Source of the DNA: Candidatus Aenigmatarchaeota archaeon
GTDB taxonomy: Archaea; Aenigmatarchaeota; Aenigmatarchaeia; QMZP01
Direction of reading: 5' to 3'
Assembly (NCBI GenBank): GCA_016198585.1
Contig: JACQII010000012.1
Coordinates: 1 to 48,596 of the forward strand
DNA: 48,596 bases
A model generated the notes under the pieces. The model saw only the letters and a program-made list of their open reading frames with translations, had not been told where the DNA came from and made no database searches. Shown here one piece after another: positions 1-48,596 of this stretch (its first letter is position 1; every line of letters begins with the position of its first letter). A program made the position numbers and the translations under genes.

Positions 1-291
1 GTCCTGCTCTACACGATGCTGAGCACGTTGCCGGTGACGCCGCCGAAGATCCATGGCATGAAACTGCTGCTTTCGGCCTCGACGCTGCTGGGCGTCGTGT
101 TCGCCTCCCTCGTGGCCGTGCCTGAGGTCGTCCAGACGGGCCTGCTCGGCGTGGTGATCGGGACGCTGCTCTTCACGGTGATCGGCCACTCCCTGCCCGT
201 GGGCAGGCACGGGAAGCCGCTCTACTTCATCCTCGGGACAGTCGCGTACTCGCTCTTCATCCTGGCGGCCTGGGCCCTGGTCCCGGCCTGA
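1..291 (+). CDS. C-terminal part of an integral membrane protein (cut by window edge)
   Basis: The frame is open from the first base, so the protein begins outside the window and about 96 residues remain. They contain three hydrophobic segments separated by short polar turns (one with GRHGK), ending Ala-Trp-Ala-Leu-Val-Pro-Ala. This is the tail of a multi-pass membrane protein. I do not recognise the family; transporter or unknown membrane protein are equally possible. It converges on the small zinc-ribbon gene on the other strand. Confidence 0.6.
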   Translation, partial: VLLYTMLSTLPVTPPKIHGMKLLLSASTLLGVVFASLVAVPEVVQTGLLGVVIGTLLFTVIGHSLPVGRHGKPLYFILGTVAYSLFILAAWALVPA

Positions 292-347
292 AGCGGGAGC
301 TAGGTTCATGCGGTGAGTCGCGAAAAGCCCAAGGGAACAGCAGCGAC

Positions 348-506
348 TTAGCCGGCCTTCTTCTTCAGGACCGCGTCGCAGTCCGGGCACATGCCCGGGT
401 CCTTGAACGTGGCCCGGCAGGCCAGGCAGGCGTAGAGCAGCTTCTCCTGCTTCTCGGCCTGGGCAGCGGCTTCCTGGTCTTCCTTCTCGAGGGGTTTGCC
501 AGCCAT
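348..506 (-). CDS. 52-residue zinc-ribbon protein
   Basis: Begins MAGKPLEKED, then a charged helix (residues 5-22) and a four-cysteine knuckle pair: CLAC at 27-30 and CPDC at 40-43, ending in a basic KKKAG tail. It is a likely structural zinc ribbon. The ATG starts one base after the stop of the glutaredoxin-like gene, so the two are probably co-transcribed from the promoter in front of the glutaredoxin gene. Function unknown; zinc-binding micro-proteins of this kind are common in archaea and may bind nucleic acid or a protein partner. Confidence 0.65.
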   Translation of the reverse strand: MAGKPLEKEDQEAAAQAEKQEKLLYACLACRATFKDPGMCPDCDAVLKKKAG

Positions 507-507
507 G

Positions 508-738
508 TCAGATCCTCAGGACCGTGCGCAGCCGCGGCTCGTCAAAGCCGACGATGAACTCGCCATTGGCCTCGATGACGGGCACGCCCATCTGCTGGGT
601 CTTCTCGATCATGTATTCGGCCGCCTTCTGGTCGACGGAGACGTCGACCTCCTTGTAGGCGATCTTGTGCTCCTTGAAGAACTCCTTCGCCCGCTTGCAC
701 CAGATACACGTGGGGGTGGTGAAGATGGTGACGCTCAT
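508..738 (-). CDS. Glutaredoxin-like protein (NrdH/Grx type)
   Basis: A 76-residue thioredoxin-fold protein. Residues 1-14 give the beta strand and redox site TPTCIWCKRAKEF (CxxC, Cys11/Cys14); cis-Pro is in GVPVI (about residues 52-56), followed by GFDEPRL. Length fits NrdH/glutaredoxin-like thiol-disulfide carriers, which reduce ribonucleotide reductase or mixed disulfides in the cytoplasm. Start chosen at ATG 738 because a TATA-like sequence (GCTATTTAAGC on the minus strand, about 761-771) lies roughly 28 bp upstream, the leaderless archaeal spacing. An in-frame open extension further upstream lies antisense to malic enzyme and is not coding. Confidence 0.9.
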   Translation of the reverse strand: MSVTIFTTPTCIWCKRAKEFFKEHKIAYKEVDVSVDQKAAEYMIEKTQQMGVPVIEANGEFIVGFDEPRLRTVLRI

Positions 739-791
739 ACCCCCATCAGGGGCACGGAGGCTTAAATAGCTTCGCCAAGTCCAGAAGACGG

Positions 792-1991
792 TCACGACGC
801 GGCGACCAGGCGACCTGCAACGCCGGTCTCGGTCGCGGCCTGCGCGACGGCCGCGGCGATCCGGAGGACGATGCTCTTGTCGAAGATCTCGGGCAGGATC
901 TTCTCCGCCGTCGGGTGCGGGACGCACTTGGCCAGGGCGTAGGCGGCGGCGAGCTTCATCTCGCTGTTGATCACGGTGGCCCGCGCATCCAGGGCCCCGC
1001 GGAAGATGCCGGGGAAGACGAGAGCGTTGTTGACCTGGTTCGGGAAGTCGGACCTGCCCGTCCCCACGACGGCTGCTCCTGCGTTGCGGGCGAGGTCGGG
1101 CATGATCTCGGGTGTGGGGTTGGCCATGGCGAAGACGATCGGCTGCTTCGCCATCCGGCGGATGCTGGCGGCCGGGAGGACCTTGCCGGTGGAGACGCCG
1201 ATGAAGACGTCCGCGCCGCAGAGGGCGTCCTCGAGGCCGCCCTGCACGCCAGCGGGGTTGGTGAAGCCGACCAGTTCGCGCTTGTAGGGGTTGAGGTCCG
1301 GCCGCTTCCGGTGGATGATCCCCTTCGAGTCGAGCACGATGATCTCCTTGACCGAGGTGCAGATCCGGCGGTCGTAGCCGACGCAGGAGAGCAGCTTCGC
1401 GACGGCCGTGCCGGCTGCGCCGGAGCCGTTGACCACGATGCGCAGGTCTTCCAGGCGCTTGCCGACGACCTTGGCCGCGTTGATCAGGCCGGCGAGGATC
1501 ACGATCGCGGTCCCGTGCTGGTCGTCGTGCATGACCGGGATGCCGATGCCCTGCAGGGCGGCCTCGATGTCGAAGCATTCCGGCGCTTTGATGTCCTCGA
1601 GGTTGATGCCGCCGAAGCCGGGCGCGATGTTCTTGACCGCGTCGATGATCTCCCGCGGGTTCTGGTCCTTGAAGCAGAGGGGAATGGCGTCGATGCCGGC
1701 GAAGGCCTTGAAGATCAGGGCTTTGCCTTCCATCACGGGCAATGCAGCTTCCGCGCCGATGTTGCCCAGGCCGAGGACCGCGGAGCCGTCGGTGACGATC
1801 GCGACCGCGTTGCCTTTCATCGTGTAGTCGTAGGCCTTCTCCGGGGCCTCGGCGATGGCCGTCGAGACCGCAGCGACGCCCGGGGTGTAGACGAGGCTGA
1901 GGGTCTTCCGGTCCGTAACCTGGATCTTGGAGTGGATCTCGATCTTGCCCCGCAGCCGGCGGTGGAGATCGAGCGCGTCGTCGTCTGCCAT
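792..1991 (-). CDS. NAD(P)-dependent malic enzyme (malate dehydrogenase, decarboxylating)
   Basis: A 399-residue protein of the short malic enzyme type: oxidative decarboxylation of malate to pyruvate, linking the C4 pool with pyruvate. Visible family marks are the N-terminal LSLVYTPGVAAVS segment, the catalytic Lys region with NAVAIVTDGSAVLGLGNIG, the metal site CFDIEAAL-x-IPVMHDDQHGTA, the Rossmann loop VVNGSGAAGTAVAKLL, and the C-terminal FAMANPTPEI and GRSDFPNQVNNALVFPGIFRG. Length matches bacterial/archaeal MaeA-like enzymes without the phosphotransacetylase fusion. Start at MADDDALDL because the TATA-like GGGATATTAATC (2016-2027, minus strand) lies about 30 bp upstream; a longer reading frame upstream would cover that promoter. 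Confidence 0.95.
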   Translation of the reverse strand: MADDDALDLHRRLRGKIEIHSKIQVTDRKTLSLVYTPGVAAVSTAIAEAPEKAYDYTMKGNAVAIVTDGSAVLGLGNIGAEAALPVMEGKALIFKAFAGIDAIPLCFKDQNPREIIDAVKNIAPGFGGINLEDIKAPECFDIEAALQGIGIPVMHDDQHGTAIVILAGLINAAKVVGKRLEDLRIVVNGSGAAGTAVAKLLSCVGYDRRICTSVKEIIVLDSKGIIHRKRPDLNPYKRELVGFTNPAGVQGGLEDALCGADVFIGVSTGKVLPAASIRRMAKQPIVFAMANPTPEIMPDLARNAGAAVVGTGRSDFPNQVNNALVFPGIFRGALDARATVINSEMKLAAAYALAKCVPHPTAEKILPEIFDKSIVLRIAAAVAQAATETGVAGRLVAAS

Positions 1992-2015
1992 ATCCACACT
2001 ATTGGGCGCGCAACA

Positions 2016-2027
2016 GATTAATATCCC
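2016..2027 (-). promoter_or_regulatory. TATA-like box of malic enzyme
   Basis: GGGATATTAATC on the minus strand, centred about 30 bp before the chosen ATG with no Shine-Dalgarno between: a typical archaeal leaderless promoter and a good example of the pattern seen before most chromosomal genes here. Confidence 0.6.
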
Positions 2028-2106
2028 GTCCCGCGTGGCGTTCTGCGGGAGCGCGACAGAAGGCACGACGCACCCCTAGGCGAGGCGCGCGCACAGGCGC
2101 CGCGTC

Positions 2107-2247
2107 TCAGAATTCTTCATCGCCGCTAGTGAAATCTGCCTCGGAGAACCCGGCTTCGCTGTCCTGGCGCCCGACGCTGTCCTCGCAGGTGTCGCATACC
2201 TTGCGGTCGCGCCGGATCGGCTGGCTGCACACATCGCAGGTATTCAT
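2107..2247 (-). CDS. 46-residue CxxC zinc-finger protein
   Basis: Reads MNTCDVCSQPIRRDR then CDTC, i.e. two CxxC knuckles at residues 4-7 and 18-21, followed by an acidic tail ending GDEEF. A TATA-like AGTATATAAA (minus strand, about 2271-2280) precedes it by roughly 27 bp. Probably a single zinc ribbon with an acidic tail. An ATG seven bases upstream is in another frame and gives no recognisable protein. Function unknown. Confidence 0.65.
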   Translation of the reverse strand: MNTCDVCSQPIRRDRKVCDTCEDSVGRQDSEAGFSEADFTSGDEEF

Positions 2248-2498
2248 GCTTCATGTTTCGGAGGCGAACGTTTATATACTTTGCGCCGGGCGGGCCGGCA
2301 GTCACCGTTTCCTGAACTGCCCGTCCAGCACCTGGACTGACCGGGCCTGCCCCGCTCTCGTGACCGGACAAACCTTTAAAAAGCCGTCAGCCAAGGAGGC
2401 TGTACACAGTGCACACGACGGCAGCGTACAGCGGGGCTTATACACTGTGTCTCCCGGCCCGCGCTGGATGAGGCTGCCTCATCAGAAACGGAGGACCT

Positions 2499-2813
2499 AT
2501 GGCAGACGTTGAGTTCAAGACACTGCAGGCAGAGGAGATCAAGTTCGGGAAGAACAATTTCCTCGAGGTCGCACGGAAGAAAGCCGTTGCGCAGGAAGGC
2601 GAGAACGAGTTCATCGCCATTTCCCGGGGGTTTTTCACCCAGGACGGGACCAAGCGGTTCCGCCGCAGCATTGCCCTGCCTGACCAGGACGAGATCGTGG
2701 ACTTCGTCGTGAAGTCCCTGCAGCAGATGCACGGCAAGGCCACTGCAGGGAAGAAGAAGGAAGCCCACCACGAAGCACCCGCCGAAGATGTCCCAGAAGA
2801 ACCCGCGGAGTGA
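2499..2813 (+). CDS. Conserved small archaeal protein, possibly PC4/PUR-like nucleic-acid binder
   Basis: A 104-residue protein. The core (residues 1-80) alternates short strands with basic patches (KFGKNNFLEVARKKA, ISRGFFTQDGTKRFRRSI) and a terminal helix DEIVDFVVKSLQQM; the last 25 residues are low-complexity, Lys- then Glu/Pro-rich. The strand-rich core plus one C-terminal helix reminds me of the PC4/PUR ssDNA-binding folds, but that is inference. Unlike its neighbours it has a 5' leader: a TATA-like TTATACAC at about 2439 and a Shine-Dalgarno GGAGG just before ATG. A T-rich run after the stop (2843-2860) may end transcription. Confidence 0.7.
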   Translation: MADVEFKTLQAEEIKFGKNNFLEVARKKAVAQEGENEFIAISRGFFTQDGTKRFRRSIALPDQDEIVDFVVKSLQQMHGKATAGKKKEAHHEAPAEDVPEEPAE

Positions 2814-2842
2814 AGCAACTCGCAACATGAGGAGGCCTTCCT

Positions 2843-2860
2843 CCTTCTTTTTTTCTTTTT
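2843..2860 (+). terminator. T-rich transcription terminator
   Basis: A pyrimidine/T-rich tract follows the preceding gene by about 30 bp. Archaeal termination needs only such U-runs. No strong hairpin seen. Confidence 0.45.
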
Positions 2861-2955
2861 TCGCTCCCCCAGCCGAAGGGCCGTCTTGGCCTCGGCTGTT
2901 CGAGAGATCAGCGTGCTCCTCCTCAAGCTTTTATTCCAGTTCGTGCATAGAATAT

Positions 2956-3366
2956 ATGGATATAGCCTCTTTGTTGGAAGATTTCACAGAGAGCCAAAGC
3001 CTCATTGGCAGAGGTGAACAGCTTCTCAGTCGCTTGTGCGAACGGGGCGCCAGAGTCAAGGAACAGATTACCGCCCAGGTCGATCACGATTTTGGAGTAT
3101 TTGTTGGCCCGTTCAACGCGGGCCTCCCTGAAGATAAGAGAATAACCAGATGGCACACACATTATGACGCTGGAATCAGGAGAGCTTTCATCACTATCAC
3201 GGGAGTTGGTGGCAACCCCTATTATAGCGAGGAGTTTACACACAGACTTCCGCTGCCCGATTATTTGGAAGGCGTCAAGCGATTTGACGAGAACTATCCT
3301 GTAGAAGCACGGTTTGATATCCTCAACTATTCCTTTCTGGATATGACGCTGGATGAAATGAAATAG
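2956..3366 (+). CDS. Hypothetical protein, 136 residues
   Basis: Starts MDIASLLEDF with an amphipathic helix region (to about 45), then a strand-rich half containing FGVFVGPFNAG, an aromatic/His patch RWHTHYDAG, and ITITGVGG. Soluble, mixed alpha/beta; no known motif recognised. Start chosen at 2956: a TATA-like CTTTTATTC lies about 25 bp upstream, and the open frame before it is low-complexity Ser/Phe. Its codons look less G+C-rich than those of its neighbours, which may mean recent acquisition. Confidence 0.6.
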   Translation: MDIASLLEDFTESQSLIGRGEQLLSRLCERGARVKEQITAQVDHDFGVFVGPFNAGLPEDKRITRWHTHYDAGIRRAFITITGVGGNPYYSEEFTHRLPLPDYLEGVKRFDENYPVEARFDILNYSFLDMTLDEMK

Positions 3367-3437
3367 TTCTCTTCTTTCTATTCTCCGCTCAGGGCAGATC
3401 TCGCTCATATTTAACAGTCGCAGGCGAATGATTACCC

Positions 3438-5069
3438 ATGGACATCCGCACGCTCGCGCTCCAGAACGCGGTCCAGCACGGCGGCCAGGCCTCGGTCTCG
3501 GCCGTGCTGGGGAGGGTGCTCGCCGCGCATCCTGAACTGCGGGCCGACCTCGCCGCTGCCCGCGCGCAGGTCGAGGCCGTGGTCGCGGAGGTGAATACCC
3601 TGCCTGCTGAAACGCAGCGGGAGCAGGCCGGCACGCTGCCCGAGCGCCAGACCAGGGAAGGGCTGCCGCCGCTGCCCGAGGCCATCGAGGGCAAAGTCGT
3701 CACCCGGTTCGCGCCCGCTCCCACTGGCGCGATCCACCTCCTGCACGCGCTGCGCGCCATCTTCATCAGCTCCCTCTACGCCGAGCAGTACCACGGCAGT
3801 TTCTTGCTCCGGTTCGAGGACACCGACCCGCGGAAAGTGGTCAAGGAGTTCTACGGCATGATCCGCGAAGACATCCAGTCGCTGGGCGTCAAGGTCGCGA
3901 AGGAAGACCTGGAGTCAGCCCACATGGACCTCTACTACCAGGCCACTGAGCAACTGCTCCAGGGAGGCCAGGCCTATGTCTGCTCCTGCACGGCCCAGGC
4001 GTTCCAGGCCAAGAAGAAGGCTAAGGAGGACTGCCCCTGCCGCTACCAGGCCACCGACCGCAACGTCCTCGGCTGGAAGGGCATGCTCTCCGGCCGCTAC
4101 CGGGAGGGGGAGATGGTCGTCCGATTCAGGACCAGCATGCAGGATCCCAACCCCGCGATGCGGGACCCTGCGATCCTGCGGATCGTCGACGCCCCGCACC
4201 CGCTCACCGGCGACCGCTACCGGGTCTGGCCCCTCTACAACCTCGCCAACGTCGTGATGGACAGCCGCTCGGGGGTGACGCACGTGTTCCGGGGGAAAGA
4301 ACATGAGCACAACACCGCTATCCAGGAGAAGCTCTACCGCGCCCTGGGCCTGCAGCCGCCCGTGACCGTGAACTTCGGGATGCTCTACCTGCCGGGGGAG
4401 AAGATGCACAAGCGGGACATCCGGACGGGGATGGCCGAAGGCCGCTACCAGGGCTGGGACGACATCAACCTGCCGACGATCCGGGCGTTCCTCCGCCGCG
4501 GCTTCCAGGCCGAGGCCATCCGGCAGTTCTCTCTCTCCTGCGGCCTGTCCAAGACCGACATCCGGATCGACCTCGCCAACCTGGAGGCCCTCAACCGGCG
4601 GCTGATCGATCCTCGGGCAGGCCGGTACATGGTCGTCCCCGACCCGGTCGCCATCGACGTCTCCCTGATCCTGCAGCTGACCGGCCTGGGCAAGGCCGTC
4701 CAGGGGAAGGCCCACCCCGACCGGGAGGAGCTGCGCGAGATTCCGGTCTCGGGGACGCTGCTGGTCTCGCGGGAGGACTTCACGCGCTTCCGGGGGAAAC
4801 CGGTCCGGCTCATGGACCTCTTCAACGTCGTCCTCGACGAGCAGCCCGTCCTGGACAAACGCCAGGAGTTCGACCTGAAGACCCCGAAGATCCAATGGGT
4901 GGCGGAGAAGCCTCACGTGCCGATCACGATCCTGATGCCCGGCCAGACCGTCCAGGCCGTCGGCGAGCGCGCCCTCGGCTCGGTGAGACCAGGGGAGATC
5001 GTCCAGATGATCCGCGTCGGGTTCGGCCGCGTCGACCGGCCAGGCGTGATTGCGTTCGCGCACAAGTGA
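3438..5069 (+). CDS. gltX: Glutamyl-tRNA synthetase, archaeal type
   Basis: 543 residues, the archaeal/eukaryotic-type class I synthetase with an N-terminal helical extension (about 1-85), Rossmann catalytic core and a beta-barrel anticodon-binding C-terminus. RFAPAPTG, LLRFEDTDP, HVFRGKEHEHNT and the GW-DD segment after the KMSKS position are clear. Odd: the HIGH signature reads HLLH and the KMSKS loop reads KMHKRD, so both ATP-binding signatures deviate. With GatDE and tRNA-Gln in the same window it should be the non-discriminating enzyme that also charges tRNA-Gln with Glu. A TATA-like box (ATATTTAAC, about 3407) lies about 28 bp upstream, so it is leaderless. Confidence 0.93.
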   Translation: MDIRTLALQNAVQHGGQASVSAVLGRVLAAHPELRADLAAARAQVEAVVAEVNTLPAETQREQAGTLPERQTREGLPPLPEAIEGKVVTRFAPAPTGAIHLLHALRAIFISSLYAEQYHGSFLLRFEDTDPRKVVKEFYGMIREDIQSLGVKVAKEDLESAHMDLYYQATEQLLQGGQAYVCSCTAQAFQAKKKAKEDCPCRYQATDRNVLGWKGMLSGRYREGEMVVRFRTSMQDPNPAMRDPAILRIVDAPHPLTGDRYRVWPLYNLANVVMDSRSGVTHVFRGKEHEHNTAIQEKLYRALGLQPPVTVNFGMLYLPGEKMHKRDIRTGMAEGRYQGWDDINLPTIRAFLRRGFQAEAIRQFSLSCGLSKTDIRIDLANLEALNRRLIDPRAGRYMVVPDPVAIDVSLILQLTGLGKAVQGKAHPDREELREIPVSGTLLVSREDFTRFRGKPVRLMDLFNVVLDEQPVLDKRQEFDLKTPKIQWVAEKPHVPITILMPGQTVQAVGERALGSVRPGEIVQMIRVGFGRVDRPGVIAFAHK

Positions 5070-5079
5070 GCTTCCCGGT

Positions 5080-5739
5080 TCAGCGCCTCCCGGGCAGCGC
5101 CAGCGACTTCTTGTAGGCCACGAGGGCCTGGTGGACGAACCATTTCTGTTTCGTCACGGCGATGGCCTCGTCGAGCGGGAACCACCTGACTTCGGCAATC
5201 TCAGTCGGATCAGCCCGCGGCCGGCCGCGGCCGGTGCAGAGGTAGATGAGCGCCAGAACGTAGTGGTCGCTGTAGACGGTCGAATCGCTCAGCACGAGCC
5301 GGCCGACCCGGATGGCGAGGTTGGTCTCCTCCTTGGCCTCGCGCTTCAGCGATTCTTCGGGCGACTCGCCGAAGTTGATGAACCCTCCCGGCAGCGCCCA
5401 GCGGCCCTCGCTGAAGCCGCGGTTCGGCTTCACCAGCAGGACGTTGCCGCCGCGCACGATGATGGCGTTCGAGACGTGCCGGACCAGGGACCGGTTCACC
5501 GCTTCCTGGACGACCGGGCTCACATTCAGCATCGAGACGAGGTCGTCCTTGTGGGGCCATTCCGACGGGTGGCGGCGGATCACTGGGGTCGCGTAGAGGA
5601 TCTCGGTCCCGCGGATGGGCATCTTCCGGACGTTGGTGACCCTGAAGGGCAGGTCGCGCTTCTCAGGCAACGTCAGCAGGCCGCGCTTCCTCACCAGGAA
5701 GACCTGGCCGTCCTTCTCCACGTAGTAGCGCGCGGGCAT
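5080..5739 (-). CDS. NUDIX hydrolase with N-terminal extension
   Basis: About 219 residues. The C-terminal ~130 residues are a NUDIX domain: ALPGG followed by the Nudix box, with conserved G-x5-E, REAKEE and hydrophobics, cleaving a nucleoside-diphosphate-linked substrate with Mg2+. The N-terminal ~85 residues (strands, PFRVTNVRKMPI, then helix NVSPVVQEAVNRSLV) form an extra domain like that of some NADH-pyrophosphatase-related archaeal proteins; no zinc knuckle is seen. Start at MPARYYVEK because TATA-like CTTAATATG lies about 27 bp upstream; a start eight codons earlier would overlap that box. Converges on gltX. Confidence 0.88.
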   Translation of the reverse strand: MPARYYVEKDGQVFLVRKRGLLTLPEKRDLPFRVTNVRKMPIRGTEILYATPVIRRHPSEWPHKDDLVSMLNVSPVVQEAVNRSLVRHVSNAIIVRGGNVLLVKPNRGFSEGRWALPGGFINFGESPEESLKREAKEETNLAIRVGRLVLSDSTVYSDHYVLALIYLCTGRGRPRADPTEIAEVRWFPLDEAIAVTKQKWFVHQALVAYKKSLALPGRR

Positions 5740-5788
5740 GAGAAGTATTGCGTGTTGAGTCATATTAAGGTGGCGCCGCTCTCTGTGG

Positions 5789-7801
5789 TCACACGCCGAT
5801 GTTGGCGAGGGCCTCGCCGATGAGGTCGCTGAACATGACCGTGGAGAACAGGGCGACCAGGAAGTAGACGATCAGGGCGACGAAGAGCATCTTGCCGGTC
5901 ATGTTGCGTTGGATGATCTGGTTGTTGCCGTGGTTGATCTTGGTCAGGAACATGCCCAGGATCATGATCACCTCGATGACGTAGATCCCGATGATGAGCT
6001 GGAAGACCTCGGGCGAGGTCGACGCCTCAGCGCTCCCGAAGAGGGAGGAGAGGTCGCCGAGGCCGAGCTCGCTGCCGACGCCGATGCCCTCGACGTACGT
6101 TCCGAGCTTCCCGAGGACCTGGATGATGATCTGGGCGATCGAGACGATGAGGCCGGTCACGATCGGGGTCAGGAAGTAGGCCTGGAACTTCATGGAGTTC
6201 ACGGTCTCCTCGAGCAGGTCGCGGATGTACTCCTGGGTCTCGCGGATGTTCTTGAGGTACTTGGCGATGCGGAGCATGGACTCCGAGGCGTAGATCACGC
6301 CCTTCTTGGCCGTGTCGACCACGGTGAACATTACGTTCCGGATCAGGGTCGAGGGGTAGAAGATGAGGGCCCCATACTGCTTGTCGAACAGGGCCTGCTC
6401 GAAGGTCATGCCCAGGTTGCGGATGTTGTTGAGGATGATCTCGAAGAAGCCCCGGATCTTGAGGTCCTTCACGTCTGCCATGGCCTTCTCGATGGCCAGT
6501 TCAGTGGGCGTCCCTCCTGAGATACGGTTGCCGAGCTGGAAGAGGGCCAGCTCGAACTCGCTCTCGATCGAGGAGATGTCCTCCTGGAGGCCGAGGCGCT
6601 GGAAGCTGGTCAGGAAGGAGTAGACGGCGATGCCCAGGCCTGCTCCGAGGACGAGGAGCATCGACATCACCAGCGACTCCAGCGTGACCTCGCGCTGGGC
6701 GACGCCCTTGAAGAGGACGGAGGGATCAGCAGCATAGAAGAGGATCGCCGGGCCCGCGATCACGAGGACGACGAGGAGCGCGACCGGGAGGGCGGGGACA
6801 TTCTTTCCCTTGAGGCGGAAGCAGCCCTCCTTCGGCGCAGCGGGGTGGTGGCGGATGTCGATAGGCGAGAAGGTCATCGGCCGCTTGGCGAGGGTGAAGT
6901 TGATGAAGCCGATGATGACGAGCGGCAGGACGATGTCGTACCCGAGGACGAAGTGCCAGGGCTGGACCGAGTCCGACAGGAACACGGCGGCCATCGGGGC
7001 CATGATCGACCCCATGATCGGGAGGACGATTCCCATCATGTGGATCACCATGATCGGAAGCTGCAGGTCCTGGCTGTAGTGCTTCATCCTCGTCTTCGTT
7101 CCATCGAGGATCACGTCAAGGGCCTCGTCCAGGATGACGCGGGTCTTGCCCGCCGCCTGGGTCTGCGAGTCCCTGATCAGCCGCAAGGCCTCGGCGAACT
7201 CCTCGTTCTCGGACTTCCATTTCTCGATATAGCTGTCCAACGCATAGGCGGCCGAGTAGTAGGTCCCGACCTCGATGTCCCACAGCAGCTTGCGCAAGTC
7301 CCAGGCCAGCGGGCCGGAGATGTTCGAGGCCGCGAAGCGCAAGGCCCGCTCGAGATTGGAGGAGATCCGCATCGAGACGACCATGTACAGGACGGCGAGC
7401 ACGACCTGGGACGAGGCCTGGATGCGCATGGCCTTCACCAGGCTGGTCGGGTACTTGAAGAGGAAGTAGCCGATCGGCAGGCCGAGGACCGTGACCAAGA
7501 GGCCGCCGAGCCAGGGGATGATGCCCGAGACCAGGAGCGCGACCCCCAGGATGGCGAAGAAAATGATGCTGACCACTAGCGTGCCCATCACCTGGTCGGG
7601 CGTGATGCGCAGGTTGGCGAAGGCGATCTCGTTCTTCAGCCGGTCGGCCGAGCGCTTGTCCGGGCTCATCCTCACCAGGCCACCCGCGAGCTGGACGGTC
7701 CGCTCGTACCAGGAGAGCGGCCGCTTCTCGAACTTCCGGAAGAGGCGGTACTCGCGGGTCTCCAGGTTCGGCGTCTCGTAGTACCGGCGGTAGGACCCCA
7801 T
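5789..7801 (-). CDS. FlaJ/TadC-like membrane platform protein of an archaeal type IV pilus-like system (double T2SSF)
   Basis: 670 residues with two copies of a T2SSF-like unit. Each has a cytoplasmic helical bundle (for example SSNLERALRFAASNISGPLAW and GGTPTELAIEKAMADV) followed by hydrophobic segments; several strong membrane segments lie around residues 80-130, 255-310, 335-390 and 560-670. This architecture is that of archaellum/pilus assembly platform proteins, which couple a cytoplasmic secretion ATPase to pilin export. No ATPase or pilin gene is adjacent, but a prepilin peptidase lies 2 kb away. Start at MGSYRRYYE: TATA-like CCTAATAAGGG (7823-7833) is about 27 bp upstream; the open frame before it is antisense to purH and not coding. 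Confidence 0.88.
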   Translation of the reverse strand: MGSYRRYYETPNLETREYRLFRKFEKRPLSWYERTVQLAGGLVRMSPDKRSADRLKNEIAFANLRITPDQVMGTLVVSIIFFAILGVALLVSGIIPWLGGLLVTVLGLPIGYFLFKYPTSLVKAMRIQASSQVVLAVLYMVVSMRISSNLERALRFAASNISGPLAWDLRKLLWDIEVGTYYSAAYALDSYIEKWKSENEEFAEALRLIRDSQTQAAGKTRVILDEALDVILDGTKTRMKHYSQDLQLPIMVIHMMGIVLPIMGSIMAPMAAVFLSDSVQPWHFVLGYDIVLPLVIIGFINFTLAKRPMTFSPIDIRHHPAAPKEGCFRLKGKNVPALPVALLVVLVIAGPAILFYAADPSVLFKGVAQREVTLESLVMSMLLVLGAGLGIAVYSFLTSFQRLGLQEDISSIESEFELALFQLGNRISGGTPTELAIEKAMADVKDLKIRGFFEIILNNIRNLGMTFEQALFDKQYGALIFYPSTLIRNVMFTVVDTAKKGVIYASESMLRIAKYLKNIRETQEYIRDLLEETVNSMKFQAYFLTPIVTGLIVSIAQIIIQVLGKLGTYVEGIGVGSELGLGDLSSLFGSAEASTSPEVFQLIIGIYVIEVIMILGMFLTKINHGNNQIIQRNMTGKMLFVALIVYFLVALFSTVMFSDLIGEALANIGV

Positions 7802-7913
7802 GTGTAGTATTGGGGCCGGCCCCCTTATTAGGGCTGCAGAGACGAACGAGGGCCTGCTGCTCTCCGGCGACGCTCCCTTTAAAAAACTTTCTTCGAAAGA
7901 TGACACAAGCACT

Positions 7914-8567
7914 ATGCCGACCAACCTGGTTCCCATCCGGAACGCGCTCTTCAGCGTATATGATAAGGACGGTCTTGAACCGCTCACCAGAGGCCTCTAT
8001 GAGGTGAATCCGGATCTCACCATCCTCTCCACGGGCGGGACCCTCGGGAAACTCAGGAGCCTGTTTCCGGGCAATGAGCGGATTCTCGATCTGGAAGTGT
8101 ATACCGGCGCCCCGCAGAGTCCTGACCATCTCGTTGTCACGCTCCATCCCAAGGTGCATGCAGGACTGCTCATGGATTGGGAAAATCCTAAACACATCGC
8201 ATACAGTGTACGAAACGGTGTCTACCCGATCGATCTCGTGGTCAATAACCTGTATCCCTTCGAGGAGGTCGTGGCTTCTGGCGCAAACCCCCGGGAAGCG
8301 AGGGACAAGATCGACATCGGTGGAGTCACCCTCATCCGTGCCGCGGCAAAGAATGCCAAACGCGTGGCCATCCTGACCGACCCGTCACAATACGACCCGC
8401 TCCTTGGTGAATTGCGTGCGCAGGACGGGGCAACGACCTTTGCGCTTCGGAGGCAGCTGCGCAACGCGGCCTTCAAGCGGACAAGCGAGTATGACGCTGC
8501 TATTGACCGGTTCTATGATCAGCTGGGACTTGAGGAAGAGGCCGCTGCGCTCGGCATCGACGTATGA
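7914..8567 (+). CDS. purH: IMP cyclohydrolase (N-terminal domain of PurH as a separate protein)
   Basis: 217 residues matching the MGS-like IMP cyclohydrolase half of bacterial PurH: AL(F)SVYDK near the start, ILSTGGT, the segment TLHPKVHAGLL, DLVVNNLYPFE, IDIGGVTLIRAAAKN and the C-terminal AFKRTSEYDAAI. It closes FAICAR to IMP, the last step of purine synthesis. TATA-like CTTTAAAAAAC (7877-7887) lies about 30 bp before ATG, giving a leaderless message. The stop overlaps the start of the next gene (ATGA), so the two halves of PurH are made as separate, translationally coupled chains. Confidence 0.92.
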   Translation: MPTNLVPIRNALFSVYDKDGLEPLTRGLYEVNPDLTILSTGGTLGKLRSLFPGNERILDLEVYTGAPQSPDHLVVTLHPKVHAGLLMDWENPKHIAYSVRNGVYPIDLVVNNLYPFEEVVASGANPREARDKIDIGGVTLIRAAAKNAKRVAILTDPSQYDPLLGELRAQDGATTFALRRQLRNAAFKRTSEYDAAIDRFYDQLGLEEEAAALGIDV

Positions 8568-9802
8568 ACCAGCCCTTTAATCTTCGCCGCGGAGAGCCGC
8601 TCGGACGGTACGGGGAGAACTGGGACGACCGAGCCTGGCTGTTTCGCAGCCCACCGGCGTCGGGACCGGACGTCGCGGGCGCTGAGGTGGTCTTTGGACC
8701 CGCGCTGGGATTCAACAACTACATCGACGTGAACGCGGGCGTTGATTTTGTCCGCGAGTTGCACCGGGGCGGCTACCAGAACCCGGTGGTCGTGATCAAG
8801 CACGGCAAGGCCTGCGGAGCGGCGACTGGAGAACATGCCGTCGAGCGCGCCTATCAGGGCGATCCGATGAACGCCTTCGGCGGGATCTGGGGGTTTGCCC
8901 GACGGTTCGAGCTCGCGGATGCGCAGGATCTCTGCGACCGGCCGAACGGCATAGAGGACAAGATAGGCTGGCGGCGTGACGTGATTTTCGCGCCTGATTT
9001 TTCTGGAGAGGCCATCGACCACATCCGGGGCCATGAAGGGAAGAAGGTGAACACCCGGCTCGTCACCATTCCCGGACTCCTCGACCAGGAGTCGGCCTAT
9101 GAGATGCGCCCCATCCGGGGAGGCCACCTCGTCCAGCGGCGGGATCCGTCCCTCTATTTCACCGAGGACGGCAAGATCGATGGCCTCTTCGTTCCGGCAT
9201 ACGACCGCCCCACCGGAAAAATGGTCGATACGCCCCAGGGGAAAAAGCCTGAGACCCGGCGAGTCGGGGTCGTCACGAAGGCTTCCCCTCCAAGAAGTCT
9301 CACACGAGTGGCTGACTTCGCGGTCCGATTATGCTTCCAGGAGCCGTCGAATGCGACGGTCATCGCGCGGGAGTACGCGACCGATGGATTCCAGCTGGTG
9401 GGCTACGGGATTGCCGAGCCGGGGAGGAGCGATTCGTGCTGGGAGGCCACCGAGCGGTCCCGGCGCTTCTACGAACGGGAGAATAGAATTGTGCAAGGCA
9501 CTGCAAGTGCCGCAGACCAAGCCATCCTGGCGAATGAAGTTGGGGAGATGCAGAGGAACCGGCTCCAGATCTACAGGGACTTGTGCGTCTGGGGAGCTGC
9601 GGCAACCGATTCTTTCTTTCCCTTCCCGGACGGGCTCCGGGAGTTGGCGAAGAGTCGCGTCACCCTGGTCCTTCACCCGGGAGGGTCGATTCGTGACCAA
9701 GAAGTCATCGCGGCAGCGGATGATCTCAAGATGGAAATGATCTATACCGGCAAGCGCTACTTCAAGCACGGCGACAAGGCTCCGGTTGAGGTCACTGAGT
9801 AA
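8564..9802 (+). CDS. purH: AICAR formyltransferase (C-terminal domain of PurH as a separate protein)
   Basis: 412 residues carrying the formyltransferase half of PurH: GRYGENW, LGFNNYIDVNAG, IKHGKACGAA (the KHxNPCG region, with Lys and His kept), DPMNAFGG, DSFFPFPDG and HPGGSIRDQEVIAAADD near the C-terminus. It transfers a formyl group from 10-formyl-THF (or an analogue) to AICAR. Somewhat longer than the corresponding part of bifunctional PurH, with extra sequence around residues 180-230. Coupled by a four-base overlap to the cyclohydrolase gene. Many archaea use PurP/PurO instead, so a bacterial-type split PurH is informative about the lineage. Confidence 0.92.
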   Translation: MNQPFNLRRGEPLGRYGENWDDRAWLFRSPPASGPDVAGAEVVFGPALGFNNYIDVNAGVDFVRELHRGGYQNPVVVIKHGKACGAATGEHAVERAYQGDPMNAFGGIWGFARRFELADAQDLCDRPNGIEDKIGWRRDVIFAPDFSGEAIDHIRGHEGKKVNTRLVTIPGLLDQESAYEMRPIRGGHLVQRRDPSLYFTEDGKIDGLFVPAYDRPTGKMVDTPQGKKPETRRVGVVTKASPPRSLTRVADFAVRLCFQEPSNATVIAREYATDGFQLVGYGIAEPGRSDSCWEATERSRRFYERENRIVQGTASAADQAILANEVGEMQRNRLQIYRDLCVWGAAATDSFFPFPDGLRELAKSRVTLVLHPGGSIRDQEVIAAADDLKMEMIYTGKRYFKHGDKAPVEVTE

Positions 9803-9848
9803 GCTGTCGACCTGTGTCGCAGGTCTGAAAGTCGCATCATCGACGGAC

Positions 9849-9858
9849 GTTTTTATGG
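9849..9858 (+). promoter_or_regulatory. TATA-like box of the prepilin peptidase gene
   Basis: GTTTTTATGG, about 26 bp before the ATG, no Shine-Dalgarno; leaderless promoter. Confidence 0.5.
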
Positions 9859-9879
9859 GAGCGCGAGAATAGTAATCGT

Positions 9880-10698
9880 ATGCTCGAGTGGGTCGCCATT
9901 GCTGTCGGGCTGGTGGGCTTCGGATGGGCCGGCTGGCTTGACCTGAAGACGACCGAGTTCCCGGACTGGATCCCCTACGCGCTGATCGCCGCCGGCCTCG
10001 GCATCGCCGGCGCAGCCGCGGGGATCGCAGGATCGATCCAGCCGCTGCTGCAGTCTGCGCTGGTCGGGCTCGCGTTCCTGGCTCTGGGCCACGTGCTCTA
10101 CCAGACCAAGCAGTGGGGCGACGGCGACGCCTGGCTGCTCGGTGCGCTCGGCTTCCTCTTCCCGAGCGGCATCGGCCCTGCGGTCTCTGCCCTTCCGCCT
10201 GCGCTGCTCCTGCTGATGATGTTCTTCGTGACCGGCTTCGCCTACATGGCCGTCTACAGCGTTGCCGTCGGGTTCCATGCAGGCGTGATGACCCGGTTCC
10301 TGCGGTCGTTCCGGAAGGGCTTCGTGCGGGTCGCCGGGATCACCGTCCTCTTCGCCCTCCTCGCGGGCGGCCTGCTCACCTGGTACAGCCTGCCAGCGAA
10401 AGCCTTGCCGATCTTCGCGGCCCTCCCGGCGGCGGTCTTCCTGCTGCTGGTCTTCGTCAACTACGGCCGCTACATCGAACGCCAGGTCTTCAGGAGGAAG
10501 ATCCCGGTCCGCGAGCTCCGCGAGGGCGACGTGCCCATCGGCGAGAAGTGGAAGACCCTCTCGAAGCGGGAGATCGCCGCGCTGAAGCGGAAGGGAGGCA
10601 GCGTCTGGATCAAGGAAGGCGTGCGCTTATCGATGGCCTTCGCGTTCACCATTCTCGTGCAGTTGCTGGCCGGCGACCTGCTGTCGTTCCTCTTCTAG
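9880..10698 (+). CDS. A24-family prepilin/preflagellin peptidase
   Basis: 272 residues, polytopic: hydrophobic segments at about 1-18, 30-50, 55-72, 85-100, 105-130, 145-165, 170-190 and a C-terminal one. The aspartic protease pair is visible: the first Asp in WLDLKTTEFPDW (residues 19-30) and the second in the GDGD motif (about residues 85-88) just before a membrane helix, as in FlaK/EppA/TadV. It cleaves the class III signal peptide of pilin-like precursors at the inner face of the membrane. Between helices is a cytoplasmic basic region including WKTLSKREIAALKRKGG. It probably serves the same pilus system as the FlaJ/TadC-like protein. Confidence 0.88.
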   Translation: MLEWVAIAVGLVGFGWAGWLDLKTTEFPDWIPYALIAAGLGIAGAAAGIAGSIQPLLQSALVGLAFLALGHVLYQTKQWGDGDAWLLGALGFLFPSGIGPAVSALPPALLLLMMFFVTGFAYMAVYSVAVGFHAGVMTRFLRSFRKGFVRVAGITVLFALLAGGLLTWYSLPAKALPIFAALPAAVFLLLVFVNYGRYIERQVFRRKIPVRELREGDVPIGEKWKTLSKREIAALKRKGGSVWIKEGVRLSMAFAFTILVQLLAGDLLSFLF

Positions 10699-10827
10699 TC
10701 CCCTTCCCCAAAGAGCGGGCAGAAAACGGAAGCACTGCCGTTCGGACGCTCCCCTGTGACGGCCTCGAGCGACCGACCTGCCAGAGGGCAGGACTGAAAA
10801 ATGAAGAAAAAAAGGGAAAAAACGAAA

Positions 10828-11136
10828 TCAGATCTTGCGAACGCGCTCGACCCGGACCTTGGCCACTACGGGCTTCCAGACCGACGAGGGTAGCCACTCC
10901 GGTCGGTTCTCCGTAGAGACCGTGACCTTCTGGCGCTTGCCCTTGAAGATGTGGACGCTATAGGTGCCGTCGCGGTTGCGTCGTCCGCGCTCGCGCAGCC
11001 GGATGTCTCCCACCCCTCGGGTTGCCGCCTTCAGTGCCGCTTGTCGCGGGCTGCGGCCGGTGTAGATGGAGACTTCGCGGCCCTGTCGCATGATGTAGTA
11101 CTTGCGCGCTGCAGACCGTCGCTGTCTTCGTGCCAT
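10828..11136 (-). CDS. MC1-family archaeal chromatin protein
   Basis: 102 residues, strongly basic. Family marks of methanogen chromosomal protein 1 are all present: YTGRSPRQAALKAATRG, IRLRERG, VHIFKGKR and the C-terminal NRPEWLP followed by KPVVAKVRVERV. MC1 binds and sharply bends DNA as a monomer and acts as an architectural chromatin protein in archaea without or beside histones. Start at MARRQRRSAA: a Shine-Dalgarno GGAGG (11145-11149) lies just upstream, and a TATA-like CACTTATAAATC at 11196-11207 gives a leader of about 35 nt. A strong leader plus SD fits an abundant protein. Confidence 0.93.
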   Translation of the reverse strand: MARRQRRSAARKYYIMRQGREVSIYTGRSPRQAALKAATRGVGDIRLRERGRRNRDGTYSVHIFKGKRQKVTVSTENRPEWLPSSVWKPVVAKVRVERVRKI

Positions 11137-11283
11137 ACTTGTTTCCTCCATTTTCGTGCGGGTGTGAAAAGGTGTCTGAACAAAATTGATGCACGGATTT
11201 ATAAGTGTTTTGACGCGTCCGTGTTTTGGCAGGCGAGCCCCTGGCCGCTGCTGATTTTGAAAGCGGTTGCGCTTGCTACCGGT

Positions 11284-11335
11284 ATAACGACGTTATGAGC
11301 GTCGGTGGATGGCGAACCGCGCATAACACCGTTAT
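11284..11335. promoter_or_regulatory. Twin palindromic operator-like sites before the wHTH gene
   Basis: Two nearly identical 13-bp palindromes, ATAACGACGTTAT (11284-11296) and ATAACACCGTTAT (11323-11335), both ATAAC-N3-GTTAT, spaced 39 bp apart, close to four helical turns. They lie in the 215-bp gap between the MC1 promoter and the winged-helix gene (TATA-like CTTAAGAAT at about 11392). Likely binding sites for the adjacent regulator or for a factor controlling both divergent promoters. Confidence 0.55.
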
Positions 11336-11421
11336 CCGCTGCCGGTTTCGGCCTGCTCAGGTCCGCGTCACGGGCCCGGGGAACGGATGTGTCTTAAGAA
11401 TATCCCGCGCCAAGAATATCC

Positions 11422-11721
11422 ATGGTGTACTACGACAGCAACATCAAACGCCTGATGTGGTACATTTTCGCGGGGATGCGCGGCGGCCCCACCCGGATCA
11501 GGATCCTGACCCTGCTCTCGCAGCGGCCGTGCAACATGAACCAGATCAAGAAAGACCTCACCCTGGACTACAAGACCGTCCAGCACCACATCAAGCTCCT
11601 TGAGGAGAACCGGCTCGTGACCTCGGAGGAGAAGCGCTACGGGACCGTCTACTTCACCTCGCAGATCTTCGAGCAGAACCGGAAGGTATTTGAAGAGATA
11701 CAGGAGAAGATAAAGGAGTAG
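11422..11721 (+). CDS. ArsR-like winged-helix transcription regulator
   Basis: 99 residues. The wHTH is clear: GGPTRIRILTLLSQRPCNMNQI (helices 1-2), recognition helix LDYKTVQHHIKLLEENRLV, and the wing SEEKRYGTVYFTS; a C-terminal charged helix may dimerise. Typical of archaeal ArsR/PadR-like repressors. TATA-like CTTAAGAAT lies 22-30 bp before ATG. The next gene, a small membrane protein, starts five bases after the stop, so regulator and membrane protein form an operon, a common archaeal arrangement for membrane-associated sensing. Confidence 0.88.
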   Translation: MVYYDSNIKRLMWYIFAGMRGGPTRIRILTLLSQRPCNMNQIKKDLTLDYKTVQHHIKLLEENRLVTSEEKRYGTVYFTSQIFEQNRKVFEEIQEKIKE

Positions 11722-11726
11722 GTCCC

Positions 11727-12011
11727 ATGTTCACCATCGACGACATCATCTTGTTGATCATTGGCGTGGACATTCTGCTGGCGCTGATCCTCTTCGCTAC
11801 GCACCTCCGCAACTACCGCGCCATCCCCTCGCGGATCACCCTGGGGTTCCTGGTCTTCGCCGGCGCGTTCCTGCTTGAAGGGATCTTCAACCTCTACTTC
11901 TACAACTCGATCCTCCAGCAGGCCATCACCGGCCTCACGACCTTCCACCTCGCGGTCAACCTGATCGAAATGGTTGCACTGTTGGTGCTGGCCTGGATCA
12001 CCTGGAAGTAG
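11727..12011 (+). CDS. Small membrane protein, 94 residues
   Basis: Three hydrophobic segments (about residues 4-24, 37-60, 70-92) joined by short loops; the C-terminus ends in the membrane. No catalytic motif. It follows the winged-helix regulator after five bases and is almost certainly co-transcribed. Function unknown; a membrane partner or signal receiver for the regulator is inference only. The stop codon lies inside the stem of a perfect hairpin that may end the transcript. Confidence 0.72.
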   Translation: MFTIDDIILLIIGVDILLALILFATHLRNYRAIPSRITLGFLVFAGAFLLEGIFNLYFYNSILQQAITGLTTFHLAVNLIEMVALLVLAWITWK

Positions 12012-12030
12012 CCTTTTCCAAAAAGGCTAC
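12008..12030. terminator. Perfect hairpin at the end of the regulator operon
   Basis: GTAGCCTTTT - CCA - AAAAGGCTAC: a 10-bp perfect stem with a 3-nt loop that overlaps the stop of the membrane-protein gene. On the other strand it sits beyond the 3' end of thrS, so it could act for either transcript. Confidence 0.5.
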
Positions 12031-12289
12031 CGCCAAAAGGGAGGCTATCTCACCCGCTGCGCTCGTTCGATGACGCCTTCCGCTCATTCCAAAGCATCGC
12101 TCAGCAGTCTTCTTTGTGCACTTTCTTTCCAAGAAGGTGCCAAGGAGGGTAGCTTGGTCATCCGGCGCCATGAAGGCGGGATTCATCCCAGGCAATCTTC
12201 AGCTGGAGGGTCATCGAGCTGAATATCTAGCAGACCGTTCTCCGGAGCTATTAAATAGTTTTTCCCAACTGTCGCCCAAGTCTCTCCCG
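12031..12289. other. Non-coding spacer between the convergent regulator operon and thrS
   Basis: About 260 bp with no convincing gene. It contains a symmetric AT-rich element GCTATTAAATAGT (about 12248-12260) that could serve as a TATA box in either direction, and an unconvincing minus-strand frame (to about 12195). A transcript running left from the AT-rich element would carry several GATGA and CTGA boxes, so a small RNA is conceivable, but I see no closing stem and do not claim one. Confidence 0.3.
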
Positions 12290-13978
12290 TTACCTGCGCG
12301 ACGCAATGCGTTTTTCGAGGTCGGCGATAAAGGCGGCTTTCTTGACGCCGAAGGCGACCTTCTTCTTGCCGCGCTCGCGGACCGCGAGCGTGCCGGCTTC
12401 CGCCTCCTTGTCGCCGATCACGACGATGTAGGGGACCTTCATGACCTCCGCGTCCCGGACCTTGTACTCGACGGTGTGGTCGTGGACGTCGGCCTCGGCC
12501 CGGATGCCGCGCTCGCGGAGCTCCTGAACCAGGGCCTCGGCAGCGGCGGCATTCCGCTCGGTGAACGAAAGCACGCGGACCTGGACCGGCGCCAGCCAGA
12601 CCGGCAGCGCGCCCGCGGTCTGCTCGAGCAGGAAGCCGATGAATCGTTCATAGCTGCCGAGGATCGCGCGGTGGATGATGATGACCGGCCGCTTCTGGTC
12701 GTCCCGGTCGGTGTACGTCAGCCCGAGTCGAGCGGGGACGACGATGTCCACCTGGGACGTGGCGATGGTCTCCTCCTTGCCCTGGGCGTTCTTGATCTGG
12801 ACGTCGATCTTCGGGCCGTAGAACGCTGCTTCTCCGATCTCCTCCACGAACTTCGCGCCGTGCTCGCGCATGGCGGCGCGGATCTCCGCGGAGGCGTGCT
12901 CCCAGGCCTGGGGGTCGCCGGTAAACTTGTCGGGATTCTTCTGGAAGTCCGGGAGCGAGAGCCGGAACCAGTAGTCCTTGATGTGCATGACCTTGTAGAC
13001 CTCGTCGAACAGCTGCAGGACCCGGGTGAACTCGACCTTGAGCTGGTCGGCAGTCACATAGATGTGCGAATCGTTCTGGGTGAACGCGCGCACGCGCAGG
13101 AGGCCGTACGTGACGCCGGACAGCTCGTAGCGGTAGGTCATCCCCGGTTCAGCCAGCCGGAGCGGGAGGTCGCGGTAGCTGGTGACCAGCTTCCGGAAGA
13201 TCATGTGGTGGTGCGGGCAGTTCATGGGCTTGAGGTAGAACTCCTGGCCGTCGATGTCGATGGGGGCGTACATGGTGTCGCGGTAATAGGGGAGGTGGCC
13301 AGTCGCATGGAAGATGTCGCCCTTCGCGATGTGGGGAGTAGAGACGTAGCGGTAGCCCCAGCGCTCCTCGGTCTTCCGCATGAACTCGACCAGCTCATGC
13401 CGGATGGTCTCCCCGTTCGGGAGCCACAGGGGGAGGCCGGCGCCGATCTCGTCCGCGAGGTGGAAGATCTTGAGATCTTCCCCCAGGATGCGGTGGTCGT
13501 TCGGCGGGAGCTCACGCCGGTCGAGGATGATCTTGCCGGCGGGCCTCGGTTTCAAGGGCTGCCGACCTTCGGCCGTGATGGTCCGGCTCAGCTCGGCCAG
13601 GGGATGGCCTTTCGCCTGGAGGGTGAAGGACTTGTACCAGCCGAACGGCGCGCGGGTGACGGGCAGCTTGCCGTGGAGCGCGCGCTCGAGGTCTTTCAGG
13701 CCCTGGAGCGCCGCGCCCGGGGACGAGAGCTGGGAGGAGAGGTGGGCGTACGGGTAGAGCACCAGGCTCTTGGCCTTCACCTGGCCAGCCACATTCAGGA
13801 TCTCGGCCGCGGCCTGCTCCACCACCTTCGGCAGGTCTTTCTCATCCCCTTTCTCGACCGCGCAGAACGCCACGAGGGCCTCATCGGCCGTGCCGCTCCC
13901 CGCTTCCTCGGCCGCGGGGATGGCTTTTTTCACGGCCGCCCACTCGATGTGGTCGGCATGGATCAGCAGCAGCTTCAT
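12290..13978 (-). CDS. thrS: Threonyl-tRNA synthetase, archaeal type
   Basis: 562 residues. The first ~140 residues (MKLLLIHADHIEWAA onward) are the archaea-specific D-aminoacyl-deacylase-like editing domain, replacing the bacterial N2 editing domain. The class II core holds the zinc ligands in MNCPHHHMIF, in NDSHIY and in IIHRAILGS, motif 2 around MTYRYELSGV, and motif 3 in GSYERFIGFLLEQ. An HGTP anticodon-binding domain (about 460-562) ends the chain. It charges tRNA-Thr in the cytoplasm. Start at MKLLLI because TATA-like CATTTAAAGG (about 14000-14009) is about 26 bp upstream. Divergent from the tRNA-Gln gene. Confidence 0.95.
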   Translation of the reverse strand: MKLLLIHADHIEWAAVKKAIPAAEEAGSGTADEALVAFCAVEKGDEKDLPKVVEQAAAEILNVAGQVKAKSLVLYPYAHLSSQLSSPGAALQGLKDLERALHGKLPVTRAPFGWYKSFTLQAKGHPLAELSRTITAEGRQPLKPRPAGKIILDRRELPPNDHRILGEDLKIFHLADEIGAGLPLWLPNGETIRHELVEFMRKTEERWGYRYVSTPHIAKGDIFHATGHLPYYRDTMYAPIDIDGQEFYLKPMNCPHHHMIFRKLVTSYRDLPLRLAEPGMTYRYELSGVTYGLLRVRAFTQNDSHIYVTADQLKVEFTRVLQLFDEVYKVMHIKDYWFRLSLPDFQKNPDKFTGDPQAWEHASAEIRAAMREHGAKFVEEIGEAAFYGPKIDVQIKNAQGKEETIATSQVDIVVPARLGLTYTDRDDQKRPVIIIHRAILGSYERFIGFLLEQTAGALPVWLAPVQVRVLSFTERNAAAAEALVQELRERGIRAEADVHDHTVEYKVRDAEVMKVPYIVVIGDKEAEAGTLAVRERGKKKVAFGVKKAAFIADLEKRIASRR

Positions 13979-14050
13979 GCATTGATTTGTCCGTCTATCC
14001 TTTAAATGGCTTGCCAACAGGTGCTTACAGTGCTTGGACCGAGGGAGAGA

Positions 14051-14063
14051 AAGGATTTATACC
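14051..14063 (+). promoter_or_regulatory. TATA-like box of the tRNA-Gln gene
   Basis: AGGATTTATACCC, centred about 27 bp before the first base of the tRNA, the spacing expected for transcription starting at the mature 5' end. Confidence 0.55.
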
Positions 14064-14084
14064 CGCAGAGAAAGTTTAGGGCAC

Positions 14085-14201
14085 AGCCCCGTCGTCTAGA
14101 AAGCTTTTTCCCAACACGGTTTCGTGGGAAACGGTTTGGACAACGGTCAAGGATAGCAGGCTCTGGACCTGTTGACGGCAGTTCGAATCTGCCCGGGGCT
14201 A
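14085..14201 (+). tRNA. tRNA-Gln (anticodon CTG) with a D-loop intron
   Basis: Acceptor stem AGCCCCG (14085-14091) pairs perfectly with CGGGGCT (14194-14200), discriminator A. D stem GTCT (14094-14097)/GGAT (14151-14154); anticodon stem GCAGG (14156-14160)/CCTGT with loop CTCTGGA, anticodon CTG (14163-14165); T arm GGCAG-TTCGAAT-CTGCC. Between the D-stem arms are extra bases. They fold as an archaeal bulge-helix-bulge: central 4-bp helix 14095-14098 with 14137-14140; bulges 14099-14101 and 14141-14143; outer helix 14091-14094 with 14144-14147; inner helix 14102-14105 with 14133-14136. Cutting after the second base of each bulge removes 14101-14142 (42 nt) and leaves a 75-nt tRNA. CCA is not encoded. 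The substrate for GluRS then GatDE. Confidence 0.93.
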
Positions 14202-14308
14202 TCGCAAGCCCGGCATAGCCCGCGGGACGGCCTCTTGAGGACGGACGTCCAGGGAATGGCCATGGAACGCGGCGCGATCCACGACTTCGCGGGGAAGATG
14301 ACGCGGCA

Positions 14309-14740
14309 TCACGCTGATGGCGGGAGCACACCCCGCAGGCGCCTCTTCTTCAGCTCCTCGATCGTGCGGCGTATGTCCCCGCTGTACGCCTGCGCAGACG
14401 GCGCATCAATCGGCTTCCCATAATAGTTGATGCCATTCCGTATCCTTCTGAACCGGTCGAACTTCTCAGCGATGGTGGTTTCGCCCAGTTCCCTGAGATA
14501 GAAGGTGAACGCCTCGTGGGAATATACCTTGTACCCGTCTTTTACTGCCATCGCCTCTACAATCTCCCGCAGGGCTTCGTAGAAGTTTGTCATGATGGTC
14601 GGCGCTGACTGCGGCGTGCAGGGTATCCCAGCCAAGGTTTCGAGGAGACTGTCCGACATCTTTATCAGTGAGCGTGCCAGCTGGATGTCCGGTCTGGCTC
14701 TCCTTGCCTTTCCCGAATCTATGAAGTCCTGGAACCTCAT
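14309..14740 (-). CDS. HEPN-domain protein (toxin partner of a HEPN/MNT pair)
   Basis: 143 residues, all-helical. The C-terminal half has the HEPN signature region RFRRIRNGINYYGKP (about residues 101-115). In RNase HEPN toxins the motif is R-x4-6-H; here the histidine position appears to be Tyr, as in a common archaeal subfamily, so catalysis is uncertain. Its start overlaps the stop of the nucleotidyltransferase gene by four bases (ATGA), so the antitoxin-side gene is translated first. MNT/HEPN pairs act as toxin-antitoxin systems in which the nucleotidyltransferase modifies the HEPN protein. Confidence 0.82.
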   Translation of the reverse strand: MRFQDFIDSGKARRARPDIQLARSLIKMSDSLLETLAGIPCTPQSAPTIMTNFYEALREIVEAMAVKDGYKVYSHEAFTFYLRELGETTIAEKFDRFRRIRNGINYYGKPIDAPSAQAYSGDIRRTIEELKKRRLRGVLPPSA

Positions 14741-15285
14741 CGGAACACCTCGACGAACCCCAGGAGGACGATGCCATTGAGGATGTTATTCAAGAGTTCC
14801 TTGTTCTTGACCTTCAGAATCTCAAGCTCCTGCCGCGTGTGCATGAAGACCTGGATGGAAGCGCCTAGCTTCCTCTCAAAGGCGTCCAAATCCAAGCGCT
14901 TTCCCGACTCCGAAAGAATGAACAGGTCGATGTCACTTCTTGCCGCGTTTTCCCCCTTGGCATAGGAGCCGAACAGAATGACGGCTTCCGGATAGTTCAG
15001 CGCATCCTCGAGATGCTGGAGAAGGCCCGAGGCTCGGATTCTCCGGATATTGCGGTAGATCTTGAAGTCCCTGTACGCGTGGCTTTCCGTATCCGCAGCG
15101 TAGAGGATGAGGTTCCGCTCCTTCTTCCGGACAAGGAAACCCTGTTTGCGGAGGGACGTGAGGTAGCGGGAACAGGTGGTCGGGTTCAATCGAGTCAGGC
15201 GCGCCATTTCCCGCACATTGAATGTCCGGTTCGGCTCCGCGAGAAAGGGATCGAGCAGTGTCATGGCGTCTATTTTTTTAGACAT
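14737..15285 (-). CDS. Winged-helix plus minimal nucleotidyltransferase (MNT antitoxin)
   Basis: 182 residues. N-terminal wHTH (about 10-60: FNVREMARLTRLNPTTCSRY, then GFLVRKKERN). C-terminal minimal nucleotidyltransferase with the polymerase-beta signature ILFGSYAKGE followed by SDIDLFIL (about residues 99-119), giving the GSx..DxD metal site. It should add nucleotides to its HEPN partner and, through the wHTH, repress its own promoter. The ATG lies inside a palindrome (see operator), with TATA-like GTATTTAAAC about 27 bp upstream, so the message is leaderless and the operator covers the transcription start. Confidence 0.88.
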   Translation of the reverse strand: MSKKIDAMTLLDPFLAEPNRTFNVREMARLTRLNPTTCSRYLTSLRKQGFLVRKKERNLILYAADTESHAYRDFKIYRNIRRIRASGLLQHLEDALNYPEAVILFGSYAKGENAARSDIDLFILSESGKRLDLDAFERKLGASIQVFMHTRQELEILKVKNKELLNNILNGIVLLGFVEVFR

Positions 15286-15309
15286 ATGTCTATTTACGTA
15301 GACATGTGT
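15280..15309. promoter_or_regulatory. Tandem operator over the start of the MNT/HEPN operon
   Basis: A perfect palindrome AGACATATGTCT (15280-15291) overlaps the start codon and a second copy of the half-site pattern, AGACATGTGT (15300-15309), begins exactly 20 bp away, two helical turns. The TATA-like box is directly adjacent (about 15309-15318). Strong candidate site for autorepression by the wHTH of the MNT protein. Confidence 0.6.
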
Positions 15310-15365
15310 TTAAATACCTTACGGACGCGTAGGCCGTGTGGTGATTCTCCCGCACGTCCCGGACG

Positions 15366-15674
15366 TCATCGCTCTGGATCCGCTTCCCGGTCAATCTGTC
15401 GCTCCGCGTAGGCGAAGGCGTCATCCGGCTCGTGGAAATCGAGAGCGTCGAGGTAGGCGAGCGCGCCGATCTGGTAGAGCCTCCGAAACTCTTCCGCGTT
15501 CCCTCCCGGGACGTCCTCGCAGGGCCCGTCGAGGAGGGAGAGATCAGCGGTTCCGTAGATGTGGTCGAGTACCATACCCTCGATAGTCTCATGCTCGGCG
15601 GCGGTAAGAAGGCGGTAGTGCTGTCTCTCGAGGTCGGTGTCGCATGCGACCACCAGGTCCCGGAAGGTCAGCAC
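15366..15674 (-). CDS. Hypothetical acidic protein, 102 residues
   Basis: Acidic and mostly helical: HYRLLTAAEHETIEGMVLDHIYG, then NAEEFRRLYQIGALAYLDAL and a C-terminal charged helix. No motif recognised. It starts with GTG; a TATA-like GCTTAATTAGC about 28 bp upstream supports leaderless initiation there. It lies between the MNT/HEPN operon and msrB on the same strand but with its own promoter. Confidence 0.6.
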   Translation of the reverse strand: MLTFRDLVVACDTDLERQHYRLLTAAEHETIEGMVLDHIYGTADLSLLDGPCEDVPGGNAEEFRRLYQIGALAYLDALDFHEPDDAFAYAERQIDREADPER

Positions 15675-15710
15675 AATATGTTAATTGGGTGGATCGGCTA
15701 ATTAAGCCAT

Positions 15711-16133
15711 TCAACCATCTGGATTTTTTTTCCGCTTTCCAGGATGTTTGCCGCTCTTTTTTTCAAAATCTAGCGCGAGGGAGTTGATGCAGTAGCGCTT
15801 GCCCGTGGGCTGCGGGCCGTCGGAGAACACGTGACCGAGGTGGCCGCCGCAGCGGCTGCAGCGGACCTCCGTCCTCGGAAGGAGGAGCTTGAAGTCGTGT
15901 TTGGTGGAGACGGCCTCTTTCGCTGCCGGGGCGGAGAAGCTGGGCCAGCCGGTCCCGGAGTCGAACTTGTCCGTCGAGGCGAAGAGCCGGTTACCGCATG
16001 CCGCGCAGCGGTAGGTTCCGGGCTCGTGGTGGTTCCAGTATTTCCCGGTGAACGCGCGCTCCGTCCCCTCGTTACAGAGCACGTGCGCTTGCTCCGGCGT
16101 GAGCTTCTTCTTCCACTGGTCTTTCATGATCAT
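15711..16133 (-). CDS. msrB: Peptide methionine-R-sulfoxide reductase MsrB
   Basis: 140 residues, standard length. Two zinc knuckles, CAAC (about 43-46) and CSRC (about 92-95), flank the fold; FDSGTGWPSF is the substrate pocket; the catalytic Cys is in RYCINSLAL near residue 117. It reduces Met-R-sulfoxide in proteins, using thioredoxin/glutaredoxin-type donors. The C-terminal 20 residues are a lysine-rich tail. Either MIMKDQW or the internal Met3 could start; a GAGGGA just upstream suits the first. Confidence 0.94.
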   Translation of the reverse strand: MIMKDQWKKKLTPEQAHVLCNEGTERAFTGKYWNHHEPGTYRCAACGNRLFASTDKFDSGTGWPSFSAPAAKEAVSTKHDFKLLLPRTEVRCSRCGGHLGHVFSDGPQPTGKRYCINSLALDFEKKSGKHPGKRKKNPDG

Positions 16134-16210
16134 TCCCTCGTTTCTATTGTAGTATGCCGACGGATAAACGTATGGCGAGGGGTTTTAAGGAACAGAGCGC
16201 ATAACTCACT

Positions 16211-16846
16211 GTGCCCATTCGCTCCCTCCCCTTTCGTGACGTGGAGAACCAGCTCGGCAGGTCTGCTGGGTTTCTGGTCCCTCCCCATCGCAGCCTGAAG
16301 GATGGCTCCCTGGTCTCGGAGAAGGAGTGCGAGATCCTCGCCCGCCTCGTCAGGATGACTGAGCCTGCGACCCTGTTTGAATTCGGCACGTTTGAGGGGT
16401 TCAGCACCCTGATCCTGGCCATGAACGCCCCAAAGGACGCCAGGATCTACACGCTGGACCTGCCTCGCCAGATTGGGAAGACCCGCTACCCCATCGACAG
16501 AAAGAACATGAAGTACATCTTCTCACGACAGGCAACCGCTTTCAAGAACCCCTACGCGAAGATGATCTCCTGCCTCAGAGGGGACTCGGCTGCATTTGAC
16601 GCGCGGCCGTTCAGGCGACAGATGGATTTCATCTTCATCGACGGATGTCACACGTATGCATATGCACGGACCGATGCCACGAAGGCGTTCTCGATGCTCC
16701 GCCCCAAGGGGACGATTGTATGGCACGACTATAACCCGCGCATATGGCCTGAGCAGGTGAAGTTTCTTCGGGAGCTTTCGCGGAAGAAGGAACTCGTCCA
16801 TATCCGGGGCACGTTCTTCCTCCTGCATAGAGGCCAGAGCGACTAA
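16211..16846 (+). CDS. Class I SAM-dependent methyltransferase (Methyltransf_24-like)
   Basis: 211 residues. SAM motif I is FEFGTFEGFSTLILAM (about 57-72); an acidic end of strand 2 in IYTLDLP; MDFIFIDGCHTYAY (about 140-153) and RPKGTIVWHDYNP correspond to motifs IV-V, with Asp/His as possible metal ligands, typical of the cephalosporin-hydroxylase/Methyltransf_24 group. Substrate unknown. GTG start with a TATA-like GTTTTAAGG about 29 bp upstream, leaderless. Its stop overlaps the gatE stop region tail-to-tail by four bases. Confidence 0.8.
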   Translation: MPIRSLPFRDVENQLGRSAGFLVPPHRSLKDGSLVSEKECEILARLVRMTEPATLFEFGTFEGFSTLILAMNAPKDARIYTLDLPRQIGKTRYPIDRKNMKYIFSRQATAFKNPYAKMISCLRGDSAAFDARPFRRQMDFIFIDGCHTYAYARTDATKAFSMLRPKGTIVWHDYNPRIWPEQVKFLRELSRKKELVHIRGTFFLLHRGQSD

Positions 16847-18240
16847 CCCATCGCCTTCTTCAGGGCCTTGGCGATCTCGTCGCCCGAGACCCTGCCCTTG
16901 AGTGTGCCCATGAGGATGCCCATGTAGGCCCCGAAACTGAGGCCGGGCTTCTTCTTCAGCAGGGCGGCCACTTCCTTGGCGACGTCGACCCGGGCTGCGG
17001 GAGCGGCTTCCGCTTTCTTGCCTGAGGCGATGTCGGCGAGCGTGTCCATGACCGCGTCCTTGATGAGGTCGCCTTTCGCGAGCCGGGAGAAGACCGCCTG
17101 GAAGTCGGCCTCGCGGACGCGCGCTGGGTCTGCGCCGCGCTTGCGGAGGTCGGCTTCGTATGAGAGCAGCACGTGAGCGGCGAAGGGCGCGTGCTCCCGG
17201 GGGACCGAGCGGAAGAGGTCGAGCTTCCCTGCCCTCTCCAGGGAAGTGATCACGTCCTCGCCGACACCCAGCTCTTTGGAGAGGCGGGCGCGCTTGTTGC
17301 CGAGGAGCTCGGGCAGGTGCTTCTGGATGGAGGCCAGACGCTCCGGGGAGACGCGGATCGGGACCGCATCGGTCTCCGGGTAGAGCCTCGCGGCCCCGGG
17401 AAGCGGGCGGAGGAAACTGGTCGTGCCGTCAGGGTTGGCCTTGCGGACCTCGTTCGCGACCTGCTCCCCAGCGGCGATGAGCGCGCGCTGGCGGGCTGCC
17501 TCGCTCTCGATCAGGAGGGGAATCCCCTTGAGGTCCTGGACGCCCTTGATCTCGACCCGGGAACCGCCGGGGACGGAGACGTTGAGGTCCTGCCGGATGG
17601 TCCCGAGGCCGCGGCGGACCCGGCTCGACCGGAGCAGCATGCCTAGGGCTTCGGCCACTTCCCTCCCGTGCTCGGACGTCCGGATGTCCGGCGCGGTGCT
17701 GATCTCGACTAGGGGGATGCCCAGGCGGTTCAGCCCGAACGTCCCAGGAGCGAGGATCTGGGCCGAGTCTTCCTCGATCGCGACCGAGAGGATGCCCACC
17801 CGGCCCGAGGCGGTCTCGATCCAGCCGTGCAGTCCCACCAGAGCGGTGCGCTGGAACCCGGAGGTGTTCGAGCCGTCGATGACGTTCTTGCGCATGACGT
17901 GGATCTCTGCGGGAACGGTGCAGTGCAGCAGGAGGGCGATCTCGAGCGCGATGTCCAGCGCTTCCGGGTTCAGGTTGTGGGGCGGCTCGCTGTCGGTCTC
18001 GACGAGGCAGCTCTCGGTCGGGTAGATCCGGTAGCGGAAGGCTTTGCCCTGGCGGGCCTCGTACCGGGCTGCCTGGTCGACTTCGCCCGTCTCCCCGGAC
18101 ACGGCCCGGAGCCGGCGGACGACCTCCAGGTCGAGCGGCTTCTCCGCGAACGTGGTCGGGCAGTTGCAGAACAGCTTCTTTGCCGAGGCGAGCTGCTGGT
18201 GGATCTCGAGGCCGGCGGTCAGCGCGCTGTTCGATTTCAT
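16843..18240 (-). CDS. gatE: Glu-tRNA(Gln) amidotransferase subunit E, short form lacking the AspRS-like insert
   Basis: 465 residues. GatB/E cradle marks: AGLEIHQQL, FRYRIYPTESCLVETD, VMRKNVIDGSNTSGFQRT, LAIEEDSA-type segment, and the GVQDLKGIPLLIE helix, then RPLPGAARLYPETD; a C-terminal YqeY-like tail (about 320-465). It binds tRNA-Gln and phosphorylates and amidates Glu with ammonia from GatD. GatE normally has about 620-630 residues because a GAD (AspRS-like) domain sits between the IPLLIE helix and the RPLPG strand; here only about 30 residues separate them, so that domain is missing. The start overlaps the stop of the RHH gene (ATGA). Confidence 0.9.
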   Translation of the reverse strand: MKSNSALTAGLEIHQQLASAKKLFCNCPTTFAEKPLDLEVVRRLRAVSGETGEVDQAARYEARQGKAFRYRIYPTESCLVETDSEPPHNLNPEALDIALEIALLLHCTVPAEIHVMRKNVIDGSNTSGFQRTALVGLHGWIETASGRVGILSVAIEEDSAQILAPGTFGLNRLGIPLVEISTAPDIRTSEHGREVAEALGMLLRSSRVRRGLGTIRQDLNVSVPGGSRVEIKGVQDLKGIPLLIESEAARQRALIAAGEQVANEVRKANPDGTTSFLRPLPGAARLYPETDAVPIRVSPERLASIQKHLPELLGNKRARLSKELGVGEDVITSLERAGKLDLFRSVPREHAPFAAHVLLSYEADLRKRGADPARVREADFQAVFSRLAKGDLIKDAVMDTLADIASGKKAEAAPAARVDVAKEVAALLKKKPGLSFGAYMGILMGTLKGRVSGDEIAKALKKAMG

Positions 18241-18455
18241 GGGAGTTCCTTCTCGATCAGCTCATCAAGGAGCGTCGACATCGGCTTCCTTGTCTTCCGC
18301 GACGCATCCTTTAATCTCTGGTAGGATACCCTTTTAAGGGTGAAACTCCGTCGCATCTTTTCGATCGGGAGGTGGCCTGTCCGGTCGTACTCCTCGAGCA
18401 TATCCAGGTACTTCTGATTCTCCTTCATGATCCGCTTAATCTCCTGAAACCGCAT
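18237..18455 (-). CDS. Small ribbon-helix-helix-like protein upstream of gatE
   Basis: 72 residues. A charged N-terminal helix (1-35) precedes SFTLKRVSYQRLKDASRKT and KPMSTLLDELIEKEL, which read as the beta strand and two helices of a ribbon-helix-helix DNA-binding domain. It is the first gene of a two-gene operon with gatE (four-base overlap). A 14-bp perfect palindrome with a TATA-like core lies in its promoter (18494-18507), so autoregulation is likely, and gatE would follow. An antitoxin-type role without toxin is an alternative. Confidence 0.65.
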   Translation of the reverse strand: MRFQEIKRIMKENQKYLDMLEEYDRTGHLPIEKMRRSFTLKRVSYQRLKDASRKTRKPMSTLLDELIEKELP

Positions 18456-18493
18456 ATTGTATCAGCCTTCTTTTCTTCTCCTGACGTTCCGAG

Positions 18494-18507
18494 ATCGTAT
18501 ATACGAT
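18494..18507. promoter_or_regulatory. Palindromic promoter/operator of the RHH-gatE operon
   Basis: ATCGTATATACGAT, a perfect 14-bp palindrome whose centre doubles as a TATA-like box, 39-52 bp before the RHH start codon and a few bases after the gatD stop. A leader with AGGAG follows. A bound RHH dimer would block TBP here. Confidence 0.55.
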
Positions 18508-18512
18508 TCCGT

Positions 18513-19850
18513 TCAGTAGAGGAACGTCTGGGGGAGGGACCGGTCGGTGATCTCGCCCGCGAGGTTGGTGAGCATCAGGCGGCGGACCTCGTCCTGGTCT
18601 TTCGCCTTCGCGAGGACGTGACCGAGCTTCACGAACGCGACCTCGCTCAGCATGTCCTCCCCCGGGATGGCGCCGGCCTCGCGGTAGAGGACGCGGAGGT
18701 TGGTGTACACGTTCGGGTTGACCCGGCCGTAGATGGTCTGAGAGGTCACCACAACCGGGACGCCGTCCTTGACGGCCTCCTTGATCGCAGGAATCCAGCT
18801 CCGTGCCGCTGCCGTGGGGACGTGACCGAGACCGGTCCCTTCGATGACGAAGCCACGCACTCCCTTGCCCCGGTGGTACTCCAGGACGCCGGGGTCTGAC
18901 GACGGGTGGACTTTCACCAGCGCGACCCGCGGATCAAAGGCCGCGTCGAGGGCAGGCTCCTGGTTGGACCGGGACCGGCAGGGCTGGAGTTTCTCGACCT
19001 TCCCCTCGGGAAACACCTTGGCGAGCGGCAGATCATTGATCGGCCGGAAGGCGTCCCGGCGGACGGTGTGCATCTTCCGCACCTTGGTCCCGCGAATGAA
19101 GAAGCAGTAATCGTCGTTAACGCTCCCGTGCATGCAGGTCCCGACCTCGGCCAGGTCGGCGACCACGAGCCGGGCGGCGCAGACGAGGTTCATCCCCGCG
19201 TCTGAGCTCCCGCGGTCCGAGGACACCTGGGCACCCACCAGAACCACTGGTTTGCCTGGAGTGCGCAGGAAGAAGGACAGCGCGGCGGCCGTGTAGTGCA
19301 GGGTGTCAGTCCCGTGGGTCACGATCACGCCCTCGGCCTTCTTGAGCTCGCGGTGGACTGCCTTGGCGATCTCGATCCAGTCCTGGTGGCCCATGTCCTC
19401 GCTCATGCGCGTCACCGGCTTGGTGATGGTGGCGAGGTTGATGCTGTCCGCCAACTCGGGGACGTTGTGGAGGAACTCGCGCGGCTCCTGGGCAGCATAG
19501 ACGCCGCCGGTCCGGTAGTCCACGCGCGAGGCGATGGTCCCGCCGCAGGCGACCATCGAGACCAGGGGCTTGGCCGGGTCGAAGTGCAGGTTCAGGAGGG
19601 ACTTGCTTGTCGCGCCGAGGGCCTTGCCCGCCTTTCCCGCGGCGACTTTCTCGACCGTCGCGCCCTTCTCCAGGGCGATCCCGACATTGTACCCGGAATC
19701 GAGCTTGATGGCCAGGCAGCGCGGGTCGTCCGCATCGCCCTTCGGGACGAGGATTCCCTCAGTAGTGAGGCCGCCTGCAACGACGCGGATGCGGTCGCCA
19801 GGCACGATCTTCTTCCGGCGGAGAAGCTGCTCGATCTCCTTCGCGTCCAT
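18513..19850 (-). CDS. gatD: Glu-tRNA(Gln) amidotransferase subunit D (asparaginase-type)
   Basis: 445 residues. N-terminal small beta-barrel (about 10-80: KIVPGDRIRVVAGG through GYNVGIALEKGA) is the GatD-specific domain. The L-asparaginase core begins near residue 92 with MVACGGTIAS (catalytic Thr), then VTHGTDTLHYTAAAL (second Thr-Asp), and the Lys in SSDRGSSDAGMN. It releases ammonia from Gln or Asn for GatE. Length is typical. TATA-like ACATTAAAACT about 25 bp before the ATG. It lies just upstream of the RHH-gatE pair in the same direction, with a separate promoter between. Confidence 0.94.
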   Translation of the reverse strand: MDAKEIEQLLRRKKIVPGDRIRVVAGGLTTEGILVPKGDADDPRCLAIKLDSGYNVGIALEKGATVEKVAAGKAGKALGATSKSLLNLHFDPAKPLVSMVACGGTIASRVDYRTGGVYAAQEPREFLHNVPELADSINLATITKPVTRMSEDMGHQDWIEIAKAVHRELKKAEGVIVTHGTDTLHYTAAALSFFLRTPGKPVVLVGAQVSSDRGSSDAGMNLVCAARLVVADLAEVGTCMHGSVNDDYCFFIRGTKVRKMHTVRRDAFRPINDLPLAKVFPEGKVEKLQPCRSRSNQEPALDAAFDPRVALVKVHPSSDPGVLEYHRGKGVRGFVIEGTGLGHVPTAAARSWIPAIKEAVKDGVPVVVTSQTIYGRVNPNVYTNLRVLYREAGAIPGEDMLSEVAFVKLGHVLAKAKDQDEVRRLMLTNLAGEITDRSLPQTFLY

Positions 19851-19890
19851 GTGTATACTTGGAGCGCAGGAGTTTTAATGTTCGCGGCTG

Positions 19891-21009
19891 TCAGCCACTC
19901 AGGAAGTCCGCGGCCGTGCCGGTGAGGATCCGCTGGAGGTCGCGGATGCTCTGGACCGAGGCCCACTCGTTCTCGGCGTGGAAGTTGCCCCCCTCGACGC
20001 CGACGACGGCGCAGGGGATGCCCGCAGGGGCGAAGATATTGGCGTCGGTCCCGCCGCCGCTGTACCCGAGCGGCAGGGTCTTGCCGAGGTGGGCGCGCAG
20101 CTGCCTCTGGAGGGTGCGCACCACCGGATGGTCTGCCTCGGCCCGATAGGGAAGGTAGTGGCCCTCGTCCTCCAGGGTGAAGGTCACGCCCTTCCGCCGG
20201 AGCGGCTGGAGACGGGCGCGCAGCCCGCGAAGCAGGCCCGATGGGGTCTGCCCGACGGTCAGGCGGCAGTTCACGCTCGCCTCGCAGCGATCGGGGATCA
20301 CGTTCTCGGCGATGCCGCCGCTGATCATCGTGCCTGGCGTCACCTTGCCCGGGGGGAATCCGCGCACGGGAGATGCGGGTGGCCGGAATGTCTCTAGCGT
20401 CTGCAGGACCTTCGTCATCATGAGGACCGCGTTCCTCCCCTTGGCGGCGTGGCTCGTCACGCCGGTGTGGGCCGCCCGGCCGTGCGTGGTCACCCGCACG
20501 TTCATGCCCCCACGGCAGCCGATAACGATCTCGCGCAGATTACCGTCGGCCACGATGCCGGCGTCTGCCCGGATGCCGCGCGCGACGGCCTCGCGCGCGC
20601 CGCATAGGCCGGTCTCCTCCCCCTGGGTCAGCACGAAGACAGCCTGGCCACGCAGGCGCTGCTCCTTGAGGGCGATGGCGGCGAAGACCAGGGCCGCGAG
20701 GCCGCCTTTCATGTCCGAGGCGCCGCGGCCGTGCAGTTTATCGCTCACGATCCGGCCTTCAAGCGGGGGATATGTCCAGGATCCTTCGTCGCCCACCGGG
20801 ACCGTGTCGAGATGGCCGTTGAGCAGGAGCCTTCTCCTGCCCGTGCCGACGCGGAAGAGCAGGCTCTGGCGGCGGGGGTCGGCACCGAACCGTTCGGAGG
20901 CGATCCCGTGGTCGTCGAGCGTCTCCTGAATGAGCTTGCAGAGGTCGGTCTCGTTCCCGCGGGAAGAGTCCACCCGGACCAGGGACTGGGCGAAGGCCAC
21001 GACGTCCAT
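19891..21009 (-). CDS. M20-family metallopeptidase/deacylase (ArgE/DapE-like)
   Basis: 372 residues. Metal and catalytic residues are in place: LLLNGHLDTVPVG (His-x-Asp), GRGASDMKGGLAA (bridging Asp), LTQGEETGLCGA (Glu-Glu), and IPCAVVGVEGGNFHAENEW near the C-terminus (His). The lid/dimerisation domain spans about 175-285 (GGMNVRVTTHGRAAHTG). Co-catalytic zinc amidohydrolase of the ArgE/DapE/CPG2 class; the substrate, a peptide or N-acyl amino acid, cannot be told. Start at MDVVAFAQSL; only 33 bp separate it from the divergent NFACT gene, so promoters overlap. Long open sequence upstream lies antisense to that gene. Confidence 0.92.
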   Translation of the reverse strand: MDVVAFAQSLVRVDSSRGNETDLCKLIQETLDDHGIASERFGADPRRQSLLFRVGTGRRRLLLNGHLDTVPVGDEGSWTYPPLEGRIVSDKLHGRGASDMKGGLAALVFAAIALKEQRLRGQAVFVLTQGEETGLCGAREAVARGIRADAGIVADGNLREIVIGCRGGMNVRVTTHGRAAHTGVTSHAAKGRNAVLMMTKVLQTLETFRPPASPVRGFPPGKVTPGTMISGGIAENVIPDRCEASVNCRLTVGQTPSGLLRGLRARLQPLRRKGVTFTLEDEGHYLPYRAEADHPVVRTLQRQLRAHLGKTLPLGYSGGGTDANIFAPAGIPCAVVGVEGGNFHAENEWASVQSIRDLQRILTGTAADFLSG

Positions 21010-21042
21010 GCCTCTTTTTAGCCTGGGCGCAATAAGAAGCGC

Positions 21043-22929
21043 ATGGACGCTACGGACATGGCTGCCCTTGACCTGCGGTTTCTCGTGCGCGAGCTGCGGG
21101 GCGCGCTCCAGGGCGGGAAAGTCCGGAAGATCTACCAGGTGGACAAGAAAGCCTTCCTCCTCGAATTTTTCGTGCCCGGCCACGGCGGCCGATTGCTGTT
21201 TCTGGACCAGCACCGGGTCTTCCTCACCGAGCGGAAGCCGGCGACCCCGGAGACGCCGCCCATGTTCTGCATGTTCCTGCGCAAGCACCTCATGGGCAAG
21301 ACCTTGGTCGACGTGATCCAGGGCGGCTTCGACCGGGTCCTGGAGCTGCGCTTCCTGGACGCCACGCTGGTTGCCGAGTTCGTCCCGCCCGGGAACGTGA
21401 TCCTCTGCGATGCCGCGCGCAACATCATCATGCCGCTCGAGATCCAGCGGTGGGCGTCGCGGCACGTCGCGCCGCGGGTTCCCTATCAGTCCCCGCCCCA
21501 GCAGCGGGATCCCTGGTGCGGCCTCGACGACCTCCTGCACGCCCTCGGAAAGAGCGACAAAGTCCTGGCCGCCTTCCTGGCAACGAGTCTCGGCCTCGGC
21601 GCGGCGTACGCGAACGAAGCGTGCTCGCGGGCCGGCCTCGAGCCGAAGCAACCGGCCCGGGAGCTGAACGTGGAGGCGGTCTCGCGGCTCCACCGTGCCC
21701 TGGAGTCGCTCGGCAAGGAGAGCGTACCCACCCTATACGCTGACCTCGTCTCTCCCTTCCCCCTGGCGGGCCGCACGGGAGGCACGCCCTTCCCCTCCTT
21801 CTCCGAGGCGATCGACGAGTTCGCCGCGCGGCACGAACCTGTTGCGGAAGCTGTTCAGGCAGCTGCTGAAGATGACCGGGCTGCCCGCATCGCGGCCTCC
21901 CAGGAGCGTGCCCGCCACGTTCTGGCCGCGAAGCGCGACCAGCTGAAGACGGCGGCCGACCTCCTCTACGCCCACTACCAGGAGGTCAAGGACGCCCTGG
22001 AGGCTGTGCGGCAGTTCAGGAGTGCCGGCAGGCCGTGGGAGGAGATCAAGAAGCGCCTGCCTGCGCAGGTGGTCGGCATCCGCGAGCATGAAGGGAAGCT
22101 CCTGCTCCGGCTTGACGGCCAGGAAGTCGAGCTGGACCTGCGCCTGAGCGTGGAGGAAAACGCGGCCCGGCTGTTCGAGCAGGCGAAGGCCGCGAAGCGG
22201 AAGCTGGCCGGCGTGGTCCAGGCGCAGGCCGCGCCTGCGAAGCAGCCCAAGCAGCTGCGGACCAAGGCCGCGCCTGCGAAGCGGAAACGGGCGAAGTGGT
22301 ACGAAGCGTTCAGGTGGTTCACGACCTCGGACGGGTTCCTGGTGGTCGCGGGCAAGGAGGCGAAGCAGAACGATCTGCTGTTCAGCAAGCACCTCAAGCA
22401 GGGCGACCTGGCGTTCCATGCCGACATCCCGGGAGCGGCGCTCGTGGTGATCCAGGCCAGCGGCCGGCCGATCACGCCCGAGGCGAAGCGCGAGGCCGCG
22501 GAGTTCGCCGCCGCCCACTCGAAGGCCTGGCCCACCGGCCTCGGGACCGTCGACGTCTTCGCGGCGCGGCCCGACCAGGTGTCCAAGACCCCGCCCTCGG
22601 GAACCGGCCTCGCGAAGGGTTCGTTCATCATCTCCGGCGAGCGCGAATGGTTCCGGAACACGGTCGTGCGGCTGGCGATCGGCGTGGCTATCGGGCAGGG
22701 ACAGATCGCGGTCGTCTCTGGCCCGCTGCTGGCGATCCGGAAGCGGGCGGCCTATTTCGTCACGGTCCGCCCAGGGACCGTCCCGGCCGCGGACCTGGCG
22801 CGCGCCATCAGGACGAAGCTGCTGGTGAAGTGCGCGGTCGAGCATCGGTGGCTGCTCGAAGGGCTGCCGCCCGAGGAGATCCAGCGGCTCATCCCCGCCG
22901 GGATCGGCGAGATCGTGGACAGGCCTTAA
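21043..22929 (+). CDS. NFACT-family ribosome quality-control protein (RqcH/Rqc2/NEMF homologue)
   Basis: 628 residues. NFACT-N domain (1-190: LDLRFLVRELRGALQGGKVRKIYQ, PPMFCMFLRKHLMG, LVAEFVPPGNVIL), HhH region, a long coiled coil (about 290-420 with ERARHVLAAKRDQLKTA), a Lys/Ala linker, and NFACT-R (WYEAFRWFTTSDGFLVVAGKE, DLLFSKHLKQGDLAFHAD) near 425-520. It binds stalled 50S subunits with peptidyl-tRNA and may add C-terminal tails. Archaeal NFACT proteins have the same layout. MDATDMAALDL could start at Met1 or Met6. Confidence 0.93.
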   Translation: MDATDMAALDLRFLVRELRGALQGGKVRKIYQVDKKAFLLEFFVPGHGGRLLFLDQHRVFLTERKPATPETPPMFCMFLRKHLMGKTLVDVIQGGFDRVLELRFLDATLVAEFVPPGNVILCDAARNIIMPLEIQRWASRHVAPRVPYQSPPQQRDPWCGLDDLLHALGKSDKVLAAFLATSLGLGAAYANEACSRAGLEPKQPARELNVEAVSRLHRALESLGKESVPTLYADLVSPFPLAGRTGGTPFPSFSEAIDEFAARHEPVAEAVQAAAEDDRAARIAASQERARHVLAAKRDQLKTAADLLYAHYQEVKDALEAVRQFRSAGRPWEEIKKRLPAQVVGIREHEGKLLLRLDGQEVELDLRLSVEENAARLFEQAKAAKRKLAGVVQAQAAPAKQPKQLRTKAAPAKRKRAKWYEAFRWFTTSDGFLVVAGKEAKQNDLLFSKHLKQGDLAFHADIPGAALVVIQASGRPITPEAKREAAEFAAAHSKAWPTGLGTVDVFAARPDQVSKTPPSGTGLAKGSFIISGEREWFRNTVVRLAIGVAIGQGQIAVVSGPLLAIRKRAAYFVTVRPGTVPAADLARAIRTKLLVKCAVEHRWLLEGLPPEEIQRLIPAGIGEIVDRP

Positions 22930-23021
22930 TCCATCCCGATCAGACAGACCTGACAGATGAAGAATTCGCGCTCCTTTTCCCGGTCTTCGTACTCTTCGCC
23001 GCACTCGGTGCAGGTCCTCAT
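22926..23021 (-). CDS. 31-residue zinc micro-protein
   Basis: Reads MRTCTECGEEYEDRE, then FFICQVCLIGMD: CxxC at residues 4-7 and 23-26, enough for one zinc ribbon. A TATA-like GTTTAAAAAAC (about 23041-23052) is 25 bp before the ATG, the standard leaderless spacing, which is why I accept so short a gene. It ends tail-to-tail with the NFACT gene with a four-base overlap. Confidence 0.6.
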   Translation of the reverse strand: MRTCTECGEEYEDREKEREFFICQVCLIGMD

Positions 23022-23133
23022 GGAGAGACCTGGGGCCCTGGTTTTTTAAACATGATGGCAGGGAAGGCGGCCGATTGCCGTAATTCCTCCCGGCCGTTCT
23101 CGGCTATTTAAGATTTCGCGCTAATGTAGTCCC

Positions 23134-23274
23134 ATGGAGAAGACCTCCTGCGATCGGTGCAATCGCCAGGCCAAAGGGCTCTACACCTGCTCGATTTGCA
23201 AGATGGCGGTCTGCTCGAAATGCTTCCTGGACAACCTCACCATGTGCCGGAACTGCCTCACGCGGCGGGGATAG
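23134..23274 (+). CDS. 46-residue B-box-like zinc-finger protein
   Basis: MEKTSCDRC at the start, then CSIC, CSKC and CRNC: eight cysteines in four CxxC pairs, a pattern like a small B-box/double zinc ribbon. A TATA-like CTATTTAAG (about 23104) lies 26 bp before ATG. Followed after seven bases by another Cys-rich micro-protein, probably in the same transcript. Confidence 0.65.
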   Translation: MEKTSCDRCNRQAKGLYTCSICKMAVCSKCFLDNLTMCRNCLTRRG

Positions 23275-23281
23275 AGGATGT

Positions 23282-23443
23282 ATGGACGTGCCTGGACTGT
23301 GCGCGATCTGCGGCCGGCCCGCGAGACCAGCAGCGACGTGCATGCTCTGCGGCTCGCTGGTCTGCCCACGGGACTTCCTGCCCGAAAAGGGCATCTGCAA
23401 GCGCTGCGCAGGCGGCGGCAGGCGGGTCCCCGCGATGAGTTAG
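23282..23443 (+). CDS. 53-residue zinc-finger protein
   Basis: MDVPGLCAICGRP, then CMLCGSLVC and CKRC: cysteines at residues 7, 10, 20, 23, 28, 39 and 42, similar in layout to the preceding micro-protein; the two look like a divergent tandem duplicate. Basic C-terminal tail. Its start is eight bases after the previous stop. A partly overlapping ATG at 23278 is in another frame. Confidence 0.6.
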   Translation: MDVPGLCAICGRPARPAATCMLCGSLVCPRDFLPEKGICKRCAGGGRRVPAMS

Positions 23444-23445
23444 CC

Positions 23446-24339
23446 TCAGTCGCCATCAATGGATTCGACCATGTCCATCACGTCCTCGGCGTAGGAGGCG
23501 CGGGAATTGTAGTCTTCGAGCGCTTTGTCCCAGCCGCGGAGGCCGACCACCATGAGCGAGCGGCGCGCGGGCTTGAAATGGAGCAGTTGGCCGGGGCGGA
23601 TCAGCGACGGGTTGTCGATGTCGCTGTATGTTTTGAGCGTCTCGACGGTCGTCCCCTGCTTCTTCGCGATCGTGTCCAGGCAATCCCCTGGCTGGACGGT
23701 GTAGGAGAGGAGGGGAGAGGCATGGTCCTCGACGACGACCTCGTCGAAGCGCATGTTCTTCTGCCAGAGCCAGCGGATGCCATACCGGATGCTCAGCTCG
23801 GGCGTGATCCGGTGCTCGTGGCTCCCGTAATCCCAGAAGCTGATCTCGACAGGGACTTTCTCGCCCTTGACCGTTTTCTGGACGGTCTTCCTTCCCCGGG
23901 GCGTCTCCTGGATGTCCTGCAGGTCGGCGTATCCTCCTGGAGGAACCGAGACTTCGAGGCCGTCGCGCAGGACATGGAGGGCGAAGTCGCCCGCATTCGC
24001 GATCTGCAGCGGGTCATAGGCGAAGGCGTCGAGGTCGCCGCCCGCTTCCTTCAGGACCATGGCCTTCACGACCTCGGGGTCGAGCGGCTCGTACCCGGGC
24101 AGCGAGGCGAACTGCGCGTTCCAGTACGCGGTCTGCTCGAGGATCTCGGCGTCATGCAGGGCGTACACCGGGTCGTCCCAGCCCGGAATGGCGAGCCGAG
24201 GTGCTTCCCTTACCGATGCCCGGTACGCTGCAGGCCGTGCAGGTTCTCGCTCTTCCCCCGGCAGGTTGGCGGCGACCAGAGCTCCCGCTACGATAAGCGG
24301 GTAGTACACGCTTCGCTCCATCCAGCTCAAGGGCTTCAT
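23446..24339 (-). CDS. Membrane-anchored lysozyme-like protein with C-terminal LysM domain
   Basis: 297 residues. A signal anchor (about 10-26, YYPLIVAGALVAANL) is followed by a lysozyme/lytic-transglycosylase-like region: VVKAMVLKEAGGD (possible catalytic Glu), YDPLQIANAGD, and ELSIRYGIRWLWQKN. A LysM domain starts at YTVQPGDCLDTIAKKQG and ends IRPGQLLHF (about 215-260). Such proteins bind and cut peptidoglycan-like polymers outside the cell. Since archaea lack murein, the target may be a neighbour's or host's wall or another glycan (inference). Start at MKPLSWMER; a TTG eight codons earlier is possible. A palindrome overlaps the promoter. Confidence 0.75.
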   Translation of the reverse strand: MKPLSWMERSVYYPLIVAGALVAANLPGEEREPARPAAYRASVREAPRLAIPGWDDPVYALHDAEILEQTAYWNAQFASLPGYEPLDPEVVKAMVLKEAGGDLDAFAYDPLQIANAGDFALHVLRDGLEVSVPPGGYADLQDIQETPRGRKTVQKTVKGEKVPVEISFWDYGSHEHRITPELSIRYGIRWLWQKNMRFDEVVVEDHASPLLSYTVQPGDCLDTIAKKQGTTVETLKTYSDIDNPSLIRPGQLLHFKPARRSLMVVGLRGWDKALEDYNSRASYAEDVMDMVESIDGD

Positions 24340-24342
24340 AGT

Positions 24343-24361
24343 GTCACTATTATAGAGTGAC
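24343..24361. promoter_or_regulatory. Inverted repeat in front of the LysM/lysozyme-like gene
   Basis: GTCACT-ATTATAG-AGTGAC, a perfect 6-bp inverted repeat immediately upstream of the start codon, centred on an AT-rich core. It sits between the start and a TATA-like element at about 24366-24375, the position of a repressor site. Confidence 0.45.
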
Positions 24362-24425
24362 AATAGCTTAAAAAGCTTTCCCCGCGGTCTCCGGCCGCTT
24401 TAAGCGGCAGCGACCAAATAGGTGC

Positions 24426-25583
24426 ATGCAGAACGCCATTGTTCTGTTGATCGTGGTCGTTGCGGTTGCCGCATTCCTCCTCTTGGCCGCGGGCGTGGAC
24501 CAGGGCCGGCTGGGTGATCTCCCCCCTGAAGGCGGGTGGGACCAGATCATCGATTCGTCGTTCGAGCCCGTTGCCTGTCCTATCGCTGACCGCTCCCTCG
24601 ACGACACGCACTACACAGGCCCGCTCATCGATACACATATCCACATCGCCGCGATCCCGGACGACCTGTCAGCCCCGGATCTCGGGCACGACGGGCGGCC
24701 CGTGATGGGGGTCAACATCAGGATGACCGATTATGTCTGCATGATGGACACCGAGCAGACCAGCAAAGTGTTTGCCTTCTTTCCCGTGTGGGAGCCGATC
24801 GTTCCTGAGCTGCTCGAAGTGGTGAACAGGACGATGGCGGCCTATCCCGACCGTTTCGTCCCGTTCCTCATGCCGCCGGAGAATGACAACTCCCCTGGAG
24901 GTTATCCCACGGTCAACGCCGAGACCCTGCAGACGATGCTCAACGCATACCCGGGCCTGTTCAAAGGCTATGGGGAAATCGGCCTCTACGCGCGCACCGG
25001 CGGGGCGGCTGCGCTGCCGCCCGATGCGGAACGGCTCCTCGAGATCTATCCGGTCGTCCGAGAGCGCGGCCTGCTCGTGTACGTCCACCTCGGCGAGGGC
25101 CAGAAGGAGAGCTTCGAGCGCGCGCTTGAGGACAACCAGGACATCTCCTTCATCTGGCACGGGGACCAGCTGATCCCCTATGTGAACGGCGAACAGGATC
25201 TCAGCAATGTCGAGGATATTCTCTCGAACCATCCGAATGCATACTATGGCGTCGACGAACTGTACGGCGACGTGTGGCTCCTGCGACCCGAGGTGAGCAA
25301 GGAGGAGTTCCTCGCACACTTCGCGGACCCAGAGCCGCTCCTTGAAAAAGATCTCGCGACGTGGAAAGGCTTCATCGAGCGCCACCCCGATCAGGTGCTC
25401 TGGGGAACCGACCGCGGCTGGAGCGCGCCGTGGTCCGTGGATCCGGACGTCGCGCTGACGCTGAACACCTACAGCCGCGCCTTCATCGGCCGGCTCGATC
25501 CCGCAGTCCAGGAAAAGTTTGCGTACCAGAACGCGGAGAACCTGATTTCAACGCTTAGTGGTACGAGTATTCTTGGCAACTAA
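24426..25583 (+). CDS. Membrane-anchored amidohydrolase-superfamily (Amidohydro_2-like) protein
   Basis: 385 residues. An N-terminal membrane anchor (about 4-22) places the enzyme outside. TIM-barrel metal-hydrolase marks follow: IDTHIHIAAI (HxH) near residue 70, VYVHLGEG and FIWHGDQL (later His ligands), and LWGTDRGWS (Asp) near residue 320. Related cytoplasmic enzymes are metal-dependent hydrolases or decarboxylases; an exported one may act on a scavenged compound. Substrate unknown. TATA-like GCTTTAAGCG is 20-28 bp upstream, leaderless. Tail-to-tail with the next gene. Confidence 0.8.
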   Translation: MQNAIVLLIVVVAVAAFLLLAAGVDQGRLGDLPPEGGWDQIIDSSFEPVACPIADRSLDDTHYTGPLIDTHIHIAAIPDDLSAPDLGHDGRPVMGVNIRMTDYVCMMDTEQTSKVFAFFPVWEPIVPELLEVVNRTMAAYPDRFVPFLMPPENDNSPGGYPTVNAETLQTMLNAYPGLFKGYGEIGLYARTGGAAALPPDAERLLEIYPVVRERGLLVYVHLGEGQKESFERALEDNQDISFIWHGDQLIPYVNGEQDLSNVEDILSNHPNAYYGVDELYGDVWLLRPEVSKEEFLAHFADPEPLLEKDLATWKGFIERHPDQVLWGTDRGWSAPWSVDPDVALTLNTYSRAFIGRLDPAVQEKFAYQNAENLISTLSGTSILGN

Positions 25584-25999
25584 GTGTTCGTCCAGTCAAC
25601 TCTATGGAAACTCTCACTCTGAGGATAGTAAGTATACCTAGTAGGAATAACGGGATTCTGAAATCCACACCTAAACGCCAAGTAATAGGCACCACGACAT
25701 GAGAGTTCTCCATTACAATAATTCTGAATGTAATAATCACGATAGGACGGAATGAGATAGGCCGGTGCGTAATCAAAGTCCGATGCGTTTTGTAGACCAA
25801 TTTCCGATAAAGAAGCGGGATATGTGGCACGATCATCAAAATATGACTCCAACCGAGTTACAATCAAAAGTCCGGCTATCTCCTTCTCTTCGCACCCAAC
25901 GTTCGATAGTATGTTCAATGTTACTATCGGGATTATGACAATCACGGCGACAATCATTGCTATGACAAGCAATACGGATAACTTATTTTTTCGGGACAT
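25580..25999 (-). CDS. Hypothetical membrane-anchored (pilin-like?) protein, A+T-rich
   Basis: 139 residues. N-terminal MSRKNK then a hydrophobic helix of about 22 residues, followed by an extracellular-looking domain with several Cys (C36, and later C pairs around 94-111) and many Tyr/Asn. The layout, short positive N-terminus plus helix plus LESYFDDRATYPASLSEIG, resembles type IV pseudopilins, but no processing motif is certain. Base composition is clearly more A+T-rich than every neighbour, so it is probably foreign or recently acquired and lies next to the left boundary of the mobile element. Confidence 0.6.
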   Translation of the reverse strand: MSRKNKLSVLLVIAMIVAVIVIIPIVTLNILSNVGCEEKEIAGLLIVTRLESYFDDRATYPASLSEIGLQNASDFDYAPAYLIPSYRDYYIQNYCNGELSCRGAYYLAFRCGFQNPVIPTRYTYYPQSESFHRVDWTNT

Positions 26000-26207
26000 T
26001 TTTTCTTCTCCTTATGTGGTTGAGTCTGGGATTTCCAATTATAAAACTCTCCCCAATTCGCCTTGAGAGGGTAGTACCATTCATTGAGGAGAAGGGAATG
26101 TACATCGCCCTAAGTCCTACCCAGGGTCGAGCGCCGGGACAGGGCGTCTGGGCAAGATCCGCAACGCCCGCGCACCCGGCTCTTGAACTGGATGGGGAAG
26201 GTGACGG
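26000..26207. other. Transition from chromosome to mobile element
   Basis: The first ~90 bp are A+T-rich with a TATA-like ATTATAAAAC (26037-26046); from about 26,100 the sequence becomes very G+C-rich and stays so. No tRNA or clear direct repeat marks the junction. A short open frame from ATG 26098 has an SD-like GAGGAGAAGGG but no recognisable protein. Confidence 0.4.
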
Positions 26208-27494
26208 ATGGCTACGTGGGACGTGCACGACTACGGGGACTGGATCAGGCAGGCGCGGAAGCGGATCGCGGAGGACCCGATCGCCGAAGAGGACAAGGAG
26301 CTGCTGCTCGCCTTCGATCGGTTCTGCGTCGTCCAGGGCCTGAGCGTCCCGCGGCGCGCGAAGCTGCTCCGCCACCTGCGCGACGCCGCCCGGGAGTTCC
26401 TCCCGGTCCCGTTCCGCCAGGCCACGAAGCACGACCTGCAAGAGGCGATCGCCCGCCTCGAGTCCCGAGCCGGGTACTCGCTCTGGACCAAGCACGACGT
26501 CAAGATCGCGCTGCGGAAGTTCTACAAGTGGCTCGTCTTTGGGGACGACGCGCTGACGCGCGAGGACTGGCCCGAGATCGTCGCCTGGATCAAGCCGGCG
26601 ATGAAGCGGCGGGACCTTTGCCGCGTCCGCGCGGCCGACCTCCTCACGACCGACGAGGTCGAGCGCATCGTCCAGGGCAGCCAGAACCCGCGCAACCGGG
26701 CCTTCCTGGCCGTCCTGTACGAGATCGGAGGCCGCATCGGCGAGGTCGGCTGCCTGCGCGTGGGCGACGTCACGCGCGACGAGTACAGCCTGCTGCTCGA
26801 CCTGGACGGCAAGACCGGGAAGCGCACGGTCCGAGTCGTCCAGTACGCAAGCCACCTCGTCGCCTGGCTCAACCTCCATCCCGGCCGGGCCGACCCTGGA
26901 CGGCCGCTCTGGCCCTCGCTGCGGCCGCCGACCTATCTGCAGCCGCTGCCCTACCGCGAGTTCTCGTCCTGGATCAAGCGCGCCGCCCAGGACGCAGGCG
27001 TGACCAAGCGCATTTACCCGCACCTCTTCCGCCACTCGCGCGCGACCCACCTTCTGGCCTCGGGCAGCCTGAACGAGGCCCAAGCCAAGGTGTTCTTCGG
27101 CTGGGTCGCGGACAGCCGCATCCTCTCCACGTACGCGCACCTCGTCACCAAGGACGCCAACGACGCGATCTTGCGCATGTACGGCGTCCAGCACGGCCAG
27201 GAGGCGAAGCGCGCCTTGGGCCTGACCTGTGGGATGTGCCAGGCGCCGAACCCGACCGGCGCGGCCCTCTGCTACCGCTGCGGCTACGCGTTGGGCATCA
27301 CCGCGGCTGACGACGTGCGGGCGCGTACCGACCGCGCAGAGGACTTGATGGCGCGCTTCCTGGCACGGCCCGAAGTGCGCGAGCTCTTCAAGGCGATGGT
27401 CCGCGACGAGCTGCGCCATGAGAACAGCGCACCTCCTCCACCAAGTCCTCCACGACCCGCACCCAGGCCGGAAGACGATCGCGCTGCTGCGTGA
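26208..27494 (+). CDS. Tyrosine recombinase/integrase with C-terminal zinc ribbon
   Basis: 428 residues. An N-terminal SAM-like core-binding domain (about 40-130) precedes the catalytic domain: first Arg in YEIGGRIGEVGCLRVGDV, HLFRHSRATHLLASG (His-x-x-Arg), the later conserved position in FFGWVADSRI and the nucleophile Tyr in LSTYAHLV. After the catalytic domain is a CGMCQAP...CYRCGY zinc ribbon and an acidic/proline-rich tail, an arrangement common in archaeal plasmid and viral integrases. SD-like GGAAGGTGA immediately precedes the ATG. It is the first gene of the element. Target site unknown. Confidence 0.9.
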   Translation: MATWDVHDYGDWIRQARKRIAEDPIAEEDKELLLAFDRFCVVQGLSVPRRAKLLRHLRDAAREFLPVPFRQATKHDLQEAIARLESRAGYSLWTKHDVKIALRKFYKWLVFGDDALTREDWPEIVAWIKPAMKRRDLCRVRAADLLTTDEVERIVQGSQNPRNRAFLAVLYEIGGRIGEVGCLRVGDVTRDEYSLLLDLDGKTGKRTVRVVQYASHLVAWLNLHPGRADPGRPLWPSLRPPTYLQPLPYREFSSWIKRAAQDAGVTKRIYPHLFRHSRATHLLASGSLNEAQAKVFFGWVADSRILSTYAHLVTKDANDAILRMYGVQHGQEAKRALGLTCGMCQAPNPTGAALCYRCGYALGITAADDVRARTDRAEDLMARFLARPEVRELFKAMVRDELRHENSAPPPPSPPRPAPRPEDDRAAA

Positions 27495-27503
27495 GCGGAG
27501 CAG

Positions 27504-27599
27504 CTATCGGCTGAGCTCGATCTCGGCCCTCTCGCGCAGCCACGCGTACCACCTCCGTCGCCGCCGTCGCTTCCTCGCCCTGGCTCGCTTGCCGGTCAT
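27504..27599 (-). CDS. 31-residue arginine-rich peptide
   Basis: Reads MTGKRARARKRRRRRR then WYAWLRERAEIEL: a polyarginine stretch plus amphipathic helix, suited to nucleic-acid binding. A strong Shine-Dalgarno AAGGAGG (27606-27612) sits six bases before the ATG, the main reason for calling it. Convergent to the integrase. Function unknown. Confidence 0.45.
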   Translation of the reverse strand: MTGKRARARKRRRRRRWYAWLRERAEIELSR

Positions 27600-27877
27600 G
27601 TCGATCCTCCTTGGGATTCCTGGACAGCACCGGAAGAAGAGGGCGTACCGAGCGCCGTGCCGTGCTTGCCAGACCTGCGTGCACTGGACAGAAGACGAAG
27701 GTCAGGCAAGGCTGACGCCGGCGCGCAGGATTGCTGTGTGTGGCCCGACCTGCCCCGTGCCTTGGCCCGCCCCCCGCAAGGGTCCTCCAGTCCACTCCTG
27801 GAACGCTCGATACCCGTCCCACCGCCCGCCACGACGGTGTAGGATGAAGCACCCACAACAGCCTGGAGACCACAACC
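27600..27877. other. Gene-poor spacer
   Basis: About 280 bp between two small divergent genes. I see open frames on both strands without recognisable protein features or a convincing promoter, and no repeats. Confidence 0.3.
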
Positions 27878-28129
27878 ATGTCGGAGAAGCCGTCAGAGAA
27901 GCCAGCCGGGTACGAGATCGGCCAGCGGCTTGGCTCGCCCTGGGTCTACGTGGGCACCACGTACGAGGCGCCCACTTTCGTCAACATCGAGACCGGCCAG
28001 ACGAAGCACATCGGCACCGAACTCACGAACGGCAACGTCCCCAGGGTGTACGACGGTCCGCCGAGCCCGACGGGGTACGGTGTGGGGAAGTTGCTGCAGT
28101 CGGTCCTGCGGACGCTTCCGGACCGTTAG
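27878..28129 (+). CDS. Hypothetical protein, 83 residues
   Basis: Begins MSEKPSEKPAGYEIGQ; a compact beta-rich look (SPWVYVGTTYEAPTFVNIETGQ). SD-like GGAGACC lies 10 bp upstream. Similar in opening to another element protein (MSEKTKPVRTF, on the minus strand near 36.2 kb). No function recognised. Confidence 0.5.
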   Translation: MSEKPSEKPAGYEIGQRLGSPWVYVGTTYEAPTFVNIETGQTKHIGTELTNGNVPRVYDGPPSPTGYGVGKLLQSVLRTLPDR

Positions 28130-28135
28130 CCGGGA

Positions 28136-28657
28136 TCAATCGTCGATGCCTTCCATCTCTGCCCGGTCGTGGGGCGAGAGGTCGTGCGGCGCAGCTATGG
28201 AACGGCGGCGTGCCAAGAGATCGATCTCGTCATTGTCGGCGCTGGTGGCTACGCACGGGTACCCGGAGAAGGTCCCGTCGTCCTCCCGGAGGATCCACAT
28301 GCCATACCACAATCGCACGCCGGCCTGCCCCTGAAGCGGTGTCGCGTGCTGGATTTCGTGCTCCAGTGCTTCTCGAAGCTCGTCCGACTTGGTCGGACTG
28401 ATATGCGCCAAGAGGTCCATGAACCGGCGATAGTCCTCGACACTATCGAAGCGGCGGCAGTCCTCAGGGAAGACTCGCCCCGCATAGCGCGCCTCAAGTT
28501 CGCGCCGCCGGAAGGCATATTCTCCCGTGCTGATGGCTCCACGATGCGCAGTCCTGTACAGCGTCGCCAGATCGTCCAGGTACGACTCGAAGTCCACCCG
28601 CCTAGTACGTACTCGTTCCGAAAGGACTCTCCGGGCCTCTTCCCACTTGTCTGCCAT
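28136..28657 (-). CDS. Hypothetical protein with HExxH motif (possible metalloprotease)
   Basis: 173 residues, charged and helical in the first half (MADKWEEARRVLSE, then YLDDLATLYRTAHRG). Around residues 107-125 is ALEHEIQHATPLQG, containing HEIQH, the zinc-binding HExxH of metallopeptidases. A gluzincin/SprT-like fold is plausible but the third ligand is not obvious. TATA-like CTTCTTATGGT (28677-28687) is about 25 bp before the ATG, so archaeal leaderless transcription also operates in the element. Confidence 0.55.
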   Translation of the reverse strand: MADKWEEARRVLSERVRTRRVDFESYLDDLATLYRTAHRGAISTGEYAFRRRELEARYAGRVFPEDCRRFDSVEDYRRFMDLLAHISPTKSDELREALEHEIQHATPLQGQAGVRLWYGMWILREDDGTFSGYPCVATSADNDEIDLLARRRSIAAPHDLSPHDRAEMEGIDD

Positions 28658-28886
28658 CCACCCGGTTGACGTCGCACCATAAGAAGGTTGGCCCACCTGC
28701 AGGCACGCTCCTTCTCGGCGCGTGCCCCCGCCGCAGCTTGAGCACGCGGGCCCGCTTGCCGGCCATGCAACCACCTCAGCGCCTCGTGGCCGGTCAGGGG
28801 ACGAGAATGTTTCGCGGAGAGCGTGCCCGGGCTGCCGGCCGAATGCTTTTGAACCCTGCCGCCCAACATTGGGTAGGTGCAGGCAC

Positions 28887-29318
28887 ATGACAGCAGTGAC
28901 CTTGAAGCAACTTCACCTGGACCTGACCGGAATCAGGAAGGAGTTGCAGAGCCTTCGCTCGCTGATCGAGGAGGACCTCGCTCCGGCAGACGACGTCGTA
29001 GCAGACGTCGTCGAGTCGCGCGAACGGCCGCTCGGCCAGCTGGTGCCACACCGCGAGGTAGCGCGGAGGCACTCGCCGCCGACCAGGGAGCTGTGGGAAC
29101 TGAGGACGCGGGCTTCGCTCGCACGGTTGCTGACGGGTCAGGCGGCTTCACGTCTGCCGTCGGAGCTCGTGACCGACAGGACCTTCCGCGGCCCGTCGAA
29201 CAGCACGAGGAAGCGGTCGATCACGTCCCGCCCGATGAGGCACTCGCTCCCCGGGAGGTCGCGGCAGAGGACCGACACGTCAAACTCCTGGCCCTCGAAA
29301 CGGACGCGGGCAAGGTAG
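28887..29318 (+). CDS. Possible antitoxin-like helical protein; C-terminal half doubtful
   Basis: The first ~55 residues (MTAVTLKQLHLDLTGIRKEL, SLRSLIEEDLAPADDV) form an amphipathic helix like archaeal VapB-type or other small antitoxins. The frame then runs on antisense through the retropepsin-like gene, where its composition (Arg/Ser-rich) is not protein-like. Either it ends earlier by a frameshift or it is a remnant. SD is weak; a TATA-like ATGCTTTTGAAC lies about 35 bp upstream. Confidence 0.35.
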   Translation: MTAVTLKQLHLDLTGIRKELQSLRSLIEEDLAPADDVVADVVESRERPLGQLVPHREVARRHSPPTRELWELRTRASLARLLTGQAASRLPSELVTDRTFRGPSNSTRKRSITSRPMRHSLPGRSRQRTDTSNSWPSKRTRAR

Positions 29319-29521
29319 ACGTCCTCGGGGATGATCCCTCCCACGGTCAGGATCATGGTCGCGCCGAGCCACACGAGGTCGGCATCGTTCTTGACCCGCC
29401 GTGGGACCACGATCGTGCTGGCGCCGGTGTCCACGTAGCCGACGAGGTTCAGGGATTGTCTTCGTCCGATCACGGTGATCGGGACGAGGGGATCGCCGTT
29501 TCGGTACCGGTACTCGGCCAT
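29138..29521 (-). CDS. Retropepsin-like aspartic protease
   Basis: 127 residues, the size of one retropepsin subunit. The active site DTGAS is at about residues 31-35 (VGYVDTGASTIVVP) and the second family block GRDVIDRFLVLFDGP is near residues 100-114, as in gag-Asp proteases, which act as dimers. Start at MAEYRYRNGDP, just after the stop of the DUF5678-like gene (eight bases). Bacterial and archaeal relatives are often beside such small proteins; the physiological substrate is not known. Confidence 0.75.
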   Translation of the reverse strand: MAEYRYRNGDPLVPITVIGRRQSLNLVGYVDTGASTIVVPRRVKNDADLVWLGATMILTVGGIIPEDVYLARVRFEGQEFDVSVLCRDLPGSECLIGRDVIDRFLVLFDGPRKVLSVTSSDGRREAA

Positions 29522-29528
29522 TGTGCCC

Positions 29529-29759
29529 TCACAGGACGTGCGCCGTGAAGGCGGCACCGACGCGCTTGAAGTAAAGCGGCCTACCGGGATGGAGCGAGTG
29601 TGCGGCGTGGGCCGCTTCGGTGAGGGTCCTGCCTGACCCGCAGACTGCTCCCGTCTCGGTGTCGAGGGCGATCACTTGGTCCGCGTACTGCTTGCGCAGG
29701 GATGCTTCTTCCTTCCGGTAGAGCCGCTCTCCAGCACGGATGAGGTCGCGCGTCACCAT
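29529..29759 (-). CDS. DUF5678-like small protein, partner of the aspartic protease
   Basis: 76 residues: helix MVTRDLIRAGERLYRKEEASL, then YADQVIALDTETGAVCGSG, a helix TLTEAAHAAHSL and a final strand PLYFKRVG. The strand-turn-strand plus helix pattern matches DUF5678-type proteins found next to retropepsin-like proteases. TATA-like GCTTTATTAGG about 27 bp upstream, leaderless; it is the first gene of the pair. Confidence 0.65.
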   Translation of the reverse strand: MVTRDLIRAGERLYRKEEASLRKQYADQVIALDTETGAVCGSGRTLTEAAHAAHSLHPGRPLYFKRVGAAFTAHVL

Positions 29760-29863
29760 GGAGAACGTTTGCGCTTCGGCCTAATAAAGCTTCGCCCCAC
29801 GGCGTGCGGCGCTCACGCGGATGGCGCGAACGGCCGCCGATTGTAGAGCCGTGCAGGGCAGCC

Positions 29864-30907
29864 CTACGGAGCATCCATCACCCACAGCCGCCGTTCATTC
29901 CGCCGGCCGGCGGCCTGCTCCTCGCGCAGCAGGCGCGCCGTGACGAGGAACTGCTTGTAGTGGCTGAACGTCCGGCGGGCCATCGGCTCGAGGCCGGTCT
30001 GGCGGACCTGCTGCAGGTAGCGGCGGTGGAGGTCCCGGATGGAGATGCCCGGGACCTCGTTGACGATCGCGTGGAGCAGCCGGTGGTGCTCGGACAGCGT
30101 CCGGAGCAGGTAGCCCTTCCTAACGGACTGGCTGTGCTGGAGGGCGGCCTGGAGGTCCTCTGGCCGGACCTGGGGGACCCGGTGGCGCTCGGCCAGGCAG
30201 GCTGCCACTCGGAGGGCCTGGATGGCGACCCGCGCGTCGCCCCCGCTCGCCTCGGCGATCCGGACGAGGTCGGCCTCGCACCAGGCGTCCGGCGCCAGCG
30301 CTGCTTCAGCCCGGGCGCGCAACAGGCTCGCGAGCTGGGGGGCGCCGTACGGCCCGCACTCCACGAAGCGCGGCTGCAGCCGCGACCGGACCCGCGGATC
30401 GAGGTCGTGGAACGCCTTCCGGTGCTGGCTCACGCACACCAGGGACGTGTGGTCGAGGCTCGCGAGGTTGTAGAGGGCGACGTTGCGCTCCTTGGGGAAC
30501 ATCTGGTCGACCTCGTCCAGCACGATGACCAACGGGCCCTCGCGCGCGATGCGCACGAGCCGCTCGATCCGGTAGGCCAGCTCGCGCTTCTCCTGGACCA
30601 GGGCACGCAGTTCCTGGAACGCTGCCTCGAGCACGGCGAAGAACGACTGGTTCCCCCAGCAGTTCACGTAGGCCGTCCGAACGTGCCGCTCCTCGAGCTG
30701 GGCGAGAGCCTGCTGGGCGAGCGAGGTCTTGCCCGAGCCGGGCGGGCCGTGCAGCCACAGGTGCAGGGGTTGCCGCGCGGCGGCGTCGACCAACCCGCGC
30801 AGCTCGTAGGCCTGCTCCTCACGGCCCGCGAGCGCGGCCGGGCGGAACCCATCAGAGAGCGGCTCGGTCGCCCGCACGACCGCGGGCAGTGCAGTTGTCG
30901 GCAACAT
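29864..30907 (-). CDS. Orc1/Cdc6-type AAA+ replication initiator
   Basis: 347 residues. AAA+ core: Walker A GPPGSGKTS (about residues 54-62), Walker B VIVLDEVDQMF (about 128-138), sensor region LVCVSQHRKAF and sensor 2 in SGGDARVAIQALR. A C-terminal winged-helix domain (about 255-345: HRLLHAIVNEVPGISIRDLHRRY) binds origin DNA. Archaeal plasmids and viruses carry such initiators; alternatively it is a chromosome-type paralogue. TATA-like CTTGTTTAAGAA (30929-30940) is 27 bp upstream. This suggests an archaeal, self-replicating ancestor of the element. Confidence 0.88.
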   Translation of the reverse strand: MLPTTALPAVVRATEPLSDGFRPAALAGREEQAYELRGLVDAAARQPLHLWLHGPPGSGKTSLAQQALAQLEERHVRTAYVNCWGNQSFFAVLEAAFQELRALVQEKRELAYRIERLVRIAREGPLVIVLDEVDQMFPKERNVALYNLASLDHTSLVCVSQHRKAFHDLDPRVRSRLQPRFVECGPYGAPQLASLLRARAEAALAPDAWCEADLVRIAEASGGDARVAIQALRVAACLAERHRVPQVRPEDLQAALQHSQSVRKGYLLRTLSEHHRLLHAIVNEVPGISIRDLHRRYLQQVRQTGLEPMARRTFSHYKQFLVTARLLREEQAAGRRNERRLWVMDAP

Positions 30908-30992
30908 GCCGGGAGATTGCGGGAGGGGTTCTTAAACAAGGCCCGCGGGCGCTGCCGGGCATGCCGGTCTCGCCACAACAGTAGGTAACGGA

Positions 30993-31034
30993 CTTCCGAC
31001 CCGAGGTGAGAGTATTCTCCTCGACGCCTTCCGA
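30993..31034. repeat. Direct and inverted repeats upstream of the Orc1/Cdc6 gene
   Basis: CTTCCGAC occurs twice (30993-31000 and 31027-31034) around an imperfect inverted repeat GAGGTGAGAGTATTCTCCTC (31003-31022), in the gap before the initiator gene. Origins often lie just upstream of orc1/cdc6, so this is a candidate origin or operator. The match is short and could be chance. Confidence 0.3.
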
Positions 31035-31105
31035 CTTGCCTGCGTCTCGTGGACTGCTGCTCGAACGAGCGTCAGCGCTTATTAGTCGGCATGCCATCCA
31101 TGATG

Positions 31106-31303
31106 ATGGCCATCGAGACGCGCTTCCACTGGAACATCTGTGCCCAATGCGGAGAGTACTGGCCCCCTAGAGACAGTCCCCTGCGCTGTCCCTACTGCGG
31201 CTGTAATCGGTTCATCACAAGATGCGGCCACTGCGGCAAGCAGCCCATGCAGTGCAGCTGCATCCCATCCAAACAGACCACAAGGCAGGTCAAGGCACCC
31301 TGA
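31106..31303 (+). CDS. Zinc-ribbon protein, 65 residues
   Basis: CAQCGEYWPP, CPYCGC, CGHCG and CSC give at least eight cysteines: two zinc ribbons in tandem. A TATA-like GCTTATTAG (about 31077-31085) is about 26 bp before the third of three adjacent ATGs (31106), chosen for the leaderless spacing; earlier ATGs (31091, 31100) are possible. Function unknown. Confidence 0.6.
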   Translation: MAIETRFHWNICAQCGEYWPPRDSPLRCPYCGCNRFITRCGHCGKQPMQCSCIPSKQTTRQVKAP

Positions 31304-31383
31304 CCTACCATGAAAGGAATCGCGGCGCACGGAAAGGACTCCATGAGCCGCGATCTCCTTTCCCGGTGGCGAGGATGAACTTC

Positions 31384-31614
31384 TCAGCCTCGCAAGCTCC
31401 CGAGATTGTACGTGTTGATGTATCCCAGTTGCTCAGGGAGGCTCCGCGTCACACCAGAGCCGAACATGTCCAGCGTCGTCTGTCCCTGGTAGGGGATGTG
31501 CTCCATCGGAAGGCCGGGGCGATGGAAGTCGGCGTGGACGCCGTTCCGGGCGCTCCAGTGGATCGGCGTCAGGAAACCTCCACCGACGTCGACCGTGGGA
31601 GGGGTAAAGGGCAT
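31384..31614 (-). CDS. Doubtful small protein in the gap before the RadC-like gene
   Basis: 76 residues starting MPFTPPTVDVGGGFLTPIHW, ending YINTYNLGSLRG; composition is more protein-like than competing frames and an SD-like GGAGC lies 8 bp upstream. The same 490-bp gap is also open on the plus strand in frame with the RadC-like gene, but that translation is Arg/His-rich without known similarity. Low confidence. Confidence 0.25.
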   Translation of the reverse strand: MPFTPPTVDVGGGFLTPIHWSARNGVHADFHRPGLPMEHIPYQGQTTLDMFGSGVTRSLPEQLGYINTYNLGSLRG

Positions 31615-31794
31615 TCTCAAGCTCCGTTCTGCCGCACAGCGGCGTCGCCCATGGTACCGGCACTTTGCCTGCCCGTGTGGAACGGTGTGCCAGTCCTCCA
31701 CAAACCGGTTCCTGTAAACCCTTTGTGGCACGCTCGGCACGTCCTGCACGCCGAGCGCGTCAGGTTCTTGGGCCCTCGTGACGCAGCGTTACCC

Positions 31795-32334
31795 ATGCGC
31801 CAGGAGTCGTCCTTCCGAGCCGGGACCTACCGCGGCTACCACGTCAGCACGCGCCTCGTGCGCACGGGCGGTCGGCGCTACGAGCCCTTCCCGGTCCGCG
31901 ACGCCGACGACGTCTACTCGTTCCTGCGCGAACTGGAGCGCTACGACCGCGAGGTCTTCTACGCGCTCCATCTGGACACGAAGAACCAGCTCATCGGGTG
32001 CGAGGAGGTCAGCAAGGGCTGCCTGTCCTGGTCCGTCGTCCATCCCCGCGAGGTCTATAAGGGCGCGATCCTGAACTCTGCCGGGGCCGTGATCGTCGCG
32101 CACAACCACCCGTCCGGGGACCCGACGCCGTCGCCGCAGGACCGCGATGTCGTGCAGCGGCTCTACAGCGTGGGTGAGCTGCTCGGGATCCCGCTGCTGG
32201 ACAGCGTCGTGATCGGGGACGGGCGCTACACGAGCATGCGGCGAGAGGGCGGCGCGTTCGCCAAGGCCCCCAATCCGGTGCGCGAAGCACTCCAGCCGTA
32301 CGGTCAGCAGCCGGATCGTGCGGAGAACGCTTGA
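31795..32334 (+). CDS. RadC-like JAB/JAMM-domain protein
   Basis: 179 residues, corresponding to the JAB1/MPN core of RadC (UPF0758) without the N-terminal helix-hairpin-helix. The JAMM metal site is HNHPSGDPTPSPQD (about residues 103-116), preceded by the conserved Glu-containing segment GCEEVSKG and HPREVYKGAI. RadC-like proteins are frequent on mobile elements of bacteria and haloarchaea and may be nucleases or isopeptidases; the role is unsettled. Start at MRQESSFRAG, as sequence upstream in the same frame is not RadC-like. Confidence 0.85.
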   Translation: MRQESSFRAGTYRGYHVSTRLVRTGGRRYEPFPVRDADDVYSFLRELERYDREVFYALHLDTKNQLIGCEEVSKGCLSWSVVHPREVYKGAILNSAGAVIVAHNHPSGDPTPSPQDRDVVQRLYSVGELLGIPLLDSVVIGDGRYTSMRREGGAFAKAPNPVREALQPYGQQPDRAENA

Positions 32335-32395
32335 TTCTCCCGCGCCCACACGCTCAAGTCCTGGTCGTCCCCATCATCCATGCGAGGACCTTGCC

Positions 32396-32965
32396 ATGGC
32401 GTCCCTCAAGTCGATGTCCGTCGCTGACCTCCGTCGCGAGTTGGAGCGTCGCGAGAAAGGCGGCAAGAAACTGCAGGCGCAGCACGCGAAGCTGGCGAAG
32501 CGCCTGGCGGCGATCGATGCGGAACTGGCCGAGCTCGGGGTCGATGTCCCGGCGCGTGGCCGCCGTGGCAGGAAGCCTGGCCCGAAGCCCGGCCGCAAGC
32601 GGGGTCGGCCCGCGAAGGGCGACGGGCGAAGCCGCCGCGTGAAGAACGCCATGACGCTCCTCCAGGCGATCCTGAAGGGCGTACCCACCGGCAAGACCGT
32701 GAGCCCGGCGGAGGCAGCCACGGCGGCCAAGGCGGCCGGCTATCGGTCGGCGGGCCAGAACTTCGGCCAGCAGGTGGCCACGTGCCTCTCCAAGGCCAAG
32801 CAATTCAAGAGGCGCGGGCGTGGACAGTACCAGCGCGTGGGAGGCGGTGGCGGTGCCGCACCTGCGAAGGCCGCCAAGGTGTCGAAGGGCAAGCCGCGAC
32901 GGAAGCCTGGGCGACCGAAGGGCTCCAAGAACAAGCCGAAGACCGAGATGACGGCAGCAGCATGA
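32396..32965 (+). CDS. AT-hook-containing coiled-coil DNA-binding protein
   Basis: 189 residues. N-terminal coiled coil (MSVADLRRELERREKGGKKL to about residue 50), then AT-hook cores RKPGPKPGRKRGRP (about 60-75), a central winged-helix-like region (AMTLLQAILKGVPTGKTVSP, about 85-150) and a second AT-hook KPGRPKGSKNK at the C-terminus. The layout matches bacterial AT-hook proteins (common in planctomycetes and myxobacteria) more than archaeal ones, which suggests inter-domain transfer. Probably an architectural or regulatory protein of the element. Confidence 0.7.
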   Translation: MASLKSMSVADLRRELERREKGGKKLQAQHAKLAKRLAAIDAELAELGVDVPARGRRGRKPGPKPGRKRGRPAKGDGRSRRVKNAMTLLQAILKGVPTGKTVSPAEAATAAKAAGYRSAGQNFGQQVATCLSKAKQFKRRGRGQYQRVGGGGGAAPAKAAKVSKGKPRRKPGRPKGSKNKPKTEMTAAA

Positions 32966-33200
32966 CCGCGAAGCCACCGGGCGAGGCACTGCCGGGCAAC
33001 ATCTTGCGCCGTTGAACGGGAAGGCCTCCACGGCGCGTGGGCGAATGGCATGCTGCCTGTACAGGGGGACTTGATCCTCGCCATGGGTGTGGGTAACGGG
33101 CTGTCGACACCGCCGTCGCGATTGAGGAGTGGCTTGTCCAGATCTTGACTGCGCTAGCGCGGCGTACTCGAATGAGGCACACCTCCCTAGGAGACTTGCC

Positions 33201-33335
33201 ATGGCCAAGAAGACCCGAACGGCCCACCGCGACGCGGGAGACGGCCAGTTCGTCACGAAGAAGTATGCCGACGCGCACCCGAAGACCACGGTGAAGGAGC
33301 ATAACCCTGTCGGCAAGCGCAAGCCGAAGAAGTAG
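33201..33335 (+). CDS. 44-residue basic protein (MAKKTRTAHRDAG type)
   Basis: Opens MAKKTRTAHRDAGDGQFVTK and continues KYADAHPKTTV with a lysine-rich end. I recall very similar tiny proteins on bacterial plasmids and phages, often mislabelled as transporters; function unknown. SD-like TAGGAGA precedes ATG by about 9 bp. Its upstream TTGCCATGG context is like that of the AT-hook gene. Confidence 0.65.
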   Translation: MAKKTRTAHRDAGDGQFVTKKYADAHPKTTVKEHNPVGKRKPKK

Positions 33336-33346
33336 CGCGCAGTCCC

Positions 33347-33841
33347 GTGCACGGGCCCGTCTTCAGCAACATCGGCCATCTGATCCAGATCGCCGAGACC
33401 GCCTTCGATCGTTCAGACCGGCTTCTCGAGCGCAGCTTTCCTCGGATGCCTGGTGGTCGGCGCATAGGAGCGCCGGATCGGAGGTCCCGGTCGTTTCGAC
33501 ATGCGCTCGTCGCGATCGTCTTCGCCAGCATTGCCATGGAGGCAATTGTGTTCGCCGAGTTACGGAGGACCGGTAGCAAGACGCGCGCGAAACGTGTGAG
33601 CCAGATGAGCTACCGCACCCAGCTTCGGGCGGTAGGCGTCACGGACGAGCAGCTCTTGCTCGCTGCCGAGCGGTTGCAGGACGTCAGGAACGAAATCGTT
33701 CACGAGAAGCTGATCGTGATGGGTGATCGTGCGGACCTGCGTCGGCTAAGAGGACGCACTGCCCAGGACGAGGCCCGCTATGCGGTCGCTTGCCTCTTCG
33801 GACTGAGGCAACACCTAACTATCCGCGCCGATGCAGGCTAG
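33347..33841 (+). CDS. HEPN-like all-helical protein with R-x4-H motif
   Basis: 164 residues, helical. ALVAIVFASIAMEAIVFAEL (about 53-72) is a buried or amphipathic helix; near residues 113-119 is VRNEIVHEK, which contains R-N-x3-H, the catalytic signature of HEPN ribonucleases. No MNT or other antitoxin is beside it. Start is GTG at 33347 and uncertain. It ends right where the attachment region begins. Candidate stand-alone toxin or defence RNase. Confidence 0.55.
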   Translation: MHGPVFSNIGHLIQIAETAFDRSDRLLERSFPRMPGGRRIGAPDRRSRSFRHALVAIVFASIAMEAIVFAELRRTGSKTRAKRVSQMSYRTQLRAVGVTDEQLLLAAERLQDVRNEIVHEKLIVMGDRADLRRLRGRTAQDEARYAVACLFGLRQHLTIRADAG

Positions 33842-33865
33842 CGCCCGATGCCGCTTGCAACTGCC

Positions 33866-33887
33866 GGCAACAATCCGGGCAACAATC
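33866..33887 (+). repeat. Left arm repeats of the attachment site (2 x GGCAACAATC)
   Basis: GGCAACAATC at 33866-33875 and again at 33878-33887, 12-bp period. The same pair with the same period and orientation lies at 34132-34152 on the other side of the tRNA-like core. Such paired short repeats flanking an att core are typical arm-type integrase binding sites. Confidence 0.6.
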
Positions 33888-34012
33888 GGCCAGCAGAACG
33901 TGCCCATTCCGGTCAACTACGTGCAAGCGCGGCCGAGCAGCCCCACGCGCACAGGTGCTTGCGCAGCCAGCAGTTGGGGCGACGCGCGCGCACATGCTCG
34001 CGCGGCCGAGCG

Positions 34013-34061
34013 CGGCTTCCTAAACCGGGGGTCGCAGGTTCGATTCCTGCCGGGCGCACCA
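34013..34061 (+). other. tRNA-Arg(CCT) 3' end, candidate attP core
   Basis: The last two-thirds of a tRNA-Arg: anticodon loop TTCCTAA (anticodon CCT), T arm GCAGG-TTCGATT-CCTGC (34034-34050), acceptor 3' strand CGGGCGC (34051-34057), discriminator A and encoded CCA (34059-34061). The 5' half is not intact: no pairing acceptor strand lies at the right place, though a weak D-arm-like GCTC...GAGC exists at 33996-34011. This is what an attP looks like: element DNA carrying the 3' end of the target tRNA gene, just upstream of the integrase. Confidence 0.65.
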
Positions 34062-34131
34062 CCATAAACGCCTACAGAATAGCAACTTCCGACGCAGCGG
34101 CCGCCCAGGCAGGTGGCCGGGACTTGCCTCG

Positions 34132-34152
34132 GGCAACAATTTGGGCAACAAT
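34132..34152 (+). repeat. Right arm repeats of the attachment site (2 x GGCAACAAT)
   Basis: GGCAACAAT at 34132-34140 and 34144-34152, 12-bp period, identical orientation to the left pair, overlapping the start of the integrase reading frame. Binding of integrase here would also repress its own gene. Confidence 0.6.
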
Positions 34153-35226
34153 CCTGGCGTGGAACCCGCCCGGAACAGCCCGCCCCGGACCAGCCGGAAG
34201 CCGCCCCAGCGGAAGGCCCGGCTGAGCAACATTGCCGCCCGGCGGACGGCCGCGGGCTGGAGGTGGCGTGCCAACTGGTTCCACGACAGCGTTCGCGAGT
34301 GGGGCCCTATGCGGGCCAGCCAGGAGGAAGCCTACCAGGACTTCCTGGCCATGCGCGGACACCGGCAGGAGCTGCCGAAGGCCGTCCTCACGCTGAAGGA
34401 GGCGATCGACCGGCTGATCGAGGTCTCGCGGAACAAGGGCCTCGCCGAGCAGACGATCGAGGACCACTACCGCGCACGCGGCAAGCTCTTCCTGTCGGCC
34501 TGGGCCCCGGACACCCTGCTGAGCCGGATCGACCGCAAGGAGGTCGAGTGGTTCATCAAGGTGCGCCGCGAGAAGCACAGCGTGACCGACTCGACCATCT
34601 ACCACGACCTCGCCGTCCTCCACCGGCTGTTCGAGGTGACCGGGACGCCGAACCCGGTCAAGGACGTCGAGCGTCCCAAGCCGCGCGAGGCCAAGCGCGC
34701 CTTCTTCACCAAGGCGGAGGTTGAGCAGGTCATCGCGAAGGTCCGCGGCTCGGGCCTGCCGGCCTCCAAGCGCCACGCCGACGTGCTGACGCTGCTGTTC
34801 GCCACCGGCATGCGCGCCACCGAGGTCGAGCGGCTGCGCGTCAAGGACGTCGAGCTGGGCCACGGCCGCATCTGGGTCCGCGGCAAGAACAAGCCGCGCG
34901 AGCTGCCGATCGCGAGCCACCTTCGGCCAGTGCTGGCCCGCCTCGTCAAGGACGGCGACCCCGAGGAGCCCATCATCCCGGGCGGGGCCTACTACCTCGC
35001 GCGCATGTGCAAGGTGTGGCAGGCCCGGCTCAAGCTGCCCGCGCTCTCGGCCCGCGCGCTCCGCCACTCCTTCGCGACCGCCCTGCTGGACGGCGGCTGC
35101 CCGGTCCACGTCGCGCAGCAGCTCATGGGCCACGCGGATCTCGAGACGACGGCCCGCTACCTCCACACGCGGGATCAGTCCCTGCGCGACGCCGTCGAGC
35201 TGCTCCGGCAAACGCCGGCTGCCTGA
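34141..35226 (+). CDS. Tyrosine recombinase/integrase (second)
   Basis: About 361 residues. N-terminal basic segment, SAM-like domain (about 85-175: LKEAIDRLIEVSRNKGLAEQ, HYRARGKLFL) and catalytic domain: Arg in LLFATGMRATEVERLRV, Lys strand in WVRGKNKPRELPI, ARALRHSFATALL (H-x-x-R), QQLMGHADLETTARYLH with the nucleophile Tyr. A XerC/D-like phage integrase. The start is uncertain: TTG 34141 and GTG 34159 are in frame, and the frame is open back to the tRNA-like core. It abuts the att site and faces two HTH genes that may encode excisionases. Confidence 0.9.
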   Translation: MGNNPGVEPARNSPPRTSRKPPQRKARLSNIAARRTAAGWRWRANWFHDSVREWGPMRASQEEAYQDFLAMRGHRQELPKAVLTLKEAIDRLIEVSRNKGLAEQTIEDHYRARGKLFLSAWAPDTLLSRIDRKEVEWFIKVRREKHSVTDSTIYHDLAVLHRLFEVTGTPNPVKDVERPKPREAKRAFFTKAEVEQVIAKVRGSGLPASKRHADVLTLLFATGMRATEVERLRVKDVELGHGRIWVRGKNKPRELPIASHLRPVLARLVKDGDPEEPIIPGGAYYLARMCKVWQARLKLPALSARALRHSFATALLDGGCPVHVAQQLMGHADLETTARYLHTRDQSLRDAVELLRQTPAA

Positions 35227-35443
35227 TGACCAGCCGCTGCCTCGCCAGCTGATCGGCCGGCTCGGTCCAACGGCCGTCGAGCCAGGCGTCGAGATCTTCG
35301 GCCCGGACCCGGTAGTGCCGGCGCGACAGCCGCAGCAGCCGGGGGAACCGCCCCAGCGCGCTCCAGCGCTTGAGGGTCGCCGGCGGGACACGGAGGCGCC
35401 GGGCAACCTCGTCGAGCGTGAGCAATTCCTCATGGCCGTCCAT
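35123..35443 (-). CDS. HTH_17 / excisionase-like DNA-binding protein (1)
   Basis: 106 residues; N-terminal MerR-like helix-turn-helix: ELLTLDEVARRLRVPPATLKRW, then GRFPRLLRLSRRHYRVRAEDLDAWLDG. This is the excisionase (Xis/AlpA) pattern. It starts inside the end of the preceding HTH gene (14-base overlap) and runs about 100 bases antisense into the integrase 3' end; the C-terminal Arg/Gly-rich part may not be folded. Confidence 0.72.
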   Translation of the reverse strand: MDGHEELLTLDEVARRLRVPPATLKRWSALGRFPRLLRLSRRHYRVRAEDLDAWLDGRWTEPADQLARQRLVIRQPAFAGAARRRRAGTDPACGGSGPSSRDPRGP

Positions 35444-35711
35444 GGTCCGGCAGCCTCGCGGATGGAGACGCGTCGTCGGCCGTGCCGGCGAGGGTCGCCG
35501 TGAGCCGGCGGAGGTCGTCCAACCGATAGCGGACCGTCCTCCGCGAAGCCGTGCCGGTCCCGATGCGCACGCACGGCAGCAGGCCGGCCCGAGTCCACCG
35601 GCGGATCGAGGTCGGATGGACGCGGAAGTAGGCGGCCGCTTCCTGCGTGGTGAGCAGCTCGCCCGAGACAGCTTCGTGCTCAGCATGCTCGAAGGGTTCA
35701 CGTGCGTGCAT
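35430..35711 (-). CDS. HTH_17 / excisionase-like DNA-binding protein (2)
   Basis: 93 residues: ELLTTQEAAAYFRVHPTSIRRW (HTH), AGLLPCVRIGTGTASRRTVRY and LDDLRRL, again the excisionase-type winged helix. A GGAGG sits six bases before the ATG. The two HTH proteins are paralogues in tandem, possibly acting as a heterodimeric directionality factor for the adjacent integrase. Confidence 0.75.
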   Translation of the reverse strand: MHAREPFEHAEHEAVSGELLTTQEAAAYFRVHPTSIRRWTRAGLLPCVRIGTGTASRRTVRYRLDDLRRLTATLAGTADDASPSARLPDHGRP

Positions 35712-35759
35712 CGACGATCCTCCGCGCGCGCCAGCGATCACCTGCATGCATTCTCGTGC

Positions 35760-36437
35760 TCACTTTCGGGCTCCCTCGCCAAGCACCAACTTCACCAACT
35801 CACCAACCTCACCCTCTTCCAGCTCCCTGCACACCAACTGACCCTCTGGGTCGGGAGGCTGAGGGCTGCCTGCCCTCGCCCGACCGCTGCTGCTGCCGCG
35901 ATCGGAACCTGAAGCCCCAGGCCCCCGCCCCGCCCACCGCCTGGGGGGAGCGGAGGCCTGGCTGCTCCCTACGTCTCGGCGCCGCCCGCGGCGTCGTCCT
36001 GGCCACCCATGGCCAGATGCTCGTAGGCCTTCGCCGCCACGAGCTGGACCTTCGGCAGGTCGCCGACCGCGAACCTGCTCGTCTCCTTGAACCCGTCGGC
36101 GTCGCGGTACGTCCTCGTGATCCGGATCGACGGCAACTTCACCTGCGCGCCGTCCTTGTCGACGACGTTGATCCAGACCGAGGCCGTCACGCCGCCGGCG
36201 CGGAACGTCCTCACGGGCTTCGTCTTCTCGCTCATGCTTCATCACCTCCTCTCGCTCTCGGTTGAACTCGTCCCCTTGCGGGACGGAAACTGCACCCTGC
36301 GCGCGATCCCGGCCCCCCTCCTCGGGGGGCTCGGGATTGTTCAACTCGTTCTCGCAGTCGAGGCACACGTCCTCGCCGCGCGGCGTCTCGTCGCCGCAGC
36401 GGTCGCAACGCCAGCACCCAGGCACGTACACGGACAT
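35760..36437 (-). CDS. Zinc-ribbon protein; only the N-terminal ~65 residues are credible
   Basis: Opens with CDRCGDETPRGEDVCLDC (a zinc ribbon) after GCWRC, then an acidic linker ELNNPEPPEEGG. The frame does not stop before the next gene (36235-35969) but runs through it to 35760; in another phase a TGA falls exactly in that gene's SD (GAGGAGGTGATGA). So either a frameshift lies near 36300 or the tail is a chance extension. GGAGGTGAT lies just before a GTG at 36431, probably the true start. Confidence 0.35.
   Translation of the reverse strand: MSVYVPGCWRCDRCGDETPRGEDVCLDCENELNNPEPPEEGGRDRAQGAVSVPQGDEFNREREEVMKHEREDEAREDVPRRRRDGLGLDQRRRQGRRAGEVAVDPDHEDVPRRRRVQGDEQVRGRRPAEGPARGGEGLRASGHGWPGRRRGRRRDVGSSQASAPPRRWAGRGPGASGSDRGSSSGRARAGSPQPPDPEGQLVCRELEEGEVGELVKLVLGEGARK
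35784..35838 (+). repeat. CACCAAC iteron-like repeats
   Basis: CACCAAC at 35784-35790, 35793-35799, 35801-35807 and 35832-35838, in the ~250-bp gap upstream of the HTH pair. May be binding sites for the HTH proteins or a replication/partition protein; the same bases are also the far C-terminal end of an open minus-strand frame. Confidence 0.4.
35969..36235 (-). CDS. Conserved element protein, 88 residues (MSEKTKPVRTF type)
   Basis: Reads MSEKTKPVRTFRAGGVTASV, then INVVDKDGAQVKLPSIRITR and YRDADGFKETSRFAVGDLPK and a helical end. I recall similar ~90-residue proteins on bacterial and archaeal mobile elements; strand-rich, single-domain, function unknown. GAGGAGGTGATG is a strong SD before the ATG. 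Confidence 0.7.
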   Translation of the reverse strand: MSEKTKPVRTFRAGGVTASVWINVVDKDGAQVKLPSIRITRTYRDADGFKETSRFAVGDLPKVQLVAAKAYEHLAMGGQDDAAGGAET

Positions 36438-36624
36438 CACCTCCGCGCCTGCCTTCCGCGGACCGCCCCTTCGGGGTTTCGCGCCCCGCAGGGCCGGAAG
36501 ACCTGAAGTGGGCGCGTCCGCGACGCCAAGGAGGTGATCCGCGACAACGTGCCGGAGTGCGCGTGCGACGCGAGCGGCGCGAGCGCCGGCAAGGCGACGG
36601 GTGCCGAGGCGAGAACGCCCGAGC

Positions 36625-37551
36625 TCACGAGGCTGCATCGCGCGCCTCCTTCGCGGCCGCGCGCCAGCGGGCCACAAGGTCGGCCCAGCGGAACTGGCGC
36701 TTCTCGATGGCCGCCGCGTCGGTGATGAGGACCTTCCGATGGACGAGCGCGCGCAGCTCGGCCGTCGCGCCCAGAGGATCGGGCCGGTCAGCAGCCGCCG
36801 GCGCGGGCAGCCCAGCGTCGGGCAGCGGCGCTCCCGCAGCGCGGTCGCCCGTAGGCCCGGCCACCAGGGCCGCGAGCGTGCGACGCACCATGCCAGCCTT
36901 CGCGCGCGTGGCCGCGACGAGGACGGCGCCGTCGACCGTCCGGTCGGCCGCCAGCCGCGCGAGCCGGTCGGCCTCGTAGGCGGCCGTGTTCGCGTCGCAA
37001 ACCTGGATCGCGATGCGCAGGCCGTCGTCCAGGACCAGGAGACGGTCGGGCAGGACGCCGCTGATGTTCCCCGGGCGGATGCTGCGCGCGCCTTCGACGT
37101 CGCGCGTGAACGATCCCTCCGACCGCCGGCACAGGGCCTCGTGGAGCGTGCCCGTGTCCTCCTTCAGGAGCGGGATCCCACGCTCGCGGGCCCAGTCCTT
37201 GCCTTTTTCCGTGAGGCCGAAGAGCGGCTGCTTGCCGATCGCGCCCGTCCTGGTGATGAACCCCGCCTTCAGCAGGAAGCTGCGGGCCCGCCCTTCGGCG
37301 TTGCGGTCCATGCCCAGGGCGTCGGCGCGCTCGTCGATGGTCGCTTCCGGATGGCGCGCGACATGCTCCAGCAGGCGGGCGCAGTCGTCGCTCAGGGCGG
37401 GCGTGGAGGGCTTCTTGGGTCGTGCTGGTGGCACGGGCGTCGGCAGCGGCAGGGGGCCGGCGCGCGGCACGACGGCGCGGTTCAACTCCTCAAGGCTGCG
37501 GCGCGCCACCTCGGCGAGGGTCGGGCGCGGCCTCTCGTGCTCAGCGCTCAT
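36625..37551 (-). CDS. Winged-helix plus nuclease-fold protein resembling Replic_Relax relaxases
   Basis: 308 residues. Pro-rich N-terminus, then a wHTH (about 55-120: CARLLEHVARHPEATIDERAD, LKAGFITRTGAIGKQPLF, LTEKGKDWARE), then a domain with LHEALCRR, GVLPDRLLVLDDGLRIAIQV and YEADRLARL: an H...PD...(I/V)xV pattern like the restriction-endonuclease-like fold of Replic_Relax proteins in actinobacterial and archaeal conjugative elements. Those nick or bind the transfer origin beside a TraG/HerA ATPase, and such an ATPase is encoded just upstream here. Family assignment is inference. SD CGGAGGG before ATG. Confidence 0.5.
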   Translation of the reverse strand: MSAEHERPRPTLAEVARRSLEELNRAVVPRAGPLPLPTPVPPARPKKPSTPALSDDCARLLEHVARHPEATIDERADALGMDRNAEGRARSFLLKAGFITRTGAIGKQPLFGLTEKGKDWARERGIPLLKEDTGTLHEALCRRSEGSFTRDVEGARSIRPGNISGVLPDRLLVLDDGLRIAIQVCDANTAAYEADRLARLAADRTVDGAVLVAATRAKAGMVRRTLAALVAGPTGDRAAGAPLPDAGLPAPAAADRPDPLGATAELRALVHRKVLITDAAAIEKRQFRWADLVARWRAAAKEARDAAS

Positions 37552-38014
37552 GCGTCCCTCCGGTGGAACCAAGGCACCGGGCCGCGCGCGCCCGGCGACC
37601 GGCGGCGCAATTGCGAGCCCCACCGACCGGTCCCGCGGCGAGCAACAGCGCCGTGACCAAGGACTGGCGCGCGGCCGAACCAAGGCGTGGCCGCGCGTCC
37701 CCGCAGCTCGCGCCGTGCCCGCAGCGCGAAGCGGCCGTACCCTCCCGCACGATGCCTGCCGTGCGGCGCGAGCCGAGGCCCAGCGGCCGCTTCGGAGGTC
37801 CCCACCTCCCGGGACGATCGCGACCGGCCGGGACCGCGTCGCGATGGTCCTTCGCCACTCGCCAACCCGAGACGGCCGCGCAGGCCGACGTCCTGGAGGC
37901 GCGGGCGACCGGCCAGTACGAGACGGCCGCTCCTTCCTGGCGGCTCGATCCGCCGCGCGTCGCGGACGCCTCGTCCACGTGCCGTCGGCCGGCGGACGAA
38001 CGACGACTCGTCAC
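37541..38014 (-). CDS. Doubtful protein filling the gap before the relaxase-like gene
   Basis: GTG start overlaps the stop of the preceding gene (GTGA) and the end overlaps the next start by 11 bases, as in the rest of this gene train, but the translation is Arg/Gly/Ala-rich with no fold visible. A rival minus-strand frame ends exactly at ATGA of the next gene. Alternatively the ~460 bp are non-coding and contain the transfer origin; GGCCGCTCCT-type repeats occur there. Confidence 0.25.
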   Translation of the reverse strand: MTSRRSSAGRRHVDEASATRGGSSRQEGAAVSYWPVARASRTSACAAVSGWRVAKDHRDAVPAGRDRPGRWGPPKRPLGLGSRRTAGIVREGTAASRCGHGASCGDARPRLGSAARQSLVTALLLAAGPVGGARNCAAGRRARAARCLGSTGGTHER

Positions 38015-38256
38015 GGCCGCTCCTGCGTCGGCGGCGTCGTGTTCGCACCTGGCGCCCGCTGCTTCCGCTTGGCCGGCCGGCGCACCCGCTTCGGTCGGAC
38101 GCCGCCGTTCTCCGGGTCCCACTCGAGGCCCTGCGCGTCCAGCATCCGCACCAACATGAGCCCGGCCGCCCGGCCGGCGCTGAGCAGGGCGGCCCGCCGT
38201 TGCGGACTCAGCTTCTTGGCGGCCTCGGGGTCGATCTTCACGATCACGCGCTGCAT
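38011..38256 (-). CDS. Small basic protein, 81 residues
   Basis: MQRVIVKIDPEAAKKLSPQR, a helical middle (AALLSAGRAAGLMLVRMLDA) and a Lys/Arg-rich tail. SD GGAGGTG lies within the end of the ATPase gene, which it overlaps by 13 bases. It could be an accessory DNA-binding protein for the transfer ATPase. Confidence 0.55.
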   Translation of the reverse strand: MQRVIVKIDPEAAKKLSPQRRAALLSAGRAAGLMLVRMLDAQGLEWDPENGGVRPKRVRRPAKRKQRAPGANTTPPTQERP

Positions 38257-39551
38257 GGAGCACCTCCTGGAAAGGGAATGGTCAATCGGAACGGGTGGGG
38301 AAGCCGGTCGCCGGACAGGCGCGCGATGCACTGGCCGGGCGGCAGCGTCGTGAGCTCGCGCGCTTGCCGGTCGTTGAGGCCGAGGAGCCGCGCGACGTGC
38401 AGCAGCTCGGGCGGCGAGCTGTTGAACGCCAGCTTCAGCCGGCAGGCGGTGACGACGGCAGGGCTGACCATCGACACGACCTGCTCGCTGACCAGGAACC
38501 CGATGCCGAGCGCGCGCGATCTGCTGAAGAGCAGCTCGATGTCCGCGATCATCGCCGCATCCCGCGGCTGGAGCCGGATCAGGTTGCGCTGCTCGTCGAG
38601 CGAGATCAGGACGGTGCGCTGCGCGAACGGCTGGTCGCTGCGCAGCCGCCGGTGGTACAGCCAGAACAGCCTGCACGTGGTGACGAAGTCCGCGAGCATC
38701 TTGTCGACGCGCATGTCGACGATGACGAGCCGGCCGTCCTCGGCCGCCTGCATCAGTGGGAGTCCACGCTGCACGCTGAAGAGGCGCGCGCCGCCCATGA
38801 CCAGCAGGGCGTGCAGCCGCGCGACCAGGCGGTCGCGGTAGCCTTCTTCGCTCGACCGGGGCGTGTGCTTCTTGCTGCGCGCGAGCTCGTACAGGTCCAG
38901 CAGCGTCGGGATCGTGCCCTGGGCTTCCGCGCGCAGCGCCAGCTCCTCGAGCAGGCCGAGGCAGTACGCCTGCCCGGCCGTCTGCAACCCCAAGTCCAAC
39001 GTCAGGCGCGCGGACACGATCGGCATCCACTCGCGGAGCGTGACGCCCGGTGGCGGCTCAAGCGGGTTGAACCGGTCCTCGCCCTGCGGCACGTAGAGCG
39101 CGCCGGGCACGCGCAACGCCAGCGACATCAGGTCGCCGCGTACGTCGGCGGCGTACGTCCCGTCGCCGCAGCGGTTGGCCTCCTCCACGACCCGGCTCAG
39201 CGCGGTCGTCTTTCCGCTCTTCGGCGCGCCGACGAAGAGGATGCCGGTGTCCAGTTCGTCGAGGCCGTAGTGGAAGAAGGGCTGGTCGGGCAGCTCGGTG
39301 CGCCCCACGGCGACGCCGTCCGCGCCCAGTCGGTCGGCGCGCGGGTGCGGGTGGAAGTCGTCCGCGGGATCCAGCCGCAGCGCGATGGCCTTCGCGATGA
39401 GTCGCCGTCGCAGCAGGTCGCGCATCGCCGGCAGGCGGATCGCCTTCTCACGGAGCTGGTCGGCGTCCGGCCAGTACGGCGCGACGGCGTCCACGAGCCG
39501 CTCGAGGCTCATGGCATCCCATCCGGACGGCGCGGGTTGCTGCATCGCCAC
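38244..39551 (-). CDS. HerA/VirD4(TraG)-class DNA-pumping ATPase
   Basis: About 435 residues. Walker A GAPKSGKTT (about 108-116), an acidic strand TYAADVRGDLMSLAL, DRFNPLEPPPG, Walker B-like RLVIVDMRVDK and a second strand TVLISLDEQRNLIR (arginine-rich sensor), then RALGIGFLVSEQV. This is the FtsK/HerA/VirD4 family, coupling proteins that pump DNA in conjugation, packaging or repair. The VFxxE-type segment and absence of membrane helices favour a VirD4-like coupling protein without anchor. The start GTG/ATG is right after the stop of the small Cys-rich protein. Confidence 0.8.
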   Translation of the reverse strand: MAMQQPAPSGWDAMSLERLVDAVAPYWPDADQLREKAIRLPAMRDLLRRRLIAKAIALRLDPADDFHPHPRADRLGADGVAVGRTELPDQPFFHYGLDELDTGILFVGAPKSGKTTALSRVVEEANRCGDGTYAADVRGDLMSLALRVPGALYVPQGEDRFNPLEPPPGVTLREWMPIVSARLTLDLGLQTAGQAYCLGLLEELALRAEAQGTIPTLLDLYELARSKKHTPRSSEEGYRDRLVARLHALLVMGGARLFSVQRGLPLMQAAEDGRLVIVDMRVDKMLADFVTTCRLFWLYHRRLRSDQPFAQRTVLISLDEQRNLIRLQPRDAAMIADIELLFSRSRALGIGFLVSEQVVSMVSPAVVTACRLKLAFNSSPPELLHVARLLGLNDRQARELTTLPPGQCIARLSGDRLPHPFRLTIPFPGGAPCSA

Positions 39552-39552
39552 G

Positions 39553-40014
39553 TCAGCCGTTTCCGCCGAGGCCCTTGAGGAACCAGACGATGCCGCGCCC
39601 CGCGGCTTTCGCCGCGCCCACGGCCGCCGCGGCCGCGACGGCGCTCGCCACGTGGCGCGTGCACCAGCTCTGGCCCTTGAACGAGACGCTGTGCGCGCCG
39701 CAGACGACGTGGCCTCGGCCGCACATCCGCGCGCAGCCTTCGCGCGAGCACAGCAGCGCGCCGCAAACCTGGCACGCGCCGGCGATCTCGCCGAGTTCGC
39801 CGCCCACCATGTGGCCGCGATCGCACGAGTAGGTCGTGACGTGGCGCAGGCTGAGCAGGCCGTCCTCGGTCTCCACCTCGGCCTGATCGTCGGCGAACAG
39901 CTCGCCGGCCTTCGAGGCGCGGCCGCCGTGCCCGCGGATCACCACCTTGCGCGCTCCCGGCGCGTACTTCTTGACCAGCTCCTCGTAGTCTTCGCGCGTC
40001 AGCGGCCTCTTCAT
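39553..40014 (-). CDS. Cys/His-rich protein with C-terminal membrane segment
   Basis: 153 residues. The middle holds YSCDRGHM, CQVCGALLC, CARMCGRGHVVCGAH and WCTRH, about ten Cys/His ligands in a RING- or treble-clef-like array. The C-terminal AVAAAAAVGAAKAAGRGIVWFLKGL is hydrophobic and may enter the membrane. Overlaps its upstream neighbour by four bases (ATGA) and its stop is two bases before the ATPase start. A zinc-binding membrane adaptor for the ATPase is a guess. Confidence 0.65.
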   Translation of the reverse strand: MKRPLTREDYEELVKKYAPGARKVVIRGHGGRASKAGELFADDQAEVETEDGLLSLRHVTTYSCDRGHMVGGELGEIAGACQVCGALLCSREGCARMCGRGHVVCGAHSVSFKGQSWCTRHVASAVAAAAAVGAAKAAGRGIVWFLKGLGGNG

Positions 40015-40742
40015 GGCAGGCCGTCCGCGAACGGATCGAGCGGGTCATCCAGCGGGTCCAGCTCGACGTGCCCGAGTGCAGCGTCCTGGCCGGCGATCAC
40101 CACGCCGTCCGGCAGGCCGCGACCGAGGTGCATCGTCGTGGTCGGCGGCGTGACCACATCCATGCCCGCCGGCGGCTGGACGTCCGCAGTCGCCGGCACG
40201 TCGGCGAGGCCGCCCGCCACGTCGACATCGCGCTCAGGCAGGATTTCGTCCGGCTTGAGCGTGACCTTCCAGTCGGCGGTACCGGCAGCCGACATCTCGG
40301 CGCGCGACCAGGACGGGTTCCTGACCTCCATCCCGGGAAGCTCGATGGGGCGCAGCTTGATCGCGACCTCGTGCTGATCCCAGTCCTGCTCGAGCTGGAA
40401 CCCGATCTCGTCCAGGCCGACCTCCTCGGCCGGGCGCTCCGTCGCCTGCGGAACCGAAGGCAACTCCTCGAGGTCGCGGCCGCGCGCCACCAGCCCATCC
40501 GGCAGCCGCATCGAGGTCTCGTGCCGTTGCTCAGGCACTTGGTCACTTGACGACGTGACCACCTCGGTCCGGCGGCCGGGGACGACGACGCCGGATCCGG
40601 TCCGCGCGCCGACCTTGCTCTGGCGACGCCGGCGGCGGAGGCAGCCGTCTCGCTTCGTGCAGCCGAACTGCTCGCGCCCGGGCTTGCACGGCTTGCCGAG
40701 CTTCTCGTCCTTCTCCCAGCAGTCGACGACGCGGTCGGTCAT
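40011..40742 (-). CDS. Hypothetical acidic protein with Cys-rich N-terminus, 243 residues
   Basis: Starts MTDRVVDCWEKDEKLGKPCK, with C at 8, 19, 28 and 34 (a small CHCH-like or zinc fold), then an Arg-rich patch and a long acidic/hydrophobic beta-like region (GFQLEQDWDQHEVAIKLRPI, GTADWKVTLKPDEILP), ending DPLDPFADGLP. No family recognised. Part of the coupled gene train before the transfer ATPase. Confidence 0.55.
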   Translation of the reverse strand: MTDRVVDCWEKDEKLGKPCKPGREQFGCTKRDGCLRRRRRQSKVGARTGSGVVVPGRRTEVVTSSSDQVPEQRHETSMRLPDGLVARGRDLEELPSVPQATERPAEEVGLDEIGFQLEQDWDQHEVAIKLRPIELPGMEVRNPSWSRAEMSAAGTADWKVTLKPDEILPERDVDVAGGLADVPATADVQPPAGMDVVTPPTTTMHLGRGLPDGVVIAGQDAALGHVELDPLDDPLDPFADGLP

Positions 40743-40851
40743 GGCAGCCTTCCGCGCGCTGGCAGCCGCAGGGGCAGGACTTCCCGTCGAAGAGCGACAA
40801 GCACCACACGACAAACACCACCAGAACGATCAGCAGCACGATGACGCGCAT
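40543..40851 (-). CDS. Small membrane peptide; C-terminal part doubtful
   Basis: MRVIVLLIVLVVFVVWCLSL, then FDGKSCPCGCQRAEGC: one membrane helix followed by a Cys cluster, a credible ~37-residue peptide with SD GGAGG before it. The frame then continues antiparallel in register over the next gene to 40543 with Arg/Pro-rich sequence, whereas another frame stops at CCATGA, exactly at the next start. A frameshift or a short gene in this region is likely. Confidence 0.45.
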   Translation of the reverse strand: MRVIVLLIVLVVFVVWCLSLFDGKSCPCGCQRAEGCHDRPRRRLLGEGREARQAVQARARAVRLHEARRLPPPPASPEQGRRADRIRRRRPRPPDRGGHVVK

Positions 40852-40935
40852 GGCACCTCCTCGAAGCGCTCGCCAGAGCGAGCTTGTGCACGTGCTGCGT
40901 CGTGGCGGCAACGGACTTGAGCTGCCTGCCGGTGC

Positions 40936-42432
40936 TCACGACGCCGCGCTTCCCGCCCCGTTCGTGGCGAGGTCGATGGTCGCCTGCTTCTTCGAGTGCG
41001 TGTCTTCCGCCACGACGTGCACGATCCCGTCGGGGTCGTAGCGGTAGGCCACCTTGACCCGGCGCTCGGCCGGGCCGTTCGGCTGAAGCGGGAGCGTGAC
41101 CTCGCCGATGACGTGGCACGCCTCCGGCACGGCGCCCTCTTCGCCCTGGACGACCACCACGTTGGCGATGGTCTGCCCGGGCTCGAGGAGCCCAAACACG
41201 TCAGACCGCTCCGTCGGAATGGGCGTGTTCCGGGGGATGATGACTGCGCACTGCAGCCTTCCGGTCCGCTGGTTGATCGCGAAGCAGCCCAGATCGTGCG
41301 CGCAGACGTCGATCTTGGCGACGCTCGGCGGCAGCACCTCGACGCCGTCCGCCGTCGTGGCCTCGCCCAGCTCCTTCAGCCGCAGCGCGGCCTCGATCGC
41401 GTTGCCACGCGCGACCGCGTGGTCCGGATCCACGTCGGCCAGCGGCGGCTTGCCCGACGCCTGCTGGATGATCGCCTTCACCAGCGGCGTGCGGCTGGCC
41501 CCACCTACCAGGACTACATCTACATCGGCCCACCTCGCGCCGCCCGCCTTGAGCACGGACGCGCACGTCGCGATGGTCGGCGCAATGATCGGACGGGCCA
41601 GCGACTCGAAGGCGTCGCGCGAGACCTTGGCGATGAGCGCCTTGCCGTTGAGGCCCGCGGAGATCGTCGTCTCCTGCCGCGAGCTCAGGGCGAGCTTTCC
41701 GCGCTCGCACGCCAGGCGCAGATCCTGGCAGAAGGCCGGGTGCTGCTCGGGCGTGGGGCGGTAGCCGTGCTCGCGCTCGAACAGGTCGAGGCAGTGCCCC
41801 TCGAGCGCGGCCAGCAGGTCGTTGCCGCCACAGCGCGCGATGCCCTCGGTGGCCAGGACCTCGACCCGGTCGGCCTCGACCTGCAGGAGCGTCGCGTCGA
41901 AGGTCCCGCCGCCGAGGTCGTAGATCAGGACCTTGCGGCCGGGCTTCTTCTCCATCGCGTACGCCAAGGCGGCGGCCGTGGGCTCGTGGATCAGGCTGAT
42001 GACCGTCACGCCAGCGGCCCGACCGGCGGCGAGCATCTCGCGGCGCTGCTCGTCCCGGTAGTTCGCCGGGATCGACAGAACCACGTGCGTCACGCGCTCA
42101 CCGATCCGCTGCTCGGCGTACGCCAGCAGCCGGCTGAGGGCCAGGGTCATGAGGTCGCCCGCCGAGTGTTCCTTCCCGTCGGGCGCGCGGAACCGCCACT
42201 GCGGGTTTCCGATCTCGCGCTTCCACCCGGCGACGAAGCCCTTCGGCTCGAGGATCGCCGCGTTGAAGGCCTCCTGGCCGAAGATGACCTCGCCAGCTCC
42301 GGTGAAAAGGACCGCCGTTGGCGTACTGCTGAAGCCGAGGTCGTTCGCGATGTCCTCAGGCCGCCCGGTCGCTGCCAGTCGGGCCAGCTTGCAGTAGGTC
42401 GTGCCGAGGTCGACGCCAATCATGGACGTCAT
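40936..42432 (-). CDS. Hsp70-family (DnaK-like) chaperone, lid-less
   Basis: 498 residues. Nucleotide-binding domain: IGVDLGTTYCKLA (phosphate 1), VVLSIPANYRDEQRREMLAA, HEPTAAALAYA, LIYDLGGGTFDATLL (phosphate 2), VVLVGGASRTPLVKAI (adenosine) and ARGNAIEAAL. A beta substrate-binding domain follows (about 385-490: QCAVIIPRNTPIPTERSDVF, HVIGEVTLPLQPNG). The alpha-helical lid of DnaK (about 100 residues) and the EEVD-like tail are absent. DnaK normally has ~600+ residues. The ATG overlaps the stop of the GrpE-like gene. No J-domain (HPD) protein is seen in the window. Chaperone or assembly/disassembly ATPase of the element's transfer or replication apparatus. Confidence 0.9.
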   Translation of the reverse strand: MTSMIGVDLGTTYCKLARLAATGRPEDIANDLGFSSTPTAVLFTGAGEVIFGQEAFNAAILEPKGFVAGWKREIGNPQWRFRAPDGKEHSAGDLMTLALSRLLAYAEQRIGERVTHVVLSIPANYRDEQRREMLAAGRAAGVTVISLIHEPTAAALAYAMEKKPGRKVLIYDLGGGTFDATLLQVEADRVEVLATEGIARCGGNDLLAALEGHCLDLFEREHGYRPTPEQHPAFCQDLRLACERGKLALSSRQETTISAGLNGKALIAKVSRDAFESLARPIIAPTIATCASVLKAGGARWADVDVVLVGGASRTPLVKAIIQQASGKPPLADVDPDHAVARGNAIEAALRLKELGEATTADGVEVLPPSVAKIDVCAHDLGCFAINQRTGRLQCAVIIPRNTPIPTERSDVFGLLEPGQTIANVVVVQGEEGAVPEACHVIGEVTLPLQPNGPAERRVKVAYRYDPDGIVHVVAEDTHSKKQATIDLATNGAGSAAS

Positions 42433-43013
42433 GGCTGTGCTGCTCCTTGAACTGAGATGGATGCCTGCTCACTTCTGCGCGCTGAGATGCGCTGGTCCCG
42501 CACGACGACGGCGGCCGGACGGACGGCGACGGTCCCCCGCGCGGTCTCGCGCACGACGGCCGGCCTGCGCACGTCCGCAATCGTCAGGTGCTCGTCCGCG
42601 CTTGCCGCGGGAACGATCTCCACGGCCTGTGCAACCTTCGGATCAAAACGGCCTGCGGGGACATCGATGCGCATGCCCGCGCTTGCGAGCGTCTCGCGCA
42701 TCTCACAGTAGAGCTGCTCGATGAACAGCTCGGGCTGCTCCCGACCGCCGGCATCCGGCAGGGGCATCCTGGCCCAGACGAGGTCAACCAAGGCGATGAG
42801 CCGCACCTCAAGCTCCGTGGCCCCGTCCGCGGCAACATCGATCCGCCGGCCCCACACGGCAGATAGTTCGCTCGGGGTCACTTGGTTGACGCGCAGCAGC
42901 ACGAGCTGCTGCTCGAGACGAAGGATCCGATCCTGCAGCCGCCGCAGTGCCGAGCGCGTGACCGTTTCGCTGGCCATCCGATCTCGCGCTTTCCCGCCTC
43001 GCACCCAAGCCAT
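42429..43013 (-). CDS. GrpE-like nucleotide-exchange factor
   Basis: 194 residues. Helical N-terminus (RRLQDRILRLEQQLVLLR, a coiled coil), then ELEVRLIALVDLVWARMP and YCEMRETLASAGMRIDVPAG followed by FDPKVAQAVEIVPAAS, VRETARGTVAVRPAAVVV. The latter is the GrpE beta-wing pattern (FDP...AV..VP..., G...RPA.V.V). Immediately before Hsp70 with a four-base overlap. Divergent from housekeeping GrpE, so it should serve the neighbouring Hsp70. Confidence 0.75.
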   Translation of the reverse strand: MAWVRGGKARDRMASETVTRSALRRLQDRILRLEQQLVLLRVNQVTPSELSAVWGRRIDVAADGATELEVRLIALVDLVWARMPLPDAGGREQPELFIEQLYCEMRETLASAGMRIDVPAGRFDPKVAQAVEIVPAASADEHLTIADVRRPAVVRETARGTVAVRPAAVVVRDQRISARRSEQASISVQGAAQP

Positions 43014-43017
43014 CGAT

Positions 43018-43842
43018 TCACCCTTCCCTTGCCGCGGTCAGGATGCGGGCCAGCAGGCCGACAGAGAGGTATGCGGCCGCCAGTTCACCGAACCGGACGT
43101 CACCACAAGCTGTGGCCGCGTCCTTGGCGCCCTTCGCCAGCAGGAACCCAGACGCCGACGCCTGCTCGCGAGCGCTCGCCGCCTTTGTTCTCTGGAGGTT
43201 CAGGTGGCTGACGAGGTGATACACCCAGCCGCCGCCGTGGCGAAACCGCACGGCAATCGGGTCGTCGCCGTACCTGCGTCCCATCTCCCTGGACTGGATG
43301 AGCACGTCGACATCGCGCTTCCGCAGGATTCGGATCGGGTGGCTCGACAACTCCAGCCACCAGCGCGGCTCATCACCCGGGGTCACCAGGTCGCCGAGGA
43401 ACCGCTGTCCAGCGTCTCCAAGCTCGACGGAAACGACGTCGTCCGCCGTTCGTTGACCGTTGGCTTCGATGAAGCATGGGAAAGCCTCCTCCACGACGTC
43501 GAAGAGAGCCCAGTCCGTCGTCACTATGGTGCCGCCTCCGGCAACGAAGCGGCGCAGTGACTCGACGTCCACTTCGTCTCCGGAAGTAGAGCAGTTCACA
43601 ATGATCGTGCGCACCCGCCTCAGGTCGGCAGCGCAGCGCTTCGAACGCCTGACGCTCCGGTACGGCACGGACAATGCCCCGAGCACGTCCTCCGCACGGT
43701 CGTAGTTGCCTGCAACCACAAGGGTGTGCGCCGAAGCGAGCCGGTTGAGCTGATCAAGTTCGCGTCTTCCGCTCAGTGCGAGCGTCTCGCGGTAGCCGCG
43801 CGCGGCGGCTGCATAGGCTGGCAACATGTGGGTCATCGTCAT
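43018..43842 (-). CDS. GATase-I-like Rossmann-type protein of unknown function
   Basis: 274 residues. A helical start (AYAAAARGYRETLALSGR) leads to alternating strands: TLVVAGNYDRAEDVLGAL, TIIVNCSTSGDEVDVESL, FVAGGGTIVTTDWALFDVV, with HGGGWVYHLVSHLN near residue 205; this is the pattern of class-I glutamine-amidotransferase-like / DUF4159-like domains in bacteria, without a clear catalytic Cys (NCSTSG is the elbow-like position). SD AGGAGG; ATG at 43842 or 43836. Sits four bases before the GrpE-like gene, so it is part of the chaperone operon. Confidence 0.55.
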   Translation of the reverse strand: MTMTHMLPAYAAAARGYRETLALSGRRELDQLNRLASAHTLVVAGNYDRAEDVLGALSVPYRSVRRSKRCAADLRRVRTIIVNCSTSGDEVDVESLRRFVAGGGTIVTTDWALFDVVEEAFPCFIEANGQRTADDVVSVELGDAGQRFLGDLVTPGDEPRWWLELSSHPIRILRKRDVDVLIQSREMGRRYGDDPIAVRFRHGGGWVYHLVSHLNLQRTKAASAREQASASGFLLAKGAKDAATACGDVRFGELAAAYLSVGLLARILTAAREG

Positions 43843-43861
43843 CTCCTCCTAGTTGTCTTGC

Positions 43862-44176
43862 TCAGCAGGCTGGGCACGCCCACGGCCCAAGGCGCTCCCT
43901 GACCACCTGCTCGGTCGGGTCAACCATCAGCGGAGCAGGCGATGTCGGCCAGCGTCGCGCCGCCTCCCGGCACACAGCACCCTTGAGTGCCAGGACCTCG
44001 TGGTCGGACAGGCACGCCAGCGAGCGGATCACGTCCGCCACGTGCGGACGCACGACGTCGGCCTGGATCCCACCGTCGTGCGCTCCGTTACCCTCGTCCG
44101 AACCCAGGGGGCGCGAAGTCCTGTCGGAGCCGTCGTCTCGATGATTGTACTTTAAACTCAAACCCGTGCTCCTCAC
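43862..44176 (-). CDS. Small hypothetical protein, 104 residues
   Basis: GTG start overlaps the SprT-like stop (GTGA). The middle and end are plausible: RPHVADVIRSLACLSDHEVL, ALKGAVCREAARRW, then WACPAC at the C-terminus, a final CxxC knuckle. The first 35 residues are less ordered. No family recognised; linkage to SprT-like and GATase-like genes suggests a common function. Confidence 0.45.
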   Translation of the reverse strand: MRSTGLSLKYNHRDDGSDRTSRPLGSDEGNGAHDGGIQADVVRPHVADVIRSLACLSDHEVLALKGAVCREAARRWPTSPAPLMVDPTEQVVRERLGPWACPAC

Positions 44177-44799
44177 CACGCCGCTTTCGCACGCTTGAGT
44201 CGCTGTCCGCAGCGCAGGCACTGCATCTCCAGCTCCACAGCGGCACGCACGTTCGTGCAGGCACAACTCCACTTGTTCTGCGTGCTCGTCCCCTCGGGAC
44301 GCTGCTCGTCCTTGTCGTCCTCTAACAGCGGCCCGGTATCCACGCCATGTTCCTCCAGCAGCTTGGTGAAAGGCCCTTGCTGAACTTGAACCGTGCATCC
44401 TCGTGCGTCCACAACGAGGCCGTACGAGGCGGCCTTCTTCCTGAACTCGGCATTGTGATAATTGCGCTTGCCCGGCTTTCCATGCAGGCGCTGCCACAGG
44501 TGGAGAAGCTCATGGAACACCGTTTCCAGGAGTTCGGCCCGAGGCTTGTCGAACCAGCGGTCGTTGATCGTCACCTCGTGCTGCACGCCCAAACCATTCC
44601 GGCCATTGCGGTAGCTGCCGAGTACATTCACGCGGAGCCGCTCCACGCGGATCGCGGGCGTCTGCAGCTCCAGGCCAAACCTGTCATCGAAGCGCTTAGC
44701 CCAGGCGTGCAGTTCCTGGACGAGTCCACGGTGTTCCCAGTCCTGCCGCGACGCCGCGTGGTCACGGAGGGCGCCGTTGATCGGCTCGGGCGTCAACAC
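44173..44799 (-). CDS. SprT-like zinc metalloprotease with C-terminal zinc ribbon
   Basis: 208 residues. HELLHLWQRLHGKPG carries HExxH (about residues 95-99), followed by NYHNAEFRKKAASYGL with the third His: the SprT/Spartan pattern. The C-terminal CACTNVRA...CLRCGQRLKR is the SprT-type zinc ribbon. Spartan relatives digest DNA-protein crosslinks; many element-borne ones are of unknown role. Starts with GTG, overlapping the stop of the upstream gene by a few bases. Confidence 0.85.
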   Translation of the reverse strand: MLTPEPINGALRDHAASRQDWEHRGLVQELHAWAKRFDDRFGLELQTPAIRVERLRVNVLGSYRNGRNGLGVQHEVTINDRWFDKPRAELLETVFHELLHLWQRLHGKPGKRNYHNAEFRKKAASYGLVVDARGCTVQVQQGPFTKLLEEHGVDTGPLLEDDKDEQRPEGTSTQNKWSCACTNVRAAVELEMQCLRCGQRLKRAKAAW

Positions 44800-45203
44800 G
44801 ACGGATGCTCCCGTCCGTTGCGCGCGTCATCATCCGTCTGAGGGGCCGCCTTCCCGGAGGACGGCTGATCCGCCCCCCTGCACGGACAGTCGGCTTGCAC
44901 TCCCATGCTGAGGAACTCGCGCACGGCAAGCCGCATCGCGTGCACACCGAGGTAGAAGGCCTTCTGCGCGGCCAGTCCGATCAACCGGTGCTGTTCCTCG
45001 CTGACTTGGCCCTGCACCTGTGCGGCAACGCCCAGGGACTCGCGGAGCTGCGCGGTTCCCGCCGCCGCAAGGTGCGGTTCGAAGGTGCCAATGTCCTCGG
45101 CGATCTTCCTGCGCTGCTCTTCGTCCTCTAGCTCGCGCCGCGCTCGCCATGCGAGGTCCGGCGTCACCAGGGCATCACCGCCCGCACGTCTGCCAGTACT
45201 CAT
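44793..45203 (-). CDS. Hypothetical helical protein, first gene of the long operon
   Basis: 136 residues, helical: RARRELEDEEQRRKIAEDIG, then LRESLGVAAQVQGQVSEEQH and KAFYLGVHAMRLAVREFLSM, with CPC near the C-terminus. Start at MSTGRRAGGDAL. It overlaps the SprT-like start by seven bases. No known family. It heads the coupled train running to 36.0 kb. Confidence 0.5.
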   Translation of the reverse strand: MSTGRRAGGDALVTPDLAWRARRELEDEEQRRKIAEDIGTFEPHLAAAGTAQLRESLGVAAQVQGQVSEEQHRLIGLAAQKAFYLGVHAMRLAVREFLSMGVQADCPCRGADQPSSGKAAPQTDDDARNGREHPSC

Positions 45204-45448
45204 GCCTAGGGCTCCACGGGTTGCGCGGCCCATAGGACGACGGGCCTCACCTCATCAGTTGCGGAGGGCCCCGTTCGTAAACGTCCCCTAGGGTTCCCGC
45301 TGGGTCATCCACCACGAACGACAAGCGCATTGGCCGTTTTGCGCAACGGATCGACCACAAACGGCTGATCCGCCGACTTCTCGTCGTAACCTGACCTACC
45401 CCCAGACTCCTTCCCACTGACCTTGGCAGAGGCGGTACGCTGTCCCGC
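45204..45448. other. Divergent intergenic region
   Basis: About 245 bp between the long minus-strand operon and the plus-strand ORF pair. No TATA box of the usual form, no gene or repeat recognised; both transcripts must start here or the pair's own promoter is weak. Confidence 0.3.
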
Positions 45449-46762
45449 ATGTCTCGCCGGCCGCACCGCCTGTCCCTGGATGCTCCGCTGCGGAGCTCGG
45501 AGCCGGACGGTGCGACGTTCGCAGCAGGCATACCTGCGGTACCGCAGGAGTACCGCCACCGTGAGGCAGCCTGGCTTGACGAGGTGGCCGATCTGACCCA
45601 CGGCAAGCCACCTCGGTGGCTCCGGGAGGTGTGGGAGTATTGCCCGAAACTCCGAATCAACGAGAAAGCTCTAGCGGCCCTTCGCGAGATCCGCAAGCAC
45701 TCGCATCCAGCGATGGCGAACGTGATCTCAGAGTATGCGCTAGACCTGAGACCAAGGCACCTCACACCATCCGGAAGAAGTAGGCAAACCGTTCCTCGTG
45801 GGTTCCTCACGTCCACGATTTCGGTATTCGGTGAACAGAGCACTTCACAGAAAGCACTCAGCACTATTAGGGAGAATCGGGCCCGGCTTAGGGCAAACGC
45901 CTTTGTCCAGCTTGCGTGCCAACACAGCCCGGCAACGTTCGACTACTTCGCCACTGCCATGTGTGACGGCTGGCATGGCCAATCGCTTCAGCCGCTGCTC
46001 AAGTCCAGGGTCGCATTAGAGTCTTCAAGATCACGCATCAGTCGCACGTTTCGTGAGGCCATTCCGACAATCCTCCCTGTCGAGTTCCGCGTGCCATTTG
46101 CGCCCGCAATGGCCCCTACCGACTACGACAGCCAGGCCGCCTTCTTCAATCTCAACTATCGTCTTACCCACTTAGAGGCGCTCTTCAGCCCTGAGACCGC
46201 CGTACAACGCCACGACAGCGACGAGTTTCCTCCTCCGCCTACGGAGTTCACTGATCCGAACGCGTACATGCTCCACAGACGTCACCAGCGACTCGGACAC
46301 CTGATCCCCTGCGCCCACCTCTGGCGGGGGTGGGTAAAGGAGTTGCTCAACTACGCAGCAGATGCAAACCGTCCCGAGGCCCGAGCCTTCGCAGCTTACT
46401 ACGGCCTCTATGCTGCGAATCAGCTCTCGGGCGACGACTACGGTCGCATCCTTTGCGCGGAGACAATTGTGGCGGCCTGGGACAAGACTGCCCTTCACGG
46501 CGTCATCCGAGAAACCTATGAGAATCTCTCGGAGCCGTGGTACCGAGAGAATCCCTACCATATGGCAATTAATCTTCTCCGCCTCGTCGTGTACTTGAAA
46601 GCATATCCGGGAGGCCAGCCATCGCTTTCTGATGGAAGACGCAAGACTATCGCGATCATCGCCCAGTGTGTTGACCACAGGCTCGGCTTCATTGAAGAAC
46701 GCCGCGCCGTACGTAACGAGGCACTCTATTTGTACACGCTTGCCACGCAGTCTCCTTCGTGA
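45449..46762 (+). CDS. Unrecognised 437-residue protein (first of a paired module)
   Basis: Helical, Trp/Tyr-rich; I recognise no family. Near residues 40-60 it has AAWLDEVADLTHGKPPRWLR, matching a block in the next protein (shared motif [WY]-[IL]-D-[DE]-V-x-[DE]-L-T-x3-P-P-R-W). Later PTDYDSQAAFFNLNYRLTHL, DPNAYMLHRRHQRLGHL and NPYHMAINLLRLVVYL look like structured helices. There is no Walker, nuclease or methylase motif. Base composition is a little lower in G+C than the operon to its left. 42 bp separate it from the second gene. Confidence 0.65.
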   Translation: MSRRPHRLSLDAPLRSSEPDGATFAAGIPAVPQEYRHREAAWLDEVADLTHGKPPRWLREVWEYCPKLRINEKALAALREIRKHSHPAMANVISEYALDLRPRHLTPSGRSRQTVPRGFLTSTISVFGEQSTSQKALSTIRENRARLRANAFVQLACQHSPATFDYFATAMCDGWHGQSLQPLLKSRVALESSRSRISRTFREAIPTILPVEFRVPFAPAMAPTDYDSQAAFFNLNYRLTHLEALFSPETAVQRHDSDEFPPPPTEFTDPNAYMLHRRHQRLGHLIPCAHLWRGWVKELLNYAADANRPEARAFAAYYGLYAANQLSGDDYGRILCAETIVAAWDKTALHGVIRETYENLSEPWYRENPYHMAINLLRLVVYLKAYPGGQPSLSDGRRKTIAIIAQCVDHRLGFIEERRAVRNEALYLYTLATQSPS

Positions 46763-46804
46763 CGAGGGCATTGGTTCAAATAGTCGCCAAGTCCACTGTG
46801 ACGT

Positions 46805-47710
46805 GTGGACCGCATCCGCGATCTCGGGCTTGGGAAACACTGGCAACCGATTATCGCTAGGGTCGAGAATCAGCACCGCACTCTCTACCGATACCTCAGC
46901 GATAGAGGCGTAGCCGACTACCTCACCAAGGACTGGCCCCACGAGATTCCCGGCTATGGCGTAGTGCTCAACTACGCGCGCACCAGCAAGCGAGGCCTCC
47001 ACCATCGCGTCTGTCACGGACTGTTTGCTCTGCACCGCCTCATTGGGCCGTATGAACCGCCGCCGCTAGGTCCCAAAGTACCGCGCGACATGCGCGAGCG
47101 CATCTCGAGCGAAGCAGGCACTCTGATCGCCCACGAGGGAGTCAGCATACCACGCTGGCCGCCACGGGCGATCGATCGGCAGGGAACTCCCTTCGATGCC
47201 AAGCGTGACTACGGGTGGCAGGACTTGAGTGAGTATCTCTCTACCGTGCCGGTCATGCTGCGCGCTGAACGCGAGATGGCCTCAGGGGTTTCGGAGCATT
47301 GGAAGCATCAGCAGGAGCATCTTGCTCGAGTCCTCGATGGAGCGCAGTGTGCACCACCCATGAGGCCCGACCTCCCGCTCTTCTACCTTAGCAAGGCATG
47401 GATGCCGCCAATCGACACGCCCCGGCTCCTCGGTAGCAGCTCGGGAGGGAGTGGAGGCGCTGCGGGTTATCGCGAGATGGCTCCCCACCTCGCCGTTGTG
47501 CGTGACACCATGCTCGCTGCCTACATCGACGATGTAAGTGAGCTAACTGGCACCCAGCCGCCTCGATGGGTCCGAGACAGCGCTTACCGCAGCAATGCCG
47601 AGCACCTTCGCGCCACCTTTCACGCAGTCTCGGGGTCTGGCTTCGACGCCGATCGAGAAACTGTTCGCGCATGGGCGCGAAGTCTCGGCCTTTCTGGTTG
47701 GGATGAGTAG
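46805..47710 (+). CDS. Unrecognised 301-residue protein (second of a paired module)
   Basis: Starts GTG (MDRIRDLGLGKHWQPII), continues with a Tyr/His-rich region (HRTLYRYLSDRGVADYL, HHRVCHGLFALHRLIG) and a Gly/Ser linker near residue 218. At residues 238-257 it carries AAYIDDVSELTGTQPPRWVR, the same motif as in the upstream protein, here followed by HLRATFHAVSG. No known domain. Converges on the zinc/nuclease-like gene. Two genes with the same peculiar motif suggests subunits that bind the same partner or each other. Confidence 0.62.
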   Translation: MDRIRDLGLGKHWQPIIARVENQHRTLYRYLSDRGVADYLTKDWPHEIPGYGVVLNYARTSKRGLHHRVCHGLFALHRLIGPYEPPPLGPKVPRDMRERISSEAGTLIAHEGVSIPRWPPRAIDRQGTPFDAKRDYGWQDLSEYLSTVPVMLRAEREMASGVSEHWKHQQEHLARVLDGAQCAPPMRPDLPLFYLSKAWMPPIDTPRLLGSSSGGSGGAAGYREMAPHLAVVRDTMLAAYIDDVSELTGTQPPRWVRDSAYRSNAEHLRATFHAVSGSGFDADRETVRAWARSLGLSGWDE

Positions 47711-47724
47711 CTCGGTCGCCCGTC

Positions 47725-48477
47725 CTACCTGGACCCGAAGTAAGGCAATTCGAGTATTCCAGGAACGAGACTTTTCCACGGCTGATAGGGTTGCTGTGTC
47801 GGAATGCGAAGCTTGGACAACGCGAATCCTTCCTTCACCGTGTACTGCTCACGAAGGTTCCTTCCGTCCAAGACGAGTCCCCTCGTAACACCATGGCGAA
47901 AGATCACTCCAACAACGGAATCTACCGCATGAACACGCTCACCAGACGATGCCTCCGTACCGCGTTCCACCGAGAGAAGATACGCGTCCTGCGGCGTTGT
48001 CAACAGCGTCAGGTCTGCGTTATCCCTATCACTTCTCCCGATGATCTCGACATCCACCTTGCCCAGCCATCCTCCCAGAAACGCGCCAAGGCACTTCTCC
48101 AACACCCGAGTGCGCGCTCTCTCCCGTGAGACTATCCGCAGATAGGCATCCTCTAGGTCAATCTCCCGTGACAGGCCCGGAAAGTGCCGGGCTTCTCCAG
48201 AAACGCGTACGTAGTGCGTCTCGCCATGTGGGTCTCCATCGCTGCGATCGAGAATCCACCAGCCACAAGTCTCGCATGTTCGCACTCTCAGCGTGCGCCA
48301 CGTCTTGGGATCGTCGAACTCATGAAGCTGTACTGAGTGCATGAGCTGGGTGCAGTAATCACAGTGTACTTCATCCACGTCTGAAACTGGGCCCTCCCAC
48401 CACCCACCCAATCCCATACTGAAGTGGCCTCGCAAAGCTCCGGATGCAAACACGTAGCTGCACAACCTGTCACTCAT
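47725..48477 (-). CDS. Zinc-ribbon protein with restriction-endonuclease-like domain
   Basis: 250 residues. Zinc ribbon CDYC...CETC around 39-71. From about 120 the fold reads VLEKCLGAFLGGWLGKVDVEIIG, SDRDNADLTLL and AYLLSVERG: the alpha-beta pattern with Asp and a VExR-like strand seen in Mrr/REase-fold proteins (the ExK Lys is replaced, so activity is uncertain). The C-terminal third ends GILELPYFG. It faces the unrecognised pair tail-to-tail (14 bp apart). Candidate nuclease effector. Confidence 0.6.
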   Translation of the reverse strand: MSDRLCSYVFASGALRGHFSMGLGGWWEGPVSDVDEVHCDYCTQLMHSVQLHEFDDPKTWRTLRVRTCETCGWWILDRSDGDPHGETHYVRVSGEARHFPGLSREIDLEDAYLRIVSRERARTRVLEKCLGAFLGGWLGKVDVEIIGRSDRDNADLTLLTTPQDAYLLSVERGTEASSGERVHAVDSVVGVIFRHGVTRGLVLDGRNLREQYTVKEGFALSKLRIPTQQPYQPWKSLVPGILELPYFGSR

Positions 48478-48596
48478 TTGTGTAATCCTGATGCGACTTT
48501 CGTTGGGTCAGCTTGCCACTGGCCTTTCGCGGGTTTTCCGCCTGAGCGCGTGTAGTGGTCACAAAAATCCTTCGCGTTTGGCCGCTGGGAGGAGCA
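48478..48596. other. Right edge of window, no gene recognised
   Basis: Upstream region of the zinc/nuclease-like gene; a T-rich stretch and GGAGGAG near the very end may belong to a gene beyond the edge. No complete frame. Confidence 0.25.

Follow-up and report, generated by a model that had tools for sequence, protein, structure and literature searches.

Which partner directs an Hsp70 that is encoded with its own GrpE on an integrated element, without a J-domain protein beside it? To our knowledge, J-proteins are described as obligatory Hsp70 partners. The window analysed here is an entire contig from a small-genome archaeon and ends at 48.6 kb. The right part of this contig differs in composition.

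Gene array and integrated element

Six collinear genes were found on the minus strand from 45203 to 40936 (ORF-A, SprT-like, ORF-B, GATase-like, GrpE and Hsp70). The array runs on downstream of Hsp70 up to an FtsK/HerA-type ATPase gene (39551-38244). The features of array and element are:

44793..45203, minus: ORF-A, 136 aa; no Pfam family; overlaps the SprT start
44173..44799, minus: SprT-like metalloprotease, 208 aa; GTG start; HELLH and C-terminal Cys4 ribbon
43862..44161, minus: ORF-B, ~99 aa; TTG start; no family; open frame between SprT and GATase, the least certain gene
43018..43842, minus: GATase1-fold protein, 274 aa (AlphaFold, Foldseek, 25-row alignment)
42429..43013, minus: divergent GrpE, 194 aa (profile and C-terminal beta domain)
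40936..42432, minus: lid-less Hsp70 with degenerate J-domain docking site, 498 aa (Pfam 3.4e-89)
40011..40742, minus: Cys-containing low-complexity ORF, 243 aa; no family
39553..40014, minus: Cys-rich (zinc-ribbon-like) protein with hydrophobic C-terminus, 153 aa; weak zf-C2HC5 only
38244..39551, minus: FtsK/HerA-type ATPase of the element backbone, 435 aa; sibling counterpart (G126:C85) at 5.9e-45; HerA_C weak
36625..37683, minus: backbone protein matching the C-terminal part of the sibling ATPase ORF (E 6.7e-7)
35430..35747, minus: HTH_17/MerR-type (excisionase-like) protein (Pfam 2e-11); sibling counterpart at 3.4e-5
34141..35226, plus: tyrosine recombinase (Pfam 1.5e-24); sibling counterpart at 6e-14
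29864..30907, minus: Orc1/Cdc6-type initiator of the element (TIGR02928, 5.2e-39); sibling counterpart at 1e-59
26208..27494, plus: second tyrosine recombinase with zinc ribbon, near the element left end (Pfam 6e-16)

The ORF-A and SprT-like genes overlap by 7 nt. GrpE starts 4 nt past the GATase stop and overlaps Hsp70 by 4 nt (ATGA). The GATase ATG is preceded by AGGAGGAG and that of Hsp70 by AAGGAG. Judged by these junctions, the GATase-GrpE-Hsp70 genes are tightly coupled, and the coupling of GrpE to Hsp70 is of the translational type. The six coupled minus-strand genes reported in the first-pass annotation, including the lid-less Hsp70, GrpE, GATase-like and SprT-like proteins, were thus confirmed. 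GC3 is mosaic along the array (Hsp70 0.92; GrpE, GATase and SprT 0.77-0.78; beyond 0.66). A PADLOC search with the operon proteins came back empty.

The array lies on an integrated element that starts at about 26 kb and encodes tyrosine recombinases, Orc1/Cdc6, HTH and FtsK/HerA-type ATPase proteins, so that the element-borne location claimed in the first-pass annotation was borne out. A sibling element in an archaeon of the same family has this backbone in common and lacks the chaperone module, which marks the module, by gene comparison, as cargo of an integrated archaeal plasmid-like element. No exact shared 15-mers (att repeats) were found between 25.4-30 kb and 33-48.6 kb. As for an integrative conjugative element, which would have relaxase and mating-pair genes, a scan of the element's main ORFs brought up no relaxase, and the contig stops before the element does. 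Viral-contig scans returned no relatives for the GATase protein, Hsp70, the ATPase, the GATase pair alignment, the Orc1/Cdc6 pair or the ATPase pair. An assembly chimera was also considered. For the backbone, it is argued against by the sibling element with the same backbone in a same-family genome; for the 40-48 kb cargo it is less firmly excluded, and the array with the ATPase is nonetheless continuous.

Hsp70 and its J-domain docking site

The Hsp70 matched PF00012 at 3.4e-89. It belongs to the Hsp70 superfamily by its actin-like NBD with ATP-site residues, followed by SBD-beta. The ATP-site residues D8, T11, K70, E171, D194, T199 and D201 are all kept. The protein stops at the end of SBD-beta, and the alpha-helical lid (SBD-alpha) is therefore absent.

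The residues of Hsp70 that contact the J-domain HPD are published. In the window Hsp70 these were found replaced (DnaK numbering: R167S, N170H, Q378E, L391K and D477R), with P419 kept. Both marks of a J-dependent DnaK-type Hsp70, the HPD-contact residues and the lid, are thus missing. The residues of this surface are kept in nearly all other Hsp70s compared, and R167 is invariant in 80/80 comparators, HscC among them. Newly seen here is a J-domain docking site that reads as degenerate while all catalytic residues checked are intact.

At conserved columns the window Hsp70 mismatches in 68/155 cases (44%), and its GrpE-contact residues are likewise altered; the change at the J-site may therefore in part reflect general divergence. 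At 44% mismatch and assuming independent columns, joint replacement of R167, N170, Q378 and L391 by chance has a probability of ~4%, so the docking-site argument rests on the comparators.

No HPD motif occurs in any predicted element gene, in agreement with the initial remark that the window holds no HPD J-protein. A PF00226 search of the host genome (76% complete) gave no J-protein match, and no second Hsp70 was found in it; at this completeness, the assembly could simply lack a J-protein gene. With its J-docking residues lost, the window Hsp70 probably answers to a partner other than a J-domain protein. The J-independence proposed in the first-pass annotation thereby gains backing from residues beyond that reader's view.

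At a best identity of 35-37%, the window Hsp70 is no close relative of housekeeping DnaK, in line with the earlier view of a dedicated chaperone. A housekeeping DnaK/GrpE identity was rejected, as identity to the DnaKs of the phylum is 32%. Hsp70 is present in 28/156 genomes of the phylum, and the DnaK proteins of these relatives are full-length.

Proteins encoded with the Hsp70

The Pfam match of the GrpE is weak (0.033) and covers the C-terminal beta domain only. Against a profile of 45 GrpEs it scored 13.6 bits, with a shuffle maximum of 7.1 (2000 shuffles). Of the GrpE layout, a C-terminal beta domain after a long dimerising helix, the beta domain stands above shuffles and the helical part is weak, seen in the global alignment only. 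Its best match among 156 related genomes sits just upstream of dnaK (E 0.024). Urease-beta matches covered ~30 residues and were taken as chance. An AlphaFold model from single-sequence input (pLDDT 47) was set aside, and a plasmid search returned no relatives.

The SprT-like protein matched PF10263 at 1.6e-7, over the curated cut-off, with HELLH fitting HExxH, and phrog_6361 at 5.1e-16. Of the 1472 plasmid records that hold relatives, 1205 were typed as conjugative. It may act as a plasmid-type clearance protease within the same array.

The GATase-like protein has no Pfam family match. Its AlphaFold model (pLDDT 88.7) matched GATase1/ThuA folds in Foldseek (55 matches at E <= 0.001, many GATase1/ThuA-like). 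The place of the nucleophile Cys seems to hold Asp110 in the 25-row alignment and the model. In both, an invariant Asp (TDWAL/SDWAL) follows the matching strand. Bacterial members of the family adjoin RtcB, KptA/Tpt1, poly(A)-polymerase, ThiF, vWA/AAA+ or ARPP-1 genes. The family has one member among the 156 genomes of the phylum. Hsp70, GrpE or this SprT stood beside it at 0/27 other loci, so the GATase-Hsp70 association has been seen once. The test proposed in the first-pass annotation, whether neighbours vary between elements, speaks against a conserved machine of Hsp70, GrpE, GATase-like and SprT-like proteins, as neighbours vary at these loci and the sibling element is without the module. 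Of the machine for transfer, replication or conflict proposed there, transfer or replication is one reading among several, and the RNA-repair/conflict loci of the GATase-like family elsewhere point to the conflict side.

Candidate roles and known systems

The preferred reading, held at a probability of roughly 0.4, is a dedicated element-borne Hsp70-GrpE cargo pair that works free of J-domain proteins and serves a fixed client, probably the GATase1-like protein. The Hsp70 would bind one fixed partner rather than unfolded proteins at large, with the GATase1-like protein, alone or in its complex, as the likeliest candidate. This partner would take over the triggering role of the J-protein, GrpE would reset the switch, and the absence of the lid would allow fast, low-affinity exchange. 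Because the GATase-like family adjoins RNA-repair-type and related genes elsewhere, the output may be an element-encoded response to stress, RNA damage or conflict and not folding in general. J-site loss, the intact ATPase site, coupled genes and a host without J-protein or other Hsp70 argue tentatively for such a pair. The gene combination seen once, the sibling element without the module and the general divergence of the Hsp70 count against it. A further reading, rather unlikely, puts the GATase1-fold protein in the J-protein's place as targeting factor; since the same family pairs with vWA and AAA+ proteins in cyanobacteria, the chaperone motor would be interchangeable around a constant sensor.

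DnaK/DnaJ/GrpE activates P1 RepA and acts on lambda O/P. The pair could likewise remodel the element's initiator (Orc1/Cdc6), its recombinase or its FtsK/HerA ATPase complex; the GATase-like protein or the small proteins would then be the adaptors. Module and element ATPase in one minus-strand array, SprT relatives typical of conjugative plasmids, and a short Hsp70, GrpE and FtsK-type ATPase together on a Rhodococcus plasmid fit this role. However, the sibling element retains its initiator, recombinase and ATPase although it carries neither Hsp70 nor GrpE, which are thus dispensable to the backbone. Nor is the GATase-like family tied elsewhere to genes of replication or transfer. A transfer or replication chaperone is rather unlikely on balance.

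An acquired pair could also give a DnaK-less host general folding or stress capacity, since Hsp70 is scarce in the phylum and otherwise absent from the host genome. In general folding, Hsp70 relies on J-proteins and gains from having a lid (PMC8215388). The window Hsp70 has neither the J-docking residues nor the lid, no J-protein was found, and the DnaK-bearing relatives have full-length proteins, which makes this use improbable. Decaying or freely drifting cargo, its J-site lost as the gene was no longer under strong selection, would agree with the 68 differing conserved columns, the mosaic codon usage and the single occurrence of the module. It is quite unlikely, as catalytic residues are all kept, open frames are full, translation is coupled, GrpE adjoins, and equally divergent Hsp70s have no J-site replacement.

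A natural Hsp70 with ATPase site and its own GrpE, lacking J-docking residues, offers a testable case of alternative targeting or firing. Through this locus, a chaperone motor is also linked to the GATase1-like family known from RNA-repair-type loci, and the recurring Orc1/Cdc6-recombinase-FtsK/HerA element of small-genome archaea gains a chaperone among its cargo.

Accessory Hsp70-GrpE in conflict loci and the Rhodococcus plasmid cassette may serve as precedents for the J-independent pair. Hsp70-GrpE variants are known from GAP1-N2 GTPase-centred conflict systems (Kaur et al., eLife 2020, PMC7159879), which resemble the window in encoding accessory Hsp70 and GrpE together. In these systems, a GAP1-N2 GTPase comes with an FNIII protein to which DnaJ or TPR is fused (PMC7159879); no GAP1-N2 GTPase or FNIII domains were found among the window proteins scanned, up to the contig end at 48.6 kb. 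In some of them, a second Hsp70 lacks the peptide-binding domain (PMC7159879), whereas the window Hsp70 keeps SBD-beta and loses the lid only.

E. coli HscC is at about equal distance from DnaK (160 against 156 identities/504) with a similar NBD deletion, but keeps R167, N170, Q378, L391 and the lid, and J-proteins DjlB/DjlC are encoded nearby. The cyanobacterial, actinobacterial and myxobacterial RNA-repair-type loci share a homologous GATase1-like protein (28-42% identity, mostly full length); they have no Hsp70, GrpE or SprT, and instead vWA and in some AAA+. The Rhodococcus pseudokoreensis plasmid cassette Hsp70-TPR-GrpE-FtsK shares a short Hsp70 (510 aa), GrpE and FtsK-type ATPase, with no J-protein gene annotated in the stretch. 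It differs in its TPR protein, in the absence of GATase and SprT, and in an Hsp70 of 35% identity that keeps R167, N170 and Q378; this Hsp70 groups with the window Hsp70 (support 0.94).

The gene array and its element

Six minus-strand genes described in the first-pass annotation were found in place, and the array runs on past the Hsp70 gene via small genes to an FtsK/HerA-type ATPase gene (39551-38244):

44793-45203 (-), ORF-A
44173-44799 (-), SprT-like protease
43862-44161 (-), ORF-B
43018-43842 (-), GATase-like protein, 274 aa
42429-43013 (-), GrpE, 194 aa
40936-42432 (-), Hsp70, 498 aa

The GATase-like, GrpE and Hsp70 genes form a coupled trio: the GATase stop and the GrpE start are 4 nt apart, the GrpE stop is overlapped by the Hsp70 start (ATGA), and ribosome-binding-like sequences lie ahead of the GATase and Hsp70 starts.

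The window is the full contig C6 of a host genome of 0.94 Mb (76% complete), whose size and gene content suggest a DPANN-like archaeon. Its first 26 kb are archaeal chromosome, with GatD, GatE and a threonyl-tRNA synthetase with archaeal editing domain. From ~26 kb on, composition differs somewhat from the left part, and two tyrosine recombinases, an Orc1/Cdc6-type initiator, RadC, an HTH protein and the ATPase are encoded. The RadC-type JAB protein (31222-32334, +) has a long N-terminal extension. A small retropepsin-like aspartyl protease homologue (29138-29557, -; weak, 1.5e-4) adjoins the Orc1/Cdc6 gene, and three sizeable ORFs without any family (45449-48477; GC3 0.61-0.68, below the rest of the element) extend to the contig end. 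The element ATPase (38244-39551, -) matched PADLOC model mad8 (1.8e-7), which probably reflects common FtsK/HerA ATPase ancestry; distant ATPases of this type are also encoded on host contigs C15 and C10. Host contigs with outlying composition, G000:C4 and C12 by tetranucleotides (L036, L043) and C15 by 67% GC (L046), are possibly further elements or contaminants.

A sibling element in a same-family archaeon (contig G126:C85, about 5-18.5 kb, L146/L147) has the initiator (33%, 1e-59), ATPase (34%, 6e-45), recombinase, HTH protein and the protein adjoining the ATPase in common with the window; Hsp70, GrpE, GATase and SprT were not found on it. This common backbone and the missing chaperone genes mark the module as cargo, carried by an element that recurs in archaea. 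Upstream of the C85 ATPase, small membrane and coiled-coil proteins stand in place of the module.

Hsp70 and GrpE

The window Hsp70 matches PF00012 over residues 4-492 and then ends, comprising NBD and SBD-beta without a lid. Identity is about 32% to the chromosomal DnaKs of the phylum, which are mostly full length, and 35-37% to the best actinobacterial DnaKs. No second Hsp70 was found in the 76% complete host genome.

Sites were compared in E. coli DnaK numbering. The catalytic residues are intact and P419 is retained, but residues touched by the HPD motif of the J-domain and by the motif's surroundings are altered (R167S, N170H, Q378E, L391K, D477R). N170 is taken here to have a role in the J-domain docking site. 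Known J-domain/DnaK contacts are D35-R167 and Q378, H33-L391, P34-P419 and K48-D477 (PMC8215388; PMC13012618). R167 is present in all 80 comparators, a set made up of archaeal and actinobacterial DnaKs, HscA, HscC, and Hsp70s of plasmid, phage and accessory type; N170, Q378 and L391 are altered in 1, 2 and 2 of them, respectively. Since 44% of conserved columns are mismatched in the window Hsp70, the four changes by themselves fall short of overwhelming statistical evidence. HscC is equally divergent, yet retains R167, N170, Q378 and L391; a putative loss of the J site is better supported by this contrast with Hsp70s of the same divergence. The earlier proposal of a J-free Hsp70 was strengthened by the replaced HPD-contact residues. 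No J-domain was found in the host genome (76% complete).

For GrpE, Pfam matched the C-terminal domain only, and weakly (0.033). Against a profile of 45 GrpEs it scored 13.6 bits (maximum among 2000 shuffles, 7.1) and carries the FDP and RPA motifs at the expected positions; its best match in the phylum is a GrpE encoded immediately upstream of a dnaK. Because several GrpE-signature and cleft salt-bridge residues of the window Hsp70 are altered too, either the pair co-diverged or nucleotide-exchange contacts at these residues are no longer needed for exchange.

GATase-like and SprT-like proteins

An AlphaFold model of the GATase-like protein, obtained with 25 homologues, reached pLDDT 88.7, and Foldseek matched GATase1 and ThuA-like folds. 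Glutaminase activity is unlikely because an invariant Asp (TDWAL/SDWAL) appears to occupy the catalytic Cys place. Plasmid search and genome scan yielded homologues in cyanobacteria, actinobacteria, myxobacteria and others, and none in the viral contigs searched or elsewhere in the archaeal phylum. The bacterial family (L051, L054-L079) is without a Pfam model and carries the motifs WWLEGSSHPI and SDWAL. Neighbours at 27 loci included vWA (14/27), KptA/Tpt1 (8/27), ThiF (7/27), AAA+ (6/27) and poly(A)-polymerase-like proteins (3/27); Ub-like genes also occur. ARPP-1 lies near the close homologues from actinobacteria and myxobacteria, one of which also has RtcB in its neighbourhood. These loci look like an RNA-repair or conflict system.

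The SprT-like protein has HELLH and a Cys4 ribbon. Its relatives are common on conjugative plasmids and also occur in phages, a distribution that fits an element-maintenance role and does not tie SprT to the chaperone. Hsp70, GrpE or SprT of the window type occurred at 0/27 GATase-like loci. The suggested tie of Hsp70, GrpE, GATase-like and SprT genes was therefore not replicated: it is a single instance, absent from the sibling element and from the GATase homologue loci.

Proposed mechanism and known systems

An Hsp70 without lid and J site, apparently ATPase-competent as judged from its residues and paired with a GrpE of its own, points to a switch that would serve a fixed partner and not a general chaperone. 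Gene coupling with GrpE-Hsp70 nominates the GATase-like protein as this partner, and the gene context of its family suggests that the output may be an RNA-damage or conflict response.

A Tn7-like tniQ/recombinase region adjoins a short Hsp70-TPR-GrpE-FtsK/SpoIIIE ATPase cassette on a Rhodococcus pseudokoreensis plasmid (L048, NZ_CP070617.1, 69-76 kb). The cassette Hsp70 groups with the window Hsp70 (support 0.94), though both branches are long and the sample is small. Known GAP1-N2 systems also include accessory pairs of Hsp70 and GrpE (PMC7159879).
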